Below, piece by piece: positions 1-64,000 of a DNA stretch of 64,000 nt. Numbering within the stretch: position 1 is the first letter of the stretch; each line of letters opens with the position of its first letter. A program made the position numbers and the translations under genes. The notes beneath the pieces are model-generated. The model ran no database searches, was not told the origin of the DNA, and was given only the letters and a program-made list of their open reading frames with translations. Source of the DNA: Malachius bipustulatus (lineage: Eukaryota; Arthropoda; Insecta; Coleoptera; Melyridae); NCBI GenBank assembly GCA_910589415.1, contig OU342636.1, positions 43,477,735 to 43,541,734 on the forward strand, in the 5' to 3' direction.

Positions 1-269
1 GGTTCGTTTCGATGTCTCAATTATTAACAAAAAGTTATAGGACTTGAGAACGACTCTGATGGGTCACGCTGTATGAGACACCTGTAGGTAAATAATAAAT
101 ACCAGACAGCAAGATACAAATAGTTATCGATATAATATATAGACTATAGACTAATAATTATCAACTAAATTGAGTATAATAATTAATGAGTATGACAATT
201 AGGAAAAAACTCACAAATAATAAAGCTCAATTATTATGATTAGTGGCTAATTACACATTAGTGACCTAG

Positions 270-277
270 TATAAATA
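270..277 (+). promoter_or_regulatory. TATA box of the secreted-peptide gene
   Basis: TATAAATA lies 70 bases upstream of the ATG at 340. A start site 25-30 bases downstream would leave a 5' leader of about 40 bases. No clear initiator motif is visible, so the transcription start is inferred only from the usual TATA spacing. Confidence 0.6.
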
Positions 278-339
278 GCTGTAAGCTGATGGAGTAATAA
301 AAGATATATTTTTGAGGTAACAGTTAAACGGCTTTAAAA

Positions 340-3300
340 ATGAAGCTTGTATTTTTTCTGCTATTATGTTTTGTTTTCTCTTTAACGATCTTAAGTTCCA
401 ATTTAGTACGAGCTGCATACGCGGGTGAAGAAGATCTAGGAGATTTTGGTAAGTATCAATTATCATTCTTCCGTTGTTTAGTTTTTCTTTTTTAAGTCAA
501 AGAGATATCCCCATGTTAATGTTGCTAGTCCCCCATCGGGAGCCACCCGGGTAGCGGATAGATAAATTTGGATATCACCGGGAAATTAAATATCCCAGGC
601 TGACCAAAATTAGCAAACCGAATCGTAAAGGACATAGAACCCACACAGCCTCGCCCGCTGCGATACCATCTTTCTAGCTTAAGTGACGTGAAGTTGCTTT
701 AAAGAGCTGACGTTTCGGTCCTGTGCCAGAGATTTCGATCCATGGGGTGAGAAACAACAATATGCTTGGATGGCATTCCCGGGGTTAAAAGTTTCCGAAG
801 TTAAAACGACCCTTTATTCGAGTCTACGGGTGGGGGCTAATCCAGGAGCACATAAATGCAAGAGCAAGAATAGTAACATCTCGTTAATGGGAAAATTTTA
901 TATAGGTAGTTGTATTTTTTGTTGTACGTCAACATTTGCAGGCAAATAAACTTCAGATTGTAGCACTGTGTGAAATAAAAGTACAAGCGTCGTCAAACAC
1001 AGCTAATTATCTTTATCTAGGATATTACGACTTTTACTCGCGATTTAGACCTTACTTCGGCATTGATGTTTTTGTCAAAAGTGACCTCTCCTGTCAACGT
1101 GAGGAAGAATCGGAGCCTCGGGACCTTGATTTCATGGGGCTTAGGATAACAGTCCACCAATTGACTAGATTTATCTTTTGCTTTTACCGACCACCAAGCG
1201 TTAAACAGTATAGGGCACCTTTTTGTCCCCAACAAATACAGTTAATTTTCTGTAGATAAATTATCCTAAAGCCGAGACAGCAATCTTGGGAGACTTTAAT
1301 GTACATAACACAAACTGGCTCTAACACTCTAATTTTAATGACGAAGAAGAACGTGAAGCAGAAGCTTTTGCTATCAGGTGTGGCTTTACCCAGCTCGTTG
1401 ACGAACCAACCCGCATTCCCGATCGCGAGGGAGACTTTGCTAGCCTTCTGGATCTCTTTTTGACTAATGTAATATGTGACAGTAGTTGATCAGGCTGTAT
1501 GTAAAACCCGTCGTTGTCGAGCACAGTCACTGATAAGAGAGAGGTGGTTGGAAATGTAGCGTCGTAAAATGTAATTATTATTATTAGAAGATTGCTTGCC
1601 CCGGAATATATTTGAAATGTTATATTCGTATATTCCACTAATATTTTTTTAGATTTAGATTTATCACATAAGGAAAACAAAATAAGGAAAAATACCTGAA
1701 ATCTCTGTATTTTACAAGCAATGGTGACTTCGCCACAGTCCCCAAACCCGCGACACAGTAAACCCCCCGATGATCCGACATAGAGTGGTCTACAGTACCA
1801 GATTCTGTCATTCTGTCAAATATCGGACATATTTGTGAAAATCGCGTCAAGCAGTGTCTGGAAAGTCACCGTTATTATACGCGTGGGCTCATCTATTAGT
1901 TGAACCAAATCATAAGAGTCAAATGCACCTGCCACTGAATTTTTTCAAATATCTGATCCTCATTTATGTCACCAGTCACAATAATATGTTCATATTGAGG
2001 TGTGACAAATGCAAGAATATTATCCAAGTTAGTGACAAAGTTTGTTAAATTACAAGCAGAAGTACGATATATAATACCAAGCAAAACAACCTTCCGTCCG
2101 ATCCTTAACGACAGCCATAGGTGCTCAACACCTTCAACAGATGTGAAGTCATCAAATGTAACCCTCACGCCCATAGACTCCCGCACATACACTCCCACGC
2201 CTCCACCGAACTAAACATTTTGAATCCCAGCATGAAAACACTATCAGAGTCCACATCCTCACTAAGCCACGTCTCAGTCAAGCAAACTACATTCAGCTGA
2301 TGACTCATAATCACATCCACCAGCTGATCGAATTTCGGAAAAAGGGAAAATACATTGAAATGAGCTAATTTAAGCAATTTTTCCATCTCACTTTTTAGTG
2401 TATTTTTTAACAAAAAAATACACTATTGAGGACGACATCACTTTTCGAAAATCACCCAAACTCATCAAATGTCCACCGATCATGACCCCCAGATCACGAA
2501 AAAGTGGTTTTCCAAAATTCACCTGCCCACGATATATATATATATATATATATACACATTAAGCTTATTTCACGAAGCCCGGTACGTTGCACAGGTAACC
2601 GGAGTCCCGCCCTTAATAATAGACTTGATGGTGTGTATTATAACTGAAAGTGAAGAGAAACATCATATTAATCGAAGCAACCTGCGAGGGGTAAACATTT
2701 CACAACATACAAATCTGGTTATATCCTTAAGAATTTTAGAATCCCTGAACGTTCTTATGTCAATACATAGCCCACTGCACTAAAAGTATATACCCATCCG
2801 ATTACCGGAAACCCTGCTTTGTTGCCACTTCTCAGGGCCTCGGATAAGCAGTATTAGCACAGAATATGTCTATTCTGTGGATATACAGTACAGAACATCT
2901 AAGTGTTCCCGGATCCGGATAGACGAATTGTCTCTTTGTACAGGCTGGTTCGTCCTAGCGCAATTATTATCATCCTTACGCTAATGGATACTTACTTACT
3001 ACTAAAAAAAACCATTGTAGAAACTATTAATGTTTGAATAGTATTAAAGGTATATTACATTCATTAATTTCATTTTATTTCCGTTCATTAAGCTTTTACT
3101 TAAAAAAAGTTGCACCCAGAGTCCGGGTCACATGACATCTTTTGTCTCGTACAACAAGGTAAACTATTTTCATTACATTTTCGGTATGCCATTGTAAATT
3201 GTACTGCAAAAAATACATATATAGGTACCTACTTATACAATTTCGATAGGATTTTTCGATAAAAATTCAAATGTAGCGTTTTTAACTTTTTTAATAGTTA

Positions 3301-6300
3301 AATATTAAATTTTTATTTAATAGGCTAATAAGATAACTACCATAAATTGTATAAGCCATAAATACAATACGACCTTTCAGAAAAGTCGGTCGTTGTTTTA
3401 TTTTATGATACAGGCTGAGGTAAAAAACTGAATGAAACGGTAAGAGTCATATCTCTTACCTTTTGATGCAGTTTTTTTTCGGTTTTTTCAGTTTTTTTCA
3501 TGCAGTCGGTTAAATAATTATAAAAAAGTTTTGAGACGAGTATTTGGCAATTTTTGTTTCCCAATAATCCCAGAATTTCCTGAAATATCCTGATCAAACT
3601 TGAAGCATGCAGATTTATTATTTTAGCCATATCTTCTTTATTATTGAAAAAAGATTTATTATTTTTTGTATGATGAGCTACTCAAATAATGAGCTACTCA
3701 TTTGACGTTTCAAAAATTTCCAAAGCCGACTAGATCTTGGGATTTTCGAAGTCAACTTTTGTTTTTCTTATGGCCACAAAAGTTAATTGCACCTTTAAAT
3801 AAATAATTGTTTTTGCTCTGATTTTTTCATATTATAATTAGCAAAAAAATTTGTATCCGATAACCCTCGAACTTTGATAAATGCTCAAAAATTTTATAAC
3901 AACTTTCTCAAGCTTGTTGCTTGGCAACAGACCGACGCCTAAATTATCAATGTCCTTGGGTTATTACTACTGTTAAACGTAAGTGTAAGTTCTATTTACT
4001 TTCATAAGTCTAATAATCTTAGGTCCGGTTGCACAAACGTTAAAGATCTGCCAGATAATTACTGATTTTAAAATGCATATTTTAAATAAAAAAAACCTGT
4101 ATTATCAAAATGTTGGTCAGGTCAGGAAATAAATTCTACTCCCCTTTAGAAGAGTTAAATCACGGGTAAATAACAATAAAAGATCATTCAAAATATTCAC
4201 CCATACTTTCAAAATTGGCAATTTAAAATCAGTAATTATCTGACATATCTTTAATTAACTTTCGTGCAACTAGCCCTTAAACTATATAAAGATAAAGATT
4301 TTTTATTTCTCGTTACTTATTTTCGGGCTGCATGTGTGTTTTAGTTTTATGAAATATTACTAACCGGTTAACCGACGATTAACTGGTTATCCTCTTCATC
4401 AGTAAAAAATAAAAAGCTATCGGTAATAAAAATTTAATAGATAAAATTATTTTATTCAATTAAAATTAGCACAAAATTATGTACCTACTTCTAATGCCAA
4501 ATTAACAAACATATATTTGAAGTAATTATGTTCAAGTTCAACTGTTTGCTAATTTTAACTAAATAACAAATACTTTGTATTATAAAAATAAAACTAAAGC
4601 AATTCATTAAAATGAAAGGAACCAGAATAAGTGCCCTATCATAATCTGCCTTATAAATCAAGATTTATTGATATGCAACATGCAGGAGCAGGATGATGTC
4701 ACATTACTCACATTACGCTACAAAAAGTCATAAACAGCTTCCAGAAACCTGTTTTCTAAATAATAAAAACAAAAACTAAGGAAGTAGGTACTTCATTCAA
4801 ACTCAAACAAACCGGAAAAAATAATCCGACGACCGCATCTGATCTGATGGCCACCGTCAAAAAGTGAAGAAATTATTGAGAAAATGTTTCAAATTCCTCT
4901 CTGAAGTGTAAATAAATATACCAGACAGTGAGTCTTGTAATATTAAGATACCTACTTAGGTATATACTGTACACATATTTGAATTTTAAGCAATCCCTTA
5001 TTATCCCTTACAATCCCAATTATTATTTTTTGCAGTCAATAAAAAGCTGCATTATCTGATTTATGATCCATTACTCTGTGAAGGTTCCTCACAACATCCC
5101 GGGCCAGCGATTAGTGTCTCTTGTATTTCTCTCTTTTTTCCTCTTTTTCTGAAAGTAGAATCATCCATCTTCTACCCTTTTCTACTTCCACTTCTCAAAA
5201 TTTCAGTTCAGGGGTCTAAAGATTGCATCCAGTGTTCAGACTATCCGACTGCGGGAACCTTTCATTGGATTTTATACGCGTTTAAGATTATTATACCAGC
5301 AGTCTGCCGATTTTTTTTTAAGTTAGAAAATAGATAGAGGAGAGGACTATACCTAAAACGGTTAACCGGTAGTAAGATATCTATTCTATATTAATTACAT
5401 ATACCTACAGGGTATTCTATAGTTAGAGTGCCAATCTAGCAATAAGTTGTCGCCCTGTGGGCCTTTAGAGTAGGTACATGGCTGAAATTTTCAGGAATGG
5501 GCTCGGCTAAATACCTAATTCTCGTCAAAAAATCGTCCTGTGCAAAAAGGCACTATTCAAAATTGTCAATTTTTTTGCAAAATGTGATAGTTTATAAATG
5601 AAACTTTGTTGTTCCAATTTTTCAAAATGGTATCTGTGATAGTTAAGTTAGAAAAACATCAAAACTGTTTCCGAAAAGCATTGCTAATACCATCATCGGA
5701 ACTTTAAACAGCAATTATTATGTCGCTTCGGTGTACGGCAAAAATAGACTACCAGCTACTTACTGCTTAATCGAGAATTTCTACAGAATGGCGACATTAA
5801 CAGTGGATATTTCATACATATTTTGATAATGAAAATCTACAATTTGTGTATAAATGTAAGACACAAATAATGTGCTAATTACTAAAGTGAAGTCATCCCT
5901 CATTTTAAAATTACTTAAATTAATGATTTTTTTTATTATTAAAAAAAAATAACAACTGATTGGCACTTGCCTAGAGACACCGCGTACCTAAGTACCTACC
6001 TATATCATTTATCATTTTATAAATACATAATAGTAAAATAATATTAAAAAAATAACAAAATAATAAAATAAATAATGACCTTTAATAAATTAATTATGAA
6101 AAAATCGGTCAATATTTACATCTGGGTATCTTACAGTTTCACTATGGCACCTATAATACAGGGTGCACCATATATCCTATTCTCTATATTGCTATCTCCT
6201 GAACGCTAAGAGATATAGCATATAGCGTCGGTTAAATTAGAGAAAAGATGCGCAATTTTGTGGCCATCTCGAATCCGTCAAGACATACAAAATATCTGTG

Positions 6301-9300
6301 ACTGCTCCTGAAATATCCTGAAAAAAACTGAAAAATCGAGATTTCTTATATTATTTGCCATATCTTTCTGATAATTGGAAATTACTAAATAATTTTTTGT
6401 AGGCTTACAGAAGTCGTCAAGAGCTATACCCATCTGTCAGTATAAAAATGTGCAAGGCCGACTAGATCCAAGAGTTTTCACAGTCAACTTTCGTTTTTCT
6501 TATGGCCGCCATATTATTTTTTTATGTCATTCGATATAAAAAAATAATGGAAACAACAAATTAATAAACATAAAAAAAAATTCTATGAAGACTATGAAAA
6601 TTCTGAGATCTAGTCGACTTTGAAAATTTTTTAAATGTCAGATGGGTAGCTCTTGCCGACTTATGTAAGCCCACAAAAAATTATTCATTAATCTCCAATA
6701 ATAAAAAAGATATGGAAAAAATAAGAAACCTCGATTTTTCAGTTTTTTCATGATATTTCAGGAACGGTTACAGATATCTTGTATGTCTCGACGGAATCGA
6801 GATGGCCACAAAATTGAGCTCCTTTGGACTTGTTTAACCGACCCTGTATCTGTTAGCGTTAGGAGATAGCAATATAGAGAAGGATACATGGTGCACCCTG
6901 TAGAGAAGAATTTATGGTGCACCCTATATAGGGGTAGAGGACGTATCTATACCTATAGTAACACTAGGAAGGTATTCATTTGCTTTGCAGATTCATGATT
7001 AGCAAAAAAATGGCACTAAAAATCGCAGTAGGGAGTCCGGTCCTGGTTAGCCGGCGTATAAACACATATAAACATGCACCAGACCAGAGAGGTGATGAAT
7101 ACGTCAAGCCGGATATAAGCTTTCTCATATCGTATCCAGATTATAGGGACTGATGTTACGCTTTTTGGAATGAAAATGCAAAATAAATTAAATTCAAAAT
7201 AATAATCGTACTACTATTGAAGAAAAATGAAATGAAGAAAAAAATAGCAATGCGACCGTAGTGTCAAAGAGGCCATAGTTGTGACCTTAATATTAGTTTG
7301 CAATGGCTGTTTTTAGCTCTTACCCACCCAGCACCCCTATTTCGCTCCTCGGTCCCGAAAAAATTGATGGAACTTAGGATACGTAGATGTAAATATTTAC
7401 CCAATTTAATTCACTAACAACACTTGGGCTTTACCACAGCCATACGATATTTATTTATATATTTATTTTATTGGAGAAAAATCTCATATAATAAGATTTT
7501 TTAATTTTTCATGAAATTTTGGTTCATTTTTTACTTTACTGACTGGACTACATATTGTGTATTTCACGAAAAGATTTTAATATATTATAAAACAAGATGA
7601 TTCAGTGGTTAAGTACCATAAAATGAGACGGGTGTGAAGACATAAGATTTTATTCAGCAACGGTTTTACTTGCGTTTATTTTACTGCCGACCAGATAGGG
7701 ATTTATGTTCAGAAATTATAATTTAGGAACAAACGAGTAAGTAGCAAACAAAAGAATCAGTCAGTTCCAGTCTTCCAGTTCACTCTTCAATTTCTAGGTG
7801 GTAGGTAAAGTATGTGTATTCTTTTACTAGTATCACAAAACTGTTGGTCTGCTGGAGAACTAACCAGCTGGCATGCTGGTCTAAGAGGGCAAAAAATGTC
7901 AATATAGCAAGCAGCCCGCGGTAGGTACTTATTCCGTGTTATGAAATTATTGTAAAAACAAAAAATTTAAACAATCAACGTACGTTATTATGCTCTAATC
8001 AAAATAAAATTCAAGCCATTAAAAGTACTTACCTATATTTTGATCATTGCATGTTAGCATGTTACCTATTATAGGACCTACCTAAACCTATACAATAATG
8101 TGTCCAGTTGTAAGTGGCAGTACTACATGGGGATCTTGGAAACGGCAAGAGATACAGGGTCGGTTAAATTAGAGAAAAGCTGCACAATTTAATGCTTAAT
8201 GAGAATCTGAATTTTTTCTTTGAATATTTCCAGTCGTTGCTGAAATATCCTGAAAAACCTGAACAATCAAAATTTCTTTTTTTAGCCATATCTTTTTTAT
8301 TATTGGAAATTAATTAATTATTTTTTGTAGACTTACATTAGTCGTCAAAAGCTATCCCTTTCACATTATAAAAATTTTCAAAGCCGACTAAATTCCAGAG
8401 TTTTCATAGCCTACTTTTGTTTTTCTTATGGCCGCCATATTGATTTTTTCATGTCGTTCGGTATAAGATAAAAATCAAGGAAACAAAAATTAATAACATT
8501 CAAAAAATTTTTTATATTTATAATTATTATTATTTTTGGTAATTGTATACATCCGCGGCTCCTAAGTTTCATCAATTTTTTCGGGACCGAGGAGCTAAAT
8601 AGGGGTGCTGGGTGGGTAAGAAAGTAAAAACAGTCATTGCAAACTAATATTAAGGTCACAACTAAGGCCTCTTTGGCACTACGGTCGAATTTCTATTTTT
8701 TTTTCACTTTCAGGGCAAGGAAAATCTTCTAAAATAACAGTACCACGATTTTTATTTTGAATTTTGCATTTATTTTGAATTTATAATCCGAAAATCATTG
8801 CATCAATCCCTGTGCGGACTGGACACGTAATGAAAGCGGATATATCGCCCAGTCCGCCTCTGTGAGCCTCTAACACAGAATAGAATACTTGGCAATTATG
8901 ATGAAGTGGTTTTATCCGGGATCGCGGCATCTAATCGGTGCCTCTTGTCAGGTCCGCACTCCCTCCGCACTCTCAAAACTGTTTTTTTACACCGTTTTGT
9001 GGCTTTCCCTTTCATTTGCAAAGCAAATGAATACCTTCCTGGTGTTACTATAGGTATGTTCTCCACCCCTATATAAGTTCCATAGTGAAACTGTATGAGC
9101 CGCGGATGTATATAATGACCTTATTTTTAATTATATTCTTTTTTCGAAAAAAAACTGTTGTAAATATTTACATCCACGTATCCTAAGTTCCATCAATTTT
9201 TTCTGGATCAAGGAGCGAAAAAACAACTTAATCTTCGCAAGTTTAAAGAAACAGTTCGTGAATACCTATACTGTAAGCAATAGGAAACTCGTAGGGTCAT

Positions 9301-12300
9301 GGGAATCAGGGTCGGGGATAGGAGGACGGATGCTTGTGGCGGGGGGAGAGGAGTCAGAGCGGAAATGAAATTGTACTCACTTTATATTTTGTCTTTATCT
9401 TATTGTTATCTTACTGATTTTACTGATTGCAGATTAGGCTAGGTAGGTTAGGTTAGTATTAGGTGAAAACTTTATATCTATTGAGTTGTTAGGATCACAA
9501 GGTTTAGGTGGCAGAGCAGTAAAGGATATATATCCCAAGCTGAACCTCACCTTGAGATTGATCATGCAGGATTATAATGATTTTGTTGTAAAATTATACT
9601 TACGTATGGTCAATAAAGCACATTTATTATTATTATTATTATTATTAAATAGGGGTGCTGGGTGGGTAAGAAGCTAAAAACAGTTATTGCAATCTAATAT
9701 TAAGGTCACTAACTAAGGCATTGTGGCACGACGGTCGCATTGCTATTTTTTTCTTCACTTTCAGGGCAAGGAATATCTTCGAAATTAACAGTAGCACGAT
9801 TATTATTTAGTGCTATTGAAATGCCATCATTAAATCATTTATACATTTTCTTATAAAAGAAAAGTTTATTAAATTTTTTACAAATGTTTTTTCTTCATCT
9901 AAAATCAATTAAAATCAATGAATATCTGTAATCAGAAGTAATAATACTTAATACGAGTATGTAATCAAAAGTATAAATTATCTGAAATATCAGACCAAAA
10001 AAATCTAATTTCATTTTGGAGCTAAATTTGTTCTCTAGGTTTATAGCGCGCTTAGAAAAGTAACTTATAAAAACAATAGGTACATAAATAGTTTAGAAAG
10101 GGTTTGTGCATAATATTATAGAATTTTATCATGTATTTTTAAAAATTTTGAAAGTTTCATAGGTTTTTTTTTATATTCACCTACCCACCCACCAAACTTA
10201 TAAATCACAGTAGTACCTAACTACAATATTATAAGTTTTAAAATCACGATCAATGAAAATATAGGTACATCGCCTAACTGGTTATCACCAAATTATAATT
10301 ATTATTAATTTGTGATCGTTTAAAGACTGCAGTCAGTAAGGTAGGTATGGTATAGTCGACCAAGAGATATAACGAAATGATCTAATTGTTAAACTGTCAT
10401 ATTTTATGACTTCAACAATATTTCAATAATCCAAAAATTGATAAAATGACAGAAGTCGTTTCGTTATATCTCTGGTCCAACTATACTGCATGCACCTATT
10501 TAATAGTAACTGTATTTTGTAACTTTGTTTTTTGATTTAACTTACGAGTACCTACCTAAACATTACTTGAGTTATTTTCGTTTATTTCCTGTTATTTTGA
10601 TTTTGTTTCCTAGGTAACCTTTTGTATTGGAACTGTTTTTCTCTGATTGTTGATTGAAATCAGTTTAGTTGGATTGATTTTTCACAGGGCTGAACTTTTA
10701 TTTTTTTTAACTTACTCAAAAAATATCGATACAATTTTGTGGAAATTTTCAATTACCTTTCGATTTCACAATCAAATATAAAAATCCTAAACAAGTTTAC
10801 CGCCAACAGAAGCGCTTTAATTTAAATGAAAAATTTTGTCGATTTCGTCGAACTAGTTGAGTAGTTTGAAATATTTAAAACTTTTAAATCCTTGGTGTGG
10901 GTCAAAGCGCACTGTGGAGTAAAAAACAACGAAATAGTAGACAAAATGGCAAAAGAATCCATACGAAAAGGAACGCTAGCAGAGTATAAATACCCTTGGC
11001 AAGACATAATGGTTCGCATGAAAGATAGGGTAAGTACGACAGAATACACCAACAGCACAAAAGGATTATTCTATATTAAAAATATACAAGAAACTCCTCT
11101 CAGAAATCTCTGGTTCAAAAATATGAATTTGAACAGAACAGAAATAACTACGGTAACTAGACTGAGATGTAACCATGGACGGGTACCCCAACACTTAAAC
11201 AAAATAGGATTGTCAGACTCCCCAAATTGCCGTTGTGGAGAAATTGGGGACGCGGAACATATGATTCTTAACTGCAGTCTGAACTCTAACGAAACAGATG
11301 GATACACGAAAGACATATATTACAATGACAATAACACTATTACCCTACCTTTCAACCTCACACAAATTCTAAGAACCCCCAACGCAGATGAATTAAAAAG
11401 ACTGGTCAGACATATAAAAAACAGCAATCTGGACATTTAAGCATATAAGTAGAAAGTAAACCATAGAAAGAAATTGGTATACAATTAAAGTGGTGTAGAA
11501 TACTATCTCAAATTAAAAGTATCATAAATTATTGGGAAATAGGCGGATGGACGTAGTTTCCGTAGCCAAAACATTCGACATACACACACACAAAACTTTT
11601 AAAATGCAATTTTTCTGAATCATCAATTTTTGAATTTTTTGTAATTCTAAAAGTCCTGTCCTGCAAAAAAAGTCGTAAATGTACATTTCATGTTAGGAGT
11701 AGTCTAAACATGATACATATAAGTGGTAGCTGGTTTTACGCAAAAATAAAACAACACATTTTCTTTCCCATTTCGCTCCACTAGTTGGAAAAACCGGACT
11801 TTATTCAATTTAATTATACGAGGTTCATTAACTGGGTATTCGTGACTCGCTACGTGGACATCGGAAATAGTAAAAAAAACAGGGTCTGTTAAATTTCAAA
11901 AAATGTGGACAATTTTAAATATTGAGAAGTATTGAGAATCTGAAAAAAAAATAGGATAATAATAGGATGCTGCTGAAATATCGTGATAAAAAAACAAAAA
12001 TCGAGATCTTATTTCAGCTAAATCTTTTTAATAAGGTACCATGCACAAAGTAAGAAACCACAAATTAATAAACAAAAAAATTTAAAAATTTTAACACACT
12101 TTGTTTATTCTGACTCCTTTATTAAAGTTTATTAATTCAAATGAGAACGAAATATTAAAATTTAAAGACGACCGTTTTTTTGACATGTTGTATCGTAAAG
12201 TACATGACATGCATGTAGGTATTGAAAATTTAAAACGACTTCTAAGTTACAATGGGTAGGTACAACATAAGTTAATATAGGGTGTAATGTTTTACATATT

Positions 12301-15300
12301 ATTACCTATGGAAATACTTAAAAAATGCACTTTTTGACATTCGGTAAAATTTTATTACGTTATTTTTAATAAAGAAGATTACATTTTTTCGAATTTATTT
12401 GCAATGTGATCAATTTTTGGGTTCCGGGATTTTTTCTATAGCGAATGGCATGAAAAACAATATGGCGGCCATAAGAAAAACAAAAGTTGACTTTGAAAAT
12501 CCCAAGATCTAGTCGGCTTTGTAAATTTTTGAAACGTCAAATGTGTGGCTCATTAAGGCTTATGTAAACCTACATAAAATTTTTTTTTTCAATAATAAAG
12601 AAGATATGACTAAAATAATAAATCTGCATGTTTCAAGTTTTTTTCAGGATATTTCAGGAAATTCTGGGAATATTGAGAAAAAAAAAATTGCCAAATACTG
12701 CGCAACTTTTTTGTAATGTAACCGACTTCGTATCTCTTACAGTTTCATGCAGTTTTTTTTTCCTCAATGGGACAAGTATAATTAAATTAAACGACGACCG
12801 GCTTTTCTGAAAGGTCGTATTGTAAAGTAGATGACATGTACTATTATTGAAAATTAAAAACGACTTCCAAAGTAGGTACAAGACATTAAGTTAACATAGG
12901 GTGCATATTTTTACATGCTATTCCCTATGGCAACACTTAAAAAAATGCACTGTATAGTTTGTATGTTGTTTTTTGTTAGTCACGCAACTGCATGTTTTTG
13001 TTTATTTGAATGTCATTTGCAGTGCTGATCAACATTTTTAAGTAACAATTTTTGATATTGTCGAAAATAAATAATTTTACTTATAACAATAAATATAAAT
13101 AAATAATAAAATAACTATTTTACTCTTTGGTACTATTCGTGTTTTAGGACAAAGCTCGTATACGATTGCAAAAATTTTATGTCAGACTATTCCATTTTAG
13201 GTTTCAGACCAAGCACAACTTTTTATGGAGAATAACTTTTTTTCCAAAAATGGATAATAAAAAAGTGACCACGAATTGAAATTTTTCGTTTGGCGCGTTA
13301 TTTCCCAATAAACTTTAATATCAGCTAGGAAATTTATTAAAATAGCTATTTATGATATTGGTGTTAAAAGTGAAGTTTTATTTTGTGAGTGAAAAGGTTT
13401 GTGAAATGAGCGAAGCGTAGCGGAGCGAATTTTACAAATTCACGAACATATAATAAAATCACTTTTAAAACGAATATCATACAATGGTTTTTGTAAAACT
13501 GCTCTATTTTGATAATAAAATTGATGAATTTAGAATGACACAACTTCAAATTGCATTTTAAAATATTACATCAGTACAAGTAGTGTACTATGCATAGAAA
13601 CCGTTGCCGACGCTATGGTTACTAACAAATAAATGCGTGCATACAAATAAAAGAGATGCCATAATAATAATTATTATTGATTGCAATTTCTGAACAATTA
13701 TTATTGTCTTGAATTCTTGACTAGGTACTTATTTTTTTATTAATATGTTTGCCAGTAATAAAAAGAATATGAAAAAATCTTACTACCTATAATTTTGTCT
13801 GATTTCATCATGAGAAAATGTATAGTTTAAAAAGAGAATGTAAGTACAGAAAAAGTAGATAGAATTACTTTTAACACGAGTGTTGTAATGTACTTTTAAC
13901 ACTAGTGTTAAAAGTACTTTTAACACGCTTCCATTTAAACAATCACTTTTAACACTGTCAGCTGTCGTTAAAAGTGATGTATGTGTCTTTTAATGGCAGT
14001 TGCACAAAAACATTTTTTGTGCCATTGAAGCCTATGGAAGCGGGTTAAAAAAATTTGTAACAGTGTTAAAAATACATTACAACACTCGTGTTAAAAGTAA
14101 TTCTATCTACTTTATCTGTACTTACTTACATTCTCTTTTTAAACTACATTTTCTCATGACGAAATCAGACAAAATTATAGGTAAGTAATAAGATTTTTTC
14201 ATATTCTTTTTATTACTGGCAAACATATTAATAAAAAATAAGTAGCTAGTCAAGAATTCAAGACAATAATAATTGTTCAGAAATTGCAAATAATAATAAT
14301 TATTATGACATCTCTTTTATTTGTATGCACGCATTTGTTAGTAACCATAGCGTCAGCAACGGTTGCTATTGCATAGTACACTACTTGTACTTACTTGTCT
14401 GTAATATTTTAAAATGCAATTTGAAGTTGAGTGTCATTGTAAATTCATCAATTTTATTATCAAAATAGAGCAGTTTTACAAAAACCATTGTATGATATTC
14501 GTCTTAAAAGTGATTTTATTTTGTTCGTGAATTTGTAAAATTCGCTCCGCTACGCTTCGCTCATTTCACAAACCTTTTCACTAACAAAATAAAACTTCAC
14601 TTCTAACATTAATATCATAAATAGCTATTAAATTTGTTTTACCGCCGCATATGTTTCATCAATGAACTATGAATTATCAGCCGCGCTTCTTAGTTTTTTG
14701 TCGTTTCAATTGACTTTGTATAAACTCTACTTTAAAAGTTACCAAGTTTTTTTTGTGAACATAAAATCGCAACTTTCAAACATTAAGATGATCTTTGATT
14801 GACTACCACCATCGCAAGTTTCATCTTTTAGTTTTAAAAAGCAAGGTCGCAAGGTATATTTCTTTTAAATAAATTGCTATAATGCAAAAATACAGTCAGA
14901 AAATCTGAACACGATAATGTAAAAAAATACGTTGTTCTATTTCAAAAAATTAACCGGGTAAAAATGGGACACCTGTACCTATACCTATAGCTGAAAATAA
15001 TGTTGGCTTATGCATACGTAGGAATTTTAGTTTAAAAGTTCTGTGCTAAAATTGTTAAAATACCAAGAATTTATGAGGTGATCCAAGAATGGTTGATTGG
15101 CTATTATGCGGTTATTATACGAAACGCAGCTCGTAATGCTTGCGCTGGCGACTGTAAACACAGTTGCTCTCGGGTTAAATTATTTTACTGGAGAGGAGAT
15201 TGAAGAGCTCGTGATGCTTATGAATTGATGTAAACATATCATCACTCAATGCACCGTTGCCAATTTTACCGGGACTCGAATAATCGGCTGTGCGTCTACA

Positions 15301-18300
15301 GGCTTCGAAAAATGCTCGACATATACACAATTATATACTAACGTGCGCCGCTCCCTCTGTAGAACGTTTCGTTGAACTATGTCGCGTATGTTTTAGGGTA
15401 CCCAGGTGTCAAAGTGATGCCCTGGGCAAAATTTGTCCAATGGTTCCACCGATAGATGGCCATGCTGTACGACGTTTATACACGTTAAAATTTTCGAAGC
15501 CCGAAGTCGGGCTTCACATGGTAGGTCCAGGCTTCGAATACTCAACTGAACATAGCATTTTAGGCTTCGTATGGGCTCTTAATATGTCTATATATTTATA
15601 TATATATTTATATATATATTTATTTATTTCTCCAAAATCACGATTTTTCGATTTTAAAAACGCTCCTGTAGCTTTATCTTTCAAGATTAGTGAACGAAAT
15701 TTTGGATTCTTGTAAAGCTTGGGAATGACTTTAGATTTTCGTTGAAAAAAAATCCAAAAGTCACGTTACTTCTACAGGGTTTCCTTTCAAAGTTCTCCAA
15801 ATGCGGTCCTTGAGGCACGGTTTCTGGCCGCAGTTTCAATCTAGGGGGCTGAAACTTTTGTGAGAGTAAGATGTCCACAAGGAGTGGTCTGGTATTGCAC
15901 TTGAGCCAAATCGGCCGAGCCGTTTCAAAATGGCGGCCATTTGAATTTTTTGAACATTAACGGAAAATTGACAATTTTTTGAACCATTGTATGAGCAAGA
16001 TGGCAAAAAAACTTTGAAATCAAATTAACAGGATTTGAAGAAAATTATTGGAAATTTGAGTTAATGCAATAAAATTAGCATATTTTCCATTAATAAGCCA
16101 GTGTCGTGGGTAGGAAAAAGGGTGAAAATGTGTCAATTCTATAACCGTTTATGAGTCCATTTTTGAAGAAGTTGAACCGAAATTTTCCATTTTTTTTTGC
16201 TTTAACATATAATTTGATGTCTTAGCTTCAATTCGCCTCGATTAATGTAGCACTTTAAACGAAAGATAAAAAAGTTTTTCGCTTGTGCAAAATTAGCTTA
16301 CACTTATATAAAATTATTAAATCGATGAAATGGTTCGCAATTTCTTTTTTATTTTTTTTCACATTCAATTATGAATGGTTCTGAAAATTAGAAGAGCAAT
16401 CGCAACGATAATTAAATCACCTACATGCAGGTGAAAAAAGTATTCAAATTGGTTTTTTAATAACTAAGATATGACCAGTTTAAAAAATAAAATGAGTAGA
16501 TGTAGGTACCTGACGTACTACATATATCTACCCCATCATCACTACAAATTCGAAACGCACCGTGTGGCTCAGTTTGTTACATCCTTGACTTGCTAACTGT
16601 TGGAGCGGGTTCGCATCCACGAGAGGATCATTCTTTTTTTGTAGGTAGGTGGAGTTTTCCCAAAAAAAAATCGGATTATTTTTCATTAAATTCATTATAA
16701 AAAAAAATAGGAAGAAAATATTTATTATTGAATCGCATAAAAATACACTATTTCTGCGATTGATGCGCAAGAAGGTTTTTTATAATGAATTCTACATCTC
16801 AGTCTGTCAATCTGGATTAGGTAACAACAACATTTAGAGCTATTCGCATTGTTGTCAGTATCGTAACTAGTCTTAAACTTAGCATTAGAATATGAACAGT
16901 TTACACATGATACATTTTGAGAATTGTATTCTTTTCTTTCGTGAGGACCCGAACAGTTAGGGCAAGCTATATCATTACGACAGTCTTTTTTATAGTGGCA
17001 AATTTAAAACAATTAAAATATCTGATAAGACTATAAAAATGTGACCCCACATAAAGAAATCCTTTCGCACTGATATCGAAAAAAAACAGCTGGTGATGTC
17101 TCCAACACAACGTTTTGACTGTTTTTGAATTTCCACACAATATACAATCAACCGAGGATTAAGCTTTTCGGGCACAGTGATATTGCATGACCTGCCTGCC
17201 TCCTTACTGATAGTTTTCTTTAATGTATCCAATGATTTTTCGTCACTACAATTTATTAAAACCCAATTTTTATCCTTTTCGTTCCCAAAACACCCGCCTT
17301 GATAGAACCTGGATTCACTTTCGATTTAATTTACCTCTCAATATCATCGCTGGACCTGTCCTGAATCAGTGAAGTCGCAAGCAAAGCATGAGATTGTTTA
17401 TTTATTTTAACAGCCGCTTCTCAACATTTACTTTTAGACAGTGTAATTTTTTCATTGTCTTTTTTTCTCTTCCTTTTGTATTAATTTACATGTATTGTAA
17501 TAACCTATTTTATTAAGGTGTTTGTAGAGTTGGATTAAATATATATATATATATAAATTATTGACCTAAAAAATTGCTGTGCTTGTTACATAAATACTTG
17601 TGCACTGCATCTAACAAGGTCATAAGCAGAGAACTGACCGAATAGACAATGCCAAAATGCATGTCACCAAATCTTGCATTTAATACGTGTGTTGGGGTTT
17701 TTCTCCTACACTCTTCCTTGATGAGCAAAACACTCACGCATTTGACAGTCCAGCAACAAATAGCTTCGCAAACAGACCTAAGACAGACTTTTTACATTTT
17801 TCTTGCTAGTCATTGTTATTAAGCAAAAATAGTTAGATAGTCAAAATGACAAAACTGAGCCTTCAGAAACTACCTGCTGATAACCACTTTAACGAAAATA
17901 TGACTAAAACTTATACTTCACCGTAGTCTTACTATCGTACTAAGCATTAGTTCTTCATATCATTGGTTAGCAAAAAGATCTCGCTATCTATAAATTATGG
18001 TTGATATTGGTTGATTTTTAACCAAAAGGGTGACGCATTCGGTTCGTTTACTATTGTTTGTTAGAGACCCTGTATAATACATTTATACTAGCTACAAAGA
18101 CATTAATAGGAGTGTCGTAATTGATTTTCATTGTTGTTGTGTAGCGTGTGCTTTTCCTTTTATCATTTTCTTTTGGCATAGGTAAATAATTTGTAGTTTT
18201 TTTTTTTTTCTTATCGAGAGCCGTCTGATTTTAGATCTGGGTCAATAATATCCAGCCTGGGATCCAATTCCTGCCAACTTGTCGGCTTTTTCATTGCCTG

Positions 18301-20274
18301 TGATTCCGCTATGTCCTGACACCCACATCAAGGTTACTTTCTCGTGATCGAATAAGGAATTTCTAATATTTATAAGTATACCTTCTTTTGTGAGAAAGCT
18401 CTAGGTAATTCAACACTGATAAGTAACGTCTTGTAAGTTCATAGGCGTAGAAGTTGTTGGGCGAAAAAGAGAACATATTTACCTTATAATATCTACGCCA
18501 GTAATGAATTTTTTACACATGCCTAGCTCTGTTTTATCTGCTCTAAATTGTAATAAATAGCATTTTCACTTAAAATTAAAATATTTAACAGTGGCCAAGT
18601 AGCTGAAGAGAATTTATCAAAAACCTAAGGTTTTCGTAAGTTTATAACTTAAATTCTTGCTAAATAAAACATACCGCAAATGCGAACTCCACACAATGGA
18701 ATCTATCATTTGAGACCTTACTTTATTGAGTGGTGTAAACTGTTTCCAGCTTTAAACCATTCGAAGCTTTTAGAATAATTTGACTGCACAAATAATAAAA
18801 TACATACAGGGTGATTCTTTTAAAGCGCCCATTACAAAAAGTACGACTTCTAGTTGATCTAGGAATCTGAAATTTGGAATTTAGGCAACATACATAATAA
18901 CGAGTCGAAATGAAATATTACCAAGATGGCGGCACATTTAAAAATGGGGAAAGTAAGTGTCATCTTTGTTTTTTTAAATTGGACACCCCATACATTATTG
19001 CATTTTCAGATTGTCTGAGAAAATGTGATAACAATGGTACTTATAGTTGCAGTTTAAATTGAGTAGGCTATGAGTTATAAACAAGTGAAAATCACGATTT
19101 TCCAACTTTAAAGCCATTTCCAACAAAAACGGCTCAAGATACCTGAAAACGGTTTACATGTCCCTATCTTAACTTTTCTTCTAGTATCCTACTGCATAGT
19201 TGAAATGTTTATACAGGGTGAACAAAAATATGATAATTTTCACCACCCTGTATAGACATTTCAACTCCATAATAGGATACCTCTTTAAAAGTTAAAATAG
19301 GGACATGTAAACCGTTTTCAGGTATCTTGAGCCGTTTTTGTTGGAAATGGCTTTAAAGTTGGAAAATCGTGATTTTCACTTGTTTATAACTCATAGCCTA
19401 CTCAATTTAAACTGCAACTATAAGTACCATTGTTATCACATTTTCTCAGACAATCTGAAAATGCAATAATGTATGGGGTGTCCAATTAAAAAAAACAAAG
19501 ATGACACTTCCTTTCCCCATTTTTAAATGTGCCGCCATCTTGGTAATATTTCATTTCGACTCGTTATTATGTATGTTGCCTAAATTCCAAATTTCAGATT
19601 CCTAGATCAACTAGAAGTCGTACTTTTTGTAATGGGCGCTTTAAAAGAATCACCCTGTATACCAATAATAATAAGCAATGTCACCTAAACTGGCTATGAC
19701 CTCATGAATGACGTTTATACCAACCTTATTTACACAAAGCACATATACCCCTGAACGTAAGATGATATGATTTAAGGTGGTACGCCCGAGAGATGTAGTT
19801 GGATTATTTCAAATGAAAATAATTGTCAAACTATCACAAACAACATAATTTATGGATGTAATTCACAAGGAAAATCTCGTCTATTCAATAAATTTCGATG
19901 TGAATGGGTTAGCGATATTGGTTATTTGTGTTATGATATATTTTACTCGTGGAAGATAATTATTAAAATAATTATTATCAGTCGTATTTTGAGTTATTTA
20001 TTTTAATAGCGAAACTTTTAACTGAGTAAATTCTCCCGTCTTGAAAGATGGCAACCTTCAAGTTTGTTTATCAATGAGGAATGACGTCATGGCCAGTTTA
20101 TCTGACACGACCGTTTATAATATTTATTTTAAGTAATTGCTAACCAACTCTTTTCTAATTTCAGAAGAACTGATGACGATTGGAAGAAATTTAGTGAAGA
20201 GGGGAGCAAATAGTCCCTGCTGTGAAATTTGTAAATCATTTTTAGACGATAGTTGCCCTTGTTGTCATAAATGA
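340..20274 (+). CDS. Two-exon gene for a small secreted cysteine-rich peptide precursor (72 aa)
   Basis: The gene is built from two exons, 340-448 and 20165-20274, joined in phase 1. Exon 1 ends at a strong donor (G|GTAAGT) and exon 2 follows a TTTCAG acceptor. The joined frame has no stop until TGA at 20272. Residues 1 to about 26 form a classical signal peptide (MKLVFFLLLCFVF core, then Ala-rich). An acidic propeptide (GEEDLGDF and onward) runs to a dibasic Lys-Arg at residues 48-49. The predicted mature peptide is residues 50-72, with cysteines at 55, 56, 59, 67, 69 and 70, spaced CC-x2-C-x7-C-x-CC. This is the layout of a neuropeptide or secreted effector precursor that is processed by a prohormone convertase and stabilised by three disulfides. 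I do not recognise the family; the spacing does not match trissin, CCHamide or allatostatin CC. A TATA box lies upstream. The intron is about 19.7 kb and full of transposons, so a skipped middle exon cannot be excluded. The join is inferred; both exons are visible. Confidence 0.7.
600..1500 (+). mobile_element. Degraded non-LTR retrotransposon: 5' region and endonuclease fragment
   Basis: A broken apurinic-type endonuclease domain is readable from about 936 to 1480. The first part contains IVALCEIKV and ends in a YRPP-like stretch. After a frameshift, the second part has ILGDFNVHNTNW and DEPTRIPD followed by LLDLFLTN, which are standard Jockey/CR1-type endonuclease blocks. An in-frame stop and the frame change show it is dead. 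The GC-richer 600-930 may be its 5' leader. No reverse transcriptase follows. Confidence 0.8.
1638..2530 (-). mobile_element. Degraded non-LTR retrotransposon: 5' UTR and endonuclease domain
   Basis: Read on the minus strand, the endonuclease runs from about 2413 to 1640 in three overlapping frames. It has an N-terminal block with NVVCLTETWLS, a central block with VTGDINED, and a C-terminal SDHRGVYC. These correspond to the ETW, GD(F)N and SDH motifs of LINE apurinic endonucleases. Positions 2414-2530 are a 5' leader that also occurs on the + strand near 32530-32640, so both belong to one LINE family. Frameshifts make it non-functional. Confidence 0.82.
2531..2555. repeat. (TA)n microsatellite
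   Basis: An uninterrupted run of alternating T and A. Confidence 0.95.
2560..3360. other. Intronic stretch without recognised feature
   Basis: Inside the long intron of the peptide gene. The open frames are short and have no recognisable motif. No RNA gene is seen. Confidence 0.5.
3370..3790 (+). repeat. Interspersed repeat family A, copy 1
   Basis: The stretch contains landmarks found at several other sites: a block resembling TGAAATATCCTGA, then AGCCATATCTT, and AGCCGACTAGATC followed by a TTTGTTTTTCTTATGGCC block. Other copies are near 8150-8500, 12410-12930 (inverted), 20990-21240 and 61730-62220. Both arms of the foldback element at 6157-6902 are made from the same sequence. There is no coding capacity. 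Confidence 0.75.
4022..4278. mobile_element. Hairpin MITE
   Basis: About 257 bases with diverged terminal inverted repeats. The left end GGTCCGGTTGCACAAACGTT and, about 25 bases in, CAGATAATTACTGATTTTAAA pair with the reverse complement of the right end near 4215-4278. It is non-coding. The superfamily is not determined. Confidence 0.65.
4280..6150. other. Intronic stretch without recognised feature
   Basis: AT-rich sequence of the long intron. Scattered TAGGTACCTAC-type simple motifs and short chance frames are present, but nothing assignable. Confidence 0.5.
6157..6902. mobile_element. Foldback element with CAGGGTG termini (family A palindrome)
   Basis: Two arms of about 350 bases are near-reverse-complements around a short centre near 6535. 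The ends read TA-CAGGGTGCACC and GGTGCACCCTG-TA, suggesting a TA target duplication. A second, partial terminus follows at 6910-6930. The arms are family A sequence. It is non-coding, and a transcript would fold into a long hairpin. Confidence 0.85.
6940..7400 (+). repeat. Interspersed repeat family B, copy 1
   Basis: Shares with 8520-9080 (inverted), 9100-9830 (inverted) and 63240-63775 the order: a block ending in CACCCCTAT-type sequence, a run with TGCAAAATAAAT, TTACCCACCCAGCACCCCTA, and CGGTCCCGAAAAAATTGATG. It looks like a non-autonomous repeat of about 550 bases without obvious terminal repeats. Confidence 0.75.
7400..8140. other. Intronic stretch without recognised feature
   Basis: AT-rich, with no frame showing a known motif and no clear repeat. 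Confidence 0.5.
8150..8500 (+). repeat. Interspersed repeat family A, copy 2
   Basis: Has the GGGTCGGTTAAATTAGAGAAAA start, the GAAATATCCTGAAAA block, AGCCATATCTTTTT and the TTCTTATGGCCGCCATATTG end. It sits directly beside an inverted family B copy. Confidence 0.75.
8520..9080 (-). repeat. Interspersed repeat family B, copy 2
   Basis: Reverse-complement copy running from the TCATCAATTTTTTCGGGACC end to the TGGTGTTACTATAGGTATG and CCACCCCTATATA end. Confidence 0.75.
9100..9830 (-). repeat. Interspersed repeat family B, copy 3, split by a LINE insertion
   Basis: The start (9175-9229) and the remainder (9645-9830) match copies 1 and 2. They are separated exactly between GAGCGAAA and AAATAGGGGTGCTGG by 415 bases of LINE 3' sequence, which dates the LINE insertion after the repeat. 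Confidence 0.75.
9230..9644 (+). mobile_element. 5'-truncated LINE: last codons, 3' UTR and (ATT)n tail
   Basis: The first bases encode RKFKETVREYL followed by a stop, the usual C-terminus of Jockey/CR1-type ORF2. About 370 bases of 3' UTR follow, including CAATAAAGCAC (AATAAA signal), and the element ends in an ATT microsatellite tail at 9625-9645. It is inserted in a family B repeat. Confidence 0.75.
9840..10340. other. Intronic stretch without recognised feature
   Basis: AT-rich, no motif-bearing frame. Confidence 0.5.
10351..10485. mobile_element. 135-bp hairpin MITE with TATAG termini
   Basis: The ends TATAGTCGACCAAGAGATAT and the complement of TATCTCTGGTCCAACTATA are imperfect inverted repeats of about 27 bases. 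The TA at both ends fits a Tc1/mariner-type origin. It is non-coding. Confidence 0.75.
10889..11591 (+). mobile_element. 5'-truncated RNase H-type LINE with a perfect target duplication
   Basis: A frame to 11440 encodes the end of a LINE polyprotein. It opens in the last RNase H block (WVKAHCGVKNNEIVDKMAK, matching the W..H.G...NE.AD pattern) and continues to a cysteine/histidine motif, CRCGEIGDAEHMILNC. A 3' UTR and a (CA)n tail follow. The 12-bp direct repeat AAAACTTTTAAA flanks the copy at 10877-10888 and 11592-11603. Intact flanks and an intact frame suggest a fairly recent insertion. The RNase H domain places it among the I/R1/LOA-like clades. Confidence 0.9.
11870..12960 (-). repeat. 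Interspersed repeat family A, copies 3 and 4
   Basis: 12410-12930 is a clear inverted copy (GGCGGCCATAAGAAAAACAA start, CTAGTCGGCTTTG, then GATATTTCAGGAAATTC). 11870-12030 resembles the other end of the family in + orientation. The two pieces are separated by about 380 bases of unassigned sequence. Confidence 0.6.
13325..14640. mobile_element. 1.3-kb foldback element
   Basis: Two arms of about 570 bases are nearly perfect reverse complements (for example GAAGCGTAGCGGAGCGAATT near 13411 against its complement near 14540). The loop at about 13890-14090 is itself filled with short inverted copies of TTAAAAGT. The outer ends both contain ATAGCTATTTATGATATT. No coding frame is convincing. It is presumably a non-autonomous foldback transposon. 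Confidence 0.85.
14640..15600. other. Intronic stretch without recognised feature
   Basis: A 141-codon frame begins at 15290, but its sequence runs into a TATATTTA simple repeat and has no motif. Nothing else is seen. Confidence 0.45.
15590..15628. repeat. (TATATATTTA)n microsatellite
   Basis: Short tandem repetition of TATATATTTA-like units. Confidence 0.8.
15610..16200 (+). repeat. Interspersed repeat family C
   Basis: 15610-15800 resembles 21290-21480: a CCAAAATCAC/GCTTTTT block, an AAGTCACGT block and CTTCTACAGGGT follow in the same order. 16040-16180 resembles 47598-47735 through TTGAGTTAATGCAATAAAAT and GTGGGTAGGAAAA. It is either a mosaic of two repeats or one long one. Non-coding. 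Confidence 0.6.
16555..16640 (+). mobile_element. tRNA-like (SINE) head
   Basis: A pol III box A-like TGGCTCAGTTTG is followed about 45 bases later by a box B-like GGGTTCGCATCCA, and then by a T-run (TTCTTTTTTTG) that could terminate pol III. The acceptor stem does not pair well enough for a functional tRNA, so a SINE head or a tRNA relic is preferred. Confidence 0.5.
16830..17420 (-). mobile_element. LINE ORF1 (gag-like) fragment with zinc knuckles
   Basis: Minus-strand frames give a pre-knuckle region and then cysteine/histidine knuckles: CPNCSGPHERKE, followed by VSCVNCSYSNAKF and NANSSKC. This is the nucleic-acid-binding end of ORF1 of I/Jockey-type LINEs. Several frameshifts and stops show decay. 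Confidence 0.75.
17522..17555. repeat. (TA)n microsatellite
   Basis: Alternating TA run inside AT-rich sequence. Confidence 0.85.
17560..18180. other. Intronic stretch without recognised feature
   Basis: No motif-bearing frame. The T-run at 18200 probably belongs to the adjacent LINE piece. Confidence 0.45.
18200..18460 (-). mobile_element. LINE RNase H fragment
   Basis: The minus strand encodes VTLMWVSGHSGITGNEKAD, the C-terminal RNase H block of an I/R1-type LINE. A stop follows soon after GSQAGYY. It is a short relic. Confidence 0.8.
18806..19659. mobile_element. 854-bp foldback element with CAGGGTG termini
   Basis: A near-perfect palindrome. The outer ends TA-CAGGGTGATTCTTTT and AAAAGAATCACCCTG-TA are reverse complements, with TA on both sides. 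The centre at 19213-19253 again contains TACAGGGTG facing CACCCTGTA. High arm identity indicates recent activity or gene conversion between arms. A diverged relative is at 45395-45960. Confidence 0.9.
19670..20140. other. Intronic stretch just upstream of peptide exon 2
   Basis: No separate feature is seen. The final bases supply the polypyrimidine tract and acceptor (TTTCTAATTTCAG) of exon 2. Confidence 0.5.
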
Positions 20275-20985
20275 TGCGCGACTTTTTCATTACTATCCCT
20301 ATTTGGGTCTATTCTTGGAATAATGCAACATTATTTAAAATAATATAGAAACCTTTAGCATCAAAAGGATTTAAAAATGAACGTGTTTTATTTATGTACC
20401 TATTAATTATTATTCTATTTAGTAGATGTAGTTTATTTTACGTGTGAGTTAAGAAAAAACTAGACTTCTACTACACTTAAAATATCAAAATTAAAAATTA
20501 CACCACATCACTTTGCGAAAATCATACTTTTTCCTTCTCGGTCAAGGGAAATTTTGATTTCGCTGACAATTCGTGCTTTGAAGATGATTTCAAACAACAC
20601 GCACGCTAGCTGTCACGTGAATTTTTATAACTGTCAAATTTGACATTCTTTGCATAAAATTGCAAAATATGGCATTTGTATACGAAGTTTTGTAAAATGG
20701 CACGAGATAAGTTGTTTGATATTTAATTTTTCACTCATACAGCAATTTCGAGCCCTCAAGAAATTGTTTTTTACAAAATTTATTCAACTGGGAATTTCTA
20801 AGTTTTCAGAGATTTACCCGTTTAAATTCTCACAAAATTATTCCTTTTATCAAAATAATTATTTCAATGTTTTTACAACCCTTAGATAAAAACTTAAGAC
20901 AAAGCGGGATTAAAATCGGTACAAACTTGATGCACAGTTGATATTAACTAAACATTTCTCTTTATTTCGGTTTTTTACTAAGTAA
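20275..20985. other. Sequence 3' of the peptide gene
   Basis: Holds the presumed 3' UTR of the peptide gene. No canonical AATAAA lies within the first 150 bases, only AATAAT/TTAAAA-type A-rich stretches. A 79-codon frame at 20650 has no motif. Confidence 0.4.
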
Positions 20986-20989
20986 CTAG

Positions 20990-21240
20990 ACACATACAGT
21001 GCATTTTTTTAAGTGTTGCCATAGGAAATAGCATGTAAAAAAATACACTCTATGGTAACTTATGTTGCCTTGTACTTTGGAAGTCGTTTTTAATTTTCAA
21101 TAATTTTACATGTCATCTACTTTACCCTAATAGGACCTGTCATAAAAGCCGGTCGTTGTTTAATTAAATTATACAGGCTGTCCCATTTAGGTTAAATGAA
21201 CTGCATGAAACGGTAAGAGATACGAAGTTCATACGAGTAG
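20990..21240 (-). repeat. Interspersed repeat family A relative
   Basis: Resembles the inverse of 12720-12960: GTGCATTTTTTTAAGTGTTG, GAAGTCGTTTTTAATTTTC and the CGGTCGTTGTTTAATTAAA block recur in the same order. Confidence 0.6.
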
Positions 21241-21479
21241 GTATTTGAATTTTAACAAGCCCTTTAATTATCTAGGGTAGGTATTTATCAACAAATCACC
21301 TTGTATATTTATTTATCCAAAATCGCTTTTTTTCTATTTTCAAAATCCCCGTGTTGCTTCATCTGTCAAGCTTATTAGGCAAAAGTTTGCACTCTTGCAG
21401 GTTACAAAAGGTTTTCCGAAGTCACGTCACTTCTACAGGGTGTCCCTACAAAGGTCTAAAGATATTATTAAGTAGGTAA

Positions 21480-24400
21480 CAATAGTTAACTTCAACAAGA
21501 AATCACCCCCCATTTTTTTCACTTATTCATTTACACTCTGTAAAAAAAAGCAAAATCTCAATTATTAGGCTTTTCTGAAATCTCAAAATCACTCAAAAAT
21601 TAATTGCTTACTGTATTATAAAGAGTAATTTAGGGGTGTTTTCTAAGGCAGTTTCTAGAAAAGTGGAAAATATAGCAATTTGGTGATTCTTGCCGTGAAA
21701 GGGATTCCAAAAATGTTAATGAAAATAATGTGACGTCGATATTAGCTTTAAAAACGGTAGTAGGACCGTTACCTTAATGGGCAACTTTATAATACTGGCT
21801 GTTAGTCTTCTACCACTTAACAGTATTGCCCCAATAATTGTTGCAGAATTATTAGGACACAAAACACAAACATACAATTATTGCAGTGTCGTTAGCGATT
21901 TCAGGTAGAATGGACTAAATTTAACTTTTCTATAAAAACAATACAGATACTCTGCATAGGCATATTATAGTTGACTTATGTAACTGATCTGAAACCAATT
22001 TTTAATTCACGCACCATGCAATTATTATGAACTACCAGCATTACAAAGGCCAGACGCCTATGAACATGCAGATTGAAGAACATTGTTTGATCACGTTTAT
22101 ATTTTCAATTTTCAATAACAATACATTATTGCATAGTCTAAAATTCTAATCTACGCGGTTAGTTGCTAATACTCAGTGAAAAACATTCGTTCCGTTTAAT
22201 AAAGACATCGGCCTCTTAAGATATATCTTAAGAAAATAACAATCCTTACTTTCTTGAATTTTTTCAAAGAAACAAATTAATTCAAGAAGAATCGCGAAGA
22301 TTTCTTGGAGTTTTACAAGAGAACCACTAATACTTACAGGTTGATAATGCTTCACATCAACTTGATTACAGAATTAATCAATATACAGGGTGAGTCAGGT
22401 TTTTGTAGCAGGACTTTTATAGACAATAATTATTGATAGAAGAACTTTTTTAAGAAATAAAATTACTCATAAACATGTCCCGACGAGCTTAAAAAAGACA
22501 CTTACGAAGATCTTAAAAAGATGAACGGTTGTGATCTTAAGAACAATACCTTCGGACGCAGGAAAAAGTTGGGTGGTCAACGTGTTCTACAACCTTCGTT
22601 TCCTCCGTTCGTGCTTCGATTCTTTGTGAATAAAACGTACAAAAATGTTGCTGTCATGAAAACGAAACTCGTGCAAAATTTCAACTAAAAATGAATGGAG
22701 GTTTTTAATATAAAAACTTCTTTTTAAATTTAACTTTTACATCCTTTATCTTGACAGAGGGACGCATAGATGAGAAATACCATGAAGAAAGTACCATTAT
22801 TTTTAAACAAATGATCTGTGAGCTACTTATTAATGACATCCTCTATATTTATGGGTAAATATTGCAATCACCAGATTATAGAAACAAAAAATATGAAGTT
22901 AAGAAATTCCGCTAAATATTTATTTGCTCCATGTAAGTACCCGTCAACTGAAATTAATTTTATTTTTTACCTTCAGGAAAGGTGATACATATAATTCAAC
23001 AAACTTGTTCCTTTGGAATTTCTAATCTCCATAAAAATCAATTAATTCCATCCAAAATGTATCATAATGGATTGTAAATCTAAAAATATAAACCTATACC
23101 TACTTCTAAAATGTATCCAGTAGCTAAATTACGTTAATCTAAGTATATTATGAAGATTATACTAACATGAATATCCACTTAAAATGATTCCATCTTTTCG
23201 TTTGGTTCAATGAAAACTGTTCTTCTTTGTTTTATTTATAATAATTATTATACAGGATAGCTGTTAAGTATGGAACCAAGTATGGAACATTTCACATCTT
23301 TTGGCACAAAAAATAATTTTTTGCCAAATAATTTTACGATACGACCGCCATCTTTATTTTTTTAATGACAAGATAGATCACGTGATACATTATTTAAAAG
23401 CTATTTTAGTGGTTCTCGTTAATCCACTTAGGTTGGGGTTATCTTTTGATCAATAATTATCAGTGTCTGTTTATTTTAAATTTAAACATAACGTACCTAA
23501 CCATTACAGAATTCGATATTAAAATCAAAATCAACCTATTCTTTTTTCTTCGGTTACAAGATCGCAAGATGGTCGTCGTAATCGTCGTAAAGTCGTGTCG
23601 TCGTGTCGTCGAATTCTATTCTCGTAATTCTCTTCCATTTTTTGTTATTTCAAGAATTAACATTAAAAATATAAATGATCTGATTTTGGGAATTCCTACA
23701 ACACAATACAAACTTAATGCAAAATAACTTAATTACCGTTTAATTTTTGATGTTGTGAAGAACAGTAATCTTAGAGGTATGTTAAAATGCTTGCTGTAAC
23801 GTCTTAGCAACATCCCAAATTTTAATAAAAATTTATTCAAACATTTTTTTTTTCAATAATTGTTTGCAAGAATTTTTTGCAATAAATTTAAAAGCAATAC
23901 AATTTTTGTAAGGAGAATGGAGAAACTTTTCAAATGATTTATCACATGTCCTATGTTCTAATTAAAAAAAAACAAGGTCGCAGCCGTATAGTAAAATTTT
24001 TCGGCGAAAAAATATTTTTTATTTAAAAAAATGTGCAAAATTGTCAGATTTAACCCCTGAAGTTTTCAGAGCACTATGGTGAACCGTTCTGGCAACAGGG
24101 CCTTTGTTTCATATTTAGCAGCTACTCGCCTGTATACAGGGTTATACGCAGGACTATACCCCACGTAGTAGAGTCGCTGAAAGTGAAATAGGCTTTTAAC
24201 TTGAGAATTCTTTGAACCTCCATCGATTTTCATGAATATTTGCGATCAAGCATATTTCACCCTTAGCTTCAAAAGTGACATGTGCTTGATTTGCGTTTTT
24301 TTTTTCATTTTAGGAGTGCAACCCACCCCTTTTGAAAAATATTGAGAAAATGCAAATTAAAACAATTTATTTACAATAACTATTCTGTAATATTTTGAAG

Positions 24401-24690
24401 CATAGTTTATGATTTCCATCAATTTTTCAACCCTTAGAGACAAACCATCCCTTAAATCGACAATCATGAAAAAATTGATTTTTGCCTCCTTGATATATTA
24501 AATCGCACATTAAACATAATGTATACATAAAAACAAAATTTTTTTTACTGCTTATGATATCATTTGTCAATTTTCTGTGAATTTTGATCAAGTCTTCAAA
24601 ACAACCTATTATCTTAAAATCAATGGAAAAATGATTTTTCAGAGCTTTCATCGTTACAATTATTGTGCATTATTAAAATAAAATCTTATT
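21480..24690. other. Long intergenic stretch without recognised gene
   Basis: No host-gene exon or transposon domain was recognised. A CAGGGTGAGTC fragment near 22386 resembles the terminus of the foldback families. The stop-free frames (up to 93 codons at 23446) have no motif and read as AT-rich noise. Confidence 0.4.
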
Positions 24691-24699
24691 TACTGATTA

Positions 24700-25000
24700 T
24701 TTTATTTATTTTTTTTTTTTTATTTATTAATATTCCAGCAGGTTTACACCCATCTATAGGAACAAAAATTTCAAATATATCTTACATCTTACAGCAGAGA
24801 AGAGCACAGTAAACCTTGTAATTATTAAACACACATTCCAGAAACTGCATTGAAAAGCTCACACATAACATTGATCGGTGCCAAAAAAAAACTTCTATAC
24901 TGGGTGAAGAATAAAAAGCACAGCCAAATCTGGCACTTGGACGAGGCACCAGGAAATTAACCCTGCTAAGTATGCAGCTAAAATCTATGAAATTATTAAG
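24700..25000 (-). mobile_element. LINE 3' end with poly(A) tail
   Basis: Read on the minus strand, a short C-terminal frame (VPRPSARFGCAFYSS) leads to a 3' UTR. An AATAAATAAAAA signal and an A-rich tail follow at 24700-24726. The shape is that of a 5'-truncated Jockey/CR1-type insertion. Confidence 0.55.
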
Positions 25001-25149
25001 AAGTTAAACAAAAACCGTATACTTCTTGTGAATATTTTATATTTTTTGATGATTGACCATTGTACTTTGGTAACGTATTATACAGTATGTTTCATATTAT
25101 GTATAATTAGCACGATCAAAGATTGTTATTTACCAAAGTTTTTTAAAAA

Positions 25150-26045
25150 ATGGACATGTCTAGTGTGACGAACTCCGGATTCTTGGGAACTTCACAGTTA
25201 CAGTCACGTCGGTGTTACCACGGGCGCCAGCTTTTTTTCTGGAGGTGTGCTCCCCCGGGGAATCCTTCTCGCTAATTTTATTCCCAATTACCTACCTGAG
25301 GTCACATGAATCGATACATTTATCGTATCTGGGTCCCTAGGGTAGCTCAGTGAAGAAGAGAGGAAAGCCAGAGGTCGGTTGGAGTTATCGCCGGTGCGAT
25401 GGTGTTCGGGAGAGCGGTCTTTAGGCGCCTCCTCGAAGAAATACCGGCCTCCCCTTAGAAGAGCTAAGTTGTAAGCGAGTTGATGCGGGATCGGTGCTGG
25501 TGTTGGTGGCGGCAGGCTGCTGTGCTGTACCTACTTACATGTATTCCTGCCGGCGGCCTGTGCATGTGCAGCCGGCGTGCCGAGCGGTTGGATCGTCGGA
25601 CACACGGTACTGGTCCTGGTGCGGACGGTAGGCACAGATGAACGAGGCTTTATATTCATGCGATGGTGCGGGAATCTCGGAGTACCTACGGGATGTTTAT
25701 TAAATAAATTGCACTTATGAGCGGTGTGAAATAATGGGGATGATGATAAACTGGTTCATTTACAATTATTAATAGGAATGCTTTATTTCTATAAAATAAT
25801 ATCAATTCTAATATCAAAATAAATGGTAATGAAATTCAATAAAAGGAACTCAAAATATAAAATTTACTAAACCAAATAAACTAAGCGGGGGTGACTCAAT
25901 GTTCTGAGGGGCCGGAGTGAAAAATCAAAACTTTACCAGGGATAAACGGATATGTGAGAGTGAGTGAGATCAACGTGGCTGGTTCGGCAAAATACGAATT
26001 GATTTCACGGAAAAAAAAAGCCTCTAATCGGGATACGGTTACCTA
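25150..26045. other. GC-richer unassigned block, left part
   Basis: Clearly higher in GC than its surroundings at 25150-25690, with no long frame. On the minus strand it holds TGGCGCCC (25222-25229), the 8 bases complementary to the 3' end of tRNA-Lys used as primer site by many LTR elements, but flanking support is weak. The block seems to resume at 26990-27560 after a foldback insertion. Confidence 0.35.
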
Positions 26046-26050
26046 ACTAT

Positions 26051-26986
26051 ACAGGGTGTCCCATTTTAATGTCCCACCCCGGATTATTTTTGTCAGTGAT
26101 CTTGAATCAAAAATTGTTTGGTACAAAAGTTGTACAACTTGAAGGGAGACATTCGATGGCACTAATACTTTTGACCTTGGGTGCAAGGTTCAAGGTCATT
26201 CAAGGTCAACTTTGTTTTTTAAAATGGAACTTCCTATTTTTGACATCGGCAATCGATTGCGCGTGAAAAATATGAGACTTTTGTCTTAAAGTTTTTTTCT
26301 GAAAACGCAAATTTTGCCTTCAAAATTGAAAATTTTAAAATTTTTGAATTTTCAACTCGAGAATAGTGAGGTTTAGAAGAGAACCACAAGTTAGATTTTT
26401 CATCAAGAATTGTTTAATTATTCCTTTGGTACAAGCAGCTCAAAATTAACAATTTTTCATCAAGAAAAGTTTAATTATTCCTTTGGTACAAGCAGCTCAA
26501 ATTTTGAAATTTTCAATTTTAACGTTTGGAAAAAATGCAATAATGCAAATTTCGTTGCATCGATAAGTGCATCGAAAAATTTCAAGAAAATTCGTGACGG
26601 TTTCTTGCGCAAATCCAAGCACTTTTGTTTCTTACAGATTTTCTTAGAAAGCTACCATTCTCGAGTTAAAAATTCATAAAGCTTAAAAATTTTTAAATTT
26701 GGCAGCTGCATAAGTCGATAAAATTTGCGTTTTGAGAAAAAAAGTTTCGGACAAAAGTCTCATATTTTTTCACGCGCAATCGATTTCCGATGTCAAAAAT
26801 AGAAAGTTCTATTTAAAAAAACAAAGTTGACCTTGAATGACCTTGAACCTTCTACCCAAGGTCAAAAGTATTAATGCCATCGAATGTCCCCCTCCAAGTT
26901 GTACAACTTTTGTACCAAACAATTTTTGATTCAAGGTCACTGACAAAAATAATCCGGGGTGGGACATTAAAATGGGACACCTGTAT
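26051..26986. mobile_element. Foldback element with CAGGGTGTCC termini
   Basis: The left end ACAGGGTGTCCCATTTTAAT and the right end are reverse complements, and the arms extend about 350-400 bases (for example TTGTACAACTTGAAGG near 26132). TA lies outside both ends. The loop contains a tandem duplication of about 58 bases (26397-26454 and 26455-26510). Non-coding. Confidence 0.88.
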
Positions 26987-26989
26987 ATA

Positions 26990-28390
26990 CGGACTATATG
27001 GTTCGGGGGTGTGGTGAGAGATCTAGAAGAGTTGGTTATTATGGAAATATTCTAGGCACGGGGTTAATCGCCGGTCTCAGCTTCCCAGTCATAGGGAAAA
27101 CCGCTTTTACTGCCTATCTTACGTCTAGAAGTACTAGCGGACCTTTTTATGACCTTCGAGGGTGGCGATGGGCGTCGGGAGTGATCGGAGAGCGGGTATA
27201 AACAGGACAAGGATATCTGCGGTAACTACGTGAATTAAATCGGGCACCTACCTCGGTATCGGTTGTCTGGCTCGGAACAAACTCGAAATCACTCGGAAAC
27301 TATGGATTGCTTTAACAGGACTCTATTCTATTTCTACGGTTCACGACAGCTAGCTTCTTGAAAAGTCGTCGGAGAAAGAGAATGAGCGTTCAAATCTGCT
27401 CGAATTTATACTCTCCCTATCTTATTTTTCGGTGGCTATCGCGAAGAAAAAATGGTAATCGGTGTTTTTACGTTGCCTCTGGGTTGATTACTGTCGTGAA
27501 CTGACTCCAAAATGCACCGAATCAGGTACCACTAAAATTTGCGAATGCATTAAAAATCTCAAAACTTCATGAATTATTATAACAACCGGGCTTATCTACA
27601 CAATTTAATGCGTCTTTGATTTTACTGAATCGATCGGAAATAATTATTATTGGATTTTTATAAAATTGAACCTATTTCTATTTATTAATTGTTGTAAAAT
27701 GAAGGCGAATTACACGACTTCATTACACTAGATAAAATATTTTAGTAAGATTTAGTGCATGGGCAGAGGAAAATTTTCTAATCAGTTATTTTCATACAAA
27801 TGTCGAATCGTCATACAAATGGGTCATGTATCATGTAGTACCTGCCGTGGAACTAAAATGTATAGTTCAGGGCGGAAAGTATAAGAATTTTTTCTAGAAC
27901 TGAAAATTACCAACTGTTTCAACATTGTTCACACCCAAAGACAATCGAATCAGTTACTCAGTTACACAATAACTATAAGATAACATCCAGATCCAGATCC
28001 ACAGAATATAAGATATAAATATAAATACACCCTTTTTATAAATCAAAAAGCCTCCTGGCAACTACTATGGTTACTCCCAGTTTCACAATGAATGAAACAA
28101 CCTTCGATAACAGTACTATTATGTTAATCAAGTACGCTCACGATTTTTCCCCAAGATACCTGACCACATCCAGATATTAAACAATGATTGGTAATTGGCA
28201 ATATGGCTGACGGTAGCGCAAATTAGCGACGTGCATGTGGCTCACGTCGAGCGCCTCTGGCGGCCAACGCGGCCAGAATGCATTATCTAGTAGACTGGGA
28301 GAACTTATTACGCTAATAAACAATACGGAAACCTCAGCAGGCAACAGAGTGGGTGGGCTCACTGCCACACCCCGAGCACTAGTATTATAA
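26990..28390. other. GC-richer unassigned block, right part, then unassigned sequence
   Basis: 26990-27560 shares the base composition of 25150-25690. A minus-strand TATAAATT at 27403-27410 could be a promoter, as expected for an LTR, but no paired LTR or polyprotein is present. 27560-28390 shows nothing recognisable. Confidence 0.35.
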
Positions 28391-29690
28391 TACTACACTG
28401 CACCAAAGACTGCACCAACAAAAGGCACAAAGGGTATGACAAATTCGGAGTATAATTATTATGTTGTGAGAAAAATGTTTACATGAATATTAAGTATAAG
28501 ACTATTAAGAATGGTACGGAAGCGTATTAGGGGCACGGTGTCTTATTTTTCAAGTGGAAAATGCAAGATAGTAACGATAATTGACTTGAAGATAGGAGAT
28601 TGTACGAGCGAAAAGGGGTATGCCCAAGGGATGGAGATAAAAGGTGATACGGAAAAGTTGACTTGACTTCTTTAATGATAGAATATTTTACAATTTTATT
28701 GAATGCGTTCCAAAAACGAACAAATCATGGGAATCAGCTTTACCACCATCTTTCATTCCTGCATCAAGTTAATTTGGTGTAAGAAAATTGAGCATAGCGA
28801 TTAATTTATTTTGAAAATTGGGCAGTTTAATAGAGATATTACAATTACGATGGGACGTATTCCACTGCATTTTCTCTTAAGAGCCTCCAAGAAAATATAT
28901 TGGATATTTTTTTGAGGATTGATTCGTGAGTCTCTTGTGTTGTTTGCAATGAAATCTTTGACAATTTGGTATCTCAAGGTATCTAAACCGCAGCCAATGT
29001 AAAGAGATCATTTTATTAGGAGCAAGGAAATTTCAAATTTTGAAACCCAATTTCAAACAATTGAAAAACGAAGGCTACTTAATGAAAAAAAAAAAAAGAA
29101 CAGATCGATAGGCAAATAAAAGAGATATCTTATACTGAGGCTTCAGTTTTTTTTTTTTTTTAATTTCAAAATAAAATTAAACATTATTTTTGTTGGTATT
29201 GTCTTAGTTATTGTATATTTCTAAATATTTGTTTCTCATCAATTAAATATTTTATTATTTTATAATTTAATTATAATTCTGAAAACCCTATGGGCACCTC
29301 TGGATTATAGATTGCGTCTTCAGGGGCTTCACCTCAGATATCGTATGTGCATACGTGAACTATACATACACCCATCAACAGTCTGGAGCAAATAACATAA
29401 AACAACTCACGATATTCGTAACGCTCTCGAAGATTATAATATCTTTGCAATGCCGACAAGAGTAGGCGATGCGCGATGTTGCACAGTCAGATGTTAGATA
29501 CATCGAATTTGTCAAGAGCAAGGACAACAGGCTCAAGTTAATTGAACATCATCACTCAGTTCTTACGCGCATTAAACAATTGGATGAAAAGTTATGAAAA
29601 AGAAGTTATGAGAGTGATTATTTTATTGACAATAACTTTTGTGAAAATTTTCTAGTTCAGTTTGGTTTTATTTTGTTACCTACCATTTTT
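28390..29690. other. Intergenic stretch without recognised feature
   Basis: Contains an A-rich run near 29085-29098 and a T-run near 29147-29162. No protein motif is seen. Confidence 0.4.
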
Positions 29691-31440
29691 AGCACAATCA
29701 TTATATTTTTTTTAGAATGGGTAAAAAAGTTCTGGACCTTTGCTAATCCTAACAGACGATCTGAATGTATTCCCAAGAATATGAGATTTAGAGATGCTGC
29801 TGTTGAAAATCCTTCTGATATTGTTGATGCCTTTGCACAGTTCTTTCTAGGTAACTATTCTTCACTTCCTGACCATCCATCCGTTGATAGCCTGACAGCT
29901 CCGTCTTCTGAATTGTTCTCCCAACCAATTGCTGTAAGTAAGGTCACTGAGTCCGAGGGGATCGACGTCTTAAAGAACTTCAGAGATTGTCTTACAGCCG
30001 GTCCCGACGGCATACCCTCGCTCCTACTAAAGGACTGTGCTCAAGTGTTGGTCTCTCCACTTGTGCGGATCTTTAATTTGTGAATCACGACTTCTCGTTT
30101 TCCAAAAGTTTGGAAGGTCGGTCGATGTCGTCCTGTATTCAAGGGAGGTCCTCGTGACGTAGTTGGGAACTACCGAGAAATAGTTATTCTTAATAATTTT
30201 TCTAAGGCTCTAGAGATAGTTCTTCATAGAGAAATGTTTCACCAGGTAAGAAATCTTATTTCCAATGCCCAGCATGGTTTTATGCGGGGTAGGTCCACCA
30301 CCACGAATTTGTTCTGTATAACGCAGCATACAGAGCAAGCACTTGACAAACGTTTGACAGGCTGCATCACAGGTTGTTGCTCAAAAAACTTGAACGATAT
30401 GGATTTTCTGACACCCTTTTGGAGCTACTAAGGTCCTATCTGGACGACAGGTCTCAATACGTTGTAGTGAATGGCTTTCAATCCCGGAAATATCGCGCAA
30501 TATCAGGCGTGCCTCAGGGTTCGGTTCTTGGGCCTCTACTTTTTAATCTTTTTATAAATGATATCGGCGAGGTCATCAGTACGGAGCATCTTTTATATGC
30601 GGACGACCTGAAGCTCTTTAGCAACATTCGAGATGATTCTGACTGCACCAGACTCCAAAATAATCTAAATCTAGTCCGGTCCTGGTGTGTCAAAAACCAC
30701 TTAACTCTGAAAACATCGAAATGCTATGTAATGTCTTTCACTTTTAAAGCTGCACCAATGCTTTTCGAGTATAAAATTGATTGTCCACCGCCGGTAAAGA
30801 GACCAGATACAGTCCGCGACATAGGTGTCACGTTCGATCATTCCTTGTCCTTTGTCCCTCATATGGAGAGTCTGCGGAGTGAATGTCTTCGATTGATGGG
30901 TTTTGTGCTTAGAAATTCTCGAGATTTCACAAATATCGCTATCATCAAAACACTGTACTTCGCGTTTATACGATCAAGGTTCGATTATGCTTCTTTAATT
31001 TGGGCTCCTGGCTACGCGGTACATGTTAACTATACAGAAATGAAATGATTCAGAAGAGATTCCTGAGGTACCTTAATTTCAAACTTACCGGTGCCTATCC
31101 GCCAATTGGATATCCTAACGCATTATACAATATCAATTTGGTTAATTTCACTTCATTTTATGCAGCCGTTTTGTACAACATGCTTCGTATGTTTTGAATT
31201 AATAAACCAATTTTTGAATTAGGTTTTTATGAAGATATTCTGTGAAAAATGGTCGATTACATATTTGGATATAATAGAAGACAGAATACGCACGCACCTT
31301 TTGAGTATCCGCTTCATCTAGATATGAAACAATAACACTTTGTGTGCTGGCTTTTGTACCAATTAACAAAACAATTTAGGGCATTTAACAGCCTGAGTAC
31401 GCGCATGTGTGTGTGTAATGATTCAGAGCTTTGTTATAGA
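29690..31440 (+). pseudogene. Dead Jockey/CR1-type LINE reverse transcriptase
   Basis: The frames give, in order: a FLEWVKKFWTF linker; a GPDGIPSLLLK block; GRCRPVFKGG; a QHGFMRGRSTTTNL block; GVPQGSVLGPLLFNLFIND (RT motif B region); and the catalytic LLYADDLKLF (YADD, motif C, near 30597). Near the 3' end, a frame just past 31040 encodes a QKRFLRYL block typical of the C-terminus. A TGA at 30081 interrupts the frame. At about 30360 a short deletion with frame change removes motif A, which holds the first catalytic Asp (the YTDFSKAFD-type segment). The element therefore cannot be active. Its endonuclease is missing. Confidence 0.93.
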
Positions 31441-31638
31441 AATTATGCAACTATTCTGTGAAAAAACTGCATTCTTCTAAAGAACGATAGAAAATATACG
31501 TCATGTCCACTACACAGGTATCACCTTTTGCTAACAGTCTAGATGAGCAAATACCTACATGACTACTTATTAACAGCTGTACATGAACATGAAGACATGG
31601 CACGTCGTTGGGTGTCGTACAAGTGGGAACCAGACTCA

Positions 31639-31788
31639 TGCCCGTATTCACAAACGATAATTTCCTAAATAATTACGTAATCAATTATACCCATCTCATT
31701 CTATTGCCAAAAAAACTGCATATCTCCATCTCACTCATTTAATTAATTACGTAATTATTTAGGAAATTATCGTTTGTGAATACGGGCA
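31639..31788. mobile_element. 150-bp PIF/Harbinger-like MITE, copy 1
   Basis: Terminal inverted repeats TGCCCGTATTCACAAACGAT and its complement, extending about 45 bases with few mismatches. TCA lies on both sides (31636-31638, 31789-31791), a 3-bp duplication of the PIF/Harbinger type. It lies in a host repeat in which GTCG(T/G)CGGGTGTC and GTACAAGTG(A/G)GAACC occur as direct repeats on both sides. The same arrangement recurs around copy 2 at 48441-48595. Confidence 0.82.
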
Positions 31789-32049
31789 TCAGGGTGAAAT
31801 CCCCCCGCAATTTTGTCGTGTTGTCGCGTTGTCGCTGTCGTCGGGTGTCGTACAAGTGAGAACCGGCCTTTATCTTGCAACACCGGTGGAGGGCGAGTAC
31901 AAGATGGCTGATTTAATTTTCTTTCTTCATATTTCATTAATTTATTACTTTTTTGAACTACATATTATTATAAGTACTTTTTTTTAGTAACTAAGGTTTT
32001 TTTTTAGTACCCTTATTCTTTTTTAATCATGCGAAGTGGTTGAATTACT

Positions 32050-32690
32050 TATCCCAAGACAAAGCACTCTCGAGGACTCACGCTGATTTATTGACCGGCT
32101 GGTTCTGAGCTCCTCTGATTTGCCTTTAGGAAGTTCGCCCCTTTTCTATGGGTGCCTTATCACACCAGCAGCATGAGGACCATCAAGACCGGTCACAGCA
32201 TCAAGATCAGACCAGCTAGCGTTAGCACCAGCACCGATACCAGCAGGATCCACAGGAAGCGCCGTGCCATGGCACTGAGACCCACGGCTAGCACTACCAC
32301 CGGCAACATTATTCATGGCGAATCCTCGAGGAATCTAGTTGAACCCTTTTGGGAGACAGGCAACATCACCACCTGTTTTGTCAAGCTAAGTAGTTCAACA
32401 TTTCACTGATATAGGTACTTAGCCTTGTTTTCCATTTTTCAATTCATTGCCTTTTAAATTATTGTTATTTCACCTCCATAGCTCTGATGCCTCACTGTGT
32501 CAATAATTTTCAAGTTCTGCATATATTTTGAATGAATTTTGGAAAACCACTTTTTCGTGATCTGGGATTCAGTGTCAGTGGATATTTGATGAGTTTGGGT
32601 GACTTTTGTAAAGTGGTGTCGTCCTCAATAGTTTATATTTTTAATTAAAAATGCTCTAAAAGATAATTAAAAATTATTATTCAAAAATGA
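32050..32690 (+). mobile_element. 5' region of a LINE
   Basis: 32530-32640 matches, in opposite orientation, the leader upstream of the endonuclease fragment at 1638-2413 (GGAAAACCACTTTTTCGTGA and TTTGATGAGTTTGGGTGA). The preceding 32150-32400 is an AGCACC-rich stretch, with one frame reading Gln/His-rich, possibly a decayed ORF1. The copy ends where the endonuclease would start. Confidence 0.6.
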
Positions 32691-33078
32691 TAACGACTGA
32701 AACATGAATAATTCAGTGTGATTTTAATAAAACCTTGCACTCAAAAGGTTCTCTTATCAATAATAAGTACCTACTTACTTTTTCTGGTAACACAATCAAT
32801 ATTTCTGTTTTTTCATATATACTGTATACCAACTTTATTCGGACCTAAGAAAATGAATTTTGACAGTGGAAGTCAGCCAGGCTAGCCCTTTGTAACTTTC
32901 TTTTGACCGATTTGATCTTTTAAAGTTTCCATAAGTCAAGTGTATTTAGGTATGGGAGTCAAATTTCCATAAATTTTTTTATTCAAAATGTCATAAATAA
33001 TTATCATACACGAAAATGCCAGAAATATTGACCAACGAAAGTGAAATTTGTTTGGAAAATACCCTTGTTGCTTAAATA

Positions 33079-34295
33079 AGGGCAGTCCGATAAGTACTTA
33101 GCCTCACCGCCCGATGGCGCCACTATCGCAAGAGAAATTTACTATCGTGTAGTACATTCTCGTAGACGGCTACTGTCAAAATTTCAGCCGAATCGGACCC
33201 GTAGTTTTGTTTTCACCGCGTGTGGAAGGGGCGTGTGCACCGATTTTTCCGCGGAAATGGAAAAAGAGCAATATCGGTCGTTGATTCGATTCTGGTTTTG
33301 GAAGGGAAATCGCAGCGAAATCAAAGAACGCTTGGATGCTGTGTACGGTGTCTCTTCTCCTTCGATGGCAACCGTCAAAAATTGGTTTAACGAATTTCAG
33401 CGTGGTCGCATGTCGGTTTTTGATGAGCCACGCCCAGGTGCCCCTACGGAGGATAACTTGAAAAAAAATCATGACCGTCGATTGAAGGTACGCGAGATAG
33501 CTGAGACAGTAGGCATCTCAAAAGACCGCGTGGGTCATGTCCTGCATGAAATTTTGGGCATGAGAAAGCTGTCGGCGCGATGGATGCCGCGTTTGCTCAC
33601 TCCGGACGACAAGCGCAATCGTGTGACCACTGCAGACCACTGTTTGACGCTCTTTAAACGCAATCCGAAGGAGTTTCTGCGTCGTTTCGTGACCGTCGAC
33701 GAAAAATGGATTCATTGGTACACGCCAGAGACCAAGGAACAGTCGAAACAGTGAACTTCACCCGGCGAACGTGCTCCGAAGAAGGCGAAGATTGTCCTAT
33801 CGGCCGGAAAGATGATGGCCACCGTTTTCTGGAATTCACAAGGTGTGATCTACAATATGGACTACCCGGAGAAGGGAAAAACGATCACAGGGCTGTACTA
33901 CGCCAAATTATTGGGCCGATTCGACGACAAATTGCAGAAAAAACGGCCCCATTTGGCGAAGAAAAACGTGCCTTCCACCATGACAACGCACCGGCTCACA
34001 CCTCCGTCCTCGCCACGGCCAAATTGGTCGAATTGGGCTAGGAACTGCTGCCCCATACTCCGTATTCCCCAGATTTGGCCCCGTGCGACTTCTTTTTATT
34101 TCCAAACTTGAAAAAGCCACTTGGCGGGCAGAAATTTGAGTCGAATGGGGAGGTCATCGCCGCCACGGAGGCCTACTTTGCAGACCTCGAGAAAACGTAT
34201 TCGTGCTAAAAGGAGACTACGTTGTGAACTAAATCGTCACTTTTACAAAATTTTCGTTTTTCTTTTGTAGGCTAAGTACTTATCGGGCCGCCCTC
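33079..34295 (+). mobile_element. Full-length mariner (DD34D) with inactivated transposase
   Basis: Inverted terminal repeats of about 26 bases, AGGGCAGTCCGATAAGTACT... at the left and its near-complement at the right, have TA outside. The transposase starts at 33257 (MEKEQYRSLIRFWFWKGN). It keeps a helix-turn-helix region and the three acidic blocks: VDEKW (first Asp), HHDNAPAH (second) and YSPDLAPCDFF (third), the mariner signature. TGG to TGA at about 33752 ends the first frame at residue 166. A frameshift follows, and a further TAG lies after KLVELG near 34038, so it is not active. Its closest relative in the window is the copy at 42381. Confidence 0.93.
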
Positions 34296-34309
34296 TATAG
34301 CTATGATAC

Positions 34310-34745
34310 GGTAAATTATCTGCCTGCAGCAACAATTTCACAGCTTGCGGGGTAAGTAGGTATCCATGACATAATTATTAGTGTATGGAAATTATTTGAT
34401 TAAGTATAAATGAATACGTCCAATTCAAGATATCGCATGAAGAAAAAAAAATAACACTTTAGATAAGCATGGATACTTACCCAGGTAAAGTTGACTGGTA
34501 TAAATAATATTTGGATCTTATTACGGGAACGTTTATGTGTATTCATTTATAATCTAATGGTAGGTACTACAGTATTAGAAGCAAGTGCCGTGTCCAAACA
34601 AATCCTACAGACGAGAAAGGATACACTAGAAATAGATGTGACAGGAAATGACTCAAATTTTAAACATTATTGGGAGTGATCAAGGGAGACTTACCTTACA
34701 GAAAAAAATATAATGATTATTTAGAGATATAAATTAGTTTTAAAA
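34310..34745. other. Intergenic stretch without recognised feature
   Basis: Lies between the mariner and the piggyBac-like element. No motif is seen. Confidence 0.45.
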
Positions 34746-35544
34746 TTTTAACACATTCCCTGCCAAGCTAAAATCATAAAAATGTCCCTACAGGCCATGA
34801 CTGGCAGGTTATCAATCATGAAAAATCATTTTGAAATGTGTTTACTTTTTTTGAATCTGATTATCCACTTCTAAGTTATTTTCAAAAATGCCTAGCGGAC
34901 ACCGGTGTCCTCTACGGCGCTCAGAAATATTTTACGCCTTCAGGAGTCGTATACGCCACAGCGGACACAAAATATTTCTCTACCACGCCAGAGCGGTCAC
35001 GGCTCAGCGGACACGCTTGTTCTGGCGGACACTGCATATTGTAAAGGATGTTATCAAAAGAAAATAAAAATGAAATAACTAAAAACAAAGTCAGAAAAGT
35101 GACCACGTATTGCATGGATTGTCCAATGCAACCTAGGTTTTGCCTGGATTGTTTTAAATCTTACCATAAGATTGTGTAGGCTTACATAATGTATTAAGTT
35201 TGAATTAATTGATTATTTTATTTATTTATTTTTTCTTATAAAATAAAGTTTTTTTTCGTTGTCAATCATAATAATGCTATGAAAAAAGTACCTGAACTAC
35301 CCATCTAAGGAACTATTTGAAAATTTGAATAAGTGATGTGGGCAGTAAACTATATTATCATTCATAAAAGAGTGAATTGCAGGTCAATGAGTATAAAGCA
35401 CATAAAGTGCAATTACTAGCCTGTTAGATGGGGTCGAAGAATTCCTGTATCGCCCTAACAGTTGTCATGATGGCAGTGCCCGAAACTCCAACTAGAGAGT
35501 TTGCTTCCGCATCCAACAGCAGAGCCTTCCAGAGTACCAGAACA

Positions 35545-35588
35545 AGCACAGACACGTGTTTCGTTCTACTGGAACTCATCAGTGTGCT
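35545..35588 (-). ncRNA. Hammerhead ribozyme (left arm)
   Basis: Reverse-complement twin of the right-arm motif with the same stems and core. Because both arms carry one, transcripts from either strand contain one active-sense ribozyme and one antisense copy. Confidence 0.92.
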
Positions 35589-35744
35589 GCATCTGGAGTA
35601 TCCGGAGGATGCCGTCGGATGAATGGAAGTTGGCCCCTCTTAAGGCAATTTCTTAGGTTGGCTTAACTTCTAGTTGGCCCCTGTTAGGCTTAAGAGGGGC
35701 CAACTTCCATTCATCCGACAGCATCCTCCGGATACTCCAGATGC

Positions 35745-35788
35745 AGCACACTGATGAGTTCCAGTAGAACGAAACACGTGTCTGTGCT
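35745..35788 (+). ncRNA. Hammerhead ribozyme (right arm)
   Basis: Stem I is AGCACA at 35745-35750 pairing with TGTGCT at 35783-35788. Core box 1 is the canonical CTGATGA. Stem II is GTTC/GAAC with loop CAGTA. Core box 2 is GAAA. It is followed by the self-complementary CACGTG that would form a minimal stem III, and cleavage site GTC ends at 35782. All conserved core positions are present. Very short, palindromic stem III is known from hammerheads of Penelope-like elements and animal satellites, which can act as dimers. Confidence 0.93.
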
Positions 35789-36309
35789 TGTTCTAGTACT
35801 CTGGAAGGCTCTGCTGTTGGATGCGGAAGCAAACTCTCTAGTTGGAGTTTCGGGCACTGCCATCATGACAACTGTTAGGTCGATAGAGGAATTCTCCTAC
35901 CCCATCTAACAGGCTAGTAATTGCACTTTATGTGCTTTATACTCATTGACCTGCAATTCACTCTTTTATGAATTAATCGTTGAGTATACTTGCCTTCTAT
36001 TTTCTTCTAGATTATCATTATTACGTGTCCGCCACGGCGGGTAGATTCCAGTGTTAGTTATCACCTGAGCTCAGCGCCAAAGCGGACATCTATAGCGGAC
36101 ACACGTATAAAATCTAATGGGAGGGGGGAATTCAGAAACCATGGGTGGCGAGAGATGCGGACACGTTCTCCAATACTTGTAATTTTAGCATTTGCTGTTA
36201 TGTTATAATATCAAAAAGCATCGGGCGGACACCGGTGTCCTCTCTGGCGTAGTACGGCCTTATAACAGCGGACACCGGTGTCCGCCATGGCAGCGAATGT
36301 GTTAAAGAA

Positions 36310-37185
36310 CGTTTGGCAATATTGCTTTAAACTGAGAATTATATTATCACAAACACTCATAACCTGAATATTAATATTTGTCAGAGTGCTGTCAAATTTG
36401 TGATACGGGTTCTCATAATCATTCTCATTTAGCCAACTTGATCCGAATAGAGTTGGAATATACTATAATCAAAATACGCCGTAAAATATATTATTTGCAT
36501 CCGCTAATGAACGACTCATAAAGAGCTTTATGTTAAAAATAATGAATGTACCTACGTACAGGCAGGTACTAGGTAGATTTATCAGATTTATTGTAAGTGA
36601 CACCTCCACTGCAACCTAAGGTCTATTGTGGCTCATATGTAGCTACTACGGTAGATTCTAAACTTACAGAACAACTAAAGGATGATAAAGTATGAATATT
36701 ACAGGAAATTAATGTGATCCTGTAGAATAATAGGATTTGATCAGATCAATAAAACAAGGTAAGAATTTTATGCTCATATTTCTTTTTTATTTGATTTCTT
36801 TTACTATTATTATACCAATTATCGTACCAAAGTGGACACTTACTGGCATGCTTTGGAAATCTGGAAATCTTTCTCAGATCAAATTCAAATGTTAATTACT
36901 TATTATTAATTATTTTTTTATTAATATTTTATTATTAACTTATTGTTACTTATTACTTATAAATATTTACAATAGCTATTAAATTCCCCTCAATACGAGT
37001 TAAGTGAATCATTATGAGTCAATAATGAGTCAATGCTAGTTCTTAAGAAGAGTTTTTAATGGTAAATGGGTCTAAATTGCAGAAAAATTCCAACTTATGT
37101 TGTACTAGCTACAACGTAAACCACTTACTAACCAATAAACTTACTTAAGTAGGTAAAAAATCTTTGATAATTTTTCGTAATTCCA
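36310..37185. other. Region upstream of the transporter gene
   Basis: 36599-36645 (TGACACCTCCACTGCAACC and GGTCTATTGTGGCTCATAT) matches the LINE 3' UTR at 54598-54645, so it is a LINE relic. The rest presumably includes 5' intron or promoter sequence of the transporter, ending at the TTCCAG acceptor at 37181-37186. No upstream exon was identified. Confidence 0.5.
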
Positions 37186-37191
37186 GCTGAA

Positions 37192-40100
37192 ATGCCAGCG
37201 GATTTTGAGAAAGCAATTGAAGAAACTGGTTATGGCAAATTTAACATCATGCTGCTAATTGTTTTCGTTCCATCTGTATGGGCATCTATTTTTGAAAGTA
37301 CGACTATGTCGTATGTGTTCTCGGCTGCTCAATGCGATTTAGACCTTACTTTAGGGAACAAGGGACTTCTAAACGCTATCACGTATGCGGGTAAAGTCAT
37401 TAACCATTATTCCGTCATTAATTTCGACAAATTGATTCTATTTTAACAGGAATGATAATTAGTGCCGTGTTATGGGGTTTCATGGCTGACGCATTCGGAA
37501 GACGTAAGCTAATACTTATTGGATTCTTAATGGGCGGGATTTTCGTATTTATATCAGCGTTGTCACAGAGTTTCACAGCTTTAATGGTAACAAAGTTTAT
37601 GGGTGGACTTATGTAAGTATGCTTTCGATTCTAATGCTCCAAAGAAAAGGATTCAAGACTCTCTGCCCTACTCTGCATAGGTCTTAAGACCTTATTACTA
37701 ATTATACATTTTATAGTGTTAATGGCCCATATTCAGCCATGAATTCCTACATCGCGGAATTCCATGCAGCTAAGCACAGAGCTAGAATGCTGTTTAGTAT
37801 CGGGATCATTCTTTGTAGTGTCGACTTTGTATTACCTCTTCTGGCTTGGGGCGTTTTACCGCAGAAATGGGAGGTGACTTTTTTTAATGGATATATTGGT
37901 AATATACTGTCTAGATTCGGTTGTCTACAATGTTTATTTATTCAAAACACATAAAATTAAATAACTTTTCATTAAGATTCACACATGAGTAATGGTAGTT
38001 GAAATTCTTAATTACTTAATATTGGTTATTCATGAAAAAAATCGTAATTGATTCCGGGCTGTTGTGCCGTGTTCCATGCAGATTTTCTCCGAACGTTTCG
38101 TCTACAGATGCGGTAGACATCATCAACTGTTACGTGTGCGAAAGCGATGCTTCCACTCCTCGTGTTAACCGATCGCTGATTTCGTGGACAAGATCACATA
38201 CGAATCGATTGTCGCCAAGCTAACATATCACTGCTAAACAAAAAAATGAATATGACTTAATGGGAGCCGAAAAATTTTCGTCTTCTCCTGATGTTCCCCG
38301 CACAGTAATAAATCTATCAGACCATCAGTTGACTGCCGAGGAAACAACCGTCTTGGCCAAAGGGGAAACGTTGAAATCACATCTTCCAGCCTGCTAGTTA
38401 AGGAGATTCGTCGCGAATGCTCAAGAATCTTACAGCGAGCCAAGCCGCCAAAAAACAACATATATGAAAGAGCTGCATTCAGGATTCTCAACGCTTACAA
38501 AATCATCATTATTCTTTCCGCAGACAAGAAAAATGCTATCGCTATATTGAATGTCAGATACTACGAGGAGAAAATCAAAAACAACTTGACCACTCAAACA
38601 TTCAAAAAACTTTCTAGAGATCCTACGAATTGCATCCTCCGAAAGTTGGTTGAAACTTCCACTATTCCCGGTGAAGACAAACGGCAGATTTGCACTGAAG
38701 CAAAGATACGAGTAAATAAACCTAACGAGCTTCTTTGCCCAATTGTCAGTGCCATTGGTTCTTCGACATATTCTCTGGGCAAATATCTAACCAACCTTGT
38801 GGTGACTAGGAGACTTGGGTCACTTTATAAAAAAACTTTAATCATTAACCCTTTATTCCAGTGACATTCTTGTTGGTTTTGATGTCGTTTCCTTCTTCAC
38901 CATGGTGCCCATCGACGAGACACTTCAACGCATTCAGCGCATCTTTACTCGGGAAATAACCGCTCTCTTCTACCATGTACTCACCACAACCTATTTTCAG
39001 TGGAATGGTGACTTCTATTAACAAAGGGATGGAGTTGCTATGGGCAGTCCCCTGAGTCCTGATGTTGCCAACTTCTACATGGAATTATCTAATTGACATA
39101 AACTCCGACATCAACAAACCGCTAAGTTTGTTGGTACCGCTAGGTAGATGACACCTTCGTCATTTGGCAGCATTGGAAAAAATTTCTTATAACCATATCA
39201 ACAGTATTCACTACCGCATTCAATTCCAGATGGAAATAGAACAGGAAGGAAGACTACCGTTTATTGATGTCCTCGTTGACACGAATGAAAATGGCACCTT
39301 GGGGCACAGGATCTACCGAAAACCAACACACACAAATCGGTATTTACATGAAAACTCTAACCATCATCCAGGCCAAAAAAAGAGCAGTAATAACAACCCT
39401 GGTGAATCGTGCATTCAGAAATTGCGAGACACAACATCTCGAAGAAGAGCTAGCCCACCTAGATAATGGTCTGCAGGGCTAATGGCTACAAGGCTCAAGA
39501 AATCAGGAGAGTCTTACGACCCAGAGACCAATATCCCACGACACCCAACAAACAACCAAGAAGAGTTTTGGGAGCTGCATTTCTCCCTTACATCAAGAAT
39601 GTCACCGATCGAATCGGTAAACTCCTGCAGCGCCACGACGTCAAAAACATCTTAAAATCTAAACAGGTTCACAGCATTTTCAATTCAGCTAAAGACTCCA
39701 TCGATCCACTTTCTTCCGCTGATGATACACGTAACCCCTGATGATGTCTACCGCATCTGTAGACGATACGTTCGGAACGAATCTTCATGGACCACGGCAC
39801 AACAGCCCGGAATCACTTACGATTTCAATAGAAGCAGGCCGTGAAAGCCTACACATATCAAAATCGACTTTCCTAAAATAACTTTGAGGTAGGTACTTAG
39901 GGGATAACTTCCAAGTACCTACCCTTAATTAGTGGAAGCACGAGATGAGGGATTGTTTAAAGTTATGACCTTTATTGACCTGTTTCTGTTTAAGTATAGG
40001 TACCAAATATGTTACTTTTTTCAGAGTTGCATTCATGGAATTTTTTCCTTTTAATATGCAGCATACCAGCATTTTCAAGTGCGATACTGTTCATATTTTT

Positions 40101-43100
40101 GCCCGAGAGTCCTAAATTCTTGATGACGGCTGGTAAAAATGAAGAAGCGATTAAGGTTTTCAAGATTGTTTACCACTTAAATACAGGGAAGCCTAAAGAC
40201 ACATTTCCAGTAGGAGAGGTTTTACTATAGTAAAATGACAGTAAATCGTTCAAACTTGATATGTTTCAGATTAAAGAACTACTAGATGAAGTAAACCATA
40301 AAGATGGAAACGGAAATGAACCCCAGAAAATAAACTCGAGAGTAAAAGATTTTACGAATGGGCTATTACAAACTAAACAACTTTGCTTTCCTCCTTATAT
40401 TTCAAAAATATTATTATGTTGCTTAATGCATTTTTTAGGTTTATTAAGGTGACTGAATTAATTTTTTATTTTGCCAGAATTACTACCTCATATTGAGGTT
40501 GTTACTGAAAAACACGCGTGCCAAATAAGGTTTTTATAGCAGAATGCGTGTTTTAAATGTTTCTAAGCAAATATGAACAAGCTTTATTAGTAATAACGCA
40601 CAATGTTAAAAGATTAATACTTAAATTAACAAAAAAATCTTAGCTTTTATCGTAGTTTTTGATCTTGGGAGGAGCGGCCACTCGAGTCGCCAGTTTGAAT
40701 GACACATTTGAAAAAAAAACCTTTTTTAATAGCTTATACGACCCTACCTGTATATCTTAATTTTTCACGTACTATGGAAACATTTTCAAAATGGAAGTTC
40801 TAATTTTTTAGTAGTAGATTCTAAACCATGTCGCCGAATTTCATATTTTTAATCACCTTGTACAAAAACTTCAATCACACAATTGGATAGTACTTGACAA
40901 GTAAAGACAGAGACACGTAAGACGTTTTTCTCTAGCTTATTGAGTCGTTTTCGCTGTGAACTGCTTAGAAAATGAAAAATAGCGATTTTCACTTGTTCAC
41001 ATCTTCTAAAATTGTCAATTATTTAAACTCCAAAACTATACATCATCATCATCATCAACATCAACATCATTCCATTTAAAAAGATATAAGTGTCCACATG
41101 GGACATCCTGTATAATTGTCCAAAATAATTTTTGATTGTAAATAGGTATTGCGACTTGGTATCATATTTGTTTTAATTTTTTTATCCGGCAAGGCTTAGG
41201 CTACACAAACCGAGGTGTTCGTGGCGCTCCACCCTGTACATTGTTGTCAGAAGCATTAAATTTCATTTACAAAACTTGGTTTTTCCTCGTATTAATTATT
41301 GAATTAATAGTGATGAGGTAGGAAAGTATCGATATACGTTACAAAAGCCATCGCTATACGTTACAAAAGCCATCGCCAAACGTCAGTCTATTTTTTGTTG
41401 CTCACTCTTTAACATATTATACCAATTTTGATTATTTATTTTTTCGTTTTTAGTTTTAATTCGTTGAGATTATGGATGCCTCAAATTTTTCAAGCTATTG
41501 TTGATTACGAGCACTTCAATAATGGTACCAGTGCAAGTCTTTGCACAATGCTGGAACCGATAAAGTCTGCCGAGTCTAATGATTCTAGTTCAGAATGTTT
41601 TGTGGTATTGAGTTACTATTTTCATTTACAAGTGCGTCAAAAAATTTTCATAAAACGTTTTAGAATATGGACAACGCAGCAGTGTACCAAAATTCAATGA
41701 CAATTGGAGCAATACAAATAATCATATATATTATAACAGTTTTTATGGTAAATCCTCTGGGTAAAAAGAGACTACTTGGCAAGTAACATTTGCTTTTTAT
41801 TTACATTTTTTATCTATTTTTATGTTATAGTGGGTTCAAGTGTTATTTCCGGATGTTGTTCACTGGCAATTTATTTTTCCAATAGCATGGTATCTACTTT
41901 AGCTCTGTCTGCTCTTTCCATTTCTTGTTCTGCGATCAGCTTAGATATATTGCTAACTGTTGTAGTCGACTTATTTCCAACATTCTTAAGGTAAGTAGGT
42001 ACGTGCTTCAATTTTTAATAAAATAATAGCTATTTATTGTGATACACGTTCAATAAGATTTTGCTCTATCACTATATCAGACCAAATTATCAACTGATAT
42101 TTAACCGTCCTTTTTATCCTAAAATTTGCCATCATTCACAGTCATTATTAGTCGATGTCCATGTCAGACTAAAGAATTAACATATCTAAAGATATACCTT
42201 GGCGTATTATAGGACGTGGCCACTCGCGTGAAAAAATGGAAGCAATAACATTAGACTCTTACCCTCAAAGGGGACTCTAAGACCGTTCTTAGATACATAG
42301 TTCGGTGTAAAAATTTCAATGGTCTGTAGACAGATTCAAAAAATTTTGAAAAAAATCTGAAATTTTCGCGCTACTACGAGGCGACCGTCAAAAATTGGTT
42401 TAACGAATTTCAAAGTGGTCGCACGTCGGTTTTTGATGAGCCACGCCCAGGTGCCCCGAAAACGGCTACTACGGAGGATAACGTGACAAAAATCCATGAC
42501 CCCGTATTGACAGACCGCCGATTGAAGGTACGCGAGATAGCTGAGGCAGTAGGCATCTCAAAAGACCGCGTGGGTCATGTCCTGCATGAAATTTTGGGCA
42601 TGAGAAAGCTGTCGGCGCGATGGGTGCCGCGTTTGCTCAGTCTGGACAACAAGCGCAACCGTGAGACCACTTCAGAGCAGTGTTTGACGCTGTTTAAGCG
42701 CAATCCGAAGGAGTTTCTGCGTCGTTTCGTGACCGTCGATGAAACATGGATCCACTGGTACACGCCAGAGACCAAGGAACAGTCGAAACAGTGGACTTCA
42801 CATGGCGAACGTGCTCCGAAGAAGGCGAAAACTGTCTTATCTGCCGGAAAGGTAATGGCCACCGTTTTCTGGGATTCACAAGGTGTGATCTACATCGACT
42901 ACCTGGAGAAGGGCAAAACGATCACTGGGCTGTACTATGCCGAATTATTGGGCCGATTCAACGGCGAATTGCAGAAAAAACGGCCCCATTTGGCGAAGAA
43001 AAAAGTGCTTTCCCACCATGACAACGCACCGGCTCACACATCCGCCCTCGCCATGGCCAAATTGGTCGAATTGGGCTACAATATGCTGCCCCGTCCACCG

Positions 43101-44612
43101 TATTCCCCAGATTTGGCCCCATGCGACTTCTATTTATTTCCAAACTTGAAAAAGCCACTCGGCGGGCAGAAATTTGAGTCGAATGAGGAGGTGATCGCCG
43201 CCACGGAGGCCTACTTTGCAGACCTCGAGAAAAAGTATTTTTCAGACGGGTTAAAGAGAAGTTGGAGCATCGCTGGGTCAAGTGTATCGAGCTGAAAGGA
43301 GACTACGTTGAGAAATAAATCGCCACTTTTCCAAAATTTTCGTTTTTCTTTTGTTAGGCTAAGTACTTATCGGACCGCCCTCGGATATAAGATCTGATTC
43401 TTGAAGCGCATAGTGGCAGGAGATTTATCTGAGTTCGAGTTTTTTGTGTTACCATAGTTCCAAAACGGATAAGTAAATGTTTTCAGAAAGCGATTTTTCT
43501 ATGTTCTTGACATAAGTAGCTTGACTAGTTTCAATCTCACTCTTACACAACCTTCTCAGACAAACAAAGCACTTATTGTCCTGTCCACATCCCGATCCTT
43601 ATGCTTTCTATGAGCATTATGTTTCTGCTTAATCAATGTAAAAAAATCCTGTTGAACCAATGGCGGGTAGTTGGACTTGAAAGCATCCTTCGCTGTATAA
43701 ACCTACTGATGATGACGGGTATAAAACATCATTAAAACTACTGTCGGCGCAAGTCTGAAATCATAAAACAGCCCCCCCACCTCATCCCCCCCCTCCCCCC
43801 CCCCGAAATATCGCGGTCTTTCCTAAACGTAACGTAATCATAAATTTGATTATTTTTATTGAACCTCTACTTCTTAATTGTTGAATGTTCTTCTTCGTTT
43901 TAGGTTTTAGGTTCTCGATAATAAAAGTATTATTTTTTTTTAATTTTTATGAAAATGAAACGTTTCGGGATAAAGTTACAAATTCCCTGTTAGACATCTC
44001 TCATCAGTGAGCCAAAATTTGGTTACTAGTGTATAATAATACTTCGTCGAAATCAGCAATTAATATTGATGGAAAACTGTAACAAATAGCCAGAACGTGA
44101 AAAAATTTGTTGTCTGGGACTGGATCTAAAACTGCAAACAATCAAGATCTTTCATTTTATAGTTTTACAGATTCAGTCTCAAAGATCATTTTTTAAAGTC
44201 TACCCAGACTGGGTTTTCATTTGCTCACACGATGGATATTTGCAATGCACATATTATCAATACAAAAATTATATTATCACTTACTAAATAGTATAATAAA
44301 TATAAGTTTTTTCAGGACAATGACAGTATCTTTAATGATAATGTGTGGGCGAATAGGAGCAATGATAGGAAATGTGGTTTTTCCCTATTTGCTAAACGCA
44401 GGTTGCGCTCCACCATTTGCAACTATTGCAGTATCGATTAGCAGTAAGATCTTTTTTTTATTTTTAATACACTACCTACAGAGTATATATTTAATTTTAT
44501 TAGACTATTTTTTATTTCTATCAATAATTGATTATCGTGATAATTTTTTTTTTTAGGCTGTGCAGTGTTGACTTATTTCTTGCCAAACACCGATCTAAAA
44601 GCACTAGAATAA
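37192..44612 (+). CDS. SV2-like major facilitator superfamily transporter (505 aa)
   Basis: A membrane transporter of the synaptic vesicle glycoprotein 2-like branch of the MFS; the substrate is unknown. Ten exons join with all phases consistent: 37192-37390, 37450-37612, 37717-37898, 40025-40209, 40270-40448, 41454-41604, 41664-41778, 41831-41990, 44316-44443 and 44557-44612 (stop TAA at 44610). The protein opens with FEKAIEETGYGKFN, the standard SV2-like start. It has the MFS motif A loop GFMADAFGRRK (residues 76-86), LPESPKFLM after the sixth membrane segment, SLRLWMPQIF opening the second half, and about twelve hydrophobic segments. Length is normal for the family. The ATG at 37192 directly follows an acceptor, so a 5' exon must exist and could add a few residues. 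The seventh exon uses a GC donor (G|GCAAGT). The fourth exon's donor could alternatively be the GTTTTA at 40219, which also keeps frame. Intron 3 holds a Penelope-like element and intron 8 a mariner, yet the reading frame is intact. AATAAA overlaps the stop (44611). Confidence 0.93.
38041..39830 (+). pseudogene. Degraded Penelope-like retroelement in transporter intron 3
   Basis: The frames give a Penelope-type reverse transcriptase: CPIVSAIGSSTYSLGKYLT, then LVGFDVVSFFTMVP (motif A Asp kept), DGVAMGSPLSP (motif B), VDDTFVIW (motif C, preceded by a stop), LPFIDVLVDTNENGTLGH and YRKPTHTNRYLH. The C-terminal LPYIKNVTDRIGKLL block ends near 39740. No GIY-YIG endonuclease follows. Stops and frameshifts are numerous. 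The ends, 38041-38126 and 39741-39826, are inverted repeats containing CCGGGCTGTTGTGCCGTG and a hammerhead-like motif. Confidence 0.92.
39738..39790 (+). ncRNA. Degenerate hammerhead-like motif at the Penelope-like element end
   Basis: CTGATGA is followed by a 6-bp stem (GTCTAC/GTAGAC) and then GATA in place of GAAA. The inverted copy at the other end (38070-38116, minus strand) has GAAA but TTGATGA. No matching stem I is visible, so neither is expected to be active. The order of elements mirrors a hammerhead and links this element to the ribozyme repeats. Confidence 0.55.
40740..41110. repeat. Relic of a CAGGGTG foldback family
   Basis: Contains CACCTTGTACAAAAACTTC and a GCGATTTTCACTTGTTCA segment in the order seen in the right arms of the elements at 18806 and 45395, but much diverged. 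It lies in transporter intron 5. A short (CAT)n run is at 41041-41056. Confidence 0.5.
42381..43382 (+). mobile_element. 5'-truncated mariner in transporter intron 8
   Basis: Same family as 33079-34295, but lacking the 5' terminal repeat and about 45 N-terminal codons. It starts at the GACCGTCAAAAATTGG position. An open frame of 270 codons from 42483 carries VDETWIHW, HHDNAPAH and YSPDLAPCDFY, so all three catalytic acids are present. A frameshift after KKYFSDG near 43240 alters the last residues. The 3' terminal repeat (GGCTAAGTACTTATCGGACC) is present. Lacking one terminus, it is immobile. The longer intact frame compared with copy 1 shows that the two decayed independently. Confidence 0.92.
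43390..44310. other. Transporter intron 8, remainder
   Basis: Unassigned apart from a C-rich low-complexity run at 43775-43805. Confidence 0.5.
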
Positions 44613-44619
44613 TAAAGCA

Positions 44620-45390
44620 TGGCATACAAGTGGAGATCTGTATGTTCAATAGTAATTATTGATATCATTACATCGCTTTTTTTGTGAATTTGTTTTATTG
44701 TAATACTTTTATTTATATAAATATATTTAAGTACCTAGTTGAATGCAATCAAGAGTAATCGGCCACTTCAGTCAGTCAGATTTGAACAATAATTATTATT
44801 AAAACAGGGTGATATTTTTGTACTTACTGGCTTATGTTACTTTCTTCTTCTTACGGTAAGACTTTGCCTAATTTTTCGCTAAATTAAATAACTTTTTCTA
44901 TAAAAATGTTACATAGAAAAAGAAGAAAAACAGTTTCCTGAATGTAAGGTGTTACAAAAAAGATCCAATTTTTTTAATAATTATCCAAAAGTGATCTATT
45001 GTTTCAATCCTTAATTGTATTCAACTAATTGTTTAATTAATTTAACTAACTAATTAATTAATTTATAAATACAGACTTCGATGTTTCAATAAAGTTTGTT
45101 AAGATTTACCACACACGGCCTTCTCCTGACCTCCAGAACAAAAGCAATTGATTCTCTTGTGTATAGGATGAACAGTTCAACATGATAAATTTCTAGCAAA
45201 ACAACCTTCATTAGTTCTTCGTAAGGCATTGCTTCCAAAAATCAATACCTATAATGTAATACTATCATAATACACATCATAGGTATAAATACGAATACTT
45301 TTATTTGTTAAATATTTTAATATAATACAAACATTTAACAAATTAGTAGGTAACTGTAAAAAAAAACTTCTTGCGTTCATTAAATTTTGA
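44620..45390. other. Sequence 3' of the transporter gene
   Basis: AT-rich. Includes the likely 3' UTR/polyadenylation area. No other feature is recognised. Confidence 0.45.
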
Positions 45391-45394
45391 ATGC

Positions 45395-45960
45395 CTACCT
45401 ATGTTCGCCATTTTTTAACATTCTGAAATTTTCCATGATCATTTTTTCATATCAGCGTAGTTGTTTACTGTGAAAATTTCAGTGCCGTTCCTTTGAAAAC
45501 ACGCCGTTGGTAAATGGATGTAGAATTTTTTAAATGAGACACCCGGACACAGTTCGAATTAATTAGTTTCTAAGTTATAAAACAAATGAATATCGCAATT
45601 TTTCATTGTCAAAACAGTGTACATCGGAAATTTTTATACAGGGTGATGAAAAATCTGATAATTTTAACCACCCTGTATAAAAGTTTCAAGTACACTGTAA
45701 GATAACACTTAAAAAGTGAAGATAGGGATATGTAAGCCGTTTTGTGATAATTATCTTGAGTCGTTTCCGATGTACGCTGCTTTCAAAATGAAAATTCACG
45801 ATTTTCATTTGTTTATAACTCAAAAATTACCTCATTTAACCGCAACTGTAAAAACCATTTTCATTGTATTTTCTCAGAAAATATGAAAACATAAAAATAT
45901 ACCGGGTGTCTCATTCAAAAAAATATAACTTTTTGACATAACTCGAAAACGGCGATTTTC
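45395..45960. mobile_element. Diverged CAGGGTG foldback element
   Basis: The centre TACAGGGTGATGAAAAATCT facing ACCACCCTGTATA at 45639-45680, and arms containing GTGTACATCGGAAA against TTTCCGATGTACGC, match the layout of 18806-19659. The left arm has lost a segment. A related terminus (ACCGGGTGTCTCATT) is at 45901. Confidence 0.7.
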
Positions 45961-46470
45961 AATTGTTTTTCTGTTTACATCGTTCTATTCAGCGGAAAAA
46001 CTACTACTAGTTCGCTACTTTGCATCGTATTTGTATTTGTAAATTTCTATTTATAAACCGCATTTGCAGATACAAAACTAACGAAGTTAGCAATTATGCC
46101 GACTTAACTTTGAAGACCCTATAGGTATATACAAAATACAAAATTAAAATTTTACCGGAGCCGCATTAATCCGTGAAGTTTAATTCAGGGCATTGCTCCT
46201 CAATAAATAAAGAGATTTCAATGGCAGACAACACACGCACCCATCCAGAACCTTTCGAAGGTGCAGACGGACCCTTTCGGTCTGTTTATGGTCTCATCAG
46301 TGCACCACATCGAGATCTGATCCAGACACTACGATGCCGTCCACCATCAAAAGATATACCCCTTGTGTTCATGGAGCTCCACGGAACTCTGTGAATTACA
46401 TAGTCGTTCAATAAAACAACAATCAGTAGGTCAATGAGTATATATTTTTTCTTTCAAAAATAGGAATATC

Positions 46471-46510
46471 TTGTCGACCGGTTTCGGGTGTTAACCCATC
46501 TTCAGGACAA
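46471..46510 (-). ncRNA. Hammerhead-like ribozyme motif (left arm)
   Basis: Exact inverse of the right-arm motif, on the minus strand. Confidence 0.74.
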
Positions 46511-47137
46511 TTGTCAGTTTACAAGAGTCGCGGTCCACACATAGAAGGTATACAATTATTCATGTTTAAAAATATGTAGGCCTAGGCCAGATGTAAAAAT
46601 GTAGAAACACGTAGTCATAAGATCAGAAATTCTCTAAGAAACTTCCAAAGAACAATCACACATATAAATAAAATCAAAAATTAAAAATATGTCATTACAA
46701 ACTTGTTTAAAACCCTTCGCCCGAGTGGAAGGGTGGCGTTAATTGACTTAAGGGGGTTAAAATTGTAATCTAATTAAATATTCGTAAATTTTAAGACAAG
46801 TAAAACGGTGGACCGACGTGAAGCGTCGATCCCCGGTGAATGAATCATTAAAATTATACTAATTAAAATTTACGAATATTTAATTAGATTACAATTTTAA
46901 CCCCCTCAAGTCAATTAACGCCACCCTTCCACTCGGGAAGGGTTTTAAACAAGTTTGTAATGACATATTTTTAATTTTTGATTTTATTTATATGTGTGAT
47001 TGTTCTTTGGAAGTGTCTTAGAGAATTTCTGATCTTATGACCACGTGTTCCTACATTTTTACATCTGGCCTAGGCCTATTTTTAAACATGAATTGTATAC
47101 CTTCTATGTGTGGACCGCGACTCTTGTAAACTGACAA

Positions 47138-47177
47138 TTGTCCTGAAGATGGGTTAACACCCGAAACCGGTCGACAA
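47138..47177 (+). ncRNA. Hammerhead-like ribozyme motif (right arm)
   Basis: Stem I is TTGTC/GACAA. Box 1 is CTGAAGA. Stem II is GGGT/ACCC with loop TAAC. Box 2 is GAAA, then CCGG and cleavage triplet GTC. One extra T lies between box 1 and stem II, and the CCGG stem III could form only between two molecules. Activity is therefore less certain than for the other motifs. Confidence 0.75.
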
Positions 47178-47739
47178 GATATTCCTATTTTTGAAAGAAA
47201 AAATATATACTCATTGGCCTACTGATTGTTGTTTTATTGAATTTTTGAGTTTTTTGATGGCCAATTTTATGGACATAGTCGTTCGCCATCTAACAATGGA
47301 GGCAGGAACTACCAGTAATGAATGCGAGCTTGCAACCATCGTAGACTGCGGCCCGCTGACATCAGGCTTCAACCTATAGTCGTTCAGTACTAACAATCGC
47401 CGGCAGATGTCATTCCATTCGCCCAATTAGTAAACACAAAAATAAAAATTTTAACGGAGCCGCATTCGTGAAAATTAATTATTGATTTTCAGTCATTCAT
47501 TTAATTCATTTAATTCAGTTTCTGGATGAGTTACGTGTGTTGTCTGCCATTGAGCTCTTTATTTATTGAGGAGAAAAATGCCCTGAATTAAATTTCACTG
47601 AAGAAAATTATTTGAAACTTGAGTTAATGCAATAAAATTTGCATTATTTTTAATCAATAAGCCAGTGGCGTGGGTAGGAAAAGGGTAAAAATGGCTAAAA
47701 TTCTACAATCGCTTATACGCACATTTTTGAAGGAACCCA

Positions 47740-48430
47740 ATTGATATATCAACAGAGATTTCCGAGTTCGAAAAATAAAATGACTCACTATGTAGAATAA
47801 GACGAACATTAAAACTCACACACTGAGGTATAAGGGCAATGATAAAATGATAATCATTTGCTGCTTTATTCCCAGTCCCCCGGCTACCCCCCCCCCCCCC
47901 CCTATCCATCGTTAGTAGTCAATATGGTGATCTTTTATGATAGTAAACACAGGGCGGATAACCAACATGACGATACACGCCTAATAACGTTACACAAAAC
48001 CCAGAACGTATTTTCTGGCTCGCTTATTCTCGTAACTGACATTTACTCTCGCCGACGTTGTCGTTATTTGCACCGGAGTATTTAGTTTTAAAGCAGACAA
48101 TGAAGGTGTTACGAAATCGAGTCGCTGTTTTACGTTTATCCGTTAACCGCCACCCAGCTTGGCTCGGTGAAAAAGTCAGAACGGAGGTGCTCAAAACCTA
48201 CCTGCCGGCGCACAAAAATAATTGGGTGTTATCTTCACCTGACCCCTGGCGTTTTTCTTTTCTCCATTGGGCTATACCCAGGGACAAGATATGTGACTAT
48301 TGTAAGTGGAAAAAAAATCAGCGAAAACATCCCCTGAGAGACTAAATCCTTCTTAATAAAATCTGGCGCCGAAGCAACGACCCCGTTCGCGACAACGCGT
48401 GCCATGTCGTCGGGTGTCCTACAAGTGGTA
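47740..48430. other. Intergenic stretch without recognised gene
   Basis: A C-run lies at 47887-47903. A 95-codon frame at 48058 has no known motif. Sequence from about 48390 belongs to the repeat that hosts the MITE. Confidence 0.4.
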
Positions 48431-48440
48431 ACCAGACTCA

Positions 48441-48595
48441 TGCCCGTATTCACAAAAAACTGTAATTTCCTAAATAATTACGTAATCAATTATCCTCATC
48501 TCATTCTATTGCAAAAAACTGCATATCTCCATCTCACTCATTTAATTAATTACGTATGTAATTATTTAGGAAATTATCGTTTGTGAATACGGGCA
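48441..48595. mobile_element. PIF/Harbinger-like MITE, copy 2
   Basis: Same termini and inner sequence as 31639-31788, with small indels. The flanks are TCA and TTA. The surrounding host repeat (CATGTCGTCGGGTGTC before, AGGGTGAAATCCCCCCGCAA after) is also shared, so the pair probably spread as a composite unit. Confidence 0.8.
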
Positions 48596-48599
48596 TTAG

Positions 48600-49820
48600 G
48601 GTGAAATCCCCCCGCAATTTTGTCGTGTTGTCGCGTTGTCGCTGCCGTCGGGTGTCGTACAAGTGAGAACCGGCCTTTATTCGTTTTTTTCACTAGTTTT
48701 TCAACATCCTGTATAATAGCGATTATAGAAGTTTTCAAGGAGTAATCCTGCACGAAATCTCCTGGTTATATTATTTGAAAAATTGTTTCATAACTCAGAG
48801 TTAGAACAAAACCTGGTGTATTTCGTTTGATATTGCACACTGGCACACATCAATATCCCAGTGGAACTAGAAAGCGGTTTGGACACAAGTCGTAAAGCTT
48901 ATTTAGTCGAACTACCAGATGCATTGTTAAGGTATTAGTGAGTGGGTAAGGTGGCATGTTATCAAAGCAATAAGGAGTTACACGTGGACGGTGATATCCA
49001 GCATCTGCACTGGAGCGTTCAGTGCAATAACCACCTTGGCAAATACGGATTGCGGAAGCTTGCTTAGGCGTGTACCGACCGCTCTTCATACGTGCCATGC
49101 AAAACACTAGTCAGGTGTCTCTACAGTAATTCTAGAGGCTGAACAAAGTATGAAAATTGTGTATGCAAGTATTGATTTGGTTTCCAAGGAAACACGAATT
49201 ATAGAGAAAGTTTACAGTTGAATTTCCTCGTTGCAAAATTAACAGAATCTTTTTTTTTATTAGTGAAGAATGAAATAAGTACAAATCAAATGAAAGACTT
49301 TAGCTTCATTTCTAGGAAAAAAGAGAGAATGTAAGTGCGTGTAAAGTTATCGATAATTCTGTTTATTGATATGCTGCTATGGCAATGGCTTGATTTTTTG
49401 GCAGTGTTACTACTACTGTCGCAATTAATTTTAATATTTGGAAATATTTTGTATAGGTAGCAGAAAAAAAGCTTATATCGGCCCTATCGGGGTTTGACCA
49501 AAGTACCTTTGAAGCAAGAGTCAAGGACACACACCAGTCGGTAACTGTAACATGTCAGTTGAGAGTGCGATTTGTCTACTTACATACCATTCACCGGTAA
49601 TAATTATTATTATAAAAATTACAATAGAATACCGAAAATTGAGTTGTAGCAATAATACTCGCCCTTTAAAAGCCATTATTGGTATTGTTCATTGTTAAGC
49701 ACAGTCGTTTAACACCTTTTCATTCAAGGAATGGTCTCCTCAAATACCATTGTAGCTCTTATTTTTATGCAGTTGTTTTTTCTTACTTGTTTTCAGATGT
49801 TTTTTTATGTATGTAGGCAA
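48600..49820. other. Intergenic stretch without recognised gene
   Basis: 48600-48680 is the remainder of the MITE-hosting repeat. Beyond that no motif is seen. Confidence 0.4.
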
Positions 49821-49838
49821 TTTAACTCGATCTGCAGA

Positions 49839-50104
49839 GACTCGCGTAGCCTAGCGGTTCAATCCACTGCCTACCGAGCCTAAGGTCGCGAGTTCGGAAC
49901 TCACCGGCTCGTGTTATTTTTCGGATGCATTTTCGAATGTATGTGAAAAATAAAACAAACGACCGAACGTTTAAATTTAAATGGCATACTTGAGGCTGGG
50001 TAAGTTGTTGAGGCTGAGTAAGATGCTCTAAATCCCGTGTTACCAGAGTGGAGTGACTTTGTCTTACCTACATAGTTAAGACCGATGCTCCCTCCTTAAA
50101 AAAA
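49839..50104 (+). mobile_element. tRNA-derived SINE with 15-bp target duplication
   Basis: The head has a pol III box A-like TAGCCTAGCGG and a box B-like GAGTTCGGAACTC about 50 bases downstream. An unrelated body and a terminal A-run (50097-50106) follow. The direct repeat AACTCGATCTGCAGA flanks it exactly (49824-49838 and 50105-50119), so it was inserted by target-primed reverse transcription. Confidence 0.9.
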
Positions 50105-50399
50105 AACTCGATCTGCAGAAAAAGCTCGAGTAATTTTTTGACAGCTCTCGTCATATTTCCAATGCAAGTTAATGACAACCGGTACAACAGTGACTCTCTT
50201 CAGGTCTCACATCTTTTTCATTCCATCCGCCAGCTCTGTGTATTTGCGCTTCTTCTCTGCGTTAGTGGTCGGGATGTTGTGCCTCTCTCTCATAACAATG
50301 TCCGGTTTGTTGAATGATATTCAGCGATCAGTGATAATGGATCTATTATAGTAAATGGTGTCGTACCATCCGGTCTCATACTTATAATATGGGGGCGTA

Positions 50400-51300
50400 G
50401 GGTTATCTGTAAGGACTCTGGTGGACGATTAATGCAACCTGATCGTGTCGGTGTAAGTAGTCACTCTGGGCAAGTAAACTACACGCTGCTGTGGTATATT
50501 GGATTGTCTCGGGTTTTTCCGCACACTTTCTGCATCGTTCATCAACTATATTAGGGTCGTTGAATATATGCCTCAGGTAGTTCCTCGTATTCACCACTTG
50601 GTCTTTGATGCTTGTTTATCAACAAAAGGTTTGTTCAGGTCATTGGGGTGTCTCCCGTGGAGGACACTATTTCGCCATTCGAGATTTTTCTCTTAATTGT
50701 TTCTTCATTTCCAGATTGAGGGGCTGTATTTATTGTCTGGTTTGCATACACATTGATGTAAAGGCGATGTAGATCTTGTCTCAAGGAAATATGCTCTCAG
50801 GAATTTAATTTGACGGTTATGAAGATTTTTTATTTCAATTAAGGCTCTTACTCCTTCTCTTTTCAGCGTCATACGTATTGTGCTCGATTTTGGATGGTGC
50901 TTTCTGTGATTCGTCAATTCGGTTCTTATTGTCTTCCACATGTTGTTTTCGAGGTCTGTGTCTGTTCATGTTGTGACTTGAGACTGTGAGATGAGAATGG
51001 GTTGTCTGATGTGCTGGATGGTTTCCGGCTTCTCCTTTCATTTGTTGTTGTCTATATCTGTCATCTGTCACATTTGGTTCCTTTGCAATATGTATACTTC
51101 TAGTAGTTCTTTGTGTACACCACCTGATCTTGTATGGCTATAAGGAAGCCCTCTGTTTCTGGGAATAGTTCGCCCGATCTCAACTATTTGTTTGACGCTT
51201 GTTTGTCGACATGGGGACGGTCGAGGTCGTGCGGATGTCTCCCATGGAGGACTTTGCCTCTCCACTCTTGGTTCTTCTCCTCTGTACTAACTATCGCTAT
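50400..51300 (-). mobile_element. C-terminal part of a LINE polyprotein
   Basis: Minus-strand frames end in VNTRNYLRHIFNDPN, RCRKCAEKPETIQ and LAQSDYLHRHDQVA. This cysteine-rich C-terminus with a RHDQVA block is found at the end of several insect LINE ORF2 proteins. Frameshifts split it into at least four frames. The weak match between 50480-50660 and 51100-51260 suggests a duplicated or two-copy arrangement. Confidence 0.7.
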
Positions 51301-51359
51301 ATTGTGTTGTGCTTATTCACTGGCTAGGTTCAATGGTGTGAGGCTTTATCTGTGAGGCT

Positions 51360-52870
51360 TGCGAGTTGGTGTAACGACGACGACTTTTCTGCTATGAAAG
51401 TATGCTGGACTTGGGGTGGTTGTTTCTGTGTTCAGTTAGTGTTGTTCTTGTTTTTCTAATGATATTATTCTAGGTCCGTTATTCTCCAGTTTATTACCCT
51501 AAAAGAGTAGGTTAATATGGGAATAGCTAAGATGTTGAAGGCTTTGAATAGGTCTCTGCTGTTAAGTTCGGTTTTGCACACTTGGTTCATCGTGACCATA
51601 TACTCTTTTGAGATGCATTCCTTGATCTTGTTTTGGTCGATTGTTTGGACAATTTTTTGTTTATTGTAGTCTCAAGAATCAGCCTATGAAGTTTGGTCTC
51701 ATACCTATGAACATGGTTTCATAACTACATTAAATAATGCAATTATAAGCGTTTCTGGTAAACTAATATTACCTACACGTTTCAGATTTGCTTCAAATTA
51801 TGCCCAGTAACGCCAGAAACGTTTATTTTTATCTTAGTAGTAAGCGTTAAAGTTTGATATATTATAATATAGTGCCTTAACATAATAGTAGGTATACAAG
51901 AAACAAAAATACACTTAGGATAGGTTTCTGAATATACGCAGAAGAGCTCCGTTCCTTTGAAAATATATTATAGGTACTTATTATGTCTATTTAGTGCACT
52001 AAAGACTTGAAATGGCTGAATCAAAAATTTCGGCAGAGTTCAATACCTACCTAAGAAAAATCTTTAGGTGTATGCTAGGATTATTAATTTCTGTACTGAA
52101 TTCTTGCACTGTTGCATTGATTTCTTGTATTATTATCTGCTACTAACCGCATTTTCACAAGGTTCTCATTTTCTGCCATTCAGAACGTCTTGTCGGCTAT
52201 AAAACCAGAAAATTTTGCAATTCCAAGAAAGAATAAGGCATATTTTCTTGTTGTTCTAACTTGTTGAAAGAGGTTATTATTAGACCTACAACTCGGAAAG
52301 GTTTTTCTATTTTTCGCCCATATCTTTATTTAGAGGGTGATTTAAAAGACCGTTTATTATTTTTTAGTGGTAACTCTTTTCTCTGTAAATCGAAGTGTGC
52401 AAAATCATTAACTTGATGCCGAGACCTCAGGAAATCTGATGTTTACAATTCACAAACAATCAAGTGGGGTGGGTATAAAAAATACCTTCTAGATTCTGTT
52501 CTGTAAGTGAACGTGGGTACATGGGTAACTAAAATTCTGGGTACATAGAATAATAACCCGAAATTCCTAAGTAAATAATATAAAGTTGGTTCAAAGTTTT
52601 AGATATAAAAACAGATGGAATATCACATCTCTTCTTAGGTATAGTTATTAGTTTATTTTCCATGTGTTTTTGTTGTGAGAATAATTATAAAATTTCGGTG
52701 GTTTATTAAAATAAGTTTGTACTATGAATTTAATCATAAATGATCAAATTGTAACAAAAATCTCTAAGTCTATGTGCATCAAAATCTGGTGTAGCTTCAA
52801 TTCACATGCACCTCGTCCTCCACAAAGTTCTTCACATTCTTAAATAGGCTTTGATTCAGTGGCAGTTCAA
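51360..52870. other. Intergenic stretch 3' of the transferase gene
   Basis: No further gene recognised. 51360-51700 may continue the decayed LINE. The 3' UTR of the transferase gene should lie just below 52876. Confidence 0.4.
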
Positions 52871-52875
52871 GGAGA

Positions 52876-55800
52876 TCAAAGCCATGGAACATATTTCATT
52901 TCCCATTTTTGAGAAATACTTTGGTTACATTCTTCCAATATTAACCCTTCAGAACCCTCTTTCGATGGTGATAGGTCTAAACATTTATTATTGGTCAAAT
53001 GTCGCAACTCAGAGGTCTGCAAATAAAAATTAAGCACTAATAAGAAATAATTACATTACCTAATATAACAATACATTGAATAAGAATGTATATACCTTGT
53101 TATTATAAGCCCATTTCTGTCTAGTATGTCCACTGCAAGCCATAATCCTAACTTTAGCAAGTCCAATAACATTCTTTTCTGGAGCATCCAAGCAAACAGA
53201 ATCATCAGTCATGATAAACCCATCCGACGTCATAACAAACATTTCTATCGTGAAATGATCAGGGAGGCATTTTTCTAAAACAGCAATTCCAGTTGGTTGG
53301 TTAGATATACTCTTTTTTTCAGGCTTGATCAAACACATATCCAAATGCATATTCCTAATATGTCCAAAAAACCTGTCTTTTTTAGGGAAAAAGTGTTCAG
53401 GCCATATATTATCCAAGTACCATTCAAAGCTTTTACAATCTAAACGTTTTCTTAGCTCTAATCTTGATGTGATATTTTGTTCATGTTTAACAGAATTAGG
53501 CACTTCATTGAATTTAAAATAAAATTTTCCCCAATCGTCCATCCAAACGAGAGCCACTCTCGCTAAATTTGCATATAGTGTTTTGTTTATGCCACCTGGA
53601 AATGAATAGGGTGAAGATTTTCTAAAAATATGACCTACATGTGAACATGGAACTATTTTGATCTGCCCACCGCATTGCCATACTCTGAAAAAGAAAAATG
53701 ATGAAAACTCAATATCAACATAAAATTGGTGTAATTAGGTACCTAAAAGACATTTCCAAGTTTTCACCTCCCCAAATTGTCATTCCTTCATCATATCCAC
53801 CAATCTCGAAAAAATATTCTCTATCAATGGCGAAAAGTCCACCAGCCATCGTCGGTGAAGAAAATGGTGTGGCAATGTCAGTTTTTCTCAGTTTTAGCTG
53901 CGAGCTTCCAAGGGTGAACCATCTAAATTGCAAATTCCAATTAAAAGCACCCCAATGTAACTCAAAACTCTTTACGTAAGCAAAAGTCTCATCATTAATT
54001 ATATCTATTACGGGACAAACAACAGTTTTCCTATTACTTTTTATCACAGACAGTAGACTCACTAACCACCCATTTGTACATTCGCAATGGGCATCTAGGA
54101 ACGTTAAAACATCACCTTTAGCCTTTCTGGCTCCAAGCATTCGAGCTTTTATCAAGCCTATCCGACTTGAACTTCTTATTATCACTGTGTTTATTGGTAA
54201 CGTCTTTATATACTCATCCAAAGCTCTTCCGAGAAAATCTGAAAAATATTACCGTACATAAAATTTTTACTTTTAATAAGAGGGATTATTAGATACATTT
54301 CTAGAATCCTATATAAAATTACAATAAATACTTATGTTTACAGTGTCACATGACTTGAGGTTCGCAAATACCTGTGTATTTTAACCAGTGTATTAATGAG
54401 AAACGTTAAACTTTACATTACAGAGAGTATTAATAAATAGGGTGTGTTTTAAAAATTGTACAGACTGCTTTCTTGATATACTTGGAGTTATGGGAAATTA
54501 CTTATAATATTAGTTATACATGTTTTGAAACACCATGTATTGAATACCTACATCTATATAATTACCTATTAGATTTAGATTTATCGTGAGTCGGCCATTG
54601 TGACACCTCCACTGCGACCGAAGGTCTATTGTGGCTCATATCTAGTGGTACATTAACCCCATCAGGTCAGCTTCTTCGAGAAAGCTGACCAACTTGACTA
54701 TTGTTAATGTATCCAGGTCCTTCGGTGTGAGAAATCGGGACACTCACATAGGTCGAGTTTTGTTGCTTCGTCATCCAACACAGGCGACATTCAGCACTGA
54801 TCGCTAAGCCTATCCTGTGCAGATGATGGCTCAGCTTACAGTGCCCAATTGTATAGGCCTATTAGAGCTTTCAGTTCTTTCCATGTTAAGCTCCAATAGT
54901 TCTTTGGTCCTTTTCTTCGAAGTACCCTTTATAAAGGCATTTGAATGGTCCAATCTTGGTAAGTTTTGTCAGTGCTGGAGGATCATACCCTCTCAGACTA
55001 GTTTCTTATTGTTGCTTTGGCAACATCTGGTGATATGCCAAACTCTGGTTCTGGTCCAGTAAACTCGACTTCGGCACCTTTCCTGTCCAGAGGGTCGGCA
55101 ATATCCATATCCAGCATGGAACGGAATCCAGACCAGAATTACTTCGTTGCTGTTTACTAGAGCATTCAAGGTTTGTTGACAGTTCCAGACCAACTTGGAC
55201 TTGCGGTGTCTGGTGCTAAGGGTTTTTAGAGCGGCTTGGCTGTTGAAAATATATGAAAATATTTTTATTGATCTGCGTTGACAGTGCATCTTTTACTGCA
55301 ATTGCGCACAGAGCTCAATGGCATAGCCATCGGTGAACCAACTGAAATTTGGTCTCTCAACTGACACGTCTCTTCTCGGAAGTTGTTTTCGTAATTATTG
55401 TTGTCTTAGGCATTATGTCCGAGGGCATACCCAGTAAGTAGACTGTGACTTTCTTTGTCATCCAGTATCATGGTTCGCTTCAAGTTAAAAGCCTTTGGCA
55501 AGCATCTTGCCATCTGTTTCATCCTATATGTAGTCCATTTGCTCTCTCTCTCTCTCTCTCCAAATAAATATGGAGAGGTGGTAAGTCCAGTAGGATCTCC
55601 ATAGCCACCGACGGTGTGGTGTTAATGATATCACAAATCGCCAGACAAACTTGTCTCTGTAGGCTAGAGAGCTTTAATTTGACAAAAAGATGAACGACAT
55701 ATCGTAAAACGATACGTCATTCATTGATTTCATGTTGTGAGTCAGGGGTGGAAATTGTAGACACGTGTTTCGTCCTAATTGGGACTCTTCAGTACAATGT

Positions 55801-58800
55801 ATCTTGCTAACACACAGCACAATCTTAGTCACTTAATAGTGAGCAAAATGATAAAAATAAATAAAAATAAAATAGCACGGTGGGTTCGGCTTTCGCCATA
55901 GGATGCAACCCCAGGCAGCTAAAACGCATGCCAACAACTGAGTGCAGTGCCTCCCGATGTGCGTATAAAGGTAGGATAGGCCTACTTCCAAAGTTTAACA
56001 AAAAGATGAACGACATATCGTAAAACGATACGTCATTCATTGATTTCATGTTGTGAGTCAGGGGTGGAAATTGTAGACACGTGTTTCGTCCTAATTGGGA
56101 CTCTTCAGTACAATGTATCTTGCTAACACACAGCACAATCTTAGTCACTTAATAGTGAGCAAAATGATAAAAATAAATAAAAATAAAATAGCACGGTGGG
56201 TTCGGCTTTCGCCATAGGATGCAACCCCAGGCAGCTAAAACGCATGCCAACAACTGAGTGCAGTGCCTCCCGATGTGCGTATAAAGGTAGGATAGGCCTA
56301 CTTCCAAAGTTTAACAAAAAGATGAACGACATATCGTAAAACGATACGTCATTCATTGATTTCATGTTGTGAGTCAGGGGTGGAAATTGTAGACACGTGT
56401 TTCGTCCTAATTGGGACTCTTCAGTACAATGTATCTTGCTAACACACAGCACAATCTTAGTCACTTAATAGTGAGCAAAATGATAAAAATAAATAAAAAT
56501 AAAATAGCACGGTGGGTTCGGCTTTCGCCATAGGATGCAACCCCAGGCAGCTAAAACGCATGCCAACAACTGAGTGCAGTGCCTCCCGATGTGCGTATAA
56601 AGGTAGGATAGGCCTACTTCCAAAGTTTAACAAAAAGATGAACGACATATCGTAAAACGATACGTCATTCATTGATTTCATGTTGTGAGTCAGGGGTGGA
56701 AATTGTAGACACGTGTTTCGTCCTAATTGGGACTCTTCAGTACAATGTATCTTGCTAACACACAGCACAATCTTAGTCACTTAATAGTGAGCAAAATGAT
56801 AAAAATAAATAAAAATAAAATAGCACGGTGGGTTCGGCTTTCGCCATAGGATGCAACCCCAGGCAGCTAAAACGCATGCCAACAACTGAGTGCAGTGCCT
56901 CCCGATGTGCGTATAAAGGTAGGATAGGCCTACTTCCAAAGTTTAACAAAAAGATGAACGACATATCGTAAAACGATACGTCATTCATTGATTTCATGTT
57001 GTGAGTCAGGGGTGGAAATTGTAGACACGTGTTTCGTCCTAATTGGGACTCTTCAGTACAATGTATCTTGCTAACACACAGCACAATCTTAGTCACTTAA
57101 TAGTGAGCAAAATGATAAAAATAAATAAAAATAAAATAGCACGGTGGGTTCGGCTTTCGCCATAGGATGCAACCCCAGGCAGCTAAAACGCATGCCAACA
57201 ACTGAGTGCAGTGCCTCCCGATGTGCGTATAAAGGTAGGATAGGCCTACTTCCAAAGTTTAACAAAAAGATGAACGACATATCGTAAAACGATACGTCAT
57301 TCATTGATTTCATGTTGTGAGTCAGGGGTGGAAATTGTAGACACGTGTTTCGTCCTAATTGGGACTCTTCAGTACAATGTATCTTGCTAACACACAGCAC
57401 AATCTTAGTCACTTAATAGTGAGCAAAATGATAAAAATAAATAAAAATAAAATAGCACGGTGGGTTCGGCTTTCGCCATAGGATGCAACCCCAGGCAGCT
57501 AAAACGCATGCCAACAACTGAGTGCAGTGCCTCCCGATGTGCGTATAATATACCCCTGACTCACAACATGAAATCAATGAATGACGTATCGTTTTACGAT
57601 ATGTCGTTCATCTTTTTGTTAAACTTTGGAAGTAGGCCTATCCTACCTTTATACGCACATCGGGAGGCACTGCACTCAGTTGTTGGCATGCGTTTTAGCT
57701 GCCTGGGGTTGCATCCTATGGCGAAAGCCGAACCCACCGTGCTATTTTATTTTTATTTATTTTTATCATTTTGCTCACTATTAAGTGACTAAGATTGTGC
57801 TGTGTGTTAGCAAGATACATTGTACTGAAGAGTCCCAATTAGGACGAAACACGTGTCTACAATTTCCACCCCTGACTCACAACATGAAATCAATGAATGA
57901 CGTATCGTTTTACGATATGTCGTTCATCTTTTTGTTAAACTTTGGAAGTAGGCCTATCCTACCTTTATACGCACATCGGGAGGCACTGCACTCAGTTGTT
58001 GGCATGCGTTTTAGCTGCCTGGGGTTGCATCCTATGGCGAAAGCCGAACCCACCGTGCTATTTTATTTTTATTTATTTTTATCATTTTGCTCACTATTAA
58101 GTGACTAAGATTGTGCTGTGTGTTAGCAAGATACATTGTACTGAAGAGTCCCAATTAGGACGAAACACGTGTCTACAATTTCCACCCCTGACTCACAACA
58201 TGAAATCAATGAATGACGTATCGTTTTACGATATGTCGTTCATCTTTTTGTTAAACTTTGGAAGTAGGCCTATCCTACCTTTATACGCACATCGGGAGGC
58301 ACTGCACTCAGTTGTTGGCATGCGTTTTAGCTGCCTGGGGTTGCATCCTATGGCGAAAGCCGAACCCACCGTGCTATTTTATTTTTATTTATTTTTAGCT
58401 TTAATTTGGCCATGGCCTGCTGGCCTTTTGACCACCAAGCGGTATTGATACACGCAATCATAGGTCTGATGACCTTTACGTAAAGCCAGTATTGTATTTC
58501 TTTGGGTGCGATTCCCCATGTTTTGCCACATATTCTTTTACAAGTCCAAAACGAGAGTTTGACTCTGTGTATAACCTTTTCCAGATAGGAGTTCCAAGTA
58601 AGCTTTTTATCCAGGATTACATCTAGGTACCTGGCTTCCTCTGCAAATGGAATGGTTTCTCCCAGTAGAGCTTGGGGCGTTAAACCGTCCAACCTTCTCT
58701 GTCTGGAAAATCGTTATATAACAGTTTTGCGAGGGTTGACGGACATGTGTTCCCTGTCGCAGCACTGATAGTTACCTAGAGTACTCTCTGAAGGACCCTA

Positions 58801-60890
58801 GAAATTGTCGCTACTGATCTTCGTTTCATCAGAATGAACAAGTCATCAGCATCTGCCTAAACGTCGACACTCCATAGTGAGAGAACGGTCAGAAGATCAT
58901 CGACGAGAAGGGACCAGAGCAAAGGGGAGAGGACTCCTCTTTGCGGGCACCCCCTCGCGGACCTAAAGTCGATATTTTTCCCTCCCGTTGAGGTCGTTAT
59001 ATTTCTGTTTCCAAGCATATTGCGGAGCCAGACACTTACGACTGATGGGATTCCTCTTGAGACAACTGCCTTATAGAGAGATTCTGCGGTAGTGCGTTTT
59101 TGAACGCTCCTTCTATTTCGAGGAAGCTAGCCATCGCAGTTTCTTTTTTTGTCAAGAGACTTGGTGATCTTGCTTACAAGGTTGTTGAGAGCGAGGTCGG
59201 TTGACTTTTCAGACTGGTAGGCACCCCCTTTCAGACTTTTTAGTAAAAAAGAGGTTAGGCTAATGGGTCTCAGCGACTTTGGGTAAGGTTCTGTATTCGT
59301 TTAACATTTGGTTTTATAAAGGCACATTAAATTAAGTCTCAGATTTACTTTGGTTATTAACATTTCTGTAACATTTTCATGCCACGGCTGCCACGAGTAA
59401 CCAAATTGTTTACTTTTCAACCTAGAGTTGATAACTTCTTTAGAAACGGTCCCAAAAATCTACCAGTTAATTTAATGGGATTTTTTTGTGTACCCAATAT
59501 TAACCAATATTAACTAATTATCCAATAAGTTTTTTTTCCTATTACCTACGTATAAAACTCTCTAAATATTCTAAAATCGTGCTAAAATACGTTACTGAAT
59601 GAGAAAGTTTTTTTCGTATATTTTTACCTCTTTGGCTAGCATCGTCCACAAGAATAATTTCTTGTAGCAGTTCTTTTGGAGATCTGTTTATTACGCTCCA
59701 AATTGTTCTCAGCAAAGTTGACCAAGCTTCATTGTGAAAGACAATTATAACTGTGGTTTTTGGATATGTTAGATAATCGGAAAACAGTTGAGGACATCTA
59801 AAAATTAAGAAATCATTTTAAATTCCTGATATTTACCAAATTTAGTATACCGGGTATCATGCAAATTTTAATTCCCCCAATATTATCTCCCCGATGCATT
59901 TTAGAGCAAAAATTGTATTATACTTTTTTGAAGGCCCTTTTATGAATGCAAAACACAAATACTTCATCCAGCGAATTGTGAGATATTTTTAAAAAGGTTT
60001 TTTAAAATTTGTAAAATAAAAATGTTGTTTAAGAAAACGTTTTTCAAAATATCTCCTAATTCGCTCAGTGAAAAATGAAAATTAGTCGTATTTGGCACGT
60101 GAATCCAATATACCTTCAAAAAAGTCTGATCCAATTTTGCTCTAAAATGAATCGGGGGAAGAATATTTTGTAGGTATTATTAGGGGGTAAGTATTAAAAC
60201 TTTCACGAGATTTCTCTGGACGGTTTAACGATGCAAACACTCCACCCCGTATACTAAAATTTAAATAATTTATGATGTAGTTAAAATTCTCATGAACTAA
60301 ACAGGTTGTTGCCTATTTCTAAACAGTTTTTCTCCTGAATATAGGTTGTTATAGATAAAAGTACTTACGTTAAATAAAAGATTGGCTATGATTTACAAAT
60401 TTACCTTTTTCTTCTAACGTCGGGTAAAGTCCTATTCAAAGGAATACTGTCACTAGCCAATAAATTAAAACGGTTTATCTGAAATAATTGTTTCATTTTA
60501 ACAAAATCTTTTGGTGCTGTAACCACAGGATTTCCATTTTTTCCAGCTTGTGGTATAGGATCGAAATAATTTGTATTAATCATGTCATATGTGGCATTAG
60601 GAATTTTATCCACAGGGTTTCCGATATAATGACCCACAACTACTTTAATTCCTCGATCTATGAAATCGTTTTCATTTTTTTTTCTGAAAATAAATAATAA
60701 TTTCAATGGATATAAATTTATTACCTTATTCCTTAGTAATACTATTATAAAATTTATCTAACCTGAAGATGTGTTTGGGATGAATTTTATTTGTTTGGTT
60801 GTAATAACTTTTAACTAAAATAATTGTAAACAAAACAATTGCAACCACTAGAAGAAATAAGCGTTTGTATGATCTTAAAATCAGCCTCAT
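52876..60890 (-). CDS. Polypeptide N-acetylgalactosaminyltransferase (600 aa)
   Basis: A Golgi type II membrane enzyme that starts mucin-type O-glycosylation by moving GalNAc from UDP-GalNAc to Ser/Thr. Six minus-strand exons, in gene order 60763-60890, 60405-60683, 59628-59797, 53743-54238, 53096-53684 and 52876-53016, join without any frame conflict. Residues 11-27 are a single membrane anchor. The GT-A catalytic domain has [13 protein letters not shown] (from 155), EIILVDDAS, the metal-binding DAHCE (DxH at 241-243), and the family motif [11 protein letters not shown] ending at 358. The C-terminal ricin-type lectin domain (about 465-600) has CLD at 522-524 and 566-568 and QKW at 547-549 and 590-592; its first repeat has CLI instead of CLD. 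The length is normal and all key residues are present, so the gene looks functional. The start [10 protein letters not shown] was chosen because TTTCAG lies just upstream and reads as a 5' UTR intron acceptor. Intron 3 (5.4 kb) contains a LINE and the ribozyme satellite. The exact paralogue is not assigned. Confidence 0.97.
55541..55562. repeat. (CT)n microsatellite
   Basis: CTCTCTCT run within the decayed LINE. Confidence 0.85.
55754..55798 (-). ncRNA. Hammerhead ribozyme, minus-strand satellite units (six copies)
   Basis: Minus-strand reading: stem I ATTGTA pairs with TACAAT after the cleavage site. Box 1 is CTGAAGA (fits CUGANGA). Stem II is GTCC/GGAC with loop CAATTA. Box 2 is GAAA. The palindromic CACGTG forms a minimal stem III, and the cleavage triplet is GTC. 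The total is 45 bases. Identical copies lie at 56070-56114, 56386-56430, 56702-56746, 57018-57062 and 57334-57378. All are in the sense of the transferase pre-mRNA. The core closely resembles published hammerheads of schistosome, newt and cave-cricket satellites. Confidence 0.95.
57819..57863 (+). ncRNA. Hammerhead ribozyme, plus-strand satellite units (two copies)
   Basis: Same 45-base motif on the + strand, antisense to the transferase gene. The second copy is at 58135-58179. Cleavage is expected directly after GTC, before TACAAT. Confidence 0.95.
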
Positions 60891-60914
60891 CGCGTATTCA
60901 TCTGAAATTATCAA

Positions 60915-61720
60915 TCAGGATTAATAACTTTTTAAATTAAAATAAAATATTAAACATAGACAGTTAGATAAATACTTAATACTCGATTATTGGTAATACA
61001 CTTTAAAAAATAATTATAGAATTTATCATTATTCCATTAGTCTCAAACGTAAATGTAAATAACTTTATCTTTGCACTAATGACCTTTTGAGAGTTATTAT
61101 TAATGTCTACGGCACAAGATTAAGAGAATAACGAACAGGCAACCAGTAATACAGGTTAGGAACTAGCAATGATGGCCTAAAAATATTATAATAACATGGC
61201 GCATACCTAAAAAAAATATGAATGGGTTAAATTAAATCCCTCGCCTATGAATAATTATGCAGTATATTTTTGTACCTTACCTATGTCTGCAATAATAATA
61301 TGTACATTTTTGGTTTTTCTTATCAAAAACAATATTACTGATACTGAAACGGAACATATTAACTTGCTTTCTAGATGTAAATATTACGTAGATGTTTTAT
61401 GAATGCGTTTGATGTCGCATATAGATTGCTGGTTTCCTTAGCTGCTACTAAATGTCGTCATTTCTTTTGGGAAATGCCAAATCCCAATCAGGTGATCGAA
61501 AGCTACACCAGTCTGCATGATATGATATGTTGACGAGTTCACAAAAAGGATGATACAGCGGATCAAGCCTTCTGTTCTGTCTGCTAGTTTTACAGAGTCC
61601 TGAATAGGAATATTTTGTGTACTTCAAATTTCCATTGAAACAACAGTATTGCCGCATACATAAATGGCTATTTTTATGTCAAATGACCATGACGTGTGGA
61701 TGCAATCATATTGATGTAAA
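60915..61720. other. Region upstream of transferase exon 1
   Basis: Probably a 5' UTR intron and promoter region of the transferase gene. No exon was identified; the 69-codon frame at 61448 has no motif. Confidence 0.4.
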
Positions 61721-61729
61721 CTTTATTTA

Positions 61730-62220
61730 GGTACATAAAACTCTGGGATCTAGTTAGTCCTTGAAAATTTGGAAATGACAGATGCTAGCTTTTGATGACT
61801 TATTTTTTATTTTATTTTTATTTTATTCTTTATTCACCCAACGGAATACAGATTCCAATTACAAGGTTAGCAATCAACAATAGTAAAACACAAAAAGTAA
61901 AAGGTGATTCTACATTGCCAAACCGATAACAGCAGTCCATCTCGATATAAAATCAACATGCATAATATGCACTTCATAATTAATCAACCAACATAATAAT
62001 TAAATATGCATTAGTGTGGTCGGTAAAATGTAAACCCACAAAAATATTTCAATTTCTTTTCAATAATAAATAAAAAAGTTATGATTTAAGTAAGAAATCT
62101 CCATTTTCAATTTTTTTCAGGGTATTCCAGCAACGCCTGAAGTTTCCCTAAATTTTCTTTCAGATTCTTCATGAGCATATAATTGTGCAAATTTTCTCTA
62201 ATTTAACCCACCCTGTATCT
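61730..62220 (-). repeat. Interspersed repeat family A, copy split by an insertion
   Basis: 61730-61805 and 62030-62220 are family A sequence in order. They are interrupted by about 220 bases (61806-62025) whose start, TTTTATTTTATTTTTATTTT and TTTATTCACCCAACGGAA, reads on the minus strand as a LINE-like 3' end with AATAAA and an A-rich tail. Confidence 0.6.
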
Positions 62221-62245
62221 TTTACCGTTCCCGAGATCCCAATGG

Positions 62246-63226
62246 CCCAAACAGCACAAAGTAGTCCTATGGACGTCCAATGGACATCCCTCTATGTACC
62301 AACGGACGTCCATAGGACGTCCGTTTTTGTCCTATGGACGTCCATGGGGCGTCCACTCAGTGTCCATTTGTCACAACTTTGGACATACGCAGGATGTCCG
62401 TTACCGGACTTCCATAGGATGTCCGTTATCGGACGTCCATAGGGAGTCCGTTATCGGATGTCCATAGAGAGTCCGTTATCGGATGTCCACAAAGCATTTG
62501 CTGATAAATATCTTAGTGAGGAACAAAAGACAGAAAATATTCGATAAGTCTTGAAATTTAGAGTGTTGAAAAATCCAATAAATGTGGTGATAGGTATAGG
62601 GTATATACGGTAATTTTCTATTTTGAAAACAACGTTGATAACGGCTAAAGATACAGGAAAACGACTAGGTACTTACCTACTTACGTGTTTCTATATCATT
62701 AAGTTTTAAGTAAAATCTGGTAATTTTCATTGAAAACTTGTTAATTATATTAGTTTATGATAATATTGATAAACTTAATGAAAATATTCGTTTTTGGATT
62801 TTTCACAAACTCTAAAAATTAAAGATTCATCGAATTTCTTTCTTTTGTTTACTGTATAATGCAGATGTCTTCAATCTTCATCTTCACGCTAACAGTCTTG
62901 AGTTTGATGGGAATGGCGGAACTCTTTCCTTGGGACGAATTAATGTATAATGTAGGAATGTGGATTGTATGATAGTAGAAGAATGGAAGATGGGGTGGTT
63001 AGCGCGTGCGTGCGCACTTGTGCTGTTATTCTCTTCCTGTCTGCGACAGCACGTCATGCGCAATAGTCAAAAATAACTCGATGGACGTCCAATGGACGTA
63101 CTTTTGTGGACGTACATAGGAAGTCCGTGCGGAGAAGTCCGTAGGACGTCCATTTATTGTCCATGGACCAATGGACGTATAATGGATACTCAACGGACGT
63201 CCATAGGACACTCGGTGCTATCTGGG
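62246..63226. mobile_element. DNA element with GGACGTCC subterminal repeats
   Basis: About 980 bases with imperfect inverted ends (CCCAAACAGCAC at the left, GTGCTATCTGGG at the right). Each end carries a cluster of GGACGTCC and TCCATAGGA-type units in both orientations (62268-62490 and 63080-63210), around a unique AT-rich centre without a coding frame. Clustered palindromic subterminal repeats are typical transposase-binding arrays of non-autonomous DNA transposons. The superfamily is not identified and no target duplication was recognised. Confidence 0.75.
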
Positions 63227-63239
63227 GGTGAGCATCGAA

Positions 63240-63775
63240 TTGTTAACCACCCTGTATAGGGGTGGAGAACATACCTATAGTAACACCAGGAAGTACCTAA
63301 ATTTGCTTTGCAAATGGAAGGGAAGGCCAAAAAACGGTATAAAAAATTAATTTTGAGAGTACAATGAAAATACGGTCCTGGCAGAAGCGTCGATTAAATA
63401 CCTCGAGTCTCGGAAATAACGACTTGACGACAATGCCAAGCACTTCGAAGCGTACCTACAGAGACGGACCGGCACTATATCCGCTTTCACATATCGTGTC
63501 CAGACCACAGGGATTGATGTTATGATTTTTGGAATATAAATGCAAAATAAATGCAAAATTCAAAATAAAAATCGTGCTACTGTTAATCTCGAAGATATTA
63601 CTTGCCCTGAAAGTGAAGAAAAAAATAGAAATGCGACCATAGAGTCAAAGGGGCTTTAGTTGTGCCCTTAATATTAATTTGCAATGGTTGTTTTTAGCTT
63701 CTTACCCACCCAGCACCCCTATTTCGCTCCTCGGTCCCGAAAAAATTGATGGAACTTAGGAGAAGCGGATGTATA
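63240..63775 (+). repeat. Interspersed repeat family B, copy 4
   Basis: Runs from ACCACCCTGTATAGGGGTGG to the TCGGTCCCGAAAAAATTGAT end and is the most complete copy. The CACCCTGTATAGG start hints that family B shares the CAGGGTG-type terminus of the foldback elements. Confidence 0.75.
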
Positions 63776-64000
63776 TTATTTACCCTTTGTTTATTCCCTA
63801 CAGTGTTTTCACTACAATCCAAATTTTTTAAATTATAGCTGAAAAAGAGGGGATGTTATTTGACAAAAATACGGGGTGTATAACCGTTATCAAGTTTACC
63901 ACTAGCCATAAATATCATATTGCTCAGAATGTTCTTAAAAAATTAGCATCTCGTAAATGTGAAGGAAAGGAGAGTAGTTATTGCATGATGAACGCCATGC

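Follow-up and report, generated by a model that had tools for sequence, protein, structure and literature searches.

The DNA analysed here is a 64,000-nt window of Malachius bipustulatus (assembly GCA_910589415.1, contig OU342636.1, positions 43,477,735-43,541,734 of the forward strand), and at one locus, 55682-58396, it carries 5.9 and 2.7 identical copies of a 316-bp hammerhead-ribozyme unit in opposed orientations. This array, hereafter E1, entered inside an old LINE in a single event, a conclusion that is well supported because a target duplication lies flush with the array, the LINE frame closes without gaps once the array is taken out, and the inverted blocks are identical. E1 is best read as a non-autonomous retroelement in which every unit carries a single type I hammerhead. 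The initial annotation, made from the sequence alone, had already described integration of the whole array in one event, which our results uphold. The retrozyme-like, Penelope-connected element that it proposed also fits E1, given the type I hammerhead, the tandem 316-bp units with 41% GC, a target-site duplication (TSD) longer than 4 bp and the presence in the window of a Penelope-like element (PLE) remnant, E3.

The array and its target site

The 316-bp periodicity extends over 55678-57548 (5.9 copies) and, inverted, over 57552-58397 (2.7 copies). There are no mismatches among the five full units of the left block, the sixth is identical as far as 57548, and the right block is the exact reverse complement of the unit. 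With its length and a GC content of 0.408, the unit lies within the range taken here for tandem units of animal non-LTR retrozymes (~150-450 bp, GC below 50%), and no second copy was found within the window besides the E1 locus. Stop-to-stop frames of ~107 aa recur in every unit and none is above ~115 aa. E1 as a PLE was therefore rejected, since an array built from 8.6 repeats of 316 bp, with frames of this size, leaves no room for a reverse transcriptase (RT) plus GIY-YIG endonuclease.

Eight hammerheads, one per complete unit, had been claimed initially, with the Rfam covariance model named as the check. This model (RF00163, gathering threshold 34 bits) gave eight matches in E1, six minus and two plus, each with 53.5 bits and an E value of 4e-11, and the hammerhead core pattern was matched eight times across the window versus 0 times in 100 shuffles. 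The type I model fitted best. Stems I and II are perfect, as first described (helix I of 6 bp, helix II of 4 bp), to which we add that helix III is very short. E1 as an LTR retrozyme was rejected on the grounds of this type (not type III) and of the 12-bp duplication (not 4).

The internal inversion noted earlier is confirmed as two blocks; its fixed polarity and its likeness to other elements in the window (E2-E4, below) had passed unnoticed. The left block is on the minus strand and the right block on the plus strand, so that an RNA 3' end borders each duplication and the 5' ends face one another within the array. This 5'-5' junction is out of register, as the left block ends at unit position 287 and the right begins at 68, with TAT between them. 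The outer ends lie 78 and 223 nt past the nearest hammerhead cut site, and a distance of 146 or 170 nt, measured along the unit, separates the two RNA 3' ends. Since neither outer end is on a cut site and the six cut sites of the left block are uninterrupted, cleaved linear monomers are unlikely templates for E1.

The flanking repeat is exact and flush with both array ends, although it measures 12 bp and not the 11 bp reported initially; among 4000 point pairs picked at random, a fraction of 0.00075 had duplications of at least 12 bp. The LINE frame had been said to read through without the array, and this holds: with the array and one duplication taken out, a minus-strand frame of 155 aa runs uninterrupted over the joint (101 before, 54 after), and eight of ten homologues of the joined peptide cross the joint, seven of them ungapped at that point. 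The best insect matches were from Molorchus minor (62% identity). Farther from the joint the LINE carries stops, and its RVT_1 match at 58860-59126 (E 0.002) falls under the Pfam cut-off. No other copy of the LINE was found in the window, leaving aside one match of 46 bp to its far edge and three shorter ones of 15-21 bp. The stretch 54996-55292 (minus) looks like a LINE RNase H by eye, with no Pfam support.

Table 1. Coordinates of the hammerhead elements, their target duplications and the interrupted LINE in the 64,000-nt window.
Feature	Position	Strand	Basis
E2 left target duplication ATTATCATT, 9 bp	35354..35362; right copy 36011-36019	.	
E2, second hammerhead element	35363..36010	.	
E3, Penelope-like element remnant	38039..39825	+	RT homology
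E4 left target duplication ACATAGTCGTTC, 12 bp	46398..46409; right copy 47273-47284	.	
E4, inverted pair of minimal hammerheads	46410..47272	.	
E1 left target-site duplication AGCTTTAATTTG	55670..55681		exact 12-bp repeat
E1 left block, 5.9 units, six hammerheads, RNA 3' end at 55682	55682..57548	-	
E1 type I hammerhead, copy 1 of 8	55754..55798	-	RF00163, 53.5 bits
E1 other minus hammerheads	56070-56114, 56386-56430, 56702-56746, 57018-57062, 57334-57378	-	RF00163
E1 5'-5' junction, 3-bp filler TAT; with neighbours reads GTATA-A-TATAC	57549..57551	.	
E1 right block, 2.7 units, two hammerheads, RNA 3' end at 58396	57552..58396	+	
E1 plus hammerheads	57819-57863, 58135-58179	+	RF00163
E1 right target-site duplication AGCTTTAATTTG; first A also fits unit	58397..58408	.	
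Upstream part of interrupted LINE reverse transcriptase; resumes beyond array from 55681 downward	58409..59126	-	

Other hammerhead elements in the window

In E2, the arms (35360-35644 minus, 35689-35973 plus) have 6 mismatches in 285, and the hammerheads at 35545-35588 (minus) and 35745-35788 (plus) score 32.6 bits with RF00163 (E 3.2e-4), slightly below the gathering threshold. Duplications of at least 9 bp, as in E2, occurred in 0.015 of random point pairs. The hammerheads of E4 (~46471-46510 minus, ~47138-47177 plus) are minimal, of the PLE type without a closed helix III, and gave no Rfam report at E<=10; its arms (46407-46794 and 46863-47241) differ by 5 mismatches and 9 gap columns in 388. 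Both elements end in a one-sided tail, at 35974-36010 in E2 (37 nt past the arm, or 40 nt when counted from the edge of the duplication) and at 47242-47272 in E4 (31 and 34 nt, respectively). Ten bp of the word duplicated at E4 recur 101 bp downstream of its right copy, and this extra copy was counted against the best explanation given below.

E3 contains broken RT reading frames (~38292-39738, plus) that are of the PLE type, with 450 homologues passing E<=1e-5, the strongest at 1.2e-94. The 120 of these 450 that were listed come from insects, spiders and lizards and carry RVT_1; GIY-YIG (PF01541) is present in 1 of the 120, and by eye a GIY-YIG-like stretch follows DPLS in the homologue consensus. 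The inverted ends of E3 (38039-38137 minus, 39727-39825 plus) each hold a degenerate minimal hammerhead by eye, and a search at these ends found no target duplication. No intact PLE or PLE endonuclease was seen in the window, the Pfam scan covering 14 reading frames.

All four hammerhead elements are laid out head-to-head with RNA 3' ends outward (E3 by eye), and in E1, E2 and E4 the copies lie inside TSDs of 12, 9 and 12 bp, within the ~8-12 bp taken here for Penelope-type insertions, E3 being head-to-head without one. This common layout suggests one copying mechanism. A strict structural scan for hammerheads found 12 motifs (eight in E1, two each in E2 and E4), whereas 200 shuffles gave 0.01 on average. 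A looser scan gave 14, the same 12 and two more with 3-bp stems at 47598 (plus) and 58849 (minus), which fail the stricter scan and were dropped. TTTT occurs in the last 8 RNA nt at five of the six outer ends, the right end of E2 being the one without a T run (background 0.01-0.17, P ~1.5e-5, post hoc). A one-sided tail of 30-40 nt was seen in E2 and E4; E1 has instead the two spaced start sites.

Sequence sharing was judged pairwise against 100 shuffles per pair. E1 and E2 have the hammerhead core in common (score 42, shuffle maximum 28), and E2 and E4 a word of 15 nt close to the 3' end, which scores 25 (95% point 23, shuffle maximum 27). The pairs E1-E3, E1-E4, E2-E3 and E3-E4 stayed under the 95% point. 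In a viral collection used as a control, the strict core occurred in at least 120 stretches, and among the matches listed nine had more than one hammerhead and none had hammerheads on both strands. Twenty of the at least 120 stretches were inspected by eye; in 16 of them the closed helix III exceeds that of E1 in length, and two loci are seemingly the same sequence. PLE relatives in the viral contig collection amounted to 19 pattern matches, 0 of them confirmed, and the E1-type core had 0 matches in the genome contig collection.

Mode of insertion

We consider it probable, by a modest measure, that E1 is a non-LTR retrozyme for which PLE-type machinery, in one insertion, made two cDNAs of several laps each on a circular RNA or on a multimeric RNA left uncleaved, and that these cDNAs were then joined; both the template and the enzyme are what we infer from the insertion anatomy. 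In favour of this reading are the eight strong hammerheads in identical units, the duplications at the edges of E1, E2 and E4, the continuous LINE frame, the outward RNA 3' ends of all four elements, the one-sided tails of E2 and E4, the PLE RT remnant in the window and the TTTT at five outer ends. A Penelope-type endonuclease would make a staggered cut with ~12-nt 3' overhangs, and both target 3' ends would serve as primers for reverse transcription, which would begin at U-rich sites inside the retrozyme RNA. The cDNAs would go over the unit repeatedly along the template, one for 5.9 and the other for 2.7 units; their 3' ends would be joined via the 3-bp filler, and gap filling would yield the duplication.

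In vitro, the purified PLE protein PAc cuts and extends both target strands with an internal start without homology, according to the available part of PMC11167929. PAc starts in an AC-rich stem loop and not in a U tract, as presented there, which counts against the proposed U-rich priming. Two features of E1 count against PLE-type machinery, namely that it has no sequence in common with E3 beyond the shuffle range and that its RNA 3' ends are spaced unlike the 30-40-nt PLE tail. The missing T run of E2 and the missing TSD of E3 count against this best explanation too, as do the single locus at which the 316-bp unit was seen and the lack of an intact PLE or PLE endonuclease in the frames scanned.

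A more tentative proposal, to which we give distinctly less than even weight, is that retrozyme RNA circles enter animal genomes by opposed rolling-circle reverse transcription, one run per strand of the same Penelope-made staggered break, and that this founds head-to-head satellites by transposition. If so, a bidirectional multimer would arise within a single target duplication and would not have grown in place.

A single cDNA (or antisense RNA) might also have primed itself and copied back along itself, with the hairpin product then integrating. Self-priming on an antisense template is favoured for head-to-head A. vaga PLE copies in the available part of PMC3846280, and it would suit the arms of E2 and E4, which are in register on either side of a centre that measures 44 nt in E2 and 68 nt, with a small hairpin, in E4. 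For E1 we find this rather unlikely, as the out-of-register blocks would require a loop of 219 nt or one longer than this by some multiple of 316 nt. In addition, copying would have stopped at an arbitrary point on the right, whereas the right outer end is flush with the TSD and follows a T run like the left. Moreover, a PLE can begin cDNA directly on both strands in vitro.

The same insertion geometry could have come from a LINE-type endonuclease and RT with ordinary twin priming. L1 twin priming produces 5'-5' inverted geometry, and the T runs at the element ends speak for such an origin, but on a single linear RNA it leads to complementary segments and not to two overlapping multimers. The tails of E2 and E4 indicate a PLE, and by eye there is no TTTT/AA motif at the cut sites, making a LINE an improbable mover, even though LINEs or PLEs are both named as candidates in the available part of PMC7229834. 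We regard as very improbable a satellite grown in place by unequal exchange and then inverted, or an assembly artefact. Identical units are expected from recent local amplification, and inverted arrays are hard to assemble. However, growth in place was rejected for E1, where the duplication sits flush at both outer ends and the LINE frame is continuous over the empty site; an inversion breakpoint would need to coincide exactly with the duplication. A false palindrome would be in register, whereas E1 is out of register, and E2 and E4 are not read chimeras because their arms differ.

Comparison with known systems

Retrozymes, and the hypothesis that PLEs move them, are already known; our literature search found no precedent for a bidirectional multimer inside one duplication. 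The insertion anatomy of E1 would tie a retrozyme to PLE-type integration, and the enzyme moving animal retrozymes is now testable by polarity, duplication length and start-site counts over copies in any genome. E1 also offers a concrete route by which a satellite array can arise at full size, made from the outset of several identical units that run both ways.

The following comparisons apply to the available portions of the sources cited. E1 resembles plant LTR retrozymes, to which the circular RNA life cycle belongs, in its hammerhead; theirs are of type III and accompanied by LTR, PBS, PPT and a 4-bp TSD, whereas E1 has type I and 12 bp (PMC4918200, PMC7761336). The W elements of Schistosoma are satellite-like repeats like E1, some with type I hammerheads and one with a presumptive TSD, although head-to-head insertion is undescribed for them in that portion of PMC8490949.

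Inverted copies of A. vaga PLEs are mostly head-to-head, with TSDs of 8-10 bp where present, and some PLE insertions have none (PMC3846280); the PLE tail is given as 31 bp in PMC3846280 and 30-40 bp in PMC11167929. The window elements are like PLEs in their head-to-head copies, TSDs (9-12 bp here, in E1, E2 and E4) and hammerheads, E2 and E4 also in their one-sided tail of ~30-40 bp and E1 in its tandem copies. Unlike PLEs, E1 shows neither RT nor endonuclease, is not similar to E3, lacks a short tail and has a canonical, not minimal, hammerhead. In animal non-LTR retrozymes the TSD, where there is one, exceeds 4 bp, and circles are proposed as the source of multimeric cDNA; that PLEs move them is argued from the hammerheads and tandem copies common to both and from their co-existence (Cervera and de la Pena 2020, PMC7229834). 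E1 departs from them in enclosing two opposed multimers in one 12-bp TSD, inverted arrays being undescribed in that portion of PMC7229834, and agrees with them in its ~300-bp tandem unit, low GC (41%), type I hammerhead and TSD longer than 4 bp.

Structure of the E1 array and its central joint

Tandem Repeats Finder recovered the E1 array (hammerhead units read here as a non-LTR retrozyme) with a period of 316 bp, in 5.9 copies ending at 57548 and 2.7 inverted copies starting at 57552. All units of the left block are identical to one another, the right block is the exact reverse complement of the unit, and the unit was seen at one locus. In the Rfam scan, the type I hammerhead model was matched eight times (53.5 bits per copy; gathering score, 34), with six copies on the minus strand and two copies on the plus, and the core pattern matched eight times in the window versus zero times in 100 dinucleotide shuffles. 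These results confirm both the array and the eight ribozymes described in the initial annotation. Short tandem arrays with 25- and 33-bp units and many GTCC/GGAC palindromes also occur in the window, at 62264-62489.

The RNA sense of each block was set by the strand of its hammerheads. The RNA 5' ends of both blocks abut at 57549-57551, and both RNA 3' ends adjoin the target duplications. The joint is out of register rather than a simple palindrome: unit position 287 is the last of the left block, position 68 is the first of the right block, and the two are separated by TAT. This filler, which reads GTATA-A-TATAC with its neighbors, could come from template-assisted end joining; being three bases only, it may also have originated by chance.

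Target duplication and empty site

E1 is flanked by a 12-bp target duplication, AGCTTTAATTTG, at 55670-55681 and 58397-58408; base 58397, which opens the right copy, is also assignable to the unit. The flanking duplication noted previously is thus present, its length being 12 rather than 11 bp. Repeats of at least 12 bp were found at comparable boundaries in a fraction of 0.00075 of 4,000 random point pairs from the same window.

When the array is excised together with one of the two duplication copies, the minus-strand frame of the surrounding LINE is open over the joint for 155 amino acids (101 before and 54 after). A longer read-through used as the query gave 10 homologues at E ≤ 1e-5, eight of which span the joint, seven without gaps there, while the remaining two fall short of it; those spanning it include two proteins of the beetle Molorchus minor (62% identity). 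Since homologues run through the joint, the read-through claimed in the initial annotation holds, and that annotation's interpretation is supported. Growth of E1 in place as a satellite is very improbable given the continuous frame over the empty site. Outside the joint region, the LINE is decayed, with stops present. The LINE and the array probably lie in an intron of one GalNAc-transferase-like gene, as the PF00535 exons from which the gene name was read suggest.

Further hammerhead elements and their shared polarity

Features of the window, with coordinates, strand, and supporting evidence
Feature	Coordinates	Strand	Evidence or type
E1 array	55682-58396	left block minus, right block plus (RNA sense)	Tandem Repeats Finder, Rfam
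E2	35363-36010 (35354-36019 with duplications)	minus left, plus right	two hammerheads, 32.6 bits, inverted arms
E3	38039-39825	ends minus left, plus right	Penelope remnant, broken reading frames
E4	46410-47272 (46398-47284 with duplications)	minus left, plus right	inverted pair, minimal Penelope-type hammerhead
LINE reverse transcriptase flanking E1	58860-59126	minus	RVT_1, E 0.002, below Pfam cut-off
Glycosyltransferase exons on either side of E1	59545-59817, 53718-54248	minus	PF00535
Long inverted/palindromic control elements	18804-19660, 26048-26987, 6157-6902		end in ACAGGGTG; MITE or foldback type by eye
Long inverted/palindromic control element	13341-14629		palindrome

Comparison of the unit with the window and a lowered Rfam threshold brought out E2, a second type I hammerhead element unrelated to E1. 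Its 285-nt inverted arms differ by 6 mismatches, its hammerheads fall 1.4 bits short of the Rfam gathering score, and it has a 9-bp duplication and a one-sided tail. A structural scan for the core with at least four pairs in stem II and at least four in helix I picked out 12 motifs in all across the window (eight in E1, two in E2, and two in E4); shuffles gave a mean of 0.01, with one motif in 2 of 200. The E4 hammerheads were absent from the Rfam output even at E ≤ 10. E4 has a 12-bp duplication, ACATAGTCGTTC; in the flank, 101 bp downstream, 10 bp of this word are repeated. The element lies within a further inverted pair (46170-46253/47517-47601).

The broken frames of E3 have 450 homologues at E ≤ 1e-5 (best, 1.2e-94). 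Spider, insect, and Anolis proteins are among the 120 listed, one of which has a GIY-YIG domain. The frames end where aligned homologues carry on into a GIY-YIG-like stretch. The inverted ends show 10 differences in 99 nt, and each, read by eye, appears to carry a degenerate minimal hammerhead; the boundary-repeat test found no target duplication for E3. Mariner-type transposase regions lie at 42330-43292 (321-amino-acid open frame; PF01359, E 4.2e-25) and, by eye only, at 33080-34153.

Polarity is shared by all four elements, whose RNA 3' ends face outward; this agreement would be expected 1 time in 16 if polarity were free, E3 being the weakest of the four. The boundary-repeat test covered 11 inverted elements of the window. 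A repeat of at least 9 bp was found at the boundaries of E1, E2, and E4; in seven others, among them E3, it does not exceed 8 bp, and the control palindrome has an 11-bp word too, yet inside its own arms and not at the boundary. The hammerhead scans found none in the four long control elements. Among the 120 strict-core stretches listed from the viral collection, more than one hammerhead occurred in nine, and none had hammerheads on both strands.

RNA template and comparison with Penelope-like elements

Cleaved linear monomers are an unlikely template for E1 because the six cut sites of the left block are uninterrupted and both outer ends fall away from any cut site (78 and 223 nt past the nearest). 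The template would instead be a circle or an uncleaved multimer. Full unit identity leans toward one small circle; the behavior of PAc, a purified Penelope-like element (PLE) protein that, according to sections of PMC11167929, works on unprocessed RNA with its own hammerhead dispensable in vitro, leans toward an uncleaved multimer. The monomer is predicted to fold well (z = -3.83). For the circular unit, the best predicted fold (-81.1 kcal/mol) is without an active hammerhead, and constraining it to form helices I and II around an open core would cost 6.1 kcal/mol.

Snap-back priming, a possible though less likely route for E1, also yields head-to-head copies and is favored in PMC3846280, parts of which treat such copies and target site duplications in PLEs. 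For E1, it would call for a loop no shorter than 219 nt and does not explain the right end. PAc is described in passages of PMC11167929 as cleaving and extending both target strands and initiating inside the RNA without homology.

Animal retrozymes with tandem type I hammerhead units and target site duplications are already published, and PLEs are already suspected as their movers, as portions of PMC7229834 report. A search of non-subscription literature found nothing linking retrozymes to twin priming and nothing on head-to-head hammerhead ribozyme retrotransposons, which is no proof of novelty for E1. No sequence common to E1 and E3 was found beyond the shuffle range, and no PLE endonuclease was seen in 14 reading frames scanned with Pfam.

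TTTT occurs within the last 8 RNA bases at five of six outer ends (both of E1, both of E4, and the left of E2; the right of E2 is without it), against a background of 0.01 to 0.17 and with a P of about 1.5e-5 for a pattern noticed before testing; it may thus serve as a lead, not a test. These TTTT-rich ends differ from the PAc start site, an AC-rich loop in the PMC11167929 sections. At the RNA 3' end, the right block exceeds the left arm by 37 nt in E2 (40 nt from the duplication edge) and by 31 nt in E4 (34 nt). Parts of PMC3846280 describe Adineta vaga PLEs with an inverted pLTR and a one-sided 31-bp tail, several insertions having 8- to 10-bp target site duplications and others none, and in PMC11167929, as far as its sections go, the 30- to 40-bp tail corresponds to the distance separating two sites at which PAc starts reverse transcription. 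Thus, the one-sided tails of E2 and E4 resemble those published for PLEs; E1 has no short tail.
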